A stretch of DNA of 64,000 nt, from contig NW_026960608.1 in assembly GCF_021018805.1 (NCBI RefSeq), forward strand, positions 1,178,001 through 1,242,000. Reading direction: 5' to 3'. Below are positions 1 through 64,000 of the stretch, piece by piece (within the stretch, counting starts at the first letter, position 1; every line of letters begins with the position of its first letter). The notes beneath the pieces were generated by a model. It was not told the origin of the DNA. It searched no databases and worked only from the letters and a program-made list of their open reading frames with translations. The position numbers were made by a program, and so were the translations under genes. Origin of the DNA: Prinia subflava (taxonomy: Eukaryota; Chordata; Aves; Passeriformes; Cisticolidae).

Positions 1-3000
1 GGACAGGTCTCCCTTGTCCATCAGGTAGGTTCAGCCCCCCAGCCCACTCCTCATCCCTCCGGACTCTCCGGGCTGTGAGGCAGCTCCAGCTGTGTTGTGC
101 CTGGGAAGCAGTGCCATCTGGGATAGCGCAGCTCAGGGCATGGCTGCTGTGGGCTATGGCCACTGGGGCAAGATTTTACATGACCCAACAGCTCTTTGTG
201 GCTGCTTTTATGGCAAATATGCACAACGAGATACTGGAGTTGGGGAGAAAAGGAGTTCAGAGCCAGTGTGAGCCTTCAGGTGGTTCCTTGTTCCCAGGCT
301 GGGTTATTTTCCTACAGAATCACATTGCTTTGGTCGGGGATTTTTTAATAAAGGAGAAATTACCTTCAAAGCAGCGTTTCCATTAACCCCTTGCTGCCTG
401 TGAGCCAGAGCCAGGGGTGATTCCAGCATGGAATGAGGCACTGGGGCAACAGGTGGCTTTGGCAGGAAAAGATGAGGGAGAATCCCTGAAAAAATCATCC
501 ACCTCCAAAAAAACTCAAATGAATACCCCAAGCCTCCACATTGGCTTCTGCTGCTGGGGGACCATTGGAGCATCCAAGACAAGGACAACGAGAATCTTGG
601 CCAGCCAAGGTGGAACGGGACCATGGAGAATTGCTGCAGTTTTAGTGTCAGTTTTCAGTTTTACAAAAAAAACTTGTAAATAAAATTTAGTAAAAGAAAA
701 CAAAATTAAACCAATTCAAGGCACTCTCCTGAGAAGCCAGAAGATGAACAAGGCAGTGGCCAGGGGAGAAACCTCTTCCACTGCCGTGTTCGAAATGCTT
801 CCTTGCTGGCAGGACCAGGTCATGTTGGATGAGGTGGCACTGCCAGCTCTGCCCTCGCTGCTGCCAGTGCCACATGAGCCTGGAATGACTCAGGGGATGG
901 GAGCCAGCCGGGCTCACCTTGCCTGGGGGGAATGTCTGGGAGCTCAGCTCCTGCAGGGAGGTGTTGAGCCCATCATCCCCAACCAGTAGCCCCAAGAGCG
1001 GCACTGGGGGTGGGGGGAGATGAAAGCGGGGCACAGGAGGCACCCCCAGACAGTGGGGGCCACACCTCATGCCCTCCCTTTCAGCCCGGGGCCACACCCA
1101 GCCAAAGAGCCTGAGCAGGAATTTGTCCCGGGGTTGGTGTCTCTTTAGGGCTTCATCATTCCCTCCTTGTCTGCGATGTGCTCGGTTCACGGGAAATTTC
1201 CAGCTGGATCTCGGGAGGAACGTGGCATCTCGCACCTTACCCTGGGAGGGAGCTGCCCTGCACCTCCCTCATCCTGCGGGATGCTCTGTGCCCAGCAGCT
1301 CATCCACTCCTTCCCCCGTCTCCCCAGCTCCAGACAGGCAGCTCCTGGAATTCTCCTGGTATTTCTGGCACGTCGCTGCCCCAAGGTAACTGGGGACCTT
1401 CCAGCCCTCCTGTTCCCGAGGTGGTTGGTCAGGTATCACAGCCCCGTCAGCACAGGGAATCATGAACCCGCTCCCAGGAGCACCAGTGCCTAGCGTCACT
1501 TCGGACTCAGCCATGCCAAGGGATTTGGGAGGATTTCAGGCCTTTCTGTGTCTTTCCTAAATGCAGAAAATGAAGAGGCACTCAAGAATCTACTGTTTAT
1601 ATCGAAAGCCAAAATCCCTTTAGAATTTAATCTCCCGGTGATGGATTTAATACTGTTACAGACAGGCTAGTTCTTTTTATACCACAGGGTTGCTGGGAAT
1701 TCTTTGAAGCAGGATTTTGTTGCAAACAGGATATTTGTCCCCAAGGCCCTGTCACAGCGATGTCTGGATCTGTGGGTGACAGAGTGGCCAGGGAGGGGAG
1801 GTCCCACAGGGGACATTCCTGCACTTCAACATACGGAGGTCATGCTGTGGGTCCCTGGGGTGCACAGTGACATCTCAGGGTGCACGGTGACACTTCAGAG
1901 TGTGTGGTGGCACCTTGGGGTACACCCCAGAGACGGTCACTGCCAGGACCAGACCCTTGCTCTGCCCAAGGCCTCCTGGAATTCCAGTTTTCCCAGGGAG
2001 GTGGGTGATGCTCTGGGCTCAGCAGATGCAGCACCGGCTCATGGAGCTGCCCAGCACTCCCAGGGCTGTGATGGATGTGTGGCTGCTGCTCTGGGATTCT
2101 CACTCCCTCTCAACATAAAAGCAATCCTTTAAACTATAAAAAATACCCCATCCTTTATATTTCCAGTGAAAAGCGGGTGGCCCAAAGGCCAGGCCTGCAG
2201 CAGCAGAGCTCTCCAGCCCTGCTGAATCAGCCTTGGCTCAGAGGGAGCTGTCGGCACCCTCTGAATCACCGTCCCGGTGACGTGAGTGCCGGCCCAGCTC
2301 CCATCGCTCTGGCTGACCCAGTTCCCACCTGAGGAGCCGGGGAGATTTTCCACCCTGGCTACTGCTGTCGACACTGAGCCCACGGGCGAGGGAGGGCTGA
2401 GCTCATCCTGACGCAATGGGAGGCGAATGATGAGGGAGAGGGAAGGGGAGGTGCAGGGCTGGTTCTGTGTGTCCTGGTGGAACCTCGGGAGTGTCTCCGG
2501 CAGAGCCGGCAGCTGAACCTGGAGCCGAGCTCCCGCCCCTCCTCAGCAATAAACCTGCCGGCAGGAGTCACTGACCTTGTCCCCATCTTTCATCTGCTGT
2601 TCCAGGAGACCGAGAGGGGACACACAAGGTCGCTGTCTCTCGCCGGCAGCGGCTGAGTGGCCGTTTCATCACCGAGGAATAGGCTGGTGCTGAAGAACGC
2701 CCGGGCCGGGGAAAGGAGCTGACAGACGGGTGGGGGGCTGGGACAGCGGGAAGGGGGCTGCAGCGGCTGCGGGAAAGCTGAGACACTTTGTACTTATCCA
2801 AAGACCCCATTTAAGGTCCTGACCCGTGGAGGGCCCTGATAGAGCCCAGCTGTGGGGCACAAGGGGTCCATCCCCGCACAGCTCCTTCCCCTGCCGGGAA
2901 AAAGTAGTTCAGCCCCAAATCCCTCCTGACGTTTCCCTGAGCATTGGAGCTTCCCATCCGAAGCTGCCTCGCTACCATGCATCTATCTCGCTGGAGACTT

Positions 3001-4556
3001 TCTGGAATGACGTGCTCGAAAGAGCTGTCAGATTTGGTTAAAATTAGGCAGGGGACTCCAAGTTATTACTGGAGGACAGATGGACACTCTGGGGGTGCAG
3101 CGTGTGCCCAGCAGCGCTGGAAAACCAAGCCCCAGCCACTGCCGAGAGACGGGGTTGGGAGAAGCCGGGGGCTGAGGGCTGAGAGGGACTGTGAGACATG
3201 CCGGGCTGGCCCTGGCAGATGGTGTCTGTGGCACAGGGGCTGGAAATTGGGCTAAAACCTGTCCTGGGGGCAGCTGGCCCTGTGCCGTCCCGGCGGAGCT
3301 TTGGCCTGCTGCTTTCCCCAGCTGAGGGAGCTGAGCGTTGTCTCCAGCACGGAGGATGCTCCTGAAATCCTTCAGAGAGGAGCAGGAGAGGGAGAGTGGC
3401 CACCAACCAGCCTGGCAGCCCTTCAGCAGCCGCCCTCAATGAGAGAACAAACTGCTCAGCAGAAAAGCTGTAATTTGAGAAGGAGACCATAACCTCCTCC
3501 TGTTCCCCCCCTCCCGGCCACGGGACGGGAAGGACAAACGCCGTGTTCGGCAGTGCCCTTGGATGGGCAGCGAGTCCTGACCATCCTCCTCTCCAGGGCC
3601 TGAGCAAAGCTGCTCAGGAGGCACCAGAGAAGAACCAGGGGAAGGTCGTGACAGCCCACCCCAGCTGGAAAAATCCCTCCCTGTGCTGCAGCTGCCGAAA
3701 ATCCTGACACTCCCCCCAGGAGGGACTGCAGGGGTTCAGGGTGTGGGGCTGGCTCTGCCTCAGGGGTCAGTTCTCCCCTCTCCCAGTCCCTGAGGTCTTC
3801 CCCGATGCTGACCTGTCCCTGAGCCTGTATCCATCCCGATGAGCATTCCCGGGGCTGGTGGTGCTGCTCTCCCTCGAAGGCAGGTAATTACCATGTCCCA
3901 AACTCGGCTGTAATGAGCCCAGGTGCTCGTTTGCCATCCAGCAATTTACTGGTAGATCCTCCAGCAAGAGCCGAGTCCCAAGGAAGGGGCCGGGAGCGCG
4001 GCTGTGCCAGTGATGGATGCGCAGGGCACGGGAGCAAAATTGCCTCCTCTAGGGGGAAGGGAAACAGCAGATGAGGAAAAGGGGTTGGGAGTGAGGGGAA
4101 GGAAGAGACAAAGGAAGGAAAGGAGTAGTGAAGGGGACAGCTGGTGGTAAAGGAGTAGGGAGGGCCAGGGAGCATCTCTGGAAGAGGGAAAGGAGAACCA
4201 GGATCCACAGTTGGCACACGGATGCTCCACACCCCGTGGCTGAGGGATGCACTGGCATTCCTGCAGGTGACATTCCCTGTGCATGACATTCCCCACTGTC
4301 CCATGCAGATAGCAAACCCTGGCTCCCAGCCCTGCAAGTTCAGAGCTCTGTTCACAGATACCAGGGGTGAAGGAATAAAACCCCATCATAATTCACACAA
4401 AAATGAATCACCTCCCTCCAGGTCCTTCAGGCTGACTCGAATTCCTGATAAATTTCCCTGTGTTTGGTGTTTTCATATCCAGCAGCACAATTGCCTCCAT
4501 AAAATTCCAGTCCTTAAAGAAGACCTGTAGGAAATGTGGGGATAGTGATAAGGGCA
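1..4556. other. Unique-looking DNA, no gene recognised
   Basis: I read both strands for exons, known protein motifs and repeats and found none I can support. Open frames here are short, overlap on several strands and have no recognisable domain. The stretch is moderately GC-rich, as in many avian introns or intergenic regions, and could hide non-coding exons that cannot be recognised without transcripts. Confidence 0.5.
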
Positions 4557-4628
4557 GGGACTGTTGTGACAGGCCAAGAGGACATGGTTTAAAAATAAAA
4601 AAGGGAAGATTTAGATTGGATACAAGGA

Positions 4629-4666
<38 letters not shown>

Positions 4667-4855
4667 TGAGAGTGGTGAGAGCACAGGCAGCCCAGAGAAG
4701 CTGTGGCTGCCCCATCCCTGGAAATGTCCAAGGCCAGGTTGGATGAGGCTTGGAGCAACCTGGGATACTGGAAGGTGTCCCTGTCCATGACATGGGGTAG
4801 AATGAAATGACCTTTAAAGTCCTTTTTAAACCCAAACCATTCCATGATTTCTTTG
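4557..4855 (+). mobile_element. CR1 LINE 3' end fragment
   Basis: The block has the typical avian CR1 3' tail: a gagagtggtgagagcac-like segment, then 'gcccagagaagctgtggctg', then 'cccatccctggaaatgtcc', ending near 'cccaaaccattccatgattt'. A run of about 30 T (4632-4662) sits inside it where CR1 normally has a short T-rich stretch. It is 5'-truncated, as most CR1 copies are, and non-coding. Confidence 0.85.
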
Positions 4856-6589
4856 AAATCAACTGAGCTCCTTTCCAGACCCTGCCAGGCTCCTTTCCCC
4901 AGGGGCTGCTCCAAATTTCCACCCATCACCTGGTCAGAACCTTCCCTAATTCCCGCCCTAAATTAATTCTTCACCAATTTAGAACCATTTGATCTTGCAC
5001 TGATATAACTACTGGAGTTAAATGCCTTTTCTCCCTGTTTGTCTTTTTCTCCCCCAAATTTCCAGGCAGTCATTCCATCTCTTCCCAAGCTGAGAGCTTG
5101 TGGAGCTGAGCAAACCTCTGTCCCTGCATCCCCTGTCACCAGACAGATCTGGTGACACAGAGCCTGGAATCAGCTCCCTGAGCAGCAGGCAGGCTCCTGC
5201 AGCAGCCCAGGCTCAGCAGGGTCAGGTCCGAAGTTGCTCTGAGCATTTACTGCCCTAGTTCTGCTCTGCACGTTTATATCATTTGCAGCTGGGCAGCTGA
5301 TCCAAATGTGAATGTACCCAAAACGGCCAGTTCAGCATTCCTGCTCCCTGGAATGGGGCTTTTTCCTCATGCTTGTGCTGCAGAACAAGGGATTGGAGCT
5401 AGCAGAGGGCTGGGGAAGGCCCAGGCAGAGATAAAACACTGTTAAAAAAACCAAATTATCTCAATGTTAATGGAGGAAAAACTTAATATATTAAATGTAA
5501 ATCTATTTTTGTTACATCTGTTCAGATCCTTTAAGGAGTTTTAGAACAGCTGTTCCTATATCTCATTTAATCTTGATGTTATTGTAATGAGCTAAGGCTT
5601 GAGGGCTGAACCGATTGTCTCTCCAGGTGAATTCCTGAGCAACAGTGAAAAACCACTGCTCCTAGCCTGGAGCCACTTCCCCACCTCCTATCCCGGGGAT
5701 GCTTGGGTTTTTCCAGGCCAGGAGGGCCTTTGTCCGCCAGCATCCCCTCAAAGCCAAGGGGACACAGTGGGAACACACCAGGCCTGGCTGATGGAAGTGG
5801 GGACTTCCCACCAGTGCCTAGGGCTGAGCTCCAGCCCCACTCCCGCTCCTGCAGGCAGAGAGGGGAGGGCAGGAAAGGGAAGGCAGAGCTGCAGCCAAGT
5901 GCCTGTCCCAGCCTGCACACCCAGCACACCCTGGGGGGCCAGGGCTGAGCCCCCCACCCTCCAGGCTCCCCTCCTTCCATCTCTCCTTCCATCCCTCCTT
6001 CCATACCTCCCTTGTTCCGTCTCCCCTCCTGGGCCAAGCTGTGGCTGCTCCTCCAATTTCCTTGCCTCAAGTTGTCACATCCCCCTTTGCTCCTCAGCTC
6101 CTTCCCCACTTTGCTGACAGAGTTATTCCTCTCACATGAGAGTGTTTGTTTTTAATTTCCTAAATTACAGCATAATTTAGGCTAATTATTGCTTTGTCCC
6201 TCTGATATTATTAAACCTTTAATCCCTTGGTGATTCCCCACCCAGAGCAAAGTCTGCTTTTCTCACATTCATTCCTGCTCTGGGTCTGCTCTTGCCTCTT
6301 GCCTGGGGTGGCCTCACCTCCCAAACTGACTGCCAATGCCCTGGATATTCCCTCCCTGGTTTTCCATCCTTCCAGTGCCATGGGACACACTCTTCCACAG
6401 GCGGAGAGAGGCTTGGCATGAGGGCAGGAACCCCTCAGGAGGGATGTGCCACCCTAGTCTGGCCAATATTCCTGTCACTGCAGTTTTAAACCTCCCTGGC
6501 TTCTTTCCTGTGGGATGATGTCCAGCTGCCCTTTGATCCTGGGCCCTTTGGAGTGGCACATCCTGCTGAGCACCATGGAGATCTCGCTC
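4856..6589. other. Unique-looking DNA, no gene recognised
   Basis: No exon, RNA gene or named repeat is visible. A pyrimidine-rich stretch with CCTTCCAT-type repeats lies at about 5970-6020. Overlapping open frames on both strands at 5580-6120 follow from the low stop density of GC-rich sequence and show no domain. Confidence 0.5.
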
Positions 6590-6722
6590 CTCCCGTCTCC
6601 AACTGGATCAAGGTCAGGCTGGACCAGGCTTGGTCCAGTGGAAGGTGTCCCATGGCAGGGGGTGGAATGAGATGAGTTTTAGGGTCCCTTCAAGCCCAAA
6701 CCATTCTGGGATTCTATGATGG
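6590..6722 (+). mobile_element. CR1 LINE 3' end fragment
   Basis: It ends in the diagnostic CR1 tail 'cccaaaccattctgggat' followed by 'tctatgat', preceded by the gaaggtgtcccatggcagg-type segment. Only about 130 bp of the 3' end remains. Confidence 0.75.
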
Positions 6723-6957
6723 GCAGCCTCTGGCAGAGATCAACCCCATTCCCTCCTTGCCAAGTCTACAAACAACTTTTAATAACCCTTTCCTGCCTCC
6801 CACCCAATTATTATTGACTTCCCAAAGTCTGGAAGGCTCCTGTGGGCACCATTTCCCAAGCCAGCCAAGGTTTTTCCATGCTGGGATGTGCAGAGATTGT
6901 CACCCATCCATTGGCACCTGAGGCGACCTGAGCCACTGCTTCCCAACAAACAAGCCA

Positions 6958-7190
6958 CAAGATGAGGGGAAACAGTCTTAAGCTGTGCCAGGGGAGGTTT
7001 AGTCGGATATTGGGAAAATTTTGTTGTGGAAAGTTTTGTCAAGGCCTGCCACAGGCTGCTCAGGGTAATGGGGGAGTTAAGAGACCTGGGGATGCGGCAC
7101 TTCAGGACACAATCAGTGGTGACCTTGGCAGCACTGGAGTATGGTTGGACTCGAGGATCTCAGAGAGCTTTTCCCTCAGGTGACCCCTAG
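6958..7190 (+). mobile_element. CR1 LINE fragment (diverged)
   Basis: The order of motifs matches the CR1 3' region: 'atgaggggaaacagtctta', 'gctgtgccaggggaggttta', 'caggctgctcagggta', then a ttggactcgaggatctcagag-like segment. It lacks the final ATTCTATGAT repeats and is more diverged than the neighbouring copies. Confidence 0.65.
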
Positions 7191-7927
7191 ATGGATCCAG
7201 CCAAGGCACCAGCATGGAATGCTCACCTTCATTTGCTTGGGCAAAACAGATGATGGAAATTTACTTCCTACAGCTACAAAGTTGAAGGATTTTCTGACCA
7301 CAGGCTGCAAAAATCCCCTTAATGAAGCCCCAGAGCTCTCCAGGATTTTGGGAAGAACTCTGGCCCCTGGCCTCCCTTCTCCACTTGAAGTATTGTTTCT
7401 GTCTTGAGTCTCCTGCCAAGAATCTCTTCAGCTCTGCAGCTGGATTTGATACAGGGGTAGGGAGAGGAGTTTAATTACAGCACTAAAAATAGAAGCAGTT
7501 CTGGGGGGGTCTTTCAAGGAGCAGAGTTGAAAGAGTCCCTGAGAGCAAAGGGGCTCTCACTTGCACTGCCCAAACAGGGGAAACAAACCCATCCCAGAAA
7601 GGCCAAACAAAACCTTGCCCAGGCTTTGCTGCCTCTAATTCATTGCAGGCCCTGGATTAAAAGTAGGTCATTAAAGCAGCTGCAGGAAGGGCTGAGGGCA
7701 GCCCTGCCCGTGGCACTGAGACGATGGTGGTAAATCACAGCCCCGCCGAGGCTCCTGTGCCTGGACAGGAGCCCAATTCCCAGCTGGATGCGAGACGCAC
7801 CGAAGCAGCCCTGAATCCTGGGAGAAGGCCCAGAGTGGGTGCAGCCATAGCAACTTTCCAGCATCCATGGCCTGAGAGGATCAGGAGGAGGGTGGGGAGA
7901 TGCAGGGATCACCTGTGTTGCAGCCAT
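7191..7927. other. Unique-looking DNA, no gene recognised
   Basis: No coding or repeat signal could be supported in this stretch. Confidence 0.45.
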
Positions 7928-8230
7928 GAGGCCTGACAGGCCTCTCTGGCAGTCAGTCGCCTAAAGGCAAAGAAATGCCTAGTCATGGTGACTAGGCCAA
8001 ATAACCCCTCTCCCGTGCTCGGACCCTCTCTTATCTCCCTGTAAGACAATAGGTCACTTTCTACCCCGACTCATACCATTCGACCATTTCTCAAAACCTC
8101 GGTACCCTATATAAACCCCACTTTTGCCCAGCTCAGTAGAAGAGCTGTCCCTGAAACCCTTCATGGAGGATGCCAATAAAGACTCATCTGTGGAACTCCA
8201 TACAGCACTTCTCCTCTCTCTCCCTGCGTC
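7928..8230 (+). repeat. Retroviral LTR-like fragment (U3/R part)
   Basis: A TATA box ('ccctatataaacc', about 8106-8118) is followed about 70 bp later by a poly(A) signal ('ccaataaag', about 8174-8182) and a pyrimidine-rich stretch. That is the promoter-to-poly(A) spacing of a gamma-type LTR on the plus strand. An 8-bp dyad (7978-7996, CCTAGTCA / TGACTAGG) lies in the putative U3. I could not define the left edge or a target duplication, and no second copy lies in the window. Confidence 0.4.
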
Positions 8231-8258
8231 TGCCAAGGCACCTTAGCAAGCTTATGAG

Positions 8259-8333
8259 CTGAAAATCACTAAAGCTGAAATCACTATAAGAGCTGTCACT
8301 GCAAAGCTGAAATCACTGATAGCCAAATGTTAT
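8259..8333. repeat. Short tandem repeat based on agctgaaatcact
   Basis: Four imperfect copies of an about 15-18 bp unit (aaagctgaaatcact) occur immediately left of the C' LTR. Confidence 0.6.
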
Positions 8334-8561
8334 AAATGCCAATACGATATTCCAATTAAAATAATAATTTGGTTTATTAACAAAGATCGAATTACAGAAT
8401 TTCAGTAAACCCACCAACAGCGGACGTACTTGACAATCTTTTTCCCGGGAAAATGCCAAGAGTGAACCATGAGACACAGAACCTGGCAGTCTGCTGTCTC
8501 CCCTTCGGTTCACAAATTTGCCCGGTTTGGGGCTTAGTTTTTATACACTTTATTCTGCCCT

Positions 8562-8953
8562 TGTTGGTGGAGGGTTAAAAAATATAATTTCTGGATTGAG
8601 TAATGTGTAGGGGGAGGAAAGTAGAGAACGTACAACTGGAACTTGACGCAGCTAGCTTGGAACAAGCGTCAGCTTCTGTAAACAGCTCCATGCTATTGTT
8701 TTAACCAAATCAAGTGTGGATCAGGGTAGAAGCGTAGGTATGATTTAAGATAGTAACTAAGGAATAGGATAATCAGTATCTAGGGGTGGGGGTTAGTTAA
8801 CATGTGTATAATTTAAACTATAAAAGTCACGAATTGACTCTGTATCCTTTGGACATCAGATTTGGGTGTATTATCACCCCTGTGTCCCGCGCGCTTGAAT
8901 AAAGAACCGCATATGATCGCCTTCGTGTGGTTATATGTTTTCCTACGCTAACA
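8562..8953 (+). repeat. ERV-A 5' LTR
   Basis: 392 bp, TG...CA. A TATA-like 'ctataaaag' lies at 8818-8826 and AATAAA at 8898-8903, so U3, R and U5 have a normal order. U5 is short (about 50 bp after the poly(A) signal). Confidence 0.95.
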
Positions 8954-8957
8954 TTTT

Positions 8958-8975
8958 TGGCGACCCAGATGGGAC
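8958..8975 (+). other. ERV-A primer-binding site
   Basis: Eighteen bases beginning TGGCGACCCAGATGGG lie four bases after the LTR. They would pair with the CCA-tailed 3' end of a host tRNA. The nearest match I recall is the arginine tRNA group, with a couple of mismatches, so the tRNA identity is tentative. The same 18 bases occur in ERV-B at 32543-32560. Confidence 0.8.
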
Positions 8976-9258
8976 CTTGTGGGCGCAGCCAGGACCCCGC
9001 GACCCGATCACGCTCCAGCCGGCACCGGGTGATTTCTCGGGGAGCCCATCGGAGCCGCGACCCTCGCCGCTCACAACGACCCCTGGTGAGAAGGTAAGGT
9101 TCTTTATTCTCTGGTCTGGGGGCCTGCCATTAAGACGCAGCGAAAGCTACGCTTGGTTGGGCAAAAGGAATTCCTGGTGGTATTGCCTAGGCAGCCGTCC
9201 GTCAGACATCGCGAAAGCGTTGCAGGTTCGGCATCTGTGGTTTTTATGTATCTGTAAT

Positions 9259-9579
9259 ATGGAGAAACTAAAAGGGTTAAAAGAGGTTTTGGGCAGCAAT
9301 AATGCCTCTATACCAAGTTCTTCTCCGTTGGGTTGTTTGTTGGCACATTGGAAAGAGGGGAACTTCGGTCAGGAATTACGAAAAGATAAGTTGATTGAAT
9401 ATTGTAATGTTCACTGGCCAAAATACGCTTTGCCTGAAAATCAGAGGTGGCCGAAAAACGGGTCTTTTGATGTGAAGGTTATTATGCAACTTAGATCGCT
9501 TTGTACACAAGATAGAAAGGTAGAACAATTACCATATATTGACTTATTTCTGTGCTTGCTTGAGAAACCGGTTTTGTAG
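9259..9579 (+). pseudogene. gag: ERV-A gag, matrix part, ended by an in-frame stop
   Basis: The ATG at 9259 begins a 106-residue matrix-like protein (MEKLKGLKEVLG...). It has the small helical, Trp/Lys-rich look of gammaretroviral matrix (…CLLAHWKEGNF, NVHWPKY, W-P-x-N-G-S-F). There is no Gly at position 2, so N-myristoylation is not expected from this start. A TAG at 9577-9579 ends it. The next reading segment (from 9589) is in the same frame, so this is one point stop rather than a frameshift. Matrix normally targets Gag to the membrane. An ATG further upstream in the LTR (8935) extends the frame but runs through the LTR and primer site and is unlikely to be used. Confidence 0.8.
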
Positions 9580-9588
9580 CTTGACAAA

Positions 9589-12500
9589 ATGAAAGCAATG
9601 AAGCTTGAGAATAAGAAGTGTCTGGCTTGCGTCCAAAATAAGCATTGTATGGAACATGCAGTTTTAAGTGAAATTTTAGGGGAAAAAAGAGATGAACTGG
9701 AATCGGAATTATTGGTATCTCCCATGGCTCCCGGAACCACCACGGCCCCCTCAACACCAAGTTCTACCCCGCTCACCCTGACCCCACCTGATTCTCTTAC
9801 ACCCCCCTCGCGCACGCCAGCACAATATGTTTCACCCCCACCTTTGTCTGCTAAAGGTAATTATCCTCCTCTGCCTGTGCCAGCCGCTCCTCCGCTTGCC
9901 CCTCCTCTGCCTGCTCAGAGAACCCCCCCTTCTCCACATACACCTGCTCAAAGCTATCCTGCTCCCCCGCCCACACCCGCTGAAAGAAAATATACTGATC
10001 TTCAAGTAGACAGTGAGCAAGGAAGAACGCAGCTTGCCTTTATTTTTCTGGGTCAGGCACAGGAAGATATTAGGAAAAAGCTACAGAAACTGGAAGGTGA
10101 AGAGTTAAGAAACTTGGATAAACTCCTAGAGGTTGCCTGGAAAGTTTATAATAACAGGGACAGAGAAATTGTCAAGAAACAGGGGCAAAGCCTTTTGGCA
10201 GTCTTACAGAGACAGGGGCGGGGACGTGGTAGAGGTGGTCGTGGCGTTAATAGAGGTGGCTTTGGCAGAGGTTCTGGTCATGGTAGATTAGGTCTGAATC
10301 AGTGTGCATATTGTCGGATGGAGGGACACTGGAAAAGGGAGTGTCCAAACCGGTTTAGCCAGAATGGTCAGCCTCAGTTAGACAGTATGTTTAATCAAAG
10401 TCGTGAGCATCAGCTGGATGGTGTAGCCAGGGTCATGGTTTTACATGAGAGGGAGCCAGGATCAAGAGAGCCCATGGTGACTTTGCATTTAGAAGGAAAA
10501 GACGTAGATTTTCTCATTGACACGGGGGCCACACATTCTGTACTAAATTATCTTGAGGGGCAAATCGGGAACAAGTCAGCAGCAGTCATTGGAGCCACAG
10601 GGAAGGAGGAGGTACGGCCATTCTTGCAACCCCTAGAATTGAGCTTTGAAGATAAGATCTTGACCCATGAATTCTTATACATGCCAGACTGCCCAACTCC
10701 GCTCTTAGGGCGCGATCTACTGGCAGCACTGGAGGCAGTAATTACTTTTGAGAATGGTGAACTCGTAATGAAAATTCCGGAGTCTAAGACAGGAAAGATT
10801 TTGATGATAAAAGAAAAACCAATTTCTAATATTCCTAAAGAAGTAGAAGATGCAGTAATTCCCTCTGTCTGGGAAACAGATGTACCTGGAAAATCTAAAT
10901 TGGCACAACCGGTACATGTAGAGTTAAAAGAAGGAGCAAAGGCTGTACGAATCAAACAATACCCTATAAAACCAGAAGCACGACAGGGAATAGCAAAGAC
11001 CATTGATAAATTTTTAAAATATCGAATTCTAGAGGAATGTAAATCGGAATACAACACCCCAATTTTCCCAGTGAAGAAACCCAATGGTGAGTATAGACTT
11101 GTACAGGATTTAAGAGGTATAAATGAAATAACAAAAGACATTCATCCAGTGGTTGCCAATCCCTATACATTGTTAGCATCCGTAAAGGAGATATATAAAT
11201 GGTTTACTGTAATTGACTTAAAAGATGCTTTCTTCTGTATACCCCTTGACCAAGAAAGTAGGAAACTATTTGCCTTTGAGTGGGAACATCCAGAAAGTGG
11301 AAGAAAAACTCAGCTCACCTGGACTCGATTACCGATGGGGTACAAGGGGTCCCCCACTCTCTTTGGAAGTCAACTGGCAAAAGAACTGGAAATCTGGACC
11401 AGAGAAGGGCAAGTACCAAGAGACCAATATTTATTACTCCAGTATGTAGATGACATTTTGATTGCAACAGAGGAAGAAATGACCTGCATAAAGGTAACCA
11501 TTGAGATCTTAAATTCATTAGGAATGGGAGGGTATAAGGTATCCAGAGAAAAAGCACAAATTGCCCAACAGACTGTGATTTACCTGGGATGTGAAATCTC
11601 ACAAGGGCAGAGAAAACTGGGTACTAATCGTATTCAAGCTATCTGTGCTATTCCAGAGCCCCAGAATCTACACGAGCTGCGGATCTTCCTCGGAATGACA
11701 GGGTGGTGTCGCCTGTGGATCATGGACTATGGACTGATTGCAAAACCTTTGTACGAGGCTCAGAAGACGCAGCCGTTCACCTGGGGCAAACCACAGAAAG
11801 AGGCCTTCCAGAAGTTAAAGGAAGCACTGACAACTGCTCCTGCTTTGGGGTTACCTGATCTGTCTAAAGACTTTCAGCTGTACGTGCATGAAAGGCAGCG
11901 ACTGGCACTGGGAGTCCTGACCCAACGACTGGGAAGCTGGAAAAGGCCGGTGGGTTACTTTTCCAAACAACTCGACAACGTAAGTGCCGGATGGCCTTCA
12001 TGTCTGCGGGCAGTGGCAGCTACCGTGCTGCTGATACAGGAAGCCAGGAAGCTCACAATGGGAAGACACATAGATGTCTATGTGCCACACATGGTAACTA
12101 CAGTCCTGGAACAAAAGGGGGGCCATTGGCTCTCTCCAAGCCGCATGATGAAGTTTCAGGTAACCCTGACTGAGCAGGATGATGTTGCACTAAAAACAAC
12201 TAACCTCTTGAATCCAGCTCTATTTCTAGGTGTCACAGCTGAGGAAGGTCCATTAGAGCATGACTGTCTAGAAGTCATCGAGCACACTTATTCAGCAAGA
12301 ACAGATCTGAAGGATGTCCCCCTGGAGCAACCAGAGTGGGAACTCTTTACAGATGGAAGCAGCTTCATGGAGAACGGAGCCAGATACGCGGGATATGCGG
12401 TAACTACAATTGATGTAGTAATAGAGGCAAAATCACTACCACCTAACACGTCTGCACAAAGGGCAGAACTAATCGCATTAACCAGAGCACTCGAGCTGAG

Positions 12501-13695
12501 TGAAGGGAAGACAGTGAATATTTGGACTGACTCCAAATATGCCTTCGGAGTAGTGCATGTACACGGAGCTTTATGGAAAGAAAGAGGACTGCTGTCCTCC
12601 CAAGGGACAAATATTAAACATCAAGATGCAGTCCTACAATTGATAGATGCAGTACAAAAACCTGAACAAGTAGCAATCATGCACTGCAAGGCACATCAAT
12701 CAGGCAACTCCAAAATTTGTGAAGGAAATCGAAAAGCAGATTGGGCAGCCGGTCAGGTAGCACGAGAGGTGCAGAAAACAATGGCATTGATACCATCAAG
12801 ACTTAATATCTCTCAATTTAATTTGCCTACGAAGCCAAACTATACAATCGAAGATGACAGACTAGCACAACTGCTGAAGGCACAGAAGAACGCAGAAGGG
12901 TGGTATGTAACCGCACAAGGGCAAATAGTGGTACCTCCTTTGGTAATGAGAGAAATTTTACAGGTAAAACATAATGAGTGTCACTGGGGTGCAGAGGCGT
13001 TGGTAAAGTGGTTAAGACAATACCTAATCTCAGTATGGATGCAAACAATGGCCAAGTCAGTAATGTCTATATGTGAAATCTGTCTGAAAAACAATCCTGT
13101 AGCTAGACGACAGGCACAGTTAGGCAGAATTCGGATAGGAATAGAACCAGGAGACTATTGGCAAGTGGATTTTGCAGAACTGCCAAAAACTCGGGGATAC
13201 AAATACCTGTTAGTAGGGGTTGACACGTTTTCTGGATGGCCAGAAGCCCTTCCCTGTCGCACAAACCAAGCAAAGGAAACAGTTAAGTGGTTATTACAGG
13301 AAATCATTCCCAGGTTTGGGGTGCCCCTAGGGATATCATCAGACAGAGGCCCACACTTCATAGCCACGGTGGTACAAGAGGTAAGCAAGTTATTGGGATT
13401 ATCTTGGGACCTCCACACACCATGGAGACCCCAGTCAAGTGGGCAAGTAGAAAGAATGAACCAGACACTGAAGAGGCAGATCAGTAAAATATGCCAGGAA
13501 GCCAAACTGCAGTGGCCACAGGCTTTGCCGATCGCATTGCTGAGGGTTCGGATAAAGCCTAGGAGTGGGATGTCAGTTAGTCCTTATGAAATATTTTATG
13601 GGAAACCATATGAATCTCCTAACCCCAATCCAAATGTTCATGTCACAGGGAAACAAGATGTGTATAATTATGTTCTGTCCCTCGGAAAACTCTAG
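9589..13695 (+). pseudogene. pol: ERV-A gag-pol: gag remnant, PR, RT, RNase H, integrase
   Basis: A 1,368-codon open frame continues the matrix frame. Residues about 45-135 are Pro/Thr/Ser-rich. Capsid is reduced to its C-terminal part (RKYTDLQVDSEQGRTQLAF…LQKLEG). Next come an RG-rich stretch and one CCHC zinc knuckle (C-x2-C-x4-H-x4-C from residue 239; nucleocapsid). The aspartic protease motif is DTGA (D311). Reverse transcriptase has LPMGYKGSP and YVDD (619-622). RNase H begins at TDGSS (D922). Integrase has the HHCC zinc site (H1128 and C1162-C1165) and catalytic D1194, D1252 and E1288 with 35 residues between the last two. No stop separates gag from pol, where gammaretroviruses have one. 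The frame ends early at 13693-13695; the integrase C-terminus continues in another frame. Confidence 0.93.
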
Positions 13696-13715
13696 CTTGG
13701 CTCCGAAGTGTTCTC

Positions 13716-13982
13716 GTGTGGAACAGACCACTGGCCCTGGAGAATCCAGTCCACAATATCGAACCAGGAGATGAGGTATACATCAAAACCTGGAACGAAG
13801 AACCACTAAAAGAGAAGTGGACTGGTCCCCATCAGGTACTGCTAACCACCTTTACAGCAGTCAAAGTGGCTGGAGTGGAACCCTGGATACACTACACGCG
13901 TGTGAAGAAGGTCCCTCGTGGAGTCCAGTCGTGGGCTGTAGAAACTTTTGGACCAACAAAGCTGAGGCTGAAACGTCTGTAA
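13716..13982 (+). pseudogene. pol: ERV-A integrase C-terminal domain, out of frame
   Basis: Eighty-eight codons with the beta-barrel C-terminal domain of gammaretroviral integrase (EPGDEVYIKTW, TGPHQVLLTTFTAVKV, WIHYTRVKK). This DNA-binding part should be continuous with the gag-pol frame but lies in a different frame. The shift falls between about 13680 and 13715. The frame closes at 13982, nine bases before the env ATG. Confidence 0.88.
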
Positions 13983-13990
13983 CTGTTCAA

Positions 13991-15769
13991 ATGGTATTGG
14001 TAACTGTGCTCATGCTCTTCCTGTGGGTAATGTTAATTTCATGGATACTAATGTCACCTGTAGGGATTGCTGTTACTTTGGGATATGGGATACAGAAGGG
14101 TCAACTAACAACTCTTCATTCTAGAATGAAGAGAGAGATACAGGCAAAAACACAAGTAATAGAAATTTCTAATGAAATTCGGGCTGAGAATGTAATGATT
14201 GGATTGGTCAGAGACTTTGCCAAAATGCATAATACCAGCAGAATAACGGCCTGTCTGCCAATACCAAAGGCAGCAGGGGACCCAGTAAGCTGGGGAATAA
14301 TAACGTCAAAATTACCTGAAATAGGAGGGAACAAAACAATTAACTGTAAACAAGTACCAGAGTCAAGGGTGGTGGTCAGAGAATACTGGAAGATAACAGA
14401 GGATTCTTATATGCAACCCATGAGAAAGTCAGAGTGCATTCTTAGTAATGGCAAATTGGGACAAATCATAGAGTGGTGGGTTAAGGACCAAGACCTTGCA
14501 AAATGGCAATGTTGGTTTCTACGCTATCAAAAGATCAGGGACAACGCTACAGAAAGTGTTGTGGTGTGGAAATGTGAAGAGAAGGATTGGAAAGGACTGG
14601 AACCTTGGGACAGTGCATGGTCTGTGAGCATCCTCCAGAAATTCCAATATATGGAAAGCACACCCTGGTGCATTAAATGGAAAGGCTCTGAAAATGAGAC
14701 AGATCCCACAGTGACGAATACTGATACTAGTAGTCAGAAAGAGGCAAATAAGGTAAGTTGGTGAGTATGTAAGAAAATTTATGATTGCACCTCTGATAAT
14801 CTGGAAATGAAACAGTGGTCACCATTGGCAATAGCCTTACGAATTGGTTGTGCCTGCAGGAAAATTAAACACAAACAAGGCAAAATAGATTCTAAGATTA
14901 TAGTAGGATGTAGCAGGAGTACAATTCGAAGTCCAGGACCATTTGTATGGGCAATGAGTGATGGCACATGGACAACACACTTGCCTATGGACGGGGAGGT
15001 AAGAGAAATCACCCTGGGCCTTCCCACTTTATGTCCAATTTGGAAGAAATCCCCATTTAACAGGAGCAGTGAGGCCTTGCAAATAAAAGCAAAGCGAGAC
15101 GTCTCAGAAGACAAGAACCCAGATGACACTTGGAAGGAACCCTCTAGTGGAGTAAAGATTGGGTGGGCCCTAGAATCCTTGTTTGGTCCCATTGCAAATT
15201 ATCGAAATAGAGAAATGCTATATAGACTCACAGGTCAGGTAGACAGATTAGCAAGAATCACACGAGAGGGATTTAGGGAACTCAATGTGCAATTACAGGC
15301 CACCACCAAAATGACAGTGCAAAATCGTTTGGCTTTAGATATGTTACTTTTGAAAGAACACGGAGTGTGTGGATATTTAAAGGGACAAATCGACCATTGC
15401 TGCATCCACATCCCAAATGTAACTGCAGATGTAGAACATGGCATCAGTCAGTTAAAACAAATAGAGCATGAGGCACAAAAGGAACAAAAGGATTTAGCTA
15501 CTAGCTGGTTGGGTAAAATCTTTGAAGGATTAGGATGGAATGTGAGTTCATGGATAAAGTCTATCCTTGAAAATCTGATAATTTTACTGATTATATTTTT
15601 AGTAATTTGGTTAGTTTACAGAATCCTGAAGAGAGAGATACAGAAAAAGGCATCTTGGAACAGGACCATAATGAAGGCATTGGCACGGAACCCAGCACCT
15701 TCAATCCGCAACAACATCCCGGACAAAGCCTATGACAACAGAGGATTTGAAGATGAACATCCAGTATGA
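13991..15769 (+). pseudogene. env: ERV-A env with one internal stop
   Basis: The ATG at 13991 opens a 593-codon frame interrupted once, by TGA at 14762-14764. The N-terminus is a long hydrophobic signal-like segment (MVLVTVLMLFLWVMLISWIL). The surface subunit has several N-x-S/T sites and scattered Cys. A basic cleavage site (KAKR) lies at about 15090-15101. The transmembrane subunit has an immunosuppressive-like helix (QNRLALDMLLLKEHG), then a Cys followed nine residues later by CC, a hydrophobic anchor (about 15565-15630) and a short tail. The overall TM plan resembles alpharetroviral and gamma-type envelopes, which mediate receptor binding and membrane fusion. The surface subunit is not one I can match. 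Confidence 0.88.
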
Positions 15770-15839
15770 ACTCTGAAGCCTAATGGACTGTATTAAGTGA
15801 AAGCATTTACACTTAGTATATTAGAGTGAAAATACTTTC

Positions 15840-15850
15840 AAAGGGGGGAA
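15840..15850 (+). other. ERV-A polypurine tract
   Basis: The purine run AAAGGGGGGAA directly abuts the 3' LTR and would prime plus-strand DNA synthesis. Confidence 0.9.
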
Positions 15851-16242
15851 TGTTGGTGGAGGGTTAAAAAATATAATTTCTGGATTGAGTAATGTGTAGG
15901 GGGAGGAAAGTAGAGAACGTACAACTGGAACTTGACGCAGCTAGCTTGGAACAAGCGTCAGCTTCTGTAAACAGCTCCATGCTATTGTTTTAACCAAATC
16001 AAGTGTGGATCAGGGTAGAAGCGTAGGTATGATTTAAGATAGTAACTAAGGAGTAGGATAATCAGTATCTAGGGGTGGGGGTTAGTTAACATGTGTATAA
16101 TTTAAACTATAAAAGTCGCGAATCGACTCTGTATGCTTTGGACATCAGATTTGGGTGTATTATCACCCCTGTGTCCCGCGCGCTTGAATAAAGAACCGCA
16201 TATGATCGCCTTCGTGTGGTTATATGTTTTCCTACGCTAACA
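15851..16242 (+). repeat. ERV-A 3' LTR
   Basis: 392 bp; differs from the 5' LTR at four positions noted by eye (all between about 16050 and 16135). TATA and AATAAA are conserved. Confidence 0.95.
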
Positions 16243-16670
16243 CCCTCGGCAATATTTCCCCATATTTCCCTTTGTTTCCTGGCTAGCTATTCAAATCTAA
16301 GGGTGTCTCCGACCAGGCTGGAAAGAGTTCTTTTCTCAGTTCATATGTTAATGTCCAGTTTCTATAGATCCTTATGGCTGATGAATGGTTGAGGTATGGA
16401 TGATGATGCTTGATGATCTGTGAGGGTGTCTTGATGGGTCTCCTCCCGGTGCTCGAGGAGGCTGCCGGTTTCCCGTAAACCTTTTGTCTCTTTCTGAATG
16501 TGAGTTTCTGGGGTGGCACCTGCCTTTTCAACATTTTGGTTTAGCAAAATGTTACAAGGTGTCCTGAAACTTACATTTTCATACAACACACACATATATA
16601 CAGTTTTATAGTTTTCAATAATATTTCATTAACTATAAGAACATGAATTAATCATTTCACATTTTTCACA

Positions 16671-16903
16671 CAAGCTTGCTAAGTATTGCCTGTGCCTGGG
16701 AGCTTCGCCTGAGGTACTTGGGCAGGAGGTACTTAACAGTACCCCCTATCCAGGAACACCTAAGGCAGCTGGGATGGGACTGAAGCTACCGGGAAAAACA
16801 AAACACCTGGGACTGAGCGATGGAAGCCGGACAAGGATTCTGTGACCTGGTTTTGAGGACTGAGCTGGTGCCAGGGCTCCAGAGAGAGCTGTAACACTGC
16901 TGG
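16671..16903. other. Short host segment between two ERVs
   Basis: 233 bp between the C' LTR and ERV-F with no recognised feature. Its first bases (caagcttgctaag) are the inverse of cttagcaagctt at 8246-8257, just left of the C' LTR. Confidence 0.4.
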
Positions 16904-17678
16904 TGAAAGGAACAGGGCATATGCCTTTATTAATATTCAGCTCTTTATTAAAGTGATCAGCTCATTATTAAAATCATCAGCAGGATTGCAAAGTCCGATC
17001 AGAGTTTTCCACACTACTGCAGCCATCTGAAGGAGCAGGTGCTGTCCCAGTGGATGCTGAGTCCTTGTTCCCATAGAAACAGCTGGCAGTTCTCTCTGGT
17101 CAACCATCAGAAGGCAGAGCACTGGCAGTCAGCTCTTTGCCCTCAGGGAAAAGTTTCAAGAGTTTCCCATTCTCTCCATCAGTCAGCTCAGCTGGCCGGT
17201 TCCCATTCCATTCAGGCTCCTCACAGGTCATGGCCAATCTTCAAACCAGGCCAGGAGGTGCACCCACTCCCCGCTCAGCCAGGGCACTATCCCATTCTCT
17301 TCTGACGAATCCAGCTTCCTGTCCTGGGGTGCAGTATCCCCCAAAAAAACCTCCCAGGATCCACGGGGGCGGCCCTGCCCTATCTGCATATCCAAATGCA
17401 TATGCATTTGTCCTGGTCATAGCCGAAGTTACTCTTGCTAAATGAGGTAGTTACAAAGGACAATAGGGCTATCTAGGTGTGGGCAGCTTCTTTTCACATT
17501 TCAATTAGGTAGGGAAAAGTTGCCAGGCAACTTTCCTTCAGGGCAGCTCTCCCTGCTCAGATTGTCTGGGGTGTGGAGGGTGTTACTCTAGCCAGGAGAG
17601 GGTCAGTTGTGGGGTGGTTGTTTTTTTTTTGTTTTTTTTTTTTGTTTTTTTTTTTTTTTTTTTTTTCCGTTCACAACA
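16904..17678 (-). repeat. ERV-F 3' LTR (left copy)
   Basis: 775 bp. On the minus strand it begins TGTTGTGAACGG followed by a long poly-A run, and ends with two AATAAA signals and CTTTCA. It is essentially the same sequence as 23749-24522. A plus-strand solo copy, diverged, lies at 40806. Confidence 0.95.
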
Positions 17679-17697
17679 AATCCCTCCTCTATTTCTT
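17679..17697 (-). other. ERV-F polypurine tract
   Basis: On the minus strand the sequence AAAGAAATAGAGGAGGGATTT runs directly into the 3' LTR. Confidence 0.75.
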
Positions 17698-18017
17698 TGA
17701 TCGGGCTGTAGCCCGCATCAACTTGCAGCTTCCTACTGTGTATCTTCTCAGTAGACACTGCTCAAAGAAATTTAGGAGTTCTCTAGGGGAATTGCCCAGC
17801 AGGAAACTGAGCAGATGTGGGAGGGGTGCCTTTAAACTTGGGTTTTTTATCAGGAATTAAGACACACTCGATAACAATTTAACTAGGGATAGGTCTCTTG
17901 GTCTCTCAATTGTTATCTACGTAGAAGAGGTGGCAGGTGGTCCTGTTGGGTCTGGTTCGGCATCAGGGGCGGTACTGGTCCTGTGACTCCGGTAACGTGG
18001 GTCTGACTTCTCTCTGG

Positions 18018-18066
18018 AGTTCACACTGCGGTATGTGTGGTGAGCAGCACCTGGAAGAGACTTTCA
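18018..18066 (-). pseudogene. pol: ERV-F remnant of integrase C-terminal domain
   Basis: Reading the minus strand from about 18066 gives ESLFQVLLTTHTAV followed by a stop. This matches the QVLLTT-type core of the integrase C-terminal beta-barrel, as seen intact in ERV-A (HQVLLTTFTAV). Only this short stub remains. It lies immediately downstream, in element order, of the CR1 3' end, so the CR1 appears to have landed in or next to pol. Confidence 0.6.
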
Positions 18067-18083
18067 TAATTTTCCTCTTTTTA

Positions 18084-19560
18084 GTTACAGAATTACAGAA
18101 TCACTAGGCTGGAAGAGACTTCTAGGATTAAGTCTAACTCTAATTACACGATGTCACTAAGTGCTACATCTACTCTCTTCTTACACACATCTAGGAATGG
18201 TGACTTCAGCTCTTCCAGCTAGTATTTATAGGGCTAGTGTTCTAAGCTTCTCACTAGCTTTGTTGCTTTCTTTTGACACGCTCAAGCATCTTAATGTCTT
18301 TTTTAAACTGAGGGGCTCAGAACTGGGCACAGTACTCAAGGAGTGGCCTCACCAATGCTAAGTGGCCTCACCAATGCTATGTGTAAGGAAAGGATGACCT
18401 TTCTGCTTCTGCTGGCCACATTATTCTCAATACAGCCTACGATATTGTTAGCTTTGGCCATCAGGGCATACTGCTGGCTCATATTTAGTTGGTTATCAAC
18501 TAGCACTTTCAGGTCTTTTTCTGCTTGGGTACTGTCTAGCTACACTACCTTCAACTTGTAAGGTTGCAGGGGGTTATTGTGGCTAAAATGCAACACCTGG
18601 GATTTGGACTTATTAAACGTTATCTTCTTGGATTTTGCTTATCTATCCAATCATTTTAGGTTTCTCTACAGAGTCTTCTTACTCTCTAACAGATGGACAC
18701 GTGCTCTCAGCTTAGTGTCATCTGTAAATTTACTAATGAAGGACTCAATATTTTCATCTGTGTTATTAATAAATATAATAAATAGAACTGGCTTCAGCAC
18801 AGACTTTTGAGGGACACCACTGGTGGCTGGTTGCCTGCTGGATGCAGCACTATTCGTTACTACCCTCTGGGCTTGGGTATCTAGCCAGTTCTTAACTTAG
18901 CAAAGAGTGTTCTTGTCTAAGCTGTGGGAAACAGTGTCAAAGACTTTGCTGAAGTCTGAATAGACAACATAAACAACTTTTCATGTATCTACCAGGCAGG
19001 TCACCTGGTCAGAGAAGGAGGCTAGTGGGGTCGAACACTACTTACTTCTCTTAAGCTCATGCTGGCTGGGTCTGATACTCTGTTTATCTCATCAGTGCTG
19101 CACAATAGCTCTCAGTATAAACTGTTTTATCATCTTACTCGGTACTTTGGTCAGGCTAACTGGCATATAATTACTAGGCTCTTCTCTACTCTTTATGAAT
19201 GGGAATTACATTGGCTAGCTCTCAGTCATCTAGAACTTCACTAGTGAGTTGAGACTGTTGGTAGATGATAGAGTGGCTTTGCAAACTTATCAGTTAGCTC
19301 TCTTATCTCTTTGGGATGGATTTCATGTGAGTGGGCATTCAAGCAAATTACTACTTCTCTGACTACTTTGTTTTTGATAACAGGAGGACTATTCTGTTCT
19401 TTAAAAATATCTACTGACTCAGTATGACCACTGTCTTGAAGACAAGCTGTCTTCTCACTAAAGACAGCAGCAAAACAAAGCATAAAGCACTTCTGCTTTC
19501 TCTTTGTCTGCAATTACTAATTTTCTTCTTACTTTGAATCATGTTCTAGATTGGCTAGGG
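18084..19560 (-). mobile_element. CR1 LINE captured inside ERV-F, CC-depleted
   Basis: The plus strand reads as the complement of an avian CR1. It starts at the 3' tail (ttacagaatcactaggctgg), followed by landmarks such as 'gtactcaaggagtggcctca', 'ctgctggctcat', 'gtgtcatctgtaaatttact', 'gtgggaaacagtgtcaaaga' and 'ttttgataacaggagg'. The upper limit is approximate. It lies in the same orientation as ERV-F. Compared with the CR1 pattern I recall, CC has repeatedly become CT on the plus strand, so no reading frame survives. Confidence 0.75.
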
Positions 19561-21035
19561 GTTCTCTAGCGAGAAACTGCATAGGGTGATTAATTCTAAG
19601 TCACTTGTGTTCATTATTTTAGAGTCAGTCAACTAGTGTTAAGTCTTCTGGCTTAGCAATTTTTCTTTTGCAGGATCAACCTTTTAGACTTCTTTTATTA
19701 GGGTAGCTGTTACTGCAACTGTTTGCAGGCAAGTTGGTTATCTCTTAACTACTGGGTCTAGTAGTTTTGAGAGGTAGACCGTAGACTTTGATTCTCACTA
19801 TCAGGGATCTATAGTCTCTCATGCTTTGCTTTTTTTTTTTTTTCTTGGTCTGAATTTTAGCTGGTGTCTATTAAGGGCATCTTATGGTCTCTTGGGTGTC
19901 ACAGTCTATTTTTTTTATTTTTGCTATCTGGACTATCCGGGCTTCTTCTGGAGTGAACAGAACTATTAGAATAGAGTTTAACTCTCTCTAGAAATAACTA
20001 TTTGGCCTCAGAAGCTGGTCTAGCTGGTTAGACATTCCAATGGGGACTTCTACTAAACCCTCTCTCTTTCTTAGAGTCTTGGGCTTCAGGGGTTGTCAAA
20101 GGTGCATTTATAAATTTTAATCTTTTTAATTAATCTATAGGAACTTTTCTAAGGGGAAAGACCTCCTCTGTTCTTGGTGCTTTGGATTGGGTGTTGTAAT
20201 CTGTCTCTTCCTCTAAAACACCAGGTAGAGGGAGCAGTAGTGGAGACAGGCCAAGAGAAACACTGGGCAGGGGTGGTTCCCACTCCCAAGTGGGGAAGTG
20301 AGGGTATCACAATTGGTGAAGGGGAACTGTTGGAGAGGTTAAGGAAGAGACTGGAGGTACAGCTGGGGTAGGAGGGAGAGTTTGCATATTTTCACATTTT
20401 CATTACTTATAGTTTTCTAGCCAGCAGGCTGCATAAGATAGTGGTTTTACATCAGGGTCTTCTTGGGCTTAGAGATGTTGGTTTAAGTGGTTACACATTT
20501 ACTGAATTCAGGTCTTACACTATGACTACTCTCTTTGTAATTTTACTCTTTGTGGTCTTTTAAGGATATTATTGGTCTGACAATTGTTCTAGGGGGATGT
20601 TAGGGAGAATCTTCTTTACTGTCTTTTTGGAAGGGTCTGCTTGTTTACTATAACATCATCTCAGTTTTTAGGCCTTAAAATAAAAGGAAAAACGAAGTAC
20701 TTTAACAATGCTTCAATCTAAACTGGAATATTCTGATTGGCAATCTAAACTTTAAGATAACTAAAGGTTGTCTGATCTCTCACAACTAAACATTCTGAAT
20801 CTCTTTGCTGAACTTTAAAGGGTCAGAATATAATTTCTTGGCAACCCACTTTTGACACTTTTTCGTCTGTCTCTTTTTAAAACTCTCTCTTGGCTATGAC
20901 ACGTACTACTATGAATCACACCCATTGTTTTCTGCTAAGGGTATCTCTCTTAACTTTTCGACTTAAGTCTGAACTTCTTTCTAGGCTTTCTAGGCTTGGA
21001 CCCCTGCTGAGTCTTGTTTGAACTCTCTAACTTCA
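19561..21035. other. ERV-F body, unassigned CC-poor sequence
   Basis: I see no gene or repeat here beyond a T-rich tract near 19830-19850. On the plus strand it is rich in CTCT and CTAG and poor in CC. That continues the bias seen in the captured CR1 and stops at the start of the 193-bp array. Confidence 0.55.
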
Positions 21036-22386
21036 CAAGGCTTAGGAGGCTTGAACTCCCTGCCAGGCTGAGGTCGAACGTCCTGCCGAGCCTCACACCT
21101 GAACTCCGGCCAAGCCCCCCTTGCCCCCTAGGCTTAGGAGACTCGAACTCCCTGCCGGGGTGAGGTCGAACGTCCTGCCGAGCCTCACTCCCGAACTCCG
21201 GCCGAGTCCCCTTCGCCTCCCTTTCCTACAAGGCTTAGGAGGCTTGAACTCCCTGCCAGGCTGAGGTCGAACGTCCTGCCGAGCCTCACACCTGAACTCC
21301 GGCCAAGCCCCCCTTGCCCCCTAGGCTTAGGAGACTCGAACTCCCTGCCGGGGTGAGGTCGAACGTCTTGCCGAGCCTCACACCCGAACTCCGGCCGAGT
21401 CCCCTTCGCCTCCCTTTCCTACAAGGCTTAGGAGGCTTGAACTCCCTGCCAGGCTGAGGTCGAACGTCCTGCCGAGCCTCACACCTGAACTCCGGCCAAG
21501 CCCCCCTTGCCCCCTAGGCTTAGGAGACTCGAACTCCCTGCCGGGGTGAGGTCGAACGTCTTGCCGAGCCTCACACCCGAACTCCGGCCGAGTCCCCTTC
21601 GCCTCCCTTTCCTACAAGGCTTAGGAGGCTTGAACTCCCTGCCAGGCTGAGGTCGAACGTCCTGCCGAGCCTCACACCTGAACTCCGGCCAAGCCCCCCT
21701 TGCCCCCTAGGCTTAGGAGACTCGAACTCCCTGCCGGGGTGAGGTTGAACGTCCTGCCGAGCCTCACTCCCGAACTCCGGCCGAGTCCCCTTCGCCTCCC
21801 TTTCCTACAAGGCTTAGGAGGCTTGAACTCCCTGCCAGGCTGAGGTCGAACGTCCTGCCGAGCCTCACACCTGAACTCCGGCCAAGCCCCCCTTGCCCCC
21901 TAGGCTTAGGAGACTCGAACTCCCTGCCGGGGTGAGGTCGAACGTCCTGCCGAGCCTCACTCCCGAACTCCGGCCGAGTCCCCTTCGCCTCCCTTTCCTA
22001 CAAGGCTTAGGAGGCTTGAACTCCCTGCCAGGCTGAGGTCGAACGTCCTGCCGAGCCTCACACCTGAACTCCAGCCAAGCCCCCCTTGCCCCCTAGGCTT
22101 AGGAGACTCGAACTCCCTGCCGGGGTGAGGTCGAACGTCCTGCCGAGCCTCACTCCCGAACTCCGGCCGAGTCCCCTTCGCCTCCCTTTCCTACAAGGCT
22201 TAGGAGGCTTGAACTCCCTGCCAGGCTGAGGTCGAATGTCCTGCCGAGCCTCACACCTGAACTCCGGCCAAGCCCCCCTTGCCCCCTAGGCTTAGGAGAC
22301 TCGAACTCCCTGCCGGGGTGAGGTCGAACGTCCTGCCGAGCCTCACACCCGAACTCCGGCCGAGTCCCCTTCGCCTCCCTTTTTGT
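21036..22386. repeat. Seven-copy 193-bp tandem array inside ERV-F
   Basis: The marker 'caaggcttaggaggcttgaa' (or its equivalent) recurs at 21036, 21229, 21422, 21615, 21808, 22001 and 22194, an exact 193-bp period. Each unit is two related halves of about 96 bp. One half has 'ggaggcttgaactccctgcc' and CCTTGCC; the other has 'ggagactcgaactccctgcc' and CTTCGCC. That is a dimeric higher-order repeat. Copies differ at only a few positions. The array is GC- and CpG-rich and lies in the 5' part of the element, downstream of the leader. Confidence 0.97.
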
Positions 22387-22559
22387 TTATCTGGCTGCTC
22401 TTTTTGTTTGCCTTTTTTTTTGCTCATAAATCTTGCTTTCCTTCTTTCTTGCCTGTCTGCTTTCTTGTCTGTTTCCTCACCTTTATGCCTGCTTTCCTGC
22501 TTGCTAATGATATCTTACTTGCTTGCCCGGATATGCTTAAACTCTCTTGGGGACAGCCC

Positions 22560-23310
22560 ACCTGCCTCCTGGGACATCATGCCCTATCCTGCCAGGGACT
22601 TCCCACTTGCCCTATTAGGGATCTTCCTTGCCTGCCTGTCAGGGCATCCTGCCCTGCCCGAGACTTTCTACCTGCCCTGCCAGGGACTTTTTCTCACCTG
22701 CCTACTGGGGCATCTTGTTTTGCCATGCCGGGGACATTACCTTGCACCTGCTCTGCCGGGGATCTTTCCTCGTCTGCCTGATGGGGCATCTTGCCGTGCC
22801 AGGGATCCTCTTTCAATTCCCTTCTGGAGCAGCCCTGCCAGGGACCTCTCACCTGCCCTGCTGAGGATCTTCTCTCATCTGCCTTCTGGAGTAACCCTGC
22901 CAGGGGCCTCTCACTTGCCCTGCTGGGGATCTTCTCTCGCCTGCCTACTGGAGCATCTTGTCTTGTTATGCCAGGGACATTACCTTGCACCTGCTCTGCC
23001 GGGGATCATCCCTCGCCTGCCTGATGGGGCATCCTGCAGTGCCAGGGATCTTCTTTCACTTGCCTTCTGGAGCAGCCCTGCCAGAGACCTCTCACCTGCC
23101 CTGCTGGGGTCTCCTCTCACCTGCCTTCTGGGGCAGCCCTGCCAGGGACATTACCTTCCCTGTTGGGGATCTCCTCTCATCTGCCTTCTGGGGCAGCCCT
23201 GCCAGGGACATTACCTTCCCTGTTGGGGATCTCCTCTCATCTGCCTTCTGGGGCAGCCCTGCCAGGGACCTCTCACCTGCCCTGCCGAGGATCTTACCTC
23301 ACACCTCAAG
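22560..23310. repeat. Second, imperfect repeat array inside ERV-F
   Basis: Units of about 60-66 bp share gccagggac…tcacctgccctgctggggatcttctc. A larger period of about 250 bp is seen in two 'ggacattaccttgcacctgc' blocks (about 22731 and 22977). Three near-identical about 60-bp units end the array (about 23100-23280). A long plus-strand open frame crosses it (22279-23691), but it is a product of repetition without stops and antisense to the element. Confidence 0.85.
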
Positions 23311-23371
23311 AGCCTTTGCACGCTCGATGGGGCCCTCCCCCAAGGAGGCGCCTCAGTCACTCTTCTATGCC

Positions 23372-23500
23372 ATTCGCTTCCCGCCCGTTCTCGGCCGGCA
23401 CCCTCTCGGGAGACCGGAAACGCGATACTAGGGGGTCCACTCTCGCTCTGGGGGTCCGAGCTGCCGGCCCCCATCTCACTCAAGCACTCATTCACTCGCC
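23372..23500 (-). other. ERV-F leader block shared with ERV-C
   Basis: A GC-rich segment (cgcttcccgcccgttctc, ggagaccggaaacgcgat, ggtccactctcgctct) matches the leader of ERV-C at about 39428-39505 in the same order. It lies between the primer site and the coding or body part in both elements, where retroviral packaging signals occur. Confidence 0.65.
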
Positions 23501-23728
23501 TCCCATTTCCGCCACGGATTTATCTCACCCATCTGGCGTTCTTCTGCTTTGCTTGGTCTCACGATGATCCCAGGGCCGATCCAGCGCTGATCCCAGGGCC
23601 GATCCTGCGTTCTTCTGTGCTGCTTGGTCCCATGCTGATGCCAAGGTCCGGGGGTAGCCAGCGATTCCCAAGGATCCCTCGAAGCAGATGATCGTCTTCT
23701 TCGGGGGTGGTCCTGTGTGGGCGTGGCT

Positions 23729-23746
23729 ATCCCGGACGTGCCCCCA
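23729..23746 (-). other. ERV-F primer-binding site (proline tRNA type)
   Basis: On the minus strand, two bases after the LTR, the site reads TGGGGGCACGTCCGGGAT. It differs at one base from the proline-tRNA site typical of murine gammaretroviruses. This fixes the element's orientation. Confidence 0.9.
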
Positions 23747-23748
23747 AT

Positions 23749-24522
23749 TGAAAGGAACAGGGCATATGCCTTTATTAATATTCAGCTCTTTATTAAAGTG
23801 ATCAGCTCATTATTAAAATCATCAGCAGGATTGCAAAGTCCGATCAGAGTTTTCCACACTACTGCAGCCATCTGAAGGAGCAGGTGCTGTCCCAGTGGAT
23901 GCTGAGTCCTTGTTCCCATAGAAACAGCTGGCAGTTCTCTCTGGTCAACCATCAGAAGGCAGAGCACTGGCAGTCAGCTCTTTGCCCTCAGGGAAAAGTT
24001 TCAAGAGTTTCCCATTCTCTCCATCAGTCAGCTCAGCTGGCCGGTTCCCATTCCATTCAGGCTCCTCACAGGTCATGGCCAATCTTCAAACCAGGCCAGG
24101 AGGTGCACCCACTCCCCGCTCAGCCAGGGCACTATCCCATTCTCTTCTGACGAATCCAGCTTCCTGTCCTGGGGTGCAGTATCCCCCAAAAAAACCTCCC
24201 AGGATCCACGGGGGCGGCCCTGCCCTATCTGCATATCCAAATGCATATGCATTTGTCCTGGTCATAGCCGAAGTTACTCTTGCTAAATGAGGTAGTTACA
24301 AAGGACAATAGGGCTATCTAGGTGTGGGCAGCTTCTTTTCACATTTCAATTAGGTAGGGAAAAGTTGCCAGGCAACTTTCCTTCAGGGCAGCTCTCCCTG
24401 CTCAGATTGTCTGGGGTGTGGGGGGTGTTACTCTAGCCAGGAGAGGGTCAGTTGTGGGGTGGTTGTTTTTTTTTTGGTTTTTTTTTTGTTTTTGTTTTTT
24501 TTTTTTTTTTCCGTTCATAACA
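23749..24522 (-). repeat. ERV-F 5' LTR (right copy)
   Basis: 774 bp; begins TGTTATGAACGG plus poly-A on the minus strand. Two single-base differences from the left copy outside the homopolymers (near 17577/24421 and in the terminal TGTTGTGAA/TGTTATGAA). Confidence 0.95.
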
Positions 24523-24528
24523 CTGGCT

Positions 24529-24663
24529 TCCCATCTCCTGCTCACCTGGATGGGGCTTGGAGCAACCTGGGATAGTGGGAGGGGTGCCTGCCATGGCAAG
24601 GGGTGGAATGGGATGAGCTTTAAGGTCCCTCACTGTCTAAACTATTCCAGGATTCTACAGTTC
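24529..24663 (+). mobile_element. CR1 LINE 3' end fragment
   Basis: Carries 'ggatggggcttggagcaacc', ggaggggtgcctgccatggc-type and 'gatgagctttaaggtccct' segments and ends 'ccaggattctacagttctat'. It lies directly beside the ERV-F insertion site. Confidence 0.75.
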
Positions 24664-25402
24664 TATGCCCTGGCATTGCCCAGTGCCGGACAAAAGCTGC
24701 TGCCCAGAATTGCAGGATGGGATGAGGAACACTGGTCCCTCCTCACAGGATGCCTGGCACTGGTAATGATTTCCAGTTCAAATGAACTCCTGCTCGCCAG
24801 CTTTGGTGCTGCCAGGCAGGTGGACCATCACCTAGGGCCAGCAGCATCCAAACCCCAGAGAATCTGGGACACAACCCCTTCTCCTGTCCCCAAAATTGCT
24901 GCGAGACCAGGGCTGCCCTTCCCACAGCCACACAGTCCCTCTCTCCCAGCTCTTTGCAGCCTCTCCTGAGGCTTCCCTGCACCCATCCTGCCCTGAAGAT
25001 ACCAGGAGGGATCCATGCCAGAATCCTGCTCCAGTACCATCCATCCTGGAAGCAGGACCCCAGCACCAACAGGAGGGCAGGCTCAAAGGGTGACAACAGA
25101 GTATCAGGTGGCTGTCACATGTCCATTATTGCCACCGGAATTTTTGTGCCCCTGGAAGGACTGTGACATCTTTGCAGCTTGAAAAAGCTGAAGGGGGAAT
25201 GTATTCCCAGTGGTCCCTGTGATGGGGTTGGCACCTTCCCCCGCAGGGGGCTGTCGGAGCTCGATGGCCACACACCAAGAATGTCACAGCTCCTCCCAGG
25301 ATGAACAGAATCCCAGAGAGCCCCAAAGGGAGAGGAGAGTCAGGGGAGGGAGAGGACAGTGGGACAGCTAAGACCTAGATGATGATGATGATAGTTATCA
25401 TT

Positions 25403-25438
<36 letters not shown>

Positions 25439-28130
25439 AATAATAATAATAATAATAATAATAAACCTGTTTGCCTCAGCCATAGAAGGAAGTGCTTGTT
25501 GGATGCCATCAGCCGTGCCTCCCGGATTCCAGACTTGCTCTGTGGAGCTGCAGGGATCAGAGGTGAGGCTGAGATTCCCAGTAATACTGATTACAGTGAG
25601 CACAGAGCTGCGGGATGTGCAGGAGCTGTCACATCTCTCAGGGCTGCTCCAGGTCTCTCACCCTCCTCACCACATGCTGCAGCCCTGGGCTCCTGGTGAG
25701 CTCCAAGATTTGCCATGAAAGCTCTCAGCTGGATCTTCCTGGGGCTCAGGAACCCACAGGAGTGGTGGATCCTTGATGCTCCAGCTGGGAGCTGGACCCA
25801 CTGACAGATGGATGAGACCCCACAGCACTAGTTGTCCATGTGGGAGTATCCTGCTCCTCACCTCACCCAGGGATGTCATCAAAGGTGGGGTGACCCTGTC
25901 CTGGGAGATGAGTACTCCCCAAATCCCCCTTGACAGTGCCAAGAGGACCCAGACCCTTCCCCCACCCCCCATCCCAGTGCACATGCAGACATCCCGGATG
26001 AGGAGACAGGATCCAACCCACTCCAAACCAGGCTGATTCCTGTCATTTTCCAGGTGGCCGAGGCACCAGCCAAGGAGGATGCTGAGATCTGCAGGACCCT
26101 TCTGCTTCTCCTGGAAGGAACCCACAGCCTCCCACCAGGCACAAGTATTTGGAAGCTGTGGAGGAGGAGGGCTGTGGGGGGTCTCCATGCCTGGTGCCAT
26201 CCTCCTGTCCCCACCATGGGGGACACAGCCTCTTCCTGTCCCCTGCCAGCTGATGGCTTGTCCCATGGACAGTGGGATGGGGCTGCCTCCAATGAATGTT
26301 TGATGCCAAGTCCAACCAGGCATTGAGAATCTTCAGCTGGCAGTGAACATCCCCCTCACCATTCCAGCTCCCTGCCCTCCACTCCATGCCTGCCACCAGC
26401 CTGGGGAAGGATGATGTAGTGACAGGGAAGATGGAAATGGCTCCAAACACTTCCCTGAACCTGGAATGGCTTGGAGGTATCTCTATCCCAGTCTGGGGGG
26501 GTGATCCCTTCCTGGCTCGAGGGTCTCTCCAGACAGGAGTTGTGCCAGGACTCCAGCATTCAAGGAGCACTGACAATAGCGAGGAAGAGCCGGCTCCTCT
26601 GGCGCCGCAGATCCTGGGCTGCCGGATCCACCACCCACAGCACAAAGCAATTAAAAGTTGCACACAGAGGCTACAGTGAAGAATGAGGACACATAGCTGT
26701 ATTACCACTGCTCCTTTCACTCTTGTCACACCAGCTCAGACGGTCCCAGGGGATGCAGCCGGCACAGTGATGCTGGGGAGCTGCTGCTCCAGCAGGGCCA
26801 GGATCTGGGAAACAGTGAGAAGCAGGGAAAAGGAAGCCTTGGACAAGCAAAACTTCCTCCCCCACCATCCTCTCAGCCATGGCTCACTGCTCCCAGCCCA
26901 CAAGGCCGGTGACCGACAGCATCTGCAGTGACCGGCACAGCATCCCCATGGAAAGCCCCACAGAGTGGCATGGGAACTAGAGCAGCTGGGCAGGACGAGG
27001 CACGGGGATGTCCGTGTGGGAGTCCCGGTCCCCGCAGCCCCTGGCGCCTCCCAAGCACAGCCCACTGTGTTACGTGGCCTGGCCGTCAGGACCCATCTCA
27101 TCACCCCTTGGCTTCGCTGCTGCAAAATCCTCCCAGCCCGGGCACACACAGACCCTAAAAAACCCTAAAGCACACACCCCAAAAACAACCAACCACCCCA
27201 CAAGGGCCAGTCCATAGGAAGCAATACCCAGAATCCCTCTTCCTGCTGGTGGATAATGGGAAGATGCTGGAGAAAAAACCATTGCAACAAGAGGCGTGAA
27301 AATAATGGATTTGGGGTTTCCTTCAGCGAGCAAATAATAACAAAACCCAAATCATTTCAAGGATCCCAGAACAAACAAGAAACACCACAAAAGCAAATGC
27401 TGTGGTCTTCACGAGGATAAATAAACAATCCCACGTTAAATACAGCCAGAGAAAAGGCCAAGTTTGTTTGGGAAGGGAGAGTTAGGTTGGAAAAAATGTT
27501 TTTAAAAGTGCTCCCTATGGCTTCACCTGATCTCCCAGCTCTGACTCCAAAGGCAAAGCCAAAATATTTGATTTAAAAATGTTGAAGTGAGATATTTTTA
27601 TATTTTTAAAAATCCATTCTTTTGGCCCCTAACCCAGAATGAATGAATAGTCCAGGCCAGTCCAAAACTGCATATTTTTGTTGAGCACAGCATTAATTGG
27701 ACACATTTCATCCCACTCTGGTAGAAACAAAGTGACCACGGCAGAGCAAATTCCAGGTTTGGTGCTGGAACTGGGGTTCTTGGCATGGGACACTGGGCAG
27801 GACCAGCCTGCCCAGAGGACACAGTGAAGTGGGAAATGTTAATTACATGACTTTTAGGGTAAAATCATTCCTTTAAAACCTGCTGGAGGGGAAGGAATGA
27901 TTTCTCCACTTTGCAGATGGAGGGTGAGAGCCAAGCTCCCCCAGGCTCCTCCACTGCGGCTGCCCCAGCACCCCCCAGCTCCGGAGTGAGCTGGGAGCAT
28001 TCCCAGCTGCCTGCTACTGCTCCTGGCAGAATGAATCCCACTCGGCTGAGGAGCCTTTTGCTACGTCAGCATCCCCTGATACTGGAGAGGGGAGGGGCTC
28101 TAAAGGCGGAGCCCTGGTAGATTGGGGGCT
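24664..28130. other. Unique-looking DNA, no gene recognised
   Basis: No exon or known repeat can be supported apart from the microsatellite noted separately. Overlapping open frames on both strands are typical of stop-poor GC-rich sequence. 27300-27900 is AT-richer and equally uninformative. Confidence 0.45.
25379..25463. repeat. Compound microsatellite (GAT)n, (AAC)n, (AAT)n
   Basis: A short GATGAT run is followed by about ten AAC units and then about nine AAT units. Open frames across it give only poly-Asn or poly-Ile/Val and are artefacts. Confidence 0.95.
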
Positions 28131-28491
28131 AGAATGACGTGCGTCCACACCAATATGGTTCCAAGCACGTACTCCGATTTATTCTGCGAGATGGCGGGTT
28201 ATATACAGAGTGAATAGTTTACAGTTAGCAGGTGCACCGTGATAGGCAGTAAGCATACAGAAGTATGTAAACTATTGCAGTTTAAGGTAGCCACCGTGTC
28301 TTCCCAGTAACTATTCCATGCTAGCAGCACCACTACCTTAACACATTTCCAGTAACAGATAAGGTTATTTGTGCTGCGTATGTGGAACGTACTGAGGCCT
28401 GCTAGACCAGGCCTGAGGCCTGGTCTGAGGCCTGGTTTGAGGCCCAGTTTTGCGGATAGCTCTACCTTATGATATAAGCTATCCTCCTACA
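28131..28491 (-). repeat. Alpharetrovirus-like (ERVK) solo LTR
   Basis: On the minus strand it begins TGTAGGAGGATAGC. It has TATATAA (about 28196-28203), AATAAA (about 28177-28182) and a 'ccatattggtgtgg' segment before the end, the same plan as avian leukosis-type LTRs. GGGCT flanks it (28126-28130 and 28492-28496). The conventional CA end would fall four bases inside the left limit, so the left edge is uncertain by that amount. No internal sequence lies on either side. The U3 holds a GGCCTG-rich dyad at 28405-28425. Confidence 0.75.
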
Positions 28492-29137
28492 GGGCTCCAT
28501 AGCCGAGGTGCCCATCCTGGCTAGAAAACCCCACCTGCAGCAAAAGCAGCCCCCATGCCGGGCCAGGATGATCCAAAGGATCCAGCTGCAAGTCCTGGTC
28601 TCCCAGGAAGCTTCCACCTTCCCTTCCTCCAAAGATTTTCCTTGCCCTGGGGCTCAAGAGACCCCTCTGTGCTCCATCTCCGTCCTCCCCGCCCATCCCG
28701 TTGGGGCCGCGGGGCCTCCCCTGGCTGCGGTCGTGCTCCGGCCGTGGTCCGTGCTTAGCTGCACTCTCTGAAAGAGCCTTTCTCTCGCATTCAGGGCAGG
28801 ATTCGCCCGCTCATCCCTCCCTGCCTCTCTCCTGCAGCCAGCGGTGCTGCGGGGAAAAGCAGAGGGAGCAGGGGATGCGGCGGGGATGGAACATCCCATG
28901 GAGCATCTCATGGAGCATCCCATGGAGTATCTCCAGGCAGGGCACGCCCGAGACCCAGTATGGCTCCTGGAGAGCCTTTTTGGCTCCTGCCAAGCCCACT
29001 GCCCATCCCCAGCTGAATGAGGGGGTTCCAACATCTAAATTACATTCATGGTGGGAATTCCTGCATTCCCCTCACACGCACAGGGTTTCTGTGCCAGGAA
29101 ATCCACCTCCAGCAGCTGGGATCACCGGGAAGGTGCA
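28492..29137. other. GC-rich unique DNA, no gene recognised
   Basis: Includes an imperfect short repeat (catggagcatctcatgga, about 28894-28935). Nothing else can be supported. Confidence 0.4.
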
Positions 29138-29352
29138 AAACTGACTCTGGGAAACCCTGCAGGATTTTCTTCACTGAAAGGGTAGTCAGGCCCTGGAACA
29201 GGTTGCCCAGGGGAGCGATGGAATCACCATCCCTGGAAGTGTTCAAAAAACATGTGGAAGTGACACTTGGGGACACAGCGGTTCTGGGAGAACAGTTGAA
29301 CTCCACGATCTCAGTGAGATTTTCCCACCTTAATGATTCTTTGATCCTATGA
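29138..29352 (+). mobile_element. CR1 LINE 3' end fragment
   Basis: Diagnostic order: 'gattttcttcactgaaaggg', 'aggccctggaacaggttgcc', 'ggaatcaccatccctggaag', a ttgaactccacgatctcagtg-type segment, then the tail 'ttgatcctatgat'. Confidence 0.85.
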
Positions 29353-30104
29353 TAAGACATGGAATAAAATCCCCATCCCCCAGGCTTCGCTGCCTCTGCC
29401 TGAGCTGTGAGTGAGATGTTCATAGCCTGGGATTTCCTGGGATTCGGGATGAGCCCCCTTGGCCTTTCTGCCCCTGCACTGCACACCTCACGGCCTCCCA
29501 GCCCTCTGCACTCCCCAAGGACACCCAGGCTCATCTTTCCCATTTATTAGGAGCTAATTACCCCTCTGTTGGTTTTGAGAAGGATCTCAGGATGTTTGGA
29601 GGCTCAGCTTTCCTTAACCCTTTCCCCCCAGACTGGGACAGGTTTTGGGGTGACCCCAGGGGCCGCAGACACTGCGTCTTTGTTTGGCTGCTCCGGCTGC
29701 TGGGATATCAGGATATCGCCTTACGAGCCAAGTGCTCTGGCCCCTCTCCCCCATCCAAGAGCAGCAAAGCCCAGCCGGCACTGGGATTATTACTGGAAGC
29801 CCAGGGAGGGTGAGAAGAGGTGTCAGGCTCTGGCAGGGCTGCAGCTAGGGGGAGGTGGGATGGACGCCTCAGCAGGACCCACCTCTGCCTGCTCAGAGCT
29901 GCCTTCTCCCACTGAGATGAAGCTCAGCCCTTCCATCCATCCCCTGGGAAACCTTTTCCCCCAGTCGCATGGTCCCCTCAACCCTTGCTGTGACCCAACC
30001 CCAGCAGGTCCCCCCAGCCTGGCCCTGTAAAGTCCATAATTAACGGCCAATCTCATTTTACATCAAGCAGTGGGCAGCCACAGTTCATCCCACATCCTCC
30101 TCAG
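29353..30104. other. Unique-looking DNA, no gene recognised
   Basis: No coding or repeat feature supported. Confidence 0.4.
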
Positions 30105-30847
30105 TCTCAGGGTTGTGGTTCCCTGAGATTCTCCCAGGGGTTGGTGTTCCCCGAGGTAATAAGGTTTTTTGTCTTCTCTTCCCCCTAAGTGTTTCATGCC
30201 GGAGCCAGAGACGACAAGCTGAGTCCACCAGTGCATATTTCCAAGGTTGTTTATTCTTCATTATCTCTCAGTTCTTTCTCAGCTCTGCCAGGCCTCCCTG
30301 GCAGGGTACATTATCTTAGTTCTTTCTCAGCTCTGCAAGGCATCTCCAGCAGAGCAGGACATGTGGCGGACTGGGGCGGATCAGAGGGTCCCGGACCTTA
30401 TGTACGGTCCCCTTGACCCAACCACTGTCCAAAATGTACTTTTTATTTACAAAATTTTACCAATGCCTACTACCTATGCTAACATGTCATTTCTACTCTA
30501 AACCAATCTCTAAAACCCAACTCAGCACAAGATGGGGGACGAGAGCAAGAACAAGGAGGACAGGGGCCACTCCCCAATTCCTCCATCTTGTCTCTTCAAC
30601 CCCATATACTAAAAATCCTAGATTCTACATTTACATTCTATGATAAACGAAATACTACTTATTTTGAATTCTCACAGCTTGTGATTCTTCATACAATGTG
30701 GGCATTCACTCCCATGGCCAGGGATCAGAGGCAGTGTCCTCCTGGGCTCTGTGTGAGGCTGGTTGACCCCCTTGTACAGATCCCAGACCCCCCTGTCCGG
30801 TCTCCAAACCCTCCAGGGTGGCCAGAAGGATGTTCTAGACTCCGACA
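30105..30847 (-). repeat. Family-G solo LTR, copy 1
   Basis: A 743-bp block matches 41585-42386 along its length and is flanked by CTCAG (30100-30104 and 30848-30852). On the minus strand it begins TGTCGGAGTCTAGAACATCC and has AATAAA-type signals (from 'ttgtttattcttc' on the plus strand). Neither primer site nor polypurine tract flanks it. Confidence 0.75.
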
Positions 30848-30852
30848 CTCAG

Positions 30853-31886
30853 GAGCTGCTCTCTTGTTTCCAGCCAGGACAAAGTGATGGACACAGGATG
30901 GGAGCTGCCATCCTTCCAAGTTCCTGCAGCCCTGGCCCTGAAGCGAGCTGGGCATTGGCACAGCCACAGTTGAGGGGACACCAAGGGGTCGAAAGGGGAC
31001 AGCAGCCATGGGAGACCTCCATCCCATTTTTCAAAGCACAGCTTTCCCTGCTGGGGCTGGAGCAGCAGGAAAGCTCCTTCATTGATGCAAAGGGAAATAA
31101 CCTCACTGGCAGTTACTTCTGTGCTCCTGTCTGTGGGTTCACCCACTGGTTCATCTCCCCAGATATTCCCTGTATGCCTCCCCATCTCCATCTGCACCAG
31201 GAAAAGCCCATCTCCATCTCGGCACCTCCTGGGCACCCCAGGAAGCCCTTGGCCTGCTGCTGGGCAGGGCTGACACCCCACAACACCCCATCCCCTGCCC
31301 CCTGCCGCAGGGATGATCCCACCCCAGCTCTCAGCAGGATTCAGGTGTTTTTCCACCCCACTCCAAACACCAGCTGGGCCATGACCCCACCTGAGCTCCC
31401 CCAGCCCCCAGGTGGAGGAGAGCGGATCTCCCTCCCAGCCATTTGGAGTCTCCAGCTCGTTTTTCCTTCTGGCTCAGCTTCCCTAAAAAGACCCCAGAGC
31501 CACAGCCAGAGCCAATTTCCAGCAGGAACCTGGTGCTGCACTCGCTGGAGAGGATTACACCAGGCTGCAGAAATTAGGGGGGAGCTGGGCTGAAACCGAA
31601 GCCTTCCTTGGCCCTTCCCAGCCAGGGCAGGTCCAAGGCTGGAGGTGATCGCTGGGATGGGAACAGGAGCTGAAGGATAGGAACAGGAGCCCAGCTTGTC
31701 CTGGCTCTGCCCAAAACCCATCCCTGATCTCTGAGTGCTGGACTTGGGACACGGGAGCTGAGGAAGGCTAAGCCACATCCCTCCATGGGGCGGGGTGAAG
31801 CAATGGGAGCCTGGATCACATCTCCCCCAGGACACATCCACCCTGCAGTCACAGCGCCCTTATTCCCTGTGCCCTGGGGAACAGGG
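30853..31886. other. Unique-looking DNA, no gene recognised
   Basis: Several overlapping open frames lie on both strands, none with a recognisable domain or splice context. Confidence 0.4.
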
Positions 31887-32540
31887 TGAGACACTAATTT
31901 TGAAGATGTAAAAAAAAGCTAAGGTAATAGTAAAAAATAGGTTTTGCTGATTTAGCTGAAATGAATAGATAAGCTTTGCTGAAATCAGTTAAAAGTTAGA
32001 GGATGTTTAAAAGAAACCGGATTTAAGATAAGCTACCCCGGATTTAATAAGTCATTGCTTGTCAAACAGAGAAACTAATCAATACAACACCAGACCTCCT
32101 GTTTCCAGAAACCCACTGAAATAGTACTGGAAAACAGGAAACAGGGAGTTCTACCATCCATTAATCACATGTGCATTGAAAAGGTTGAAAGTTTAGAAAG
32201 AGGAAGACTCGTTTTACTTCCTCCTTTTGGTGACCACTCCTCACAAAAGCACCACCAAGCCATTTCACGGAACAAACTACGCAAGCTTAATAGCCTTGCT
32301 GTCAATTAGCATAGGAAGCGGAGAAGAAGAAGTGACAGCGGTATGAATATGCATTTGTATTTTGTGTATTCAACATTTTTGTAAATAAAAGGCTTTGTGA
32401 TTTTTGCAGTGCACATTAGGGAGCTATCCCACGCGCTGCTCGCAATAAACATACACTTTCTAACTTTAACTGTTAGAGAGTTTTTTGTCTCTCACAGTTG
32501 GATATTGATATTAGATCAATATTCACATTTTAATAATTCA
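31887..32540 (+). repeat. ERV-B 5' LTR
   Basis: 654 bp, from TGAGACACTAATTTTGAAG to ATAATTCA. It contains 'gtaaataaaaggctttgtga', giving a poly(A) signal near 32384. Further copies lie at 46551-47219 (minus) and 49552-52311 (plus, split). Confidence 0.93.
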
Positions 32541-32542
32541 TC

Positions 32543-32560
32543 TGGCGACCCAGATGGGAC
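32543..32560 (+). other. ERV-B primer-binding site
   Basis: TGGCGACCCAGATGGGAC, two bases after the LTR and identical to the ERV-A site. It shows that this LTR is a true 5' LTR. Confidence 0.85.
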
Positions 32561-33795
32561 TCTGCTCTCTCTGGCCAAGGGGCCATCAGGATCTGGGACC
32601 CCTCTGAATGCCCACCCAGGATTTTCTGGGAAGAGGGCTCCCGCGGCCCCTCTGACACACCGCAGAAAGACCAGGACCTGCCAAAACTACGGACAAAAAG
32701 GTATGTTTAATAAATATTGGAAATGGGTACCTTTGAATAGAGGCAGCTTATAAGTCATAAGAGATGTCTTATGCAAAGCAGAGGCCTGATTGGATTTTGT
32801 AAGCTCCGCAGAGTCCAGTATTTCATGCTTGTTTGTGTTTCAGGTGGTGCTGGCAGCAGCACCAGGAGTTTATAGTCCGTGTCCTGATGTGGGGCAGCAG
32901 TGGCAGCAGGATGGCCAGTTTTGCTGTGTTGTGGGAGCAGTAGAGGCTCCATTTTGGCTTGGTTTGTGGCTGAGAAGAGGCTTGGTGGGCTGCAGTGTGG
33001 GTGCCAGCTGCGAGTTTTGGGATGAGAGGGGTCCCGCTGTGGGTCGCAAGAGATCACAATTGCAGCTCGTGCGCACTGGATGTGTGTGTAGTGTAAACAG
33101 ATCTTTGTTTTCTAAGTTTGTGTGCTTACACTGTGGAAATTACTGGTGTGCCATATGTGTTGTGGTTTGTGAGGATTTGTATTTTGATTTGTGTGTTTTT
33201 GGGGTGTGCTGGTAGCGTGCTGTACGTGTTTTGGAGGAGTGGTGTATGTTTAAAGTTGTAAAAGAATTTTAAAACCCCCACCTGATCAGTGGAGGGATAT
33301 CTGTGTTTGGGAGAGCAGTGCTTATACTGTGCCTGGAGTCTGTGACACAGGGAAGTGCTGTGTGTGAGTTTTGTTTGTGTGGCTGGCAATGATATTTTAA
33401 CCAGTGTGTTGTTAAGTGGAGAAGACAGTTGTGAGTGAATGAGCTGTTTATTTTGTAAAGGAACGAGTGGTGTGAAAGGTTTGAAATTACACCCGGTATC
33501 ACCTTGGTAACCAGCAGAAGGATCCAGGTTTTGTAGTCTCGCACTGTGTTTTACAAATCCCGCTCAATCCCAAAAGGTTTTGTTTGTGGGGACTTGTCTT
33601 GACTATGAAGGAACATACTTGATTGTTTGTGAGGTTTTGAGATTGCCGGTGTGTGTGGAGTGATATTTTAACTAGGAACTGGTGATTCCTGGCCTCAGGG
33701 GACTGCGGGACGGTGTGGGGCCGGGGACGCCCCCTCCCCCCCCCCCCCCGCTTCCCTCTTGCAGAGGGATTTGTGCTGTGTCTCCGCTTGAGCCC
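32561..33795 (+). other. ERV-B 5' leader, no gag recognised
   Basis: About 1.2 kb of leader-like sequence, G/T-rich from 32820 on with many TGTG runs, and a C-run at 33734-33749. No matrix or capsid motif could be read in any frame. It continues after ERV-C at 40562. Confidence 0.55.
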
Positions 33796-34480
33796 TGTTA
33801 TAAACGCCAGGACAAATTTATTGCCAAATTCAATAGTTTGGTTTATTAACATCCAAATCACAAAATTTAGAATCAAATTATAACAATTTCAAACAATAAA
33901 AACAAAACAATACGAACCCCACGAACAGCAAACTTACTTGACCGAAGTTCTCCCGGGAAAAGTAGAGCCAAGGGTGACCCCAGAGACACAGGACCTGGCA
34001 GCCTTGTCTCTAGCTGGGTTCACAAATTTGCCCACCTAAAGGCCCAACTTAAATACCCTTAACTTTCCCTTCGGCAATCTTCCTCCCATTGTTTCTCTAA
34101 TCGTCGGCCATTAACTTTATTTACATTAAATCCCGAAAGGGTCCCCAGGCATATTCAAATGCTAATGTCCAGAGTTAGTCCTTGCTTTGAGTAACTGTCG
34201 TAGAGGTGTGTGATGACCGGTGTGAGTCCTCGCTGGCACGTCTTTGCTGGCACGTAGCGTTTGACCTGTTGCGAGTCCAGATGAATTGAGCTGCACGTAG
34301 GCAGGGGCAAGTCGTTCTCACCTTCCATTTTTAGAACCCGGAAGATCAGGGAGGTGCTTTCCAGAAGTTCGTGAAACGTGCGGGTTGAGCATACACACAC
34401 ATACCTTTATATAATATATATCACAGTTCCCAATCTATAATTATTTATAAAACATGAATTAAATAACCATATTTCCCACA
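33796..34480 (-). repeat. ERV-C 3' LTR (left copy)
   Basis: 685 bp. On the minus strand TGTGGGAAATATGG… to …TTTATAACA, with TTAATAAACC as poly(A) signal and TATATAA about 34410-34425. Confidence 0.95.
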
Positions 34481-34502
34481 ACTCCCCCATTTCTTTTCTT
34501 TT
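34481..34502 (-). other. ERV-C polypurine tract
   Basis: On the minus strand AAGAAAAGAAATGGGGGAGT runs straight into the 3' LTR. Confidence 0.9.
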
Positions 34503-34922
34503 GTCAATAATTTTAATTCATGTTTTGTATTTAACTTAATTGTTTTCCTCTCTCGAGTTTCCCGTTCCTTGGAGAAACACCTGACCAGCGATTCCTGAAC
34601 CATGTTTGCCTTTTCTGCTTTTCTTCTATCTTTCCAATTCCCATGTCCCTGACTGCCTTTGAGTGCCAGCTAGTTACTTGTGTCTTAACAGGGGTAACTT
34701 TTTTGGAGGAGCCTTATGTCACAGGGCTAGCCCTTCACCGAGCGCACAGCCTGGTTCACACTCCCTAGAGTGATCCGCAGAGGCTTCCCTCTGTCTGGCC
34801 CAGCGTCTGTCGGGTTGCAACCGAACAACGGGGAAGTTTCTTCGCGACAGCAGGGGCTCTCTGCTCGGACCCTCGGGGTGGTTCGGACGGCACACCTCCT
34901 TTTCAAAAATTCCCCACCGAGA

Positions 34923-35222
34923 TTACTTTACTTGTTCTGGCACTACATTAGTTCGACGGCACTTCGTGGCTAACACTTGGGCCTTTAGATCCAATTTTCC
35001 CTTTAACCCCTTTTCATATATTGAATACCACCCGGGATAATTTGGTTCTATCAATCCCAAACGTGTGGCACAGTTTAAGAATCGCATAGTCAGAGTCTGT
35101 TTTTCCTCAGGACACCTGGGGCATAACCCCAGCGGCCCCCCCCACCCCCACTGGCAGTGCACCACCCAAATTTCAAGACAATAATTGTATTTGAAATGGA
35201 TATATGGATTGCAGGGGGGCAT
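34923..35222 (-). CDS. Small Cys-rich open frame in the env position of ERV-C
   Basis: Ninety-nine codons from the ATG at 35222. I do not recognise the product. The N-terminal half has paired Cys/His (MPPCNP, NYCLEIWVVHCQW, LCPRCPEE), which could form a zinc-binding fold. The C-terminal half is basic (KGLKGKLDLKAQ, KCRRTN). It lies between the integrase C-terminus and the polypurine tract, where env would normally be. A G-run (about 35136-35150 on the minus strand) lies within it. Another frame from an ATG at 35260 also runs into this G-run, so the true frame is unclear. It may be an accessory gene, an env remnant or chance. Confidence 0.35.
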   Translation of the reverse strand: MPPCNPYIHFKYNYCLEIWVVHCQWGWGGPLGLCPRCPEEKQTLTMRFLNCATRLGLIEPNYPGWYSIYEKGLKGKLDLKAQVLATKCRRTNVVPEQVK

Positions 35223-35392
35223 CCAGGTTCAGAGCAGCGCATGGATATTTCTTCTGCCATTTGTTTCTGATATCCTGGGGTTGGAGTTCTTTCTCTTTAA
35301 ATTTCTGGAGCTCCGGATTCACCCTTCCTGATGTTCTAACACCTTCCTTCTGGTTACCCTTCCCTCTCTCAGTCCTCCTTGTCGGGTGGTTA

Positions 35393-35692
35393 TTAAGTTT
35401 CCTTTGAGGCTCCTCTAGGCTGCAGCTTAATGTTTCCAGGGTGTTGGCATCCTCGGTGCAGCCGGACCCTCAGATCTCCGGGGGAAGAGATGACCTTCCA
35501 TTCGGGGTTTTCCCTCGGGGCTGTTAGTTTCTTAACCCTGGAGGCGTGTGTCCAGCCTCTTTCAGCTGTTCGGATGGTTGTATCTGTAGTTAAAAGGACA
35601 AGAAAGGGTCCCTCCCAATGAGGGGTTAATGACACCGCTTTCCAAGCTCTGATCAGTACTTTACCTCCTGGTTGTATCTCATGAATATACAT
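35393..35692 (-). pseudogene. pol: ERV-C integrase C-terminal domain
   Basis: The frame reads IQPGGKVLIRAWK, LTPHWEGPFLVLLTTDTTIR and WTHASRVKK. This is the beta-barrel C-terminal domain of gammaretroviral integrase. The catalytic core upstream (higher coordinates) is not readable. The domain contributes DNA binding in an intact integrase and can have no role alone. Confidence 0.85.
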
Positions 35693-36579
35693 CGAAATCC
35701 TGCAACTTCCTCAGATTGAATTTACCTAATACAAAATTCCAAACCAGCCCAATACTACAAGAATATTGTATAAAGAGAATCCCTGTCATGTCTACCATTC
35801 AGAAAATCTGAATATTAGAACAAGTTATCTAATAGTACATTCACACCTTTACCATAAAAACAATTTTGTCCCTGGATCACTATGATTCTCACCTCACTAT
35901 CCACCCAATGTACCATACCATCCAGAATTTTTCCCCTTTTTTGTACTGTTACAGGAAAAATCAGAAAGAAAATTTTACTTCTTATTAAGCATACAAACAA
36001 TTCTTTTTACATCCTACCAATACTTCTGACAGTGTCCACTGGATATATAGCGAGCAAACAATAAACACTAAGACTACTCCAAATCCCATAGTATTAACAC
36101 AGGTTTTAGCTTTTTAAAGAAAAATTCAGTTTAAAAAATCATAGATGAGCACAAACAATTTGGGCTTATTTCAAGAATCAAACTCAGCACATTCAGAGTG
36201 ATTTGGCATACAAACAAACATTCATAAAACCCAGTATCCTACAATGCTCGGTGACAACAGCAGTTTCCAGGACAATCAGCTGTTAAGGTTACACACATCC
36301 TCACTCAGTTTCTACAGCCTCAGTGTAATGAGTCTGCACTGCTGCTAATTAACTGAACTACAAATTTATATTCCAGACCCCTACTCAGCACATTCTCAGA
36401 TACACACAGCCAAAAGAAGGACGCAACTTGAGTGAGACAATGAGACCACCTTGTCCCTATTTTCGATGTGCACCCTGCCATGGCCATTCTCACTCAGCCT
36501 CCAAGAAGCATCTGCCTTCACAACTGCTTCTCACCCTTGCTTCAGCCACCCCTAACGATCAGCAAAATTAACACAATTC

Positions 36580-36965
36580 CAGAAGCACTATCGGACCTTT
36601 CAGCTCTGCTGTTAGCTTGATGGCGACACTTCTTATTTTGGTTTGTAATTCCACTGCCTCGTAGCAATTGTGACTACACTCCTCAGATCCTCCCCAGGAC
36701 CGAAACTGGGCGGGGTTTCAAGCAGCAGCAGTACGGAGTTCTAACTCCGGGGAATTTACCAGAATTGCCTCATATTTCAATAGCCGGGATTCAGTAAGCC
36801 ATTTAAAACATACCCCACCGGTTTCCTGGCTCCCGCCCACTCCTGTGTAAGAACTCCATACGCCGTGTGATTGCTAACATCCACGAAAAGCTGGAACTCC
36901 CGGTTAATATACCGGGGCAGTTCCCATCAACTACTCGTGCAGATCCGTCTACAAACCATTTCTCA
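36580..36965 (-). pseudogene. pol: ERV-C decayed RT-connection and RNase H fragments, rearranged
   Basis: Translated minus-strand pieces in different frames are recognisable: FQLFVDVSNHTAYGVL (36851-36900) and YEAILVNSPELELRT (about 36735-36777), both from the RT connection domain, then YEAVELQTKIR (about 36620-36655) from the start of RNase H. A WFVDGSARVVDGN piece (about 36911-36949), normally the RNase H active-site start, lies before the connection pieces. The order is therefore not canonical. Stops and frame changes separate all pieces. Confidence 0.65.
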
Positions 36966-38258
36966 CAGACAGGATCAGCTGCAGACCCCTATTTCAGCGT
37001 GGCAAGATACAATCCTGCAGCAGTAGCTGAAGTGACTTCTTCCCTTCATCAGAGAGCCAATTCAAACAGTCAGTGAGTAGTACAACTTAATAAAGGATAA
37101 CTTTAAGCAAAATTTGTACAAATTAAGAGAAAAACTTAAGACCTCACCCATAATCCTGGGGGAGTATTTTAACAAGACAGAAAAAAACAAAGCACACCAA
37201 ATAGAAGAAACTATTACAAAGAGCAGAACTTACTCTGTAATAAACCATACATTACTTAAATTCGGAACTTAAAACCCAGAAGTTTTCCAAAGCCAGGAGT
37301 CACTGTAAACATCAGGCCCCGGTAATCAGACAGCTTTATCTAGTACAATTATCAGAACATTAACACTACTGCTTTTTACTTCAGTCCAAAAAAACTTCAC
37401 AAACTTAGCCTTTCTTAACAAACAAACTCGAGATAACTTGTGCCTAATTCCCAAAGTAAAGCTCCTGTATTTGCTATACATTCTTGCGTATTATTAAACT
37501 TAAATACACAAGCAAACACCGACCAAACTTAACACCGGTGACAAAATGCTGCCTCTCATACATCACTTACTCTCCACCAGAAAAACACACAAAACCCTTG
37601 CAGTACACTGTCTGCCAACACAAATGCCATATTCCTGCTCAAGCTGACAATCCGAATTCAAAATGTAGCAATTGTTTCAAACATAGACGAGCTACATCCA
37701 CCATACTATCAACCTTTTGATTTGCACAAAATCCTCACATACAGTAGACAGACAACTAAAAGGAAGATATATTTTCAGCTTTTCAAGAACAAACACCTAG
37801 GTATTTCCTACGCATAAGTATAGCTCCCATTCTTGGTCTCTTCTCTCAATACTTTTATCTATTTTTGCTTCTTATTTCGCCTTACAGGGCGGTTTTCTGC
37901 CCCGGGCAGCCTTGTCTAATCACTTTAAAACTGCCGCTTTCCTTCGTCTCCCGGCAACCATGGACTGACTCGCCCTGCCGCTTGCGGGAAGGGGCGGGTT
38001 TCGTTCCATTCCCACGTTAGTGAAAAGAAAAAGAAAAAAAAAACAACTCCGCCGATCTCGTCCAGGAGAAAAAAAACTCTTAAAGCAAAATACACAACTC
38101 TAGGGAGTCTCCAAAATGTATTCAGCCTGAAGTAAAAGATCTACCACCACCAAGGAAAAGAGTAGGCAAGATTCCTTTTAATCCCTTTTCTATCTTTTTC
38201 TCCTTTTGCAGACTCACGTGAATTTTCGCATTTCTAATTTGCACGCTTCCCAACACCA
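36966..38258 (-). other. ERV-C body between gag and pol remnants, unassigned
   Basis: AT-richer sequence in which I could not read capsid, nucleocapsid, protease or RT motifs on either strand. Short open frames here (for example 37484-37720 on the plus strand) have no domain. Confidence 0.45.
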
Positions 38259-39137
38259 CTAGTTATTTTCTAATGCATTCCAATTCACCTTTGGTAATTT
38301 CTGTTTTGCTCTACTGTCAAATTTCTTACGGGAATGCTTCTTTTCCCCCATTTTTCCTCCCGGGCCATTCTTGCTCTCACACCAACTGTCCCACCCCGAA
38401 TCCCTCCCGGGCTCTTCAAGATCTCCTTCAGGGGTCCTGGTTTTAGCCAGGGCTCTAACTGGTATATACCTGTCTGGTTTATTCTTCCACCCTTCGTTTT
38501 CCTTACCCTTCTTCTCTTTTTCTCCATATTTTAGCGTCGGTGGCCGAGGTGCGGGGTCAGGACCAGAAACGGGGGCAGGATTCCCTCTCGGGAATCTCCT
38601 TGAACGGGAGGGAGGTTTCTGGAGTGGCCGCTGAGCTCGGGGCTCCGCATGGGTCTCGGATGGCAGTGTTAACTCTGCCCCTGAGAAGGCCGGGGAGGAG
38701 GAAGTGGTAGGGGTAGGGGCTGGCAGGACGGGGGCCACCGAGCCGTGAGAGAAGTTTATCCCGTAGTCCAGTTCATTCCGTGTTTCCCTTTCCTCAGAAC
38801 ACAGCTTTACTCGTACCTCATACCATAACAGAACATATGCCAATTCCTCAAATTCTCTCCTTTTCTTCTTCGCTACATGTTCCCACAGAGCTTCCCACGC
38901 CCATTCGTCAAAAGTACCAAACACAGGCCATATAATATTAGGTCCTATCTCCTTTCCTCCCCAAACATTCATACACAAATAAATCATCCGATCTTTAGAT
39001 GCTCCTCTCCTAATTGGGCATTCTTGCCAACCTTGCAACAACTTTCCTAATGGACTTTTCCGAGGAATTTCAAGATCAGCCCTCGCTGAGGTTTCCCTTA
39101 AAGAATCCTCCCGATCTCTGCTGAGATCTGATCCCAT
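38259..39137 (-). CDS. gag: ERV-C gag N-terminal protein (matrix plus proline-rich region)
   Basis: An uninterrupted 292-residue frame; I place the start at the ATG at 39137. That ATG gives MGSDLS with Gly at position 2, as needed for myristoylation, whereas the frame opens 11 codons earlier. Residues 1-110 are matrix-like (SPLGKLLQGWQ, FGTFDEWAWEALWEHVAKKKRREFEE). Residues about 130-200 are Pro/Ser/Thr-rich, like the domain between matrix and capsid in gammaretroviruses. The C-terminal third is very basic (KYGEKEKKGKENEG). It ends before any capsid or zinc knuckle. It may be a truncated Gag that could join helper particles at membranes; that role is inference. Confidence 0.75.
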   Translation of the reverse strand: MGSDLSRDREDSLRETSARADLEIPRKSPLGKLLQGWQECPIRRGASKDRMIYLCMNVWGGKEIGPNIIWPVFGTFDEWAWEALWEHVAKKKRREFEELAYVLLWYEVRVKLCSEERETRNELDYGINFSHGSVAPVLPAPTPTTSSSPAFSGAELTLPSETHAEPRAQRPLQKPPSRSRRFPRGNPAPVSGPDPAPRPPTLKYGEKEKKGKENEGWKNKPDRYIPVRALAKTRTPEGDLEEPGRDSGWDSWCESKNGPGGKMGEKKHSRKKFDSRAKQKLPKVNWNALENN

Positions 39138-39427
39138 ACTCCCCGTGGCACAGAAGTTATGGGATACCAAAAATTAAATCCCGAGTTTCCGAACTCGATG
39201 CCGTTAACTTAATGATCCAGCGGATGACCGTTCCGTGGATGTTCGGTTAACGGCGGGGCTCTGTAACCGCCACCGAAAAAATTAAGCGACCCCCCTGGTC
39301 GCGGTCAAGAAGGCTTACTCGTCCCCGAACTCAAAAAGGGACGTCCTCTTTCCTTCAGGACCCCTGGTGACCTCCCCCACCCCGTCGGGTAGCACTCACA
39401 CACGAAGCGAAATATCACACGTTCCAA

Positions 39428-39505
39428 TCGCTTCCCCGTCGGTCGGCCGTGTCCCTCGCGGGAGCAGCGGAAACGCGACCTTAAGGTCCGCTCTCGCTTC
39501 GTGAT
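39428..39505 (-). other. ERV-C leader block shared with ERV-F
   Basis: Contains cgcttccccgtcggtc, ggagcagcggaaacgcgac and ggtccgctctcgcttc, aligning in order with 23372-23460 in ERV-F. It lies between the primer site and the gag start. Confidence 0.65.
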
Positions 39506-39849
39506 AAATCACGTCTCATTCACACACACACTCACACACACATACACGTTCTCAAGCACTTGGTCACCCCCACTCAACCACGCTATACTTACGGTCCTTT
39601 TCCTGCGTGGATTCTTCGTGCACTTAGATTTTTACGAGTGAAACAATACCGCGGTTCCAGGGGAAAACCCCTGCTGAGTTCCCGAGCCCCCCCAAGCTAG
39701 CTTGTCCTAATGCCTAATCCCTTTGCTGTTGTGGGTTCTGGGTTCGTAAAGCCAGTTCGTTCTTCCGGACTTACCCGCTCTGCCAGGCCGCTTTTTACGG
39801 CGGGGCGCCCCCCGGTCAGAAGCAGGGATCCGTAGAATATTCAAAACTG

Positions 39850-39867
39850 GCCCCACGTTGGGCGCCA
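39850..39867 (-). other. ERV-C primer-binding site (lysine tRNA type)
   Basis: On the minus strand TGGCGCCCAACGTGGGGC, the site known to pair with lysine tRNA-1,2 in several retroviruses, lies four bases after the 5' LTR. Confidence 0.92.
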
Positions 39868-39871
39868 AAAT

Positions 39872-40556
39872 TGTTATAAACGCCAGGACAAATTTATTGC
39901 CAAATTCAATAGTTTGGTTTATTAACATCCAAATCACAAAATTTAGAATCAAATTATAACAATTTCAAACAATAAAAACAAAACAATACGAACCCCACGA
40001 ACAGCAAACTTACTTGACCGAAGTTCTCCCGGGAAAAGTAGAGCCAAGGGTGACCCCAGAGACACAGGACCTGGCAGCCTTGTCTCTAGCTGGGTTCACA
40101 AATTTGCCCACCTAAAGGCCCAACTTAAATACCCTTAACTTTCCCTTCGGCAATCTTCCTCCCATTGTTTCTCTAATCGTCGGCCATTAACTTTATTTAC
40201 ATTAAATCCCGAAAGGGTCCCCAGGCATATTCAAATGCTAATGTCCAGAGTTAGTCCTTGCTTTGAGTAACTGTCGTAGAGGTGTGTGATGACCGGTGTG
40301 AGTCCTCGCTGGCACGTCTTTGCTGGCACGTAGCGTTTGACCTGTTGCGAGTCCAGATGAATTGAGCTGCACGTAGGCAGGGGCAAGTCGTTCTCACCTT
40401 CCATTTTTAGAACCCGGAAGATCAGGGAGGTGCTTTCCAGAAGTTCGTGAAACGTGCGGGTTGAGCATACACACACATACCTTTATATAATATATATCAC
40501 AGTTCCCAATCTATAATTATTTATAAAACATGAATTAAATAACCATATTTCCCACA
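39872..40556 (-). repeat. ERV-C 5' LTR (right copy)
   Basis: 685 bp; no difference from the left copy was found by eye. Confidence 0.95.
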
Positions 40557-40561
40557 AGCCC

Positions 40562-40805
40562 TTTCACTTACAACGAGACTTTGTTAAAATTTTTGGTTGA
40601 GTGTGTATGTTTGAGATTGTTAATATCTGGCCGAAGCCAGATATTGGTTGGTATTTTGCAAGGTCCCATCTGTACTCTGATTATGGCTCAACAGGAATTG
40701 CGTTGGGTTTTAAATGTACCCTTGCTGCAGTATGTGTAAAACTGCTTGCAATTTTTGAGGCCTTTTTAGCTGCAATATAGTCAGTGGAAGGTATACAGAG
40801 GACTT
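40562..40805 (+). other. ERV-B internal segment, unassigned
   Basis: Continues the ERV-B body between the ERV-C and F insertions. A direct-inverted pair tctggccgaagccaga (about 40626-40642) forms a small hairpin. No coding motif. Confidence 0.4.
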
Positions 40806-42408
40806 TGTTATGAACAAGTTTCCCGGTAAAAAAAAAAAAGAAAAAAAAAAAAAAAAAAAAGGCTGGGCTGTCCCTGTCCTAGGGGGTTTTTCCTGTTTAA
40901 CCCCCACACCCCAGCCAGTTTGAGTGGGGAGGGAAGCTGCCCTGAAGAGGAGTTGCCTGGCAACACTTTCCTACCTCATTAAAAAGTGAAAAGGAGCAGC
41001 TGGGGCCTTAATTGCCCAGTTATTGTTCTTTGTAACGACCTCTGCTGTGACCAGGACAAATGCATATGCATTTGTATATGCAGATAGGGCCACCCCTGTG
41101 GATCCTGGGAGGTTTTTTTGGGGAAACTGCACCCCGGGACAGGAAGCTGGATTCGTCAGAAGATAATTGGATAGTGCCCTGGCCGAGTGGGGGGTGGATG
41201 CACCCCCTGGCCTGGTTTGAAGATTCACCATGACCTGTGAGGAGCCTGAAAGGAATGGCAACTGGCCAGCTGAGCTGACTGAGACAGAGAATGGGGAACT
41301 CTCGAAGGTTTCCCTGAGGGTAAAGAGCTGACTCTGCACCCCTGCAGCAGACTGCTTATCCACCCTGCCTCCTGATGGTTGACCAGAGAGAACTCCTAGC
41401 CTTTCCTATGGGAACAAGGACTCCGCATCTACTGCTTGCAGTGGAATGATGAACTGGGACAGCACCTGCTCCTTTGGATGGCTGCAGCAGCGTGGAAAAC
41501 TCCGATCGTACTCTGCAATCCTGCTGATGACTTTAATAATGAGCTGATCACTCTAATAAAGAGCTGAATATCAATAAATGCATATCTCAGGGTTATTGTT
41601 TCCCTGAGATTCTCCTTGGGGTTGGTGTTCCCCAAGGTGCTAAGGTTCCCACAGGGTTGCTGTTCCCTGGGAGTTTCCTCTGGGTTGCTGTTCCCAGAGG
41701 TAATAAGGTTTTCAGTCTTCTCTTTGCCCTAAGTGTTACACACCAGAGGTAGAGACGACAAGCTGAGTCCGCAGGTGCACATTTCCAAGGCTGTTTATTC
41801 TTCATTATCTCAGTCCTTTTTCAGCTCTGCCAGGGCTCCCTGGCAGGGTACCTTATCTTAGTTCTTTCTCAGCTCTGCAAAGTATCTCCGCAGAGCAGGA
41901 CATGCGGCAGACTGGGCGGATCAGAGCGCCCCGCACCTTATGTACAGTACCCCTGACCCAACCACTGTCCGAGACGTATTTTTTATTTACAAAATTTTAC
42001 CAATACCTACTACCTTTACTAACATGTCAGTTCTACTCTAAGCCAATCTCTAAAACCCAACTCAGCACAAGATGGGGGACGAGAGCAAGAACAAGGAGGA
42101 CAGGGGCCACTCCCCAATTCCTCCATCTTGTCTCTTCAGCCCCATATGCTAAGAATCCTAATTTCTATATTTATATTCTATAATAAACCATCCACTACTT
42201 ATTTTAAATTCTTAGGATTTGTGATTCTTCCTGCATGTGAGTGTTCACTCCCATGGACAGGAATCAGAGTCAGTGTCCTCCTGGGATCTGTGTGGGTCTA
42301 ACTGACCCCCCTGTATAGATCCCAGACCCCCCTGTCTGGTCTCCAAACCCTCCAGGGTGGCCAGAAGGATGTTCTAGACTCCAACAGGCATATGCACTGT
42401 TCTTTTCA
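40806..42408 (+). repeat. Family-F solo LTR, split by a family-G LTR
   Basis: Starts TGTTATGAAC followed by an A-rich run, tracks the ERV-F LTR in reverse ('gttgcctggcaac', 'gacaaatgcatatgcatttg', 'ggatcctgggaggttttttt', 'aggaagctggattcgtcaga') and ends with the CTGTTCTTTTCA-type terminus at 42408. GACTT flanks it (40801-40805 and 42409-42413). It is clearly more diverged than the two LTRs of ERV-F. Confidence 0.85.
41585..42386 (-). repeat. Family-G solo LTR, copy 2
   Basis: Matches 30105-30847 and has extra 'gttgctgttccc' repeats near its left end. It sits in the poly(A)-signal region of the F solo LTR. The duplicated site is TGCATA (41579-41584) and GGCATA (42387-42392); the intact F LTRs have GGCATA there. 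Confidence 0.8.
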
Positions 42409-42413
42409 GACTT

Positions 42414-42730
42414 GATTTGATAGTGATCTGTAATCAACAATTTAAGCAAGGAAGAGGGGACAAGTCTGTGTGTTGTCAATTTGTTTAATTGTGTTGTGTT
42501 GTTTCCTTTTAGATTAAAATAAAAAAGACTTTTTCCTTTCCTGTGATGTGTGTGTGTGCGTGTAAACCCTGCTTCTTTCTTCAGTAAAAGTATATGCCCA
42601 GGAGCAGGAGATATAGGGAAGCCAGTGGAAATATTTAGGGTGAAGAGTCCCTAGTATATCTTTATACCAGAGGAATCTTAAGGATGGGAGCAAGTGAAAG
42701 TCAAGAGATTCCTAAAGGCAGTCCTCTGGG
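42414..42730 (+). other. ERV-B internal segment, unassigned
   Basis: No readable motif; a TG-rich microsatellite-like run at about 42545-42562 is present. RT motifs expected here (YVDD) are absent. Confidence 0.4.
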
Positions 42731-43460
42731 ATGTATTTTAAAACACTGGAACAGCTGGATACAGCAGCTAAGGGGTGGCCAGGGTGTCTCAGAGCCGTTG
42801 CAGCAGCAGCAGTGAACATCCAAGAGGCACGCAAGTTCACCCTGGGCCAGAAGATGACTGTGCTAGTGTCCCACACAGTGTCTACAGTCCTGGAAGCGAA
42901 AGGGGGGCATTGGCTCTCCCCACAGAGATTCCTGAAGTACCTAGCTATACTGGTAGAACAAGATGATGTTGAGATTGTGGTAACTAACATTGTGAACCCA
43001 GCTTCCTTCCTCAGCAGGAATATGGGAGAAGCAAGGATCCATGATTGCCTGGAGACCATCGAAGCCACCTACTCCAGTCACCCGGATTTGAAGGATACCC
43101 TGCTTGAGAATGCTGAGACCTGGTTTACTGATGGGAGCAGCTAAGTCATCACTGGAAAGAGGTATGCTGGGTATGCAGTTACCACAAGCAGAGAGGTAAT
43201 AGAGTCTGGACCATTACCAACAAATACCTCTGCGCAGAAGGCTGAATTAATCGCTTTAATTCAAGCCCTAGAGCTGGCAAAAGGAAAAAGAATTAACATC
43301 CATACGGACACAAGGTATGCATTTGGAGTAGTTCATGCACATGGAGCCATTTGAAAGGACAGAAGACTGTTGAACTCACAAGGGAAGAATATTAAACATG
43401 CACAAGAAATACTGAGACTATTGATGCAGTACAATTTCCTGAAAAGGCAGCCATCATGCA
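42731..43460 (+). pseudogene. pol: ERV-B RT-connection and RNase H, broken
   Basis: Reads DTAAKGWPGCLRAVAA, LSPQRFLKYLAILVEQDDVE, NPASFLSR and TWFTDGSS, equivalent to ERV-A pol about residues 797-923. A stop (TAA, 43142-43144) follows the RNase H start. The domain continues in the same register ([28 protein letters not shown]) with another stop near 43352 and a frame change before 43456. The RNase H degrades RNA in RNA:DNA hybrids in an intact virus; here it is dead. Confidence 0.85.
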
Positions 43461-44390
43461 CATTAAAGTGCACAAAAAAATGAGCTCTGAATTGGAGGAA
43501 GGGAATATGCTGGTGGATAGGGAGGCAAAAGAAGCAGCAAAAGGTGAGATACCTGATGAGACAATTGAGGCAGCATTGATTCCAGATGGAAAAATTTCTA
43601 TTGAGGGTAAGCCAATATACAATAAAAAGGATAAGAAACTTGTTAAGGTAGAAAAGGCAAGTTATAACCAGGAGGGATGGGCTGTAACAGAAGAAGGGAA
43701 ACTTGTAGTACCCTCTTATTTGTTGTGGTCATTAGTACAGAGGGAACATGAGAAAACACACTGGGGAATAGATGCCCTGTATAACCATTTGAAAGAAAGA
43801 ATCATGGCCAGGAAATCGCAGGGCACAGTGATACAAGTAACTCATTAGTGTAGCCTTTGCCTCCGAACTAACCCTAAAAACACCCCAAAGTCTACAGTGG
43901 GACAAATTGGGAAAGGTTGTGGACCTGGGCAACAATGGCAAATTGATTTTACAGAACTGCCCAGAAAGGGAGGGTATCGTTACCTATTGGTGCTAACTGA
44001 TACCTTTTCAGGATGGCCAGAAGCCTTTCCTGCCAGGACAGCTAAGGCCCGAGAAGTGACCAAAACATTGTTGCAAGAAATAATACCGGGATTTGGAGTT
44101 CCAGCCACCATATCCTCAGATAGGGGGCCACACTTTATTTCAAAAATTGTACAGCAAATAAGTCACCACCTGGGAATAGACTGGGAATTGCATACCCCAT
44201 ACCACCCTCAATCTAGTGGGCAAGTAGAGAAAATGAACCATTTGATTAAACAACAAATTGTGAGATTGGGGCAAGAAGCAAATTTGCCCTGGCCCCAGGC
44301 TCTCCCACTGGCATTATTCAAGAAGGAACAACACCCATTCAAGTAGGGGAAGAAACCCTACATAGATATATGATAGCCTGCCTAGGCCGT
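43456..44390 (+). pseudogene. pol: ERV-B integrase N-terminal and catalytic region, broken
   Basis: The segment to the TAG at 43846-43848 ends in the integrase zinc region (HEKTHWGIDALYNHLKERI). The second segment (43897-44346) has the catalytic core: [14 protein letters not shown] (first Asp), [11 protein letters not shown] (second Asp) and [12 protein letters not shown] (Glu). All three catalytic residues remain. Near 44315-44340 the frame changes and a stretch expected between core and C-terminal domain is shortened. The last readable pol is at about 44385, at the edge of the next insertion. Confidence 0.85.
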
Positions 44391-45596
44391 TGTACGGGTA
44401 TAAAGAATCTAAAAGGTCTTACAGCATTTTAGTATCTAAATAAAGTAGTTTATTTATACAAAAGCACATATCTGAAGGCAAAGAGTTCTGAGAGCGGCCT
44501 TATTCTACAACCAATTACAAACCTAGGCAAACAAAGTCTAAACAAGACAATAACTAAAGCATAGAAATCTTAACACACAGAGTTCTAATGAAACAGTAAA
44601 CAAAGCATAGAATTCCTAACAAGCAGAACTAGTAAGACTATAAGCAAAGCACATAGCTGACATTACAGCCTCTAGGTAAATCAGCCTCCCATCTGACCCC
44701 AAGCAGGATTTTCCAACCATGGGGTCACAATCACAGAAAGGGAACACAAGATCACAGATCCCAGACAGGGGTCCCGGCCGCGGGGATCACAGTGGCAATG
44801 GAGGGGTCCCCAACTTGGCAGAGTTCCCGAAAGCAGGGCCGCAGGGACAAGGAAGGGTCCTGGGGTCCCAAACCCTTGCAGTTCCTGGTTGCAGAGACAG
44901 AAACCCTCACAGACTCCCCAGCAGCCCCGAACAGAGTCCTGGGGCAAACACCGCAGGGGAAAAGGGAAGGGACGGGATCGCAGGGGCCAGGGAGGATCCC
45001 TGGGGTCCCGAACCCTCGCAGGAGGAAGGGACGGGACCCCAGGGCCCAGATCCCAGGCTACCTTTAGATGATACCTTTAGAATCCCATTCGGCTCCCTGG
45101 CAAGGCTCCTTCCTCAGGCTGCAGGAGGTGGAGGTTGGATCGATTGATCAGATTGATCACTCGACCAATTCCTCCAATCCGTCCCCCTGACTGACTGACA
45201 CAGAGGCTTTTTATCCCAAATTGCAAAATGCATATTCATATTTTTTATCTACACACTAACCAATCTAGGTACAATTCTAAAGTTCGTAAAACTACGAAGA
45301 TCAGCGTCAAAACCTACGCACATAGCATATCTATTAACGTAAAACTCTATCTTACTAGCATAAGGTTCTACCTTGTTGTACATAAAACTCATACTAAAAA
45401 TTATAAGCAGTACCCTACTCTATTTTTGTTATGTCTGTACTCTATCACTAGGCCTGAAGCTGTGTCCTTCTACACTGAACTAGGACTTAGGGCATGTAAA
45501 GCTTAAAGCTAAGGGTTAGATTTCTACTTTGTGCATTTAAAGCTTTTATATATTCTAATTTTTCTAAAGGCTTTAATTCTATCTCTGTACTTTTCA
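44391..45596 (-). repeat. Insertion in ERV-B integrase, probable solo LTR
   Basis: About 1.2 kb between the two integrase pieces with TG…CA ends (tgtacgggtataaag … ctgtacttttca). On the minus strand AATAAACTAC lies about 60 bp from the end, fitting an LTR. The middle (44700-45110) is GC-rich with repeated ggggtccc/ggaaggg words; the right part is AT-rich. I found no matching target duplication, so the limits may be off by several bases. Confidence 0.45.
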
Positions 45597-45611
45597 CTTC
45601 TCTGTGGAGGA

Positions 45612-45947
45612 TCCATGGAAACATGGACTCCGACAATAGCCCTAAATAGACAACTTAGAGAAATTGAGACACATGTGGCTGGAGCTCAAAACAGGGAACT
45701 AGATAGGCCAGTAAATGATGTACAACCTGGGGATTATGTGTACATTAAGTCTTTTGCAGAAAAGACCTTGGAACCACAGTGGGAAGGACCATTCCAGGTG
45801 CTCCTCACTACCTTCACTGCAATCAAGATCAAAGAACAGAAGGCCTGGATCCATCCCTCCCGAGTGAAGAAAGCCCCAGAGGGAATTTGGAAGGTCACAC
45901 CAGGCGATAACGAACTGAAGCTGAAGCTCACTCGGGACCAAAAATAA
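45612..45947 (+). pseudogene. pol: ERV-B integrase C-terminal domain
   Basis: Reads VQPGDYVYIKSFAEKTLEPQ, GPFQVLLTTFTAIKI and AWIHPSRVKKAP, ending at TAA 45945-45947. The longer frame upstream (from 45531) belongs to the inserted LTR-like block. The env ATG follows 26 bases later. Confidence 0.88.
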
Positions 45948-45973
45948 ACGGACTAATAGTTATTATCGACATT

Positions 45974-46550
45974 ATGTGGAAAGTTGTAACTATTGTAGTG
46001 ATTACTTCAGCCATAACAAGAGTCAACGCAATACCATGTAGGTATAATGTGACTGGGATATATCGGTGCCAAGGAAGAGCTTATGACCCTTACTCTCATA
46101 AGGCTTTAAACAAGATGATAAAAGTCACGAATGCAATCTTGTGGGAAGGAAAAAATGTTTGGGGATGTAAGTATGCATTCATACAGGATGGGTTCCATGA
46201 GGCTTACCACCCACCCATGAGATCCATCCGGATTAGTTCTGAATGCTGTGACAAATGCTTGAATAAATGTCCTCAGTTTAGGCTCAAAACAGAGGGGTGT
46301 GCAATAAGAGGGTATGATATTGACTTGAACATCACCCAGGTATGTACTGAGCTCCATAAGGACCAGAATAAGATTGCTCCACCAGTGCCAAGAAAGGCTG
46401 TGATCACCCAGATGCCAGCTATTCCAGAAGTAGAGGAACAAATAACTCCTGTAGTTACCAGAATTGGGCCATATGCTATTAAGAAGACAGGAGTTCAGAA
46501 GCTGATAGTTAACCCAAAGTGGTCTTTGAAAGGAGTAGAAATAGGAGTAC
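45974..46550 (+). pseudogene. env: ERV-B env, surface-subunit N-terminal part
   Basis: The ATG at 45974 gives a signal peptide (MWKVVTIVVITSAITRVNA) with likely cleavage before IPC. The surface subunit is Cys-rich (ECCDKCLNKCPQF) with N-x-T sites (YNVTG, LNITQ). The frame is cut by insertion of an antisense ERV-B LTR at 46551. It is not related by eye to the ERV-A surface subunit. Confidence 0.85.
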
Positions 46551-47219
46551 TGATTTATTAAAATATGAATATCGATCTAATATCAATATCCAACTGTGAT
46601 GGACAAAAGACTCTCTAACAGTTCAAGTTAGAAAGTGTATGTTTATTGCGACGCCAGGCAGCGCGTGGGATAGCTCCCTAATGCGCACTGCAAAAATCAA
46701 AGGTAATTGCAAAGCCTTTTATTTACAAAAATGTTGAATACACAAAATACAAATGCATATTCATACCCCTGTCACTTCCTCTTCTCCGCTTCCTATGCTA
46801 ATTGACAAAAAGGCTATTAATCATGTGTAGTTTGTTCCCTGAAATGGCTCAGTGGTGCTTTTGTGAGGAGTGGTCACCAAAAGGAGGAAGTAAAATGAGT
46901 CTTCCTCCTTCTAAACTTTCAACCTTTTCAATGCACATGTGATTAATGGACGGTAGAACTCCCTGTTTCCTGTTTTCCAGTACTATTTCAGTGGGTTTCT
47001 GGAAACAGGAGGTCTGGTGTTGTATTGATTAGTTTCTCTGTTTGACAAGCAATGACTTATTAAATCCGGGGTAGCTTATCTTAAATCCGGTTTCTTCTAA
47101 CCATCCTCTAACTTTTAACTGATTTCAGCAAAGCTTATCTATTCATTTCAGCTAAATCAGCAACATCTATTGTTAACTGTAACCTTAGCTTTTCTCAAAG
47201 TTTCAAAATTAGTGTCTCA
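46551..47219 (-). repeat. ERV-B family solo LTR inserted antisense in ERV-B env
   Basis: 669 bp, complement of the ERV-B LTR, with GTAC duplicated on both sides (46547-46550 and 47220-47223). A 4-bp duplication matches ERV-A. Confidence 0.93.
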
Positions 47220-47223
47220 GTAC

Positions 47224-48225
47224 AGGTAAATGCTTCTCACGTTCGGCCAGAATGTGCCCCATTTCCCAGGACCTCCTTTATGGACTGGACCACTTGGCTC
47301 CAAAAAAGTATGCCTCCTAATTTTAGGAGTAAGAGGGATCTCACTGGGTTGCTAGGGACAGGACTGGGAGTGCTGAACACAATAGATTCAGAAGTGCTGA
47401 TGAATAAATTAACCTCAGTAGGGAGCGATTTAGTCAAACTACAACAACCTTTGCAATCCTCTCTACTAGCGCTGGGTAACAATCATTGGAAATTGACCCA
47501 AATATTACCAGAATGGGAAAATACAGAGGAGTGAGATTATGAGGTAATAATCAATGCGCTAGGCACAGCTAGTGAAAACATCTCGCTGGCTCTAGGGTGT
47601 ACTCAAGCACAACTGTGGATGCAATCAGTGGCTGCTGCAGTTATCAGGGAAAGTGAAGAGGGAACATTCCCTGCTGAAATTCGCAAGATTGTTTGGGACA
47701 ATGCCTCTGATATGGAGAGGGAACTTCAGTCTTGGTGGATGTTGGTCCATTTCACCTATAACCCTGTGACTAGTATGGTGACAGCCTTTGTTTTAACTAT
47801 ACACGATGCCTCAGTGGACCTAATACATCCCATAGTCCCCTTAGGATTAAACCATGAGGGAACAGTATTGTACCCTTCTGAACACAGGATGTGGGCATGA
47901 GAAATTGAAGGAAAATGGCTAACTGTTAATCTAGAGCCCTGTATTGTGAGGAAACAACTAGGATACATATGTGAAGGGACATTAGAAGGTGACAGACACT
48001 TGTTTGGATACAGACCAAAGTCTTTGTCACTTTGAAATGCATCCAGGCAAACAGACAACTTCACTTGTGTATACAGGACAAGGTTGTGTCTTTCTTAGAA
48101 CTGCATGCCTCATCATAAGGATAGACAACCAAATTATAGATGAGACTCAATTGAATTCGTGTGTTTGCAATTTTATTAGAATTAAGGAATGTGATTTTTC
48201 CTATCAGGCACCTGTAATATCACAT
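47224..48225 (+). pseudogene. env: ERV-B env, cleavage site and fusion subunit part
   Basis: Resumes with a basic cleavage site (RSKR, 47331-47342) followed directly by a Gly/Leu-rich fusion-peptide-like stretch (DLTGLLGTGLGVLNT). Then come a heptad-like region (KLTSVGSDLVKLQQPLQ) and a segment with LWMQSVAAAVIRE, IRKIVWDNASDM and HPIVPLGLNHEGTVLYP. Stops at 47532-47534 and 47898-47900 and later frame changes break it. The last readable part is FSYQAP just before the H insertion. Confidence 0.85.
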
Positions 48226-49044
48226 TGTCTTGGTTTGAAAGACAGGTATCTGCTAGGAAGGGGGCAGGACCTCCCTAGAGATGGAGAATTCAAATCCCCT
48301 CCCTCCAAATGATTCTAATTTAGAAAATTAAATAGGCTTTCAGGCAGAGGTATGGGGATAGGAATAACAGTTCTTTACTAGTATATATGACAAAACAACA
48401 AACAAACAACAACTACAGCATTAATAATAAACAGAACCAGGAACGTCGAGGGCTTTCTTTCACAAAAATCCCGGGGCAGTTTGATCTCAGTGCCCCTGCA
48501 GGACTCTGAGAGGCTGAGCTGGAAGGGTGGAAAGTCCCAGGCTGGTGGATGAGATGAGGAGCTCTGCGCTGGTAGCTGGAGTGGCAGGGGTGTCCCGGCA
48601 GGGCAAGGCAGTGCAGGGCTACAGAGTAGTAGGAGAACCCCAAAGCTCCAAAGAAGCAGTGGCGGTGGGGGGAGAGGCTGGAGAAAGCGAGCTCAGAATT
48701 CCTGGGTACACGAGCAGATGACAGTAATTTTCCCAGGACGAGACAGAGTGATGGCTGTGAACTCTTCATGCAGCGAGGGGCAGCTTGACTGTCCTCCTCG
48801 ATGCCAAGAGCATGAGTGAGCAACTGCCCCCCCCCCCAGCTCTGTCTTTTACCTTTCCCAAAGCTCACGTTATCTCTCCCCTCTGAGGGAAACTCCCAGA
48901 GTCTCAAAACAATAGGTGTAGCTTTTTTCTGCCATGTCCTTCAACTATTCTCTTTGTTCTGGTGAAGCACTGTTGTTAAAGTTTCTTAGCAACTTATGGG
49001 GAAAAATTCTCTAAGTTAAAAAGAGGCAAATCTGACCCCAAACA
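48226..49044. repeat. Family-H passerine LTR in ERV-B env
   Basis: 819 bp, starting TGTCTTGGTTTGAAAGACAG and ending CCCCAAACA. CACAT is duplicated on both sides (48221-48225 and 49045-49049); a 5-bp duplication fits the ERVL class. A second copy begins at 63694. I recall this sequence as one of the commonest songbird LTR types. Confidence 0.88.
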
Positions 49045-49076
49045 CACATCAATATATAAAAGCCAACCTAGCCACT

Positions 49077-49562
49077 GTGCAGGAGATACTGCCTGTGCCC
49101 ATAGGAATGAATTTGACATTAGTTGCTCAGTTGATTAAACATCATGAATTGAGAGAAATCTTAAAAGAAATTAGAGATGGAGGGAAAAAGACATTAATTA
49201 CAATACATCATGACACAGAGACCATCAAAGAGGTTTTTAAAAGGCTTGAGGAACATTTGTCTCATTATCGATGGGATGTGCTTTTTGAGTGGTCACCGAC
49301 AGCAACCGGTATACTGAATGCCTTAGTCCACCCTATAATTGTGTTGCTTATTTTGGTCAGCATAAGTTTAGTATTATCTGTTGTAATACTTGTTTGGAAT
49401 TGGAGGATGCTACGACGAGTGGCAGCTTTAACATCACTATCAAAGGCATATGGCTTGGTCTGGAGAGACACCAGCCGTACGGCTTGGATAGATGAAGAAG
49501 ACTGTATACTGAGTAAAAGAATTTACTCATTTCAAAGAAGAAGTGGGGAAATGAGACACTAA
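49077..49562 (+). pseudogene. env: ERV-B env, C-terminal membrane-anchor part
   Basis: An open frame with the end of the fusion subunit: PVPIGMNLTLV, LITIHHDTETIKEVFKRLEE, WSPTATGILNALVHPI, a hydrophobic anchor (IIVLLILVSISLVLSVVIL, about 49334-49392) and a basic cytoplasmic tail. Its last codons overlap the polypurine tract and LTR start. It belongs to the env interrupted by the H LTR. Confidence 0.85.
49535..49551 (+). other. ERV-B polypurine tract
   Basis: AAAGAAGAAGTGGGGAAA directly precedes TGAGACACT of the 3' LTR and lies inside the end of the env frame. Confidence 0.85.
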
Positions 49563-52311
49563 TTTTGAAGCTTTGAGAAAAGCTAAGGTTACAGTTAACA
49601 ATAGATGTTGCTGATTTAGCTGAAATGAATAGATAAGCTTTGCTGAAATCAGTTAAAAGTTAGAGGATGGTTAGAAGAAACCGGATTTAAGATAAGCTAC
49701 CCCAGATCTAGTAACTCATTGCTTGTCAAAAAGAGAAACTAATCAATACAACACAAGACCTCCTGTTTCCAGAAACCCACGGAAATAGTCCTGGAAAACA
49801 GGAAACAGGGAGTTCTACCAGCCATCAATCACATGTGCATTGAAAAGGTTGAAAGTTTAGAAGGAGGAAGACTCATTTTACTTCCTCCTTTTGGTGACCA
49901 CTCCTCACAAAAGCACCACCGAGCCATTTCAGGGAACAAACTACACATGATTAATAGCCTTTTTGTCAATTAGCATAGGAAGCGGAGAAGAGGAAGTGAC
50001 AGGGGTATGAATATGCATTTGTATTTTGTGTATTCAACATTTTTGTAAATAAAAGGCTTTGCAATTACCTTTGATTTTTGCAGTGCGCATTAGGGAGCTA
50101 TCCCACACGCAGCCTGTTGCTATTTAGATTTCGGGGGGTCCCCGGGGAGAGTTCCCCAAGAGCCCCCTGTATTCTAGGGTTGTGGGTGTTTGCGTGCAGG
50201 CAGGCGAAGAGACTCCAGACAGTTGGTGAGGTGCTGATGAGGTGAGGTGAGGGTTTATTTGGAGTCTTACCCCGGGAAGGCAGCATGGTCACTGAGGGAG
50301 AGGGGAAAGGGAAGGGGAGAGGGGGAAGGGGAGAGAGGGAAGGGGAGCCTCCGGAGACCTCCCGGGCAAAGAGGGGCAAAGAGGGCGAGCCCTCTCCGTT
50401 TGCACTCTTAACAGGGAGGTTCAAAGTGGGCACGGTAACATTCTTCAGCCAATAGAGTTACAGATACACGATACTGCAGGGAGGTTACAGACTTGGGATA
50501 AACCGTACACTTTCCAGGGGTGAGCCAGAGCATACCATTTCCATAAAATGCAATTCCACAATTCACCCTTTTTTCGTTAAAGTATGAGAAGAGAAATATG
50601 ACATATGACACTTAACAATTTAAAAATGAAGCAGTAATTACACAGTTTTGCAGCATAAAGCCAAATGCAATTGCCGTAAGGATTATGTTATACTGTGAAC
50701 AGTTTATCCGACTTTGTAATTGCAGTAAACGGGTTATGTGGTTTTATGTTGCAAGACTGAAACAAATTAACAAATTTGTTAGAGCCTTTTCAGCGTGACT
50801 GGCCTAATAGTGTCTAGCCTTTTCCAACTGGCTTTTCAGACCACCACAGCCTCCAGTTCTAGGCTATGGCACTGACTTCTGCTTCCATTCCAGGGACAGG
50901 AAAACACATGGAGTTCCCCGGACTCCACACACGGCCTGAGATTCTCACCCATGGATCTGAGCCAAATCACTCCTTTCACTTTCCAACTGGTTCAACCAAA
51001 GGATCTACACTCTGCATGCAATTGTTTACATTCATCCATATGTACCCATTGGGGATTTTTTTCGTCCATACTTGCACCAGAAATGTCGGAGACCTAACAA
51101 AAGACCCCCAGTTTCAGGTCACCAAAAGAAAAACAAAAAGAAAAAAAACTACAAAAACCGTCAAATACTTTCTCAGACACCATTTTAGGTTATCAGTCAC
51201 CCTCAGAACTTACTGAGGACAGCATAAACCCAAGAGCGTTACTGATTCAGTAGTCTAATACTGAATCGCGCTTCACTAGAAAGCAATTCAAAATCTGCTT
51301 CCCATGGATTTACCCTTGTGACCTGAAAAGGCCTCTGCTTTCTAAAACTGAAATCAGGACAATCTGCAATATGAACACACACAAAAACTAGAAAGGCATA
51401 ATTGCAAAACTACTTCATGGGGATGGGAAGGAAATGGAGAAACAACAGATTTTGGGTTTTAGGGTTGGAGAAACAGGGGTGTGGATCACCCTGCTGTTTG
51501 GCTAGAACAGCAAGGGACCGGGGCAGAATAACACGGAAAGGGGTTAATAAAGTAGAATTAACACTTATACATGGCTGTAAAACTGGTATTACAAATTTAC
51601 CTTAGCTTTGGGATTTGGTTTCTTAGCTTTTACCTTGTGGGACTTGGAAAGTGGAAGGTGGGAACTAAGGGCTGGAGGGAGAGGCAAGTGGCTATGGTGG
51701 CCATGCGGCTACAGCGCACATGGTGTCAGCCATGCTGTCTGTGCTGGGCTTAGCGGAACAAGGTTAACTCTCAGGGGTTTGTTAAGGGAAGGAGGGTTAG
51801 GGAGAAGGAGCATTGAGGGGAGGAGGGAGTAAGGGTAAGGAAGGAGGTTACAGAATTTACAAAACCGAGTTTTGGGAGGTGCAGGGCTTGGGCACAGCTG
51901 AAGACTGCTTTTTCCTTCTCTGATGGCTTTTTCACTGAGTTCTTTTCGCTGCTGTCTAGGGCGTTGGCTGCCAGGGCTCGATCAACGGTGTGCGGGGCCC
52001 TTACTGCCGCTGCCGCCAGGTGGGGTGTGCTCCACAGGGCTTCTCTGTGTGCCGAGGCCCACGCACGTGCAGCTCTCAGGCCCGCGCTGCGGCAGTCTTG
52101 CCGCACCGGGGCCGCGCCGCCCACACTGGGGCTGGGCCGCCAGCACCCTGGTGGCGGTCCCGCCACCCCAGGGCTTGCACTGGAGCCTCGCTGCGCCAGA
52201 GCCACGCTGCCCGCAATAAACATACACTTTCTAACTTTAACTGTTAGAGAGTTTTTTGTCTGTCACAATTGGATATTGATATTAGATCGATATTCATATT
52301 TTAATAAATCA
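49552..52311 (+). repeat. ERV-B 3' LTR, split by element E
   Basis: 49552-50114 and 52206-52311 together match the ERV-B 5' LTR. The split is in the 'cccacgcgctgcc' segment before 'gcaataaacatacactttc'. A small duplication of the split site (GCAGCC at 50109-50114, GCTGCC at 52206-52211) flanks the insertion. Confidence 0.88.
50115..52204 (-). mobile_element. Element E: insertion with one LTR-like end and a GC-rich other end
   Basis: 2.09 kb with TG…CA ends. 50115-50560 looks like a minus-strand LTR (TTTATT-type poly(A) signal near 50253, end GCAATTCCACA). It is followed by a minus-strand purine tract (complement of 50561-50582, CGAAAAAAGGGTGAAT). The rest has no readable gene. The last 250 bp (51955-52204) is a GC-rich, CpG-rich segment without a second LTR. 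Purine-rich GGGAAGG repeats lie at 50286-50345. It may be a partial provirus or an element with a captured host segment. Confidence 0.5.
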
Positions 52312-55300
52312 AGTGGAGAAACACAGAGTGACCATTGAAATGGGTCAACCTCCCAGCCGGACCCTGGGCTGGCTCAGAGGAGGGAGAAACCCCCCCCCCC
52401 AGGGTGCTGGTATTAGTGAAAATCAGGACAAGCCTCTGTCAGACTCCAGGGATTGCAGGGAGGCAGAAAACCCAAACACTAGTGGGATCCTGGGTTGGCT
52501 CAGCAGCAGTTCTCACGGTGGCTACAGCACTGATATTTCCCACTTTTCTCTCATCCTCCATCAAAAACAAAAGGAAAAGCTCTGTGTTTCCTTCAGACCC
52601 CCTTCCAGCAGCTGGGAGACCCTCTAAAAGGGTTGTGTTTCAGGAACATTAAAACCTTGCACATAATTAACTGATGTTTGCTGGAAAGCCGTGATAATTC
52701 CTCCTTAATAAACCAAAACCTACAGGATTTATCCTGAAGCTCCCTGTTTCACTTGGACAAAGTTTCCTCCTCATCCCCCCCCCCCCCCCCCCCGGCTTCC
52801 TAGCACACTCCTTTGACTTTTCCACCCCTGTGATCCCTCCAGCCCAACTCTTTCCTCATGGTTATCCCAGCAGGTTGCTGGCAAACCCAGGGAGGTCATT
52901 CATGGGAGCCCCTGCACATCCCGACTGGCTGGGATATGACCAGGGAAGAGCCTTTTCAGGATGCTGGAAGCGCTGCCAGGGGAAAAAGGCTGCAACCATC
53001 CCTGCTGGCTCCGGGCCTGCCTGCAGAGGAAAAACCTTGGCAGCACGTGACGCTTTTCTCTGAGCACTTGAGCTCCACTGGGTCCAACTGCGGGGCCTTT
53101 GTGCAAGCGGCGCTGGGCCCGCTCCACCTGGATCTGCTCCTCCTCGGGCACAGATGGCTGCCTTGGCACAGGGATGGGGCTGGCAGTGGCACAGGAACAC
53201 AGGGAGAGCACTGGGGCCCAACCTGATGCCTTGCCAGCACCAGCTGTGCTCTTTTCCTCCTCTTCTTTACCCTTCTCCTCTTCCCATCCCATTCAGTGTC
53301 TAACACTATGTTCCCATCTCCATCCCATTCCCTACCTGTCCCCATCCCTGTCCCATCCCATCCCTGTGACAAACAGCCCCCCAGTGCATTCCCGTTGTTG
53401 CTCTTATTACAGAGCCGTGGGACTCGTTGCATTCCACAACAGCCTAATGGATCTTCCAGGCTCCTCTCCTTGGAAACCAGGTGTAGGCCAGCCAGTGGAT
53501 GCAGCAAAAAGCCTGGCTGTGGGAAAAGCCCAGTGCCTCGACCAGGAAAACCTGTTAGTTATTTTGGATATACTGCAGGGAAAACAAGGATAAACTTCCC
53601 AATCCTGGCGTCCACAGCTGGTCCAGCCAAGGTTTGTGAACAGGAATTGCTGTTATCCAGCCCCTTCCAGTCTGGGGGGGTTCAGATGCTCCCCTTGGAG
53701 TGGAAATGCCAGAGGAGGAGGCTGAGGGAGCTGGGAGGGGTGGATGAGGCCAGGAATGGGCTGCAGCAGTGGGAGAATGGGGTGTGATATTGGAAAGGAA
53801 ATCTGGGATACGTTGTCCTGTTCACCTTCAGCCCTGCTGAGATCTAGGGAGTACAGCCAAGGCTGGGAAGAGCAGGGGCTGGAGGCAGTGGTGCTCCAGC
53901 TCCATCCCTGCTGCCTCCCAGGGCCAGCTCATCCATGGATGGGCATCAGCAACTGCTGCTCAGGGCCTTGAGGGGAGTGGGAAGCTCCAGGGATGGCAAT
54001 GCCTTGGCAGTGCTGGGATTAGGAGGGAGAGGATGGGTGCAACAGGGAGAGCACCCTGTCAGCACCAGTGCCACCAGCACAGCCCCAGCACATGGAGCCA
54101 ATGTTCCAGGAATACTGGGGGTGTCCCTGTCCCATGCTCCCCCACACCAGAGCTCATCCTGAGCCCCACAGCAGCCCCGATGTCCCATCTCCATCTGAGC
54201 CTGGTCTCAAACTGGAGCTGGAAGTGCTGCAGATCCATCATTCCCTGCTCACCTTCCTCCAAGGGGCTTTGAGCTTCCAATCCCATAACCAGGTCATACA
54301 GGTGCTTCCCATATGGGCCCCCCTTCCATGGGAGTTCCACCCTGGCCATGGCACACAGTGGCACTGCTCCTACACCCAAGGTGACCCTGGCATCCTGATC
54401 CCCCAAACACTCCTGCACCAGGAACACAGTGCCCCTCAGTATCTCAATCCCCTCAAATGCTCCTGCACCAGGAACATGGTGCCCTCCAGTATCCCAATCC
54501 CCCCAAACACTCTTGCACCAGGGACATGGTTACCCCCAGCATCCCAATTCCCCCAAACACTCTGGCTCTGCCGGCCTGGCAGCCACCCCACTCCCAAATG
54601 GGATCCGGCCAAGGGCAAGTTAATAAACTTGACAAAAAGCTCCTTTATGTGAAATAATTAAAATAACTCCTCCAGTCCTGATGGACATCCAAACCCATCA
54701 GCAGCTCTGCAGGTTTAATGAACTTTCCAGATCCAGAGGCTCTTGGGTAGGATCCTGCCCATCCCTCACTGCCAGCTGGCCCCTGGGAGAGAAACCACTG
54801 CACAGCCTCGGCTCTCATGTCCCCGTGGGCACTGGCAGCAGGTTTTGATGTCCCTCTCCTGCCACAGAAAGGGATAAGGGTGCTCCCAACCAAACCTTTC
54901 CCAGCACAGGGACTTCTGCAGGATCTTGCACTGGGATGGGATCAGGAAGAGAAGCAGCTCCAGCACATCCCTGCCCCATGGGAACCCCTTCTGCAGCTGC
55001 CTTGGGACACACATGGAGCACTAGGAGTGATTCAGTGGGGCTGGCAGGCTCTGCACCCCCAGTCCATGCTGGTCCCACCCGGAGCAGCCCTGGAGCCAGA
55101 GGGACCCTCCCGCACTCCTGGTCCCAGCCAGGGGTGGGTTCAAGGAACCTGTTAAAACACTTTTCCCTCTGCTGGCAGGTCCCAGCACATTTGGCACTTC
55201 CAGTTCTCCCTGTGGGCATCAGGGCCCAGTAAAGCTGTTTAGAATTAAAAGCCTTATTTCATTCCCACTGAGATCAAAGCACACAGAGAGGGAGGATTTT

Positions 55301-55894
55301 CATACCAGCAAATGACATTTGAGCCCAGCTGGTGCACCCCGGGGCCCCCCCATCCTGACCCCCATCCTGACACTCCCTGCTTGCTCCAGCAGGCTCTTGG
55401 CATGGTCCCGGAGGTTCTGGTTGTGCCCAACCAGCTCCAAACTATCCCGTTGTGTTCTAAGGCTCATCTCACCCCTCCGGGTTGGATGAGTTTTCTCCAA
55501 TCTCCTGGTTGGTGCCTCAGCCCCATTTTGACTCTGAGATCCCATGAACCAGACCCATTCCCTTCCATACTTCTGTGGTCACTCCAGAATCCAGCACCCT
55601 GGCAGGAAAACCTGGACTGGAGCAGGTGTGGTTTGCACCAGGCAGGAACTTCGATGACTCCATCCTCTCCTGAAGCAACTCCAGGGTGAGAGCCGGCCTT
55701 GCCCCCTTCCTGCTTTTCCCTGTGCCTGTCTGGAGCAGGTTCATTCCTGCCTGGAATGGGACATCCCTGTCCTGTGCCACCCACCAGCAGCTCCCAATAG
55801 GCTCTGCCTGCTCTGCTGCGCAGGAGCAGCCCCTCAAGCCTGAGGGGAATCCAGTGGCCCCCAGGAGCCTCCAGCTGCAGGGACAGAGCCATGG
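52312..55894. other. Unique-looking DNA with low-complexity tracts
   Basis: No exon recognised. A C-run lies at 52777-52793 and a (TCCCAT)-like region at about 53280-53370. Open frames on both strands overlap heavily and lack domains. Confidence 0.45.
54389..54565. repeat. 50-bp minisatellite, about 3.5 copies
   Basis: The word ctcctgcaccaggaaca recurs at a 50-bp period (ggaaca/gggaca at 54421, 54471 and 54521), each followed by a g-gtgcc/cccc-cagtatc-caatcccc segment. Confidence 0.9.
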
Positions 55895-55990
55895 AAACAC
55901 AGAATCATTTGGATTGGAAAAGACCTTCAAGTTCACCAGGTCCAACCATATCCATGGAGTACCCAACCCTATCCAACCCTGAGTTCATCC
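55895..55990 (-). mobile_element. CR1 LINE 3' end fragment (diverged)
   Basis: The plus strand reads acagaatcatttggattgg followed by aaaagaccttcaagttcacc and aggtccaacc. This is the complement of the CR1 tail. The extent to the right is uncertain. Confidence 0.6.
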
Positions 55991-57489
55991 AATCCTGAGT
56001 CCATGCTGTAAATATTGGACAAAAATTTCCAAACTTTTCCTGACCAAACCAAACCCATCAGGTCCCTCCAGGACCAGCCAGTGAGGATCTGTCCCAGCCA
56101 ACTCCTCCCAGATCTCTTCAGCTCGGGCTGCAGTTTCAAACCTGGGGCAGGAATAAAACACATGTGAGACAGCCGGGATTCCATAGGAAAAAACCCCTTT
56201 TATTTAACAATAGGTTCAGGTTCAATCATGGCTCCATGGAGTTCAGCTGCCACAGAGCTGTTATTGATGCTGATGATATGCTACTGGGTGGGAGAGCCGG
56301 GAGAAGGCGAAAGGAATCAAAACCAGGAACATGACAGGAGCTCAGCCGAGGGAATTCTGGCACCGCTGGAGCCCCACCAGGAGCCAAGAAGGAAAATACA
56401 GCGTGGGGATGCCGAGGCCGGAGCCAGGATGTGCCCCTGCAGCTGAGGAAATGCCAGCATAGAGGGGCCTCCTTCCCCACACGGTGCCCAACCATTCCTG
56501 CTCAGCCCAAGCCTCATCCCGTGTGCCCTGCATCAGGAGCACGTCTGGGCTCCAGCTCCGTATCCACCTCTTGGCTAATGGCAGTAGAGGGTGGACAGGG
56601 AAAATCCGGCAGCCTGGCTGCTCCAGTGATGCCGTGGCACAGGGGTGGGGCAGTGGCAGCCCTGGCTGGTTGATGATAGGGCCAGGCCCCTCAGGATAGG
56701 GGACTGCACAGATGTGATTCTGTGGGATGTGGAGGTAGCACAGCTCTGAAATGTGGGAGCGCAGTGAGGATGTGAAAGGGTGCGGCACTGCCAGGATGGA
56801 GAGGGATGTCCATCCCTGCTCCAGCACCTCTGGAACCTCCCAGGAACCCTCTATCGATATAATGCAGGTTCACAGCCTAGCTCCTGAGAGCAACTGGGAG
56901 AACTGGGGGCTTCCGGATGCCTTCCAGCTGCCCATGACAAGTGCCACATGACACCGGAGATGGCTCCAGGCACAGCCACCACCCCTGGGCAGGGACCCTG
57001 CACTGAGGTGGGCACAGCTGAGGAGAAGCCACCCCAGCCCAGGCACCAAGAAGAGATGGGGCCATGATGAGCTGGCAGTTGGCAACCAAAATAGGCATAT
57101 AGAAAACAGGGATAGTTGGGAAAGGGATCTGCACCAGGAGCAGCTCCACAGGCCCAGAAAAGCAGAGCAGGATCTCGGTATGTTGCACTGAGTTCTGCAT
57201 CCGTGAGTCAGGGATTTTTTGGTTAAAGATAAGAAAGCAGATAAATTTGATGCTCCTTTAGGTCGCCATGTGTCCCCAAGTCTCTGCCCATGGCCAGAGC
57301 AGGGCTCAGAGCTCTTGGACTCACAGGGAATGAGCCACACATTCCGGGATGGAATAGAACCCCAGATTCCTGCCTCACTTTCTGCTTGGAGTCCATCTGA
57401 TCCTGCATTATATCGAGGGCAGGTCCCCAGTCCCGATCCCGGCAGTTCCCACACTCCAGCACAACCCACAGGCTCTGGGCTGAGCTCTA
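55991..57489. other. Unique-looking DNA downstream of EFNB1
   Basis: No exon or named repeat supported. A T-rich segment at about 56187-56206 has the look of a minus-strand poly(A) region, but no upstream exon could be tied to it. Confidence 0.4.
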
Positions 57490-59663
57490 TGACAATGTTT
57501 TACACCCGTTCTTGTGGTTAAAATTTCTTTTTTTTCCATCTTTTTTAAAGTTCTCATTTGTTTTTCTAAGAAAAAGCAACCAGAAAATAATTCAGAGTTT
57601 ATACAAAACATCTTTACATTATTTCTTCCAAAAAAGACTAGTATTTACACAAACAAAAGGGAGGGGGAAACAAAACTCAAAAAAAAAAAAAAAAAAAAAA
57701 AGGAAAAATCAACCATATTTCAATGCTTTCCATGAAAAGAACCTGAGGGACACACTCTGCTCCAGGACCCAGCAGCCCGAGGTGCTCAGCAAAAACCAAG
57801 AGTTCTGATTTCACCCTTTCTTTCCACATTTACAAGCTTTTGCAGCTGTTCCCAGCAGCAGGAGTGGGACTGATGTAGATCTCAGCTGGGGACGGCTACC
57901 ACGAGAAGCCACCGGCACTGTCATATCACTTGGTAAAACCTGTGGCCAGACTCTGTCCCTTCTCCACCAAAATCAAACTAAAACTACATTGTCCCCCCAC
58001 TTCCCTCTCCCCTCCGGCCACTACTCTCCAGGGATTCTACTGTCACTGTCACCATCACCACTGCTACCACCACCCAGCCAGGACTCTGCCCACTTCGTGA
58101 AACACAGGCTAAGGTTTGGCAGAGGGAAGAGGGAAAGGGGATTGTTTTAAGACACAATTCTCTGGGATTCCCCCATCGGGGAATGGGGGTCCTGGTGGGG
58201 GGCAGCTCCCGGGCCAGGATGGGCAGTGGATCCCACAGAGAAGAGAGGGATGGAAGGTGCTACACAGGGAAGCAGTGCTGAGTTGTGGAAGCAGGGGGAG
58301 CACCCACTGGGGCACATTTGTCCCGAGAGAAGCAGCCAGTTTGGGGCTCTGGAAGCAGAACCACTTCGGCATGCCAAGGGCAGGAGGGGAGCTGGGACAC
58401 CTTGCTCTGCTCCAGCCCAAATTCCTGCATTCCTGCTTTAAACTACAAACCAAACAATGAGACACCACAGGATGCTCCCATCCCACTCAGGGCCAAACCC
58501 CAGTGCAGCAGCCGGGCCCCCAGGCCACCAGATCCTCCCAGGCCACAGACCACCCCCCACCACCCCCCCCCCCCCGCTCTGCTCCCGCCCACTCCTTGTC
58601 AAGGCACTTTAGCAGAGCAGCTCCCTCACTCTTTGGGCACTTCCTAACGCAGGATTTGGGGCCCTGGGGACAGGCGGGAACAGCCCTACTGGCCCCACTC
58701 CTGCTCCCTGAGAAAAAGCAGCTATTGCTGGAAGGAAAAGAAAGTGAGGAAGGGGGGACAGCCCGAGGACAGGCAGTGACAGGGCACCGCCAGCCCCGCC
58801 AAGCTCACTGGCATCAGCCGCGGTGCTGGCGGCTCCTCCCGGGAAGAGGAAGCTGGGAATGATCACACCAGGCAGGCTCAACCCCTTCCAGTTTTGGGCA
58901 GGAGATGGGCAAGGCAAGGGCAGGGGAGCCTGGGCTGTGGGACCCCTGGGAGGTGGCAGGACAAGGAATGCTCCTGTGCCAGGAGCAGGGTGGGGAACAG
59001 GCACAGCAGGGGCTGGTCCCCAAAGCAAGTCCTGCCGAGGGGCACTGGATTCTTCAGGTAAACCAGGAGGGTGGAAAAGCCTTTGGCTCAGCTCCCAACC
59101 AAGCCAAGCCTGGTGCTCCAGCCTCTTGGGGGCTTCCAGCCCCAAGCACCAGCCTCCTCCTGACACTCCCAGCATGAGCTGCAGGTCGGGAACCTTTGTT
59201 TTCCAGTTTTCCTTTCCAAGGACAACCACCTGCAGTATGCCCAGCTTGGGAGGGGACTGCAGCTTCCCCCTGCCAACCCCTACTTTGCCTCCAGCAGGCT
59301 CAGCCCCAGCTTGATAAAAAGCCAAAGGCTTTTTCCCACAGTGGGATGCTCCAGAGGAGTCGGGAAGGGCTGCCAGGCCACGGCTGCTCTGCGTGGGGCA
59401 GGAGCAGTGTCCGGCCCCTCGCGCACTGAATGCTTGAGACAGGGTGGAGATAGAATTTTTTTTCTTTCTTTCTTTTTATAAAGGGACTAAAACAAGAGTC
59501 AACAGCAATGAACACAAAAGTTTCCAGGGGCAGTGGAGGGAGTGGGATCTGCCTCGTGGCCGGTGGGATCACGTGCTGGAAGGCAGTGACGGCATGTGCC
59601 TGGAGGCAGCAGGCCCGAGTCCTGCCCGGAATTCACAAAAATAAAAATGTTGCAAAAAATTAA

Positions 59664-59700
<37 letters not shown>

Positions 59701-60238
59701 GCAGTAATAGTAAATCGGGTTTGCCAGCTTCCTCCCTGCACAGTTGTCTGCATATTGGCACCTTGGCAAAGCATCCTCCTCCTCATCCCCCTGTGTGCTT
59801 GCTGCTCCTGGGACTGAGGCCCCGGCATTGCTCCAGGCTCCCGGACCCCGAAGCGCTGGCGGGCACTTCCTGCAGGGCCAGAGGGGTGACACAGGGAAAT
59901 CCCAAAGCTCAAAGGGGAGGTGGAATCTCTGGGTTTGCTAGTGGTGTCCTGAGCAAGAAAAGGCATGGCACCTGTCCCCCACAGCCGGCCACAGTCTGGA
60001 GGAGAAGAGGAGGAGGCTGAAGGCTCACCCTCAGAGTCTCGGGATTACAAAAGCTGAGAACTACAAAACTGAACACAAAGGGGAGAATCAGCACGTGAAC
60101 GTTGAGCCCTCCACTCCCCGGTGCCGCTCCCGGCGCTGCCTGTGCCATGCCGAGGGGGGCGTTTCGCTTCCTCCCTGTGGCGCCAGCCCCGTGCCCGGCG
60201 CTCCCGCGCTGCTGCATTGGCCATTCCCAGGCTGCTCC
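57490..60238 (-). other. EFNB1: Probable EFNB1 3' untranslated region
   Basis: Follows the EFNB1 stop codon without an intervening gene. The distal end (57490-57700) is AT-rich and contains motifs I recall from the conserved end of vertebrate EFNB1 transcripts (TACTAGTCTTTTTTGGAAG and GTAAAGATGTTTTGTATAAA on the minus strand). Long A and C homopolymers and an AAT microsatellite lie inside. The cleavage site was not determined, so the far end is approximate. Confidence 0.5.
59661..59700. repeat. (AAT)n microsatellite
   Basis: About 13 AAT units in the probable EFNB1 3' UTR; on the transcript strand they read ATT. Confidence 0.95.
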
Positions 60239-60627
60239 TCACACCTTGTAGTAAATGTTGGCTGGGCTCTGTGGGGGCATCTCCTGGACGATGTAGACGG
60301 GGTGCCCGTAGTCCCCGCTCACCTTCTCGTAGTGCGGGCAGTAGTTGTTCTCTGTAGTCCGTAAGGGGATGATGATGTCGCTGGGCTCCAAGCCCGCGTT
60401 CCCACTGCATTTGGGGCTGGCCAAGGTGCTGAGGGACAAGGCTGCGGCTCGCTGCTGCGTGTGCTTCCAGTGCCGCTTGCGGATCTTGATCAGGAGCACA
60501 ATGAGGAAGATGATGATGAGGATGAAGATGACACAGCTGGCACCAATGGCCGTGAACACGGCCACCTTGGAGCTCAGGAAGCCATTGTTGGGACCTTGGG
60601 TCTCCTGGCCATCCTGGTTGACGGAGC
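60239..60627 (-). CDS. EFNB1: Ephrin-B1, last coding exon (transmembrane and cytoplasmic)
   Basis: Ephrin-B1 is a membrane-anchored ligand of EphB receptors that also signals back into its own cell. This exon begins after an acceptor (…ccttgcag|GCTCC) and encodes the extracellular juxtamembrane stretch, the single transmembrane helix (about [20 protein letters not shown]) and the whole cytoplasmic tail. The tail holds the conserved tyrosine block ([20 protein letters not shown]) and ends in YYKV, the PDZ-binding motif typical of B-type ephrins. The stop TGA is at 60239-60241. The near-exact match of the last 33 residues to the vertebrate EFNB1 tail as I know it makes the paralogues EFNB2 and EFNB3 unlikely. 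The first codon is split with the preceding exon (phase 1), and the phases agree. Confidence 0.96.
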
Positions 60628-61575
60628 CTGCAAGGCAAGGGAAGACGGGGGTCAGAGAGGCAGACAGATCTGTGATCTGTCCATTCATGGATCACACCTG
60701 TGGAGCAGGGGGATGAGTTGCCCATTGGAGCTCCTCTCTGCCCTCCAAACTCAGCATAACATTCTCCTACCATGCTCCCAAGGAGGGAAGCCCCTCACCT
60801 CCAAGGGGATGGCACTTGCTCCCCACCTTCCCACCTGAGTCAGACCCACACATCTCTAGGAAAAACTGGGCAGGGCAGGCAGGAGCCCCAGGCATCCACA
60901 GAGAGGGCACCACACACCCTGTCCCCCACCCTGCACCACTGCTCTCCTTCCCATCTCCAAGTCTATGGAGCAGTGTTGATCGTGTCCAGGTGACACCATT
61001 CCAGACCTGGGGAACCTTTGCTCCCTACAACAGACCGGGATGCCCTGGTGAATGTGGGCTCTGACACCCAGATCCCCCCAGTCTCCAATTACTGACCCCT
61101 GGGCCAGGGCAGCTGCAGCCCCCACAGGAGCAGTGCTCAGAGGTCAATCCAGGCAGGAAGAAAAGGGAGACTCTTCCCAACTTCATCTGATTCCAGTTTG
61201 CTCTCAGAGGGGTCAGGAACTCAGGAAACCACCTTCAAAGGGCTCTTACACCCAAGGACCTCACCTCCTCCAAGCCCTCTCCGATGTACTGTGAGGAACA
61301 CATGGGAGGAGGAGGAAGAGTGCTGAAACAGCACTTCCCTGCTAAGCTCTGCCAAGAGCTGGGAAAACAAATCCAAGCTGCTCTGCACCTTGGGCTTGGG
61401 ACAGCAGCAGGATAGCAGAGATGGGCACAACACTTATGGCAAATCCATCCATATCCCAGATCTGGAGAGTCTGGTATCCCTGAGGTCCAAGCAACAAGCT
61501 CAACCTGGAGGGGCTTCATTGGCCCCAAGGCAGGCAGAGTCCCATCCCTCTCCTGGGGATCCCTGGAATACCCAC
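60628..61575 (-). other. EFNB1: EFNB1 intron before the last exon
   Basis: 948 bp bounded by GT (donor complement at 61571-61575, gtggg) and AG. No other feature seen. Confidence 0.9.
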
Positions 61576-61704
61576 CTGGCTTGCCGGGCTCCTCCACTGC
61601 CGGGACCTTGCTGTGCGGGCTCTGCGTGATGACCTTCATGGTTTTATCCGACTCCTTGCTCGGCCGACTTGTCGTCAGCTGCTCTGGGATCACTGTGTTT
61701 GGAT
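61576..61704 (-). CDS. EFNB1: Ephrin-B1, stalk exon
   Basis: 129 bp encoding most of the flexible extracellular stalk between the receptor-binding domain and the membrane: PNTVIPEQLTTSRPSKESDK, then KTMKVITQSPHSKVPAVEEP. PEQLTTSRPSKE is a well-conserved ephrin-B1 segment. The acceptor is …ctttcccag|AT and the donor CAG|gtgggt. Both ends are in phase 1 with the neighbours: the Asp codon is shared with the exon to the right, the Gly codon with the last exon. Length and phase agree with a functional exon. Confidence 0.94.
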
Positions 61705-62641
61705 CTGGGAAAGGGGAGGGGTGGATGAGAAGCCTTGATCCAACCTGGAAGGCAACAGCTTGTTCCCCCCTAAAGAAGTGCCCACAATTGTCAGCCACTC
61801 CCATGAAGCACAGGAGCACTGGGAGATGCTGAGAGCAACAGAGCAAGGCTGAGCTGCTCCAGGGCTTGTGGGAAGCAGGTCCCCACCCTAATTCCCTGCT
61901 TTGCTGTTTTCAGAGCTCCCGTGCATGGGTTGGGACAGGTTTCTTGCTCAGGCAGCAGGAGGAAGGGAAGGGCAGGCAGGAGGCCAAGGCTACAGCACAG
62001 CTTTGCCTGTTTATTATAAATAGACCCCAATGTGCAAACACAATAATGAGAAGCAGAATCAGGAGCTGCGCATCCAAGTCTGGGCCGAAACGAGCCCAGG
62101 GCATTGGTGCGGCTGGGAAGCAGCTTGGGATGGAGGTGGTGGGGTGCAGGAGCTCCAAGGGAAGAGCCCTTTTGTGATATCCCTGGTATCCCACTGCCAC
62201 CGGAGTCCCCACAGCCTGGTGGCCTCCACAGCTGAGAGCCACCAAGCCAAATCCCTGATGTCTGGCCAGTTACAATCCCCCCTTGGATGCCCGGGAAGTC
62301 ACAGGGGCACTGCCTGTGCCAGCCCCCGGGGCTGAGGCACTTGCAGGGCTCATGGGTCCTGTGCTGAGCTCACTTCCCACTGGAATACAGCCCACAAGGT
62401 AACCAGGAGCAATCACTCCTTTTCAATCCCAGTGCTCCGCACATGTGCCATGTTGGCAAGAGAAAAAAGGCAGGAAGAAAGATCCTAAAAATGCAATTCT
62501 GTTGAACTAATCCAGGAGTGCTCCCAGGAGCAGCTGGCCTGGCCTCAGTTTCCTTGGAATCTTGAATTCCTACATCCCCCAGAGGAACAGGGACCCTGGT
62601 TCAGGGGGCAGCAGGAGACCCCAGGGAACAGGAGGACTCAC
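61705..62641 (-). other. EFNB1: EFNB1 intron
   Basis: 937 bp with GT…AG ends; no recognisable repeat or conserved element noted. Confidence 0.9.
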
Positions 62642-62734
62642 CCTGCCCCACTTTCATGACAATCTTCATGGAGCGTGTCTTGCAGACCCCTCCTTCCCGG
62701 TTCTCCAGGCCACCCAGTGTGCCATTGGAAGTGG
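62642..62734 (-). CDS. EFNB1: Ephrin-B1, short exon at the end of the receptor-binding domain
   Basis: 93 bp encoding [20 protein letters not shown] followed by [10 protein letters not shown], the last strand of the Eph-binding (cupredoxin-like) domain with its conserved Cys and the Lys/Met-rich strand. The acceptor is …cttgcag|CC and the donor GCAGG|gtgag. The exon starts with two bases of a split Ala codon and ends with one base of the Asp codon completed by the stalk exon. The exons for the signal peptide and most of the receptor-binding domain are not in the window. Confidence 0.94.
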
Positions 62735-64000
62735 CTGCAAGAAAAGAGAGGGAATGTTAGACAGGTTCCTAGGAGCTAGAAGGGCACTGCTGAGCAGCCC
62801 TTTGCTGTTCCCTGGCATTACTGTGCAGGTCTCCACTGTCCCCTGGCACTGCCAATCAGATCCCAGCTATCCCCTGGCACCTCCTACTCTAGGGATTCAC
62901 TCCTGTCCCCCCATTACAGCCACATCTTCACACCTCAATCCAAAGCCCACCGAATTCCCAGCTCCTGTCCCTTCCAAAGCTGCCTACAGCAGTGAGGACA
63001 TGATCCCTGCAGCTTCCTCTCACTGCCACATCCACACAAGTGAGCCATCCTCCATGCCTGCACCCTCCTCCCCCTTTAATTCCTGGATAATTTCCTTTGC
63101 TCCTAGTGCAGAATGGGAACACTTGCATATGCACAGTTTAAATTACACATCTCTAATTACACCCTGTGCCTCAGTGAAGAATGTAAACTCAGAGCCCCAG
63201 TGGGTGCTGGAGGTTCTAATTGCAGGGCAGAAGTCACTTAAATTCACATTAACTTTTTGCTGGAGCTGGCATGGAGTTTTCAGCCCTTGGATCCCATGGG
63301 AGCACAGGGAAGGTCCCCCATTCTCCAGCCCTCTGGGGGGCTCAGGGCAGGGGGGACATGAGAGAATAAACCAAAACATGAGGATTTCAGGATTAAGCAC
63401 CTAAATGTCAGATTCTGCTAAACAGACTCAAAAAACTAGTTTCTGACCCCACCAGGGCCCTGGATGTGGCCACTGTGTCTGGCATGGAGCTGGATCTGCC
63501 CAGGGACCGGGATGGTTCCCACCCCATCACCTCCCTCCATTGCAGCAAACACAAATCATCCCAGAGCTCCACCAAATCCAACCACAGGGATCAATTCACC
63601 TAGGGAAGCAGGGAAACCTGGGAGGAGCTCAGCAACAGCTTGGGAAAGGCAATGAAATGGAGAATCATGGAGTTCAGAGATAATTTTCCAGACTGTCTTG
63701 GTTTGAAAAGACAGGTATCTGTCAGGGAAAGGTGGAGTTTCCCTTGGAATGGAGAATGTAAACCCCCTCCCTCCTAACTATTATAATTTTGAAATCAGGG
63801 GCTTTCAGGCTAAAATATGGGAATAGGAATAACAGTTCTTCACTAGGAATATTAAAAAATACAAATGCAGTAGTACAAAAAACAAACAAGCAAACAAATA
63901 AAAGTCCTAGAAAACCCTGACAGAGTCAGAGATACAACCTGACACCCTGTTGGTCAGGGTATTGGAAGCAGTCTAAATAAATCCTCCTGGAGTAACAGAT
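62735..64000 (-). other. EFNB1: EFNB1 intron (partial)
   Basis: Starts at the acceptor of the 93-bp exon and runs off the window. I saw no further exon on the minus strand. An H-type LTR begins inside it at 63694. Confidence 0.8.
63694..64000. repeat. Family-H passerine LTR, cut by the window end
   Basis: Starts TGTCTTGGTTTGAAAAGACAGG and tracks 48226 through 'gaatggagaatgtaaacccc'-like, 'ctttcaggctaaaatatggg' and 'aataggaataacagttcttc'. The right end is outside the window. Confidence 0.88.

What the first reader, a model, noticed from the sequence alone, without database searches (positions are those of the whole stretch)
18084..21035. Strand-asymmetric loss of CC inside ERV-F: signature of G-to-A editing on the viral strand
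In 19081-19440 I count 1 CC but about 17 GG on the plus strand. Similar runs of lines without CC continue to about 21000 and end where the 193-bp array begins. Against the CR1 pattern I recall, CC has become CT again and again (for example CCAG to CTAG, CCGG to CTAGG-like). ERV-F lies on the minus strand, so this is GG-to-AG on the viral plus strand, the classic mark of a cytidine deaminase acting on minus-strand cDNA. APOBEC-type editing of LTR elements has been reported in songbirds. Here the edited stretch includes a captured CR1, so the CR1 must have been carried as viral RNA when it was edited. The LTRs, leader and arrays are not biased, which suggests recombination between an edited and an unedited template. 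An edited copy then kept moving.
Basis: partly seen in the sequence, partly recalled or inferred. Interest (0 to 1): 0.85.

Follow-up and report, generated by a model that had tools for sequence, protein, structure and literature searches.

The report
Deaminase-edited bird retrovirus carrying a LINE
A young retrovirus-like insertion in a bird genome carries about 3 kb, including a captured CR1 LINE fragment, in which most GG pairs on the viral strand have become AG, the scar of a DNA-editing defence enzyme; this kind of scar is already known, but here it is near saturation in places and stops abruptly.

Summary
In 18084-21035 the plus strand has 45 CC where 108 are expected. Only C preceded by C is lost (T share 0.88, against 0.50 on the other strand). 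The 24 scan windows wholly inside the tract all score above the best window away from it.

No close DNA parent could be fetched, so conserved residues of songbird CR1 proteins were used to fix the parent base. On the viral strand G became A at 56 of 156 positions, C became T at 8 of 73. By fixed neighbour, GG was hit at 20 of 26; GA, GC and GT at 10 of 74. The element keeps 3 of 26 conserved Gly/Trp; each of 18 relatives keeps 80-100%. The LTRs are unbiased.

The signature continues outside the CR1 (composition; integrase tail GG 6 of 8 from a weak alignment), so the CR1 was probably in the retroviral RNA when edited.

Editing of minus-strand cDNA by an APOBEC-type deaminase is well supported. 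The abrupt stop at the 193-bp array is real. Whether it reflects recombination or one uneven editing cycle, and whether the edited copy kept moving, could not be tested. New member of a known kind.

The parts
16900..16903 (.). Target-site duplication CTGG, left copy
   Evidence: Identical 4 bp at 16900-16903 and just after the right LTR
16904..17678 (-). 3' LTR of the element (viral sense on the minus strand), not edited
   Evidence: 99.4% identical to 23749-24522; TG...CA ends; against the related LTR at 40901-41585 GG-to-A 6 of 53 and CC-to-T 5 of 53
17679..17698 (-). Polypurine tract directly before the 3' LTR
   Evidence: Read in viral sense; role inferred from position and composition
17741..18083 (-). 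Apparently partly edited zone between PPT and CR1, including an integrase C-terminal tail at about 17985-18078
   Evidence: Weak tblastx matches (E 0.017, 0.42, 9.9) to 35534-35620, 45771-45824 and 13809-13862, whose intact frames are MLVIN_C in Pfam (E 1e-9, 2e-17, 2e-15); against the 35.6-kb copy GG-to-A 6 of 8, other contexts 1 of 14
18084..19520 (-). CR1 LINE fragment, 5' truncated, sense same as virus, reverse-transcriptase region; edited
   Evidence: RVT_1 E 7e-12 with X at stops; 48-64% identity to the 120 listed, mostly bird, proteins; protein matches cover about 18165-19474; upper edge approximate; CR1-like 3' end repeat at 18084-18107 read by eye
18084..20980 (+). CC-depleted tract (CC to CT on plus strand = GG to AG on viral strand)
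19880..20420 (-). Possible remnant of gag (proline-rich stretch followed by capsid-like motifs), edited and broken
   Evidence: By eye from the translations, motifs recalled; not supported by Pfam or by protein search; tentative
21035..22382 (.). 193-bp tandem array, 7 copies, no CC loss
   Evidence: TRF; CC 242 against 210.7 expected
22383..23728 (-). C-rich leader, no CC loss
   Evidence: CC 166 against 162.8 expected in 22383-23748
23729..23746 (-). Primer-binding site resembling tRNA-Pro type
   Evidence: Read next to the 5' LTR; tRNA assignment recalled, not tested
23749..24522 (-). 5' LTR, no CC loss
24523..24526 (.). Target-site duplication CTGG, right copy

Best explanation
This is a young, structurally complete but probably non-autonomous gammaretrovirus-like (ERV1-type) insertion whose internal part was hypermutated by an AID/APOBEC-type cytidine deaminase. 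During reverse transcription the enzyme deaminated C in 5'-CC on the single-stranded minus-strand cDNA, and the change was fixed as GG-to-AG on the viral plus strand (direction and context shown; the enzyme and the moment inferred). The edited cDNA already contained a CR1 LINE fragment lying between a possible gag remnant and an integrase tail, so the CR1 was part of the packaged RNA (inferred from the signature on both sides of the CR1). The LTRs, array and leader stayed unedited. Birds lack APOBEC3 (recalled; the abstract of PMC5399452 calls A3 specific to eutherian mammals), so the likeliest enzyme is an avian APOBEC1 homologue or AID with an A3G-like preference for CC (inferred).
For: Strand- and context-specific loss of CC. 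Codon test against conserved CR1 residues: G-to-A 56 of 156, C-to-T 8 of 73, A-to-G 4 of 128, T-to-C 9 of 114 (Fisher G-to-A v C-to-T P = 6e-5). Fixed-neighbour test: GG 20 of 26, GA 5 of 29, GC 3 of 17, GT 2 of 28 (GG v rest P = 6e-9); opposite-strand controls CC 1 of 13, AC 2 of 11, GC 2 of 17. Conserved Trp read as stops at 4 of 7 sites. Gly/Trp kept 3 of 26 in the element, other residues 192 of 253; each of 18 relatives keeps 80-100% of its Gly/Trp. Outside the CR1: CC 25 against 44 in 19641-21035; integrase tail GG 6 of 8, other G 1 of 14 (P = 0.002). Related LTR unbiased. TSD, PBS, PPT, near-identical LTRs. Strong LTR editing in zebra finch and oscine birds is reported second-hand in PMC6523648 and PMC6497032 (passages); a zebra finch APOBEC1 homologue is named in PMC3880073 (passage).
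Against: No close DNA parent was available; the main reference is protein-level. Two old CR1 3' ends in the window give a mixed DNA picture for 18084-18260: the 55.9-kb copy fits in one gapped alignment (GG 6 of 9, other G 2 of 17) but not in a short one (36 columns, no GG); the 29.2-kb copy does not fit well (GG 3 of 10 or 6 of 17, GA 8 of 15 or 8 of 17, by alignment). In the integrase-tail alignment (59% identity) total G-to-A (7) barely exceeds A-to-G (6), and CC-to-T is 3 of 10 (GG v CC P = 0.15), so only the context speaks there. Editing is estimated at 40% at 20079-20378 and 49% next to the PPT, not the peak-before-PPT profile that PMC12548423 states for human A3G in HIV-1. The stop at the array is sharper than a simple gradient. 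The motif of songbird deaminases was not found in what I saw; the key paper is not held.
Confidence: 0.9

Rival explanations
1. Mosaic by recombination (a rival about the sharp edge, compatible with editing): the 3' half comes from an older edited copy and the leader and array from an unedited co-packaged RNA, joined by a reverse-transcriptase template switch near 21.03 kb, and the recombinant then inserted here.
For: Estimated editing falls from 82% to 1% between neighbouring 300-bp bins at the array edge; array and leader (2.7 kb) show no loss of CC. RT switches templates about 9 times per genome per cycle in HIV-1 (PMC4871359, passage).
Against: A single editing cycle can also leave the 5' half unedited: mouse Mtv61 shows a sharp drop throughout its 5' half (PMC12548423, passage). 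No sibling copy was examined.
Confidence: 0.5
2. Single uneven editing cycle (the other reading of the edge): one reverse transcription in which the enzyme reached the early-made, long-exposed minus-strand cDNA (3' half) but not the last-made, quickly copied 5' part, or was kept out by the GC-rich array.
For: The unedited part is the PBS-proximal part, which stays single-stranded for the shortest time (established order of reverse transcription); Mtv61 precedent; LTRs nearly identical.
Against: The step is abrupt: no CC deficit in an array with 242 CC, while editing is high next to it.
Confidence: 0.42
3. Compositional trait of the parent sequence (a T-rich, CC-poor strand by drift or selection), not editing.
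For: The plus strand of the tract is T-rich (AT skew -0.14 to -0.22 over 18001-21000). The mixed result with the 29.2-kb CR1 copy.
Against: AC, GC and TC are not reduced in parallel; 18 CR1 relatives keep the Gly and Trp that this copy lost.
Confidence: 0.03
4. The CR1 was edited during its own LINE retrotransposition, before capture.
For: CR1 sense equals viral sense, so the sign of the change would be the same; [quoted passage not shown]
Against: The CC deficit continues through 19641-21035 (25 against 44) beyond the recognised CR1 matches, which end at about 19474, and the integrase tail shows GG 6 of 8 (weak alignment).
Confidence: 0.06

Closest known systems
APOBEC-edited LTR retrotransposons of songbirds (Knisbacher and Levanon 2016; not held, seen only as cited in PMC6523648 and PMC6497032)
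   Same: LTR element in a bird genome, C-to-U on one strand read as G-to-A on the other
   Different: Here one provirus, with near-saturated GG-to-AG in places, a captured CR1 and a sharp edge; the motif reported for finches was not seen by me
GG-to-AG hypermutated primate gammaretroviruses CERV1/CERV2 (PMC2564838, passages seen)
   Same: Gammaretrovirus proviruses, GG context; uneven editing between regions of one provirus is described there for the related RhERV2
   Different: Attributed there to APOBEC3G, which birds lack (recalled)
Hypermutated mouse Mtv proviruses, Mtv21, Mtv61 and the Mtv17/Mtv23 pair (PMC12548423, start of abstract and passages seen)
   Same: Heavy G-to-A editing; Mtv61 has sharply fewer changes in its 5' half; Mtv23 looks like a transposed copy of an edited provirus
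   Different: Mouse A3; their LTRs are edited too; no captured LINE mentioned in the passages seen

Membership tests
APOBEC-type hypermutated provirus | G-to-A on viral plus strand far above C-to-T | tested here: met
   56 of 156 against 8 of 73, protein-level reference, CR1 part only
APOBEC-type hypermutated provirus | Dinucleotide preference at the edited base | tested here: met
   GG 20 of 26; other contexts 10 of 74
APOBEC-type hypermutated provirus | Absent in unedited relatives | tested here: met
   18 CR1 relatives keep 80-100% of Gly/Trp; DNA comparison with two old CR1 ends in the window is mixed
APOBEC-type hypermutated provirus | A responsible deaminase in the host | not testable with these tools
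APOBEC3G target as in HIV-1 | Editing peaks just 5' of the PPT | tested here: not met
   Estimate 0.49 beside the PPT, peak 0.95 at 19.2-19.8 kb; criterion as stated in PMC12548423
ERV1 (gammaretrovirus-like) | 4-bp target-site duplication and TG...CA LTR ends | tested here: met
   CTGG on both sides; criterion as given in PMC6523648
ERV1 (gammaretrovirus-like) | Gammaretroviral integrase end (MLVIN_C) | tested here: inconclusive
   The element's tail resembles three intact tails in the window that are MLVIN_C; the tail itself holds a stop and was not accepted as a query
ERV1 (gammaretrovirus-like) | Pol phylogeny | not tested
   Only an integrase tail of about 30 codons was recognised
CR1 LINE | CR1-type reverse transcriptase | tested here: met
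   RVT_1 E 7e-12, relatives among bird proteins with E down to 5e-83; those records bear no CR1 name, 'CR1' is recalled
CR1 LINE | 3' end repeat ATTCTRTG | tested here: inconclusive
   Two copies reading ATTCTGTA at 18084-18107 by eye; last base differs from the motif quoted in PMC6523648

The most novel reading that the evidence does not exclude
An avian deaminase other than APOBEC3 has A3G-like CC specificity and near-saturating power, and a hypermutated, LINE-bearing, non-autonomous retroviral block was rescued by recombination with an unedited leader and LTRs and went on transposing, so that the defence produced a new mobile lineage rather than a dead one.
Probability: 0.3. Interest if true: 0.65.

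Novelty: new member of a known kind. Interest (0 to 1): 0.48.

Why it matters
Birds have no APOBEC3 (recalled), yet this element carries a GG-to-AG scar like that of primate APOBEC3G. It gives a clear substrate from which to work out which avian enzyme edits retroelements and in what context, and a test case for whether editing kills retroelements or seeds new ones. The CR1 inside the edited block also orders events: capture probably before editing.

Tried and rejected
No close CR1 DNA parent was found. P0004 in viral contigs and genome contigs gave none. The alignment A1 gave 1 distant locus and 11 distant loci; L002-L004 were 54-61% identical to the tract in their main blastn matches, too distant for a substitution table. 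tblastn to plasmids gave 485 records, all under 60% identity; 17 of the 20 listed are annotated as group II intron reverse transcriptase. LTR and array patterns in viral contigs gave 0 and 0. Two CR1 3' ends inside the window, near 29.2 and 55.9 kb, align poorly and gave the mixed table told under evidence against.

An edited copy of the array unit just before the array was looked for and not found convincingly. A search of the tract against the window with C and T merged gave many weak matches and no clear relative beyond the CR1 and integrase ends. Clustering of retained CC is not significant (P = 0.085). No other part of the window scored like the tract: the next-best windows (37.0 kb minus strand, 45.2 kb plus strand) reach at most 4.6, and near 37 kb TC and GC are shifted as well. 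The gag assignment at about 19.9-20.4 kb failed in Pfam and in the protein search and is kept only as tentative. Integrase tails of two other proviruses gave only 29 aligned columns each (GG 0 of 1 and 1 of 2). On checking, the confidence in editing went from 0.92 to 0.9 and the LINE-stage rival from 0.05 to 0.06 because and the weak integrase alignment.

Full report
What was checked. Across 18084-21035 CC is 45 against 108 expected from base composition. GG is 194 against 125, but a GG excess is also found in the LTR and leader, so the CC deficit is the anomaly. The loss is confined to C preceded by C on the plus strand: T share 0.88 after C, but 0.50, 0.59 and 0.61 after A, G and T, and 0.50 after C on the minus strand. 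In a scan of 1270 windows of 600 bp on both strands, all 24 plus-strand windows inside the tract exceed the best window elsewhere, windows overlapping the tract's edges left out.

The element. LTRs 16904-17678 and 23749-24522 are 99.4% identical; in the first 700 aligned columns they differ at one site, the rest being a T-run and one C/T near the end. The CTGG repeat flanks both ends. A polypurine tract lies beside the LTR at 17.68 kb and a primer-binding site beside the LTR at 23.74 kb, so the viral sense is the minus strand. Inside, in viral order, are a C-rich leader, the 193-bp array (7 copies), a stretch with possible gag remains (tentative: searches found nothing), a 5'-truncated CR1, and an integrase tail. 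The tail's matches to three intact tails elsewhere in the window are weak (tblastx E 0.017, 0.42, 9.9), but those three are the MLV-type integrase end in Pfam and the motif is plain. No protease, viral polymerase or envelope was recognised in the pieces scanned with Pfam (7 pieces, 4, all from 17689-21225); leader and most of the array were not scanned. The element therefore probably moved with proteins made by another (inference).

Direction and context. From the 120 listed of 1094 protein hits I took 18 relatives by hand, 17 labelled songbird (Hirundo, Turdus) and one pigeon; the 17 songbird ones were used, all 18. At 281 codons where at least four aligned residues (some proteins may count twice through overlapping matches) agree at 75% or more, the residue often fixes a base. 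Viral-strand results: G to A 56 of 156, C to T 8 of 73, A to G 4 of 128, T to C 9 of 114. Where the residue also fixes the neighbour: GG 20 of 26, GA 5 of 29, GC 3 of 17, GT 2 of 28; opposite-strand controls CC 1 of 13, AC 2 of 11, GC 2 of 17. Four of seven conserved Trp read as stops. Leave-one-out: the element keeps 3 of 26 conserved Gly/Trp and 192 of 253 other residues; the 18 relatives keep 80-100% of Gly/Trp.

DNA comparisons inside the window are weaker. Against the CR1 3' end near 55.9 kb one gapped alignment (106 columns) gives G to A 8, A to G 3, C to T 2, T to C 1 and GG 6 of 9; a stricter one has only 36 columns and no GG. Against the one near 29.2 kb (128 or 166 columns) G to A is 11 or 14, A to G 7, C to T 6 or 5, but GA (8 of 15 or 17) is hit at least as often as GG (3 of 10 or 6 of 17). 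I read these old, gapped alignments as inconclusive on context.

Beyond the CR1. Against the integrase tail of the provirus at 35.6 kb (103 columns, 59% identity) GG to A is 6 of 8 and other G contexts 1 of 14, yet total G to A (7) barely exceeds A to G (6), and CC to T is 3 of 10; two other tails gave 29 columns each. In 19641-21035 CC is 25 against 44. So the signature lies on both sides of the CR1, strongly on one and weakly on the other, and the CR1 was probably already part of the retroviral RNA. The related LTR at 40901-41585 shows no bias (GG 6 of 53, CC 5 of 53).

Profile. With the window's baseline share of CC among CC+CT (0.516), the estimated edited fraction per 300 bp from 17679 upwards is 0.49, 0.78, 0.58, 0.70, 0.85, 0.95, 0.94, 0.75, 0.40, 0.87, 0.82, then 0.01 and -0.21 in the array; the opposite strand stays between -0.19 and 0.30. 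Both CTT (115 against 48 on the other strand) and CTC (71 against 35) are enriched, which fits repeated hits in runs of cytidine.

Mechanism. The best reading is deamination of CC on minus-strand cDNA during reverse transcription. Direction, context and extent are shown; the enzyme and the moment are inferred. PMC2564838 (passages) calls APOBEC3G the only known mutator that prefers GG to AG (as of 2008), while the abstract of PMC5399452 (start seen in listings) says APOBEC3 is specific to eutherian mammals. PMC3880073 (passage) names a zebra finch APOBEC1 homologue. PMC6523648 and PMC6497032 (passages) cite strong editing of LTR elements in zebra finch and oscine birds; the former adds that the effect was much more limited in medium ground finch. 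That the host is a songbird is itself inferred from the CR1 relatives (songbird proteins reach 64% identity).

The sharp edge. Recombination between an edited and an unedited RNA and a single uneven cycle both remain open. PMC12548423 (passages) describes a mouse provirus with a sharp loss of editing in its 5' half, and another edited provirus that appears to have been copied, so neither feature would be without precedent. Which applies here needs sibling copies; the genome search did not complete.

Verdict. Real and well supported editing; new member of a known kind, of interest for its GG context in an animal group without APOBEC3 (recalled), its near saturation at 19.2-19.8 kb and its captured LINE.

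Noticed in passing
8562-16242: Plus-strand provirus with 98.98% identical LTRs and a 1368-aa open gag-pol-like frame at 9589-13695; its integrase end is MLVIN_C.
   Followed up: partly
33796-40557: Provirus with two 686-bp LTRs that are 100% identical and a gag-like frame on the minus strand at 38259-39170 (gag by eye); apparently very recent.
   Followed up: no
40901-41585: LTR related to the element's LTRs (79% by blastn over 711 columns; 89% over the 635 ungapped columns) on the opposite strand; used as an unedited control.
   Followed up: partly
31887-32540, 46551-47219, 49552-50113: Three copies of another repeat, 92-97% identical, in two orientations.
   Followed up: no
18342-18383: A 19-bp direct duplication inside the CR1, in a stretch with more retained CC.
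   Followed up: partly
22588-23306: A second, diverged tandem array (units of about 60 and 243 bp) in the leader.
   Followed up: no
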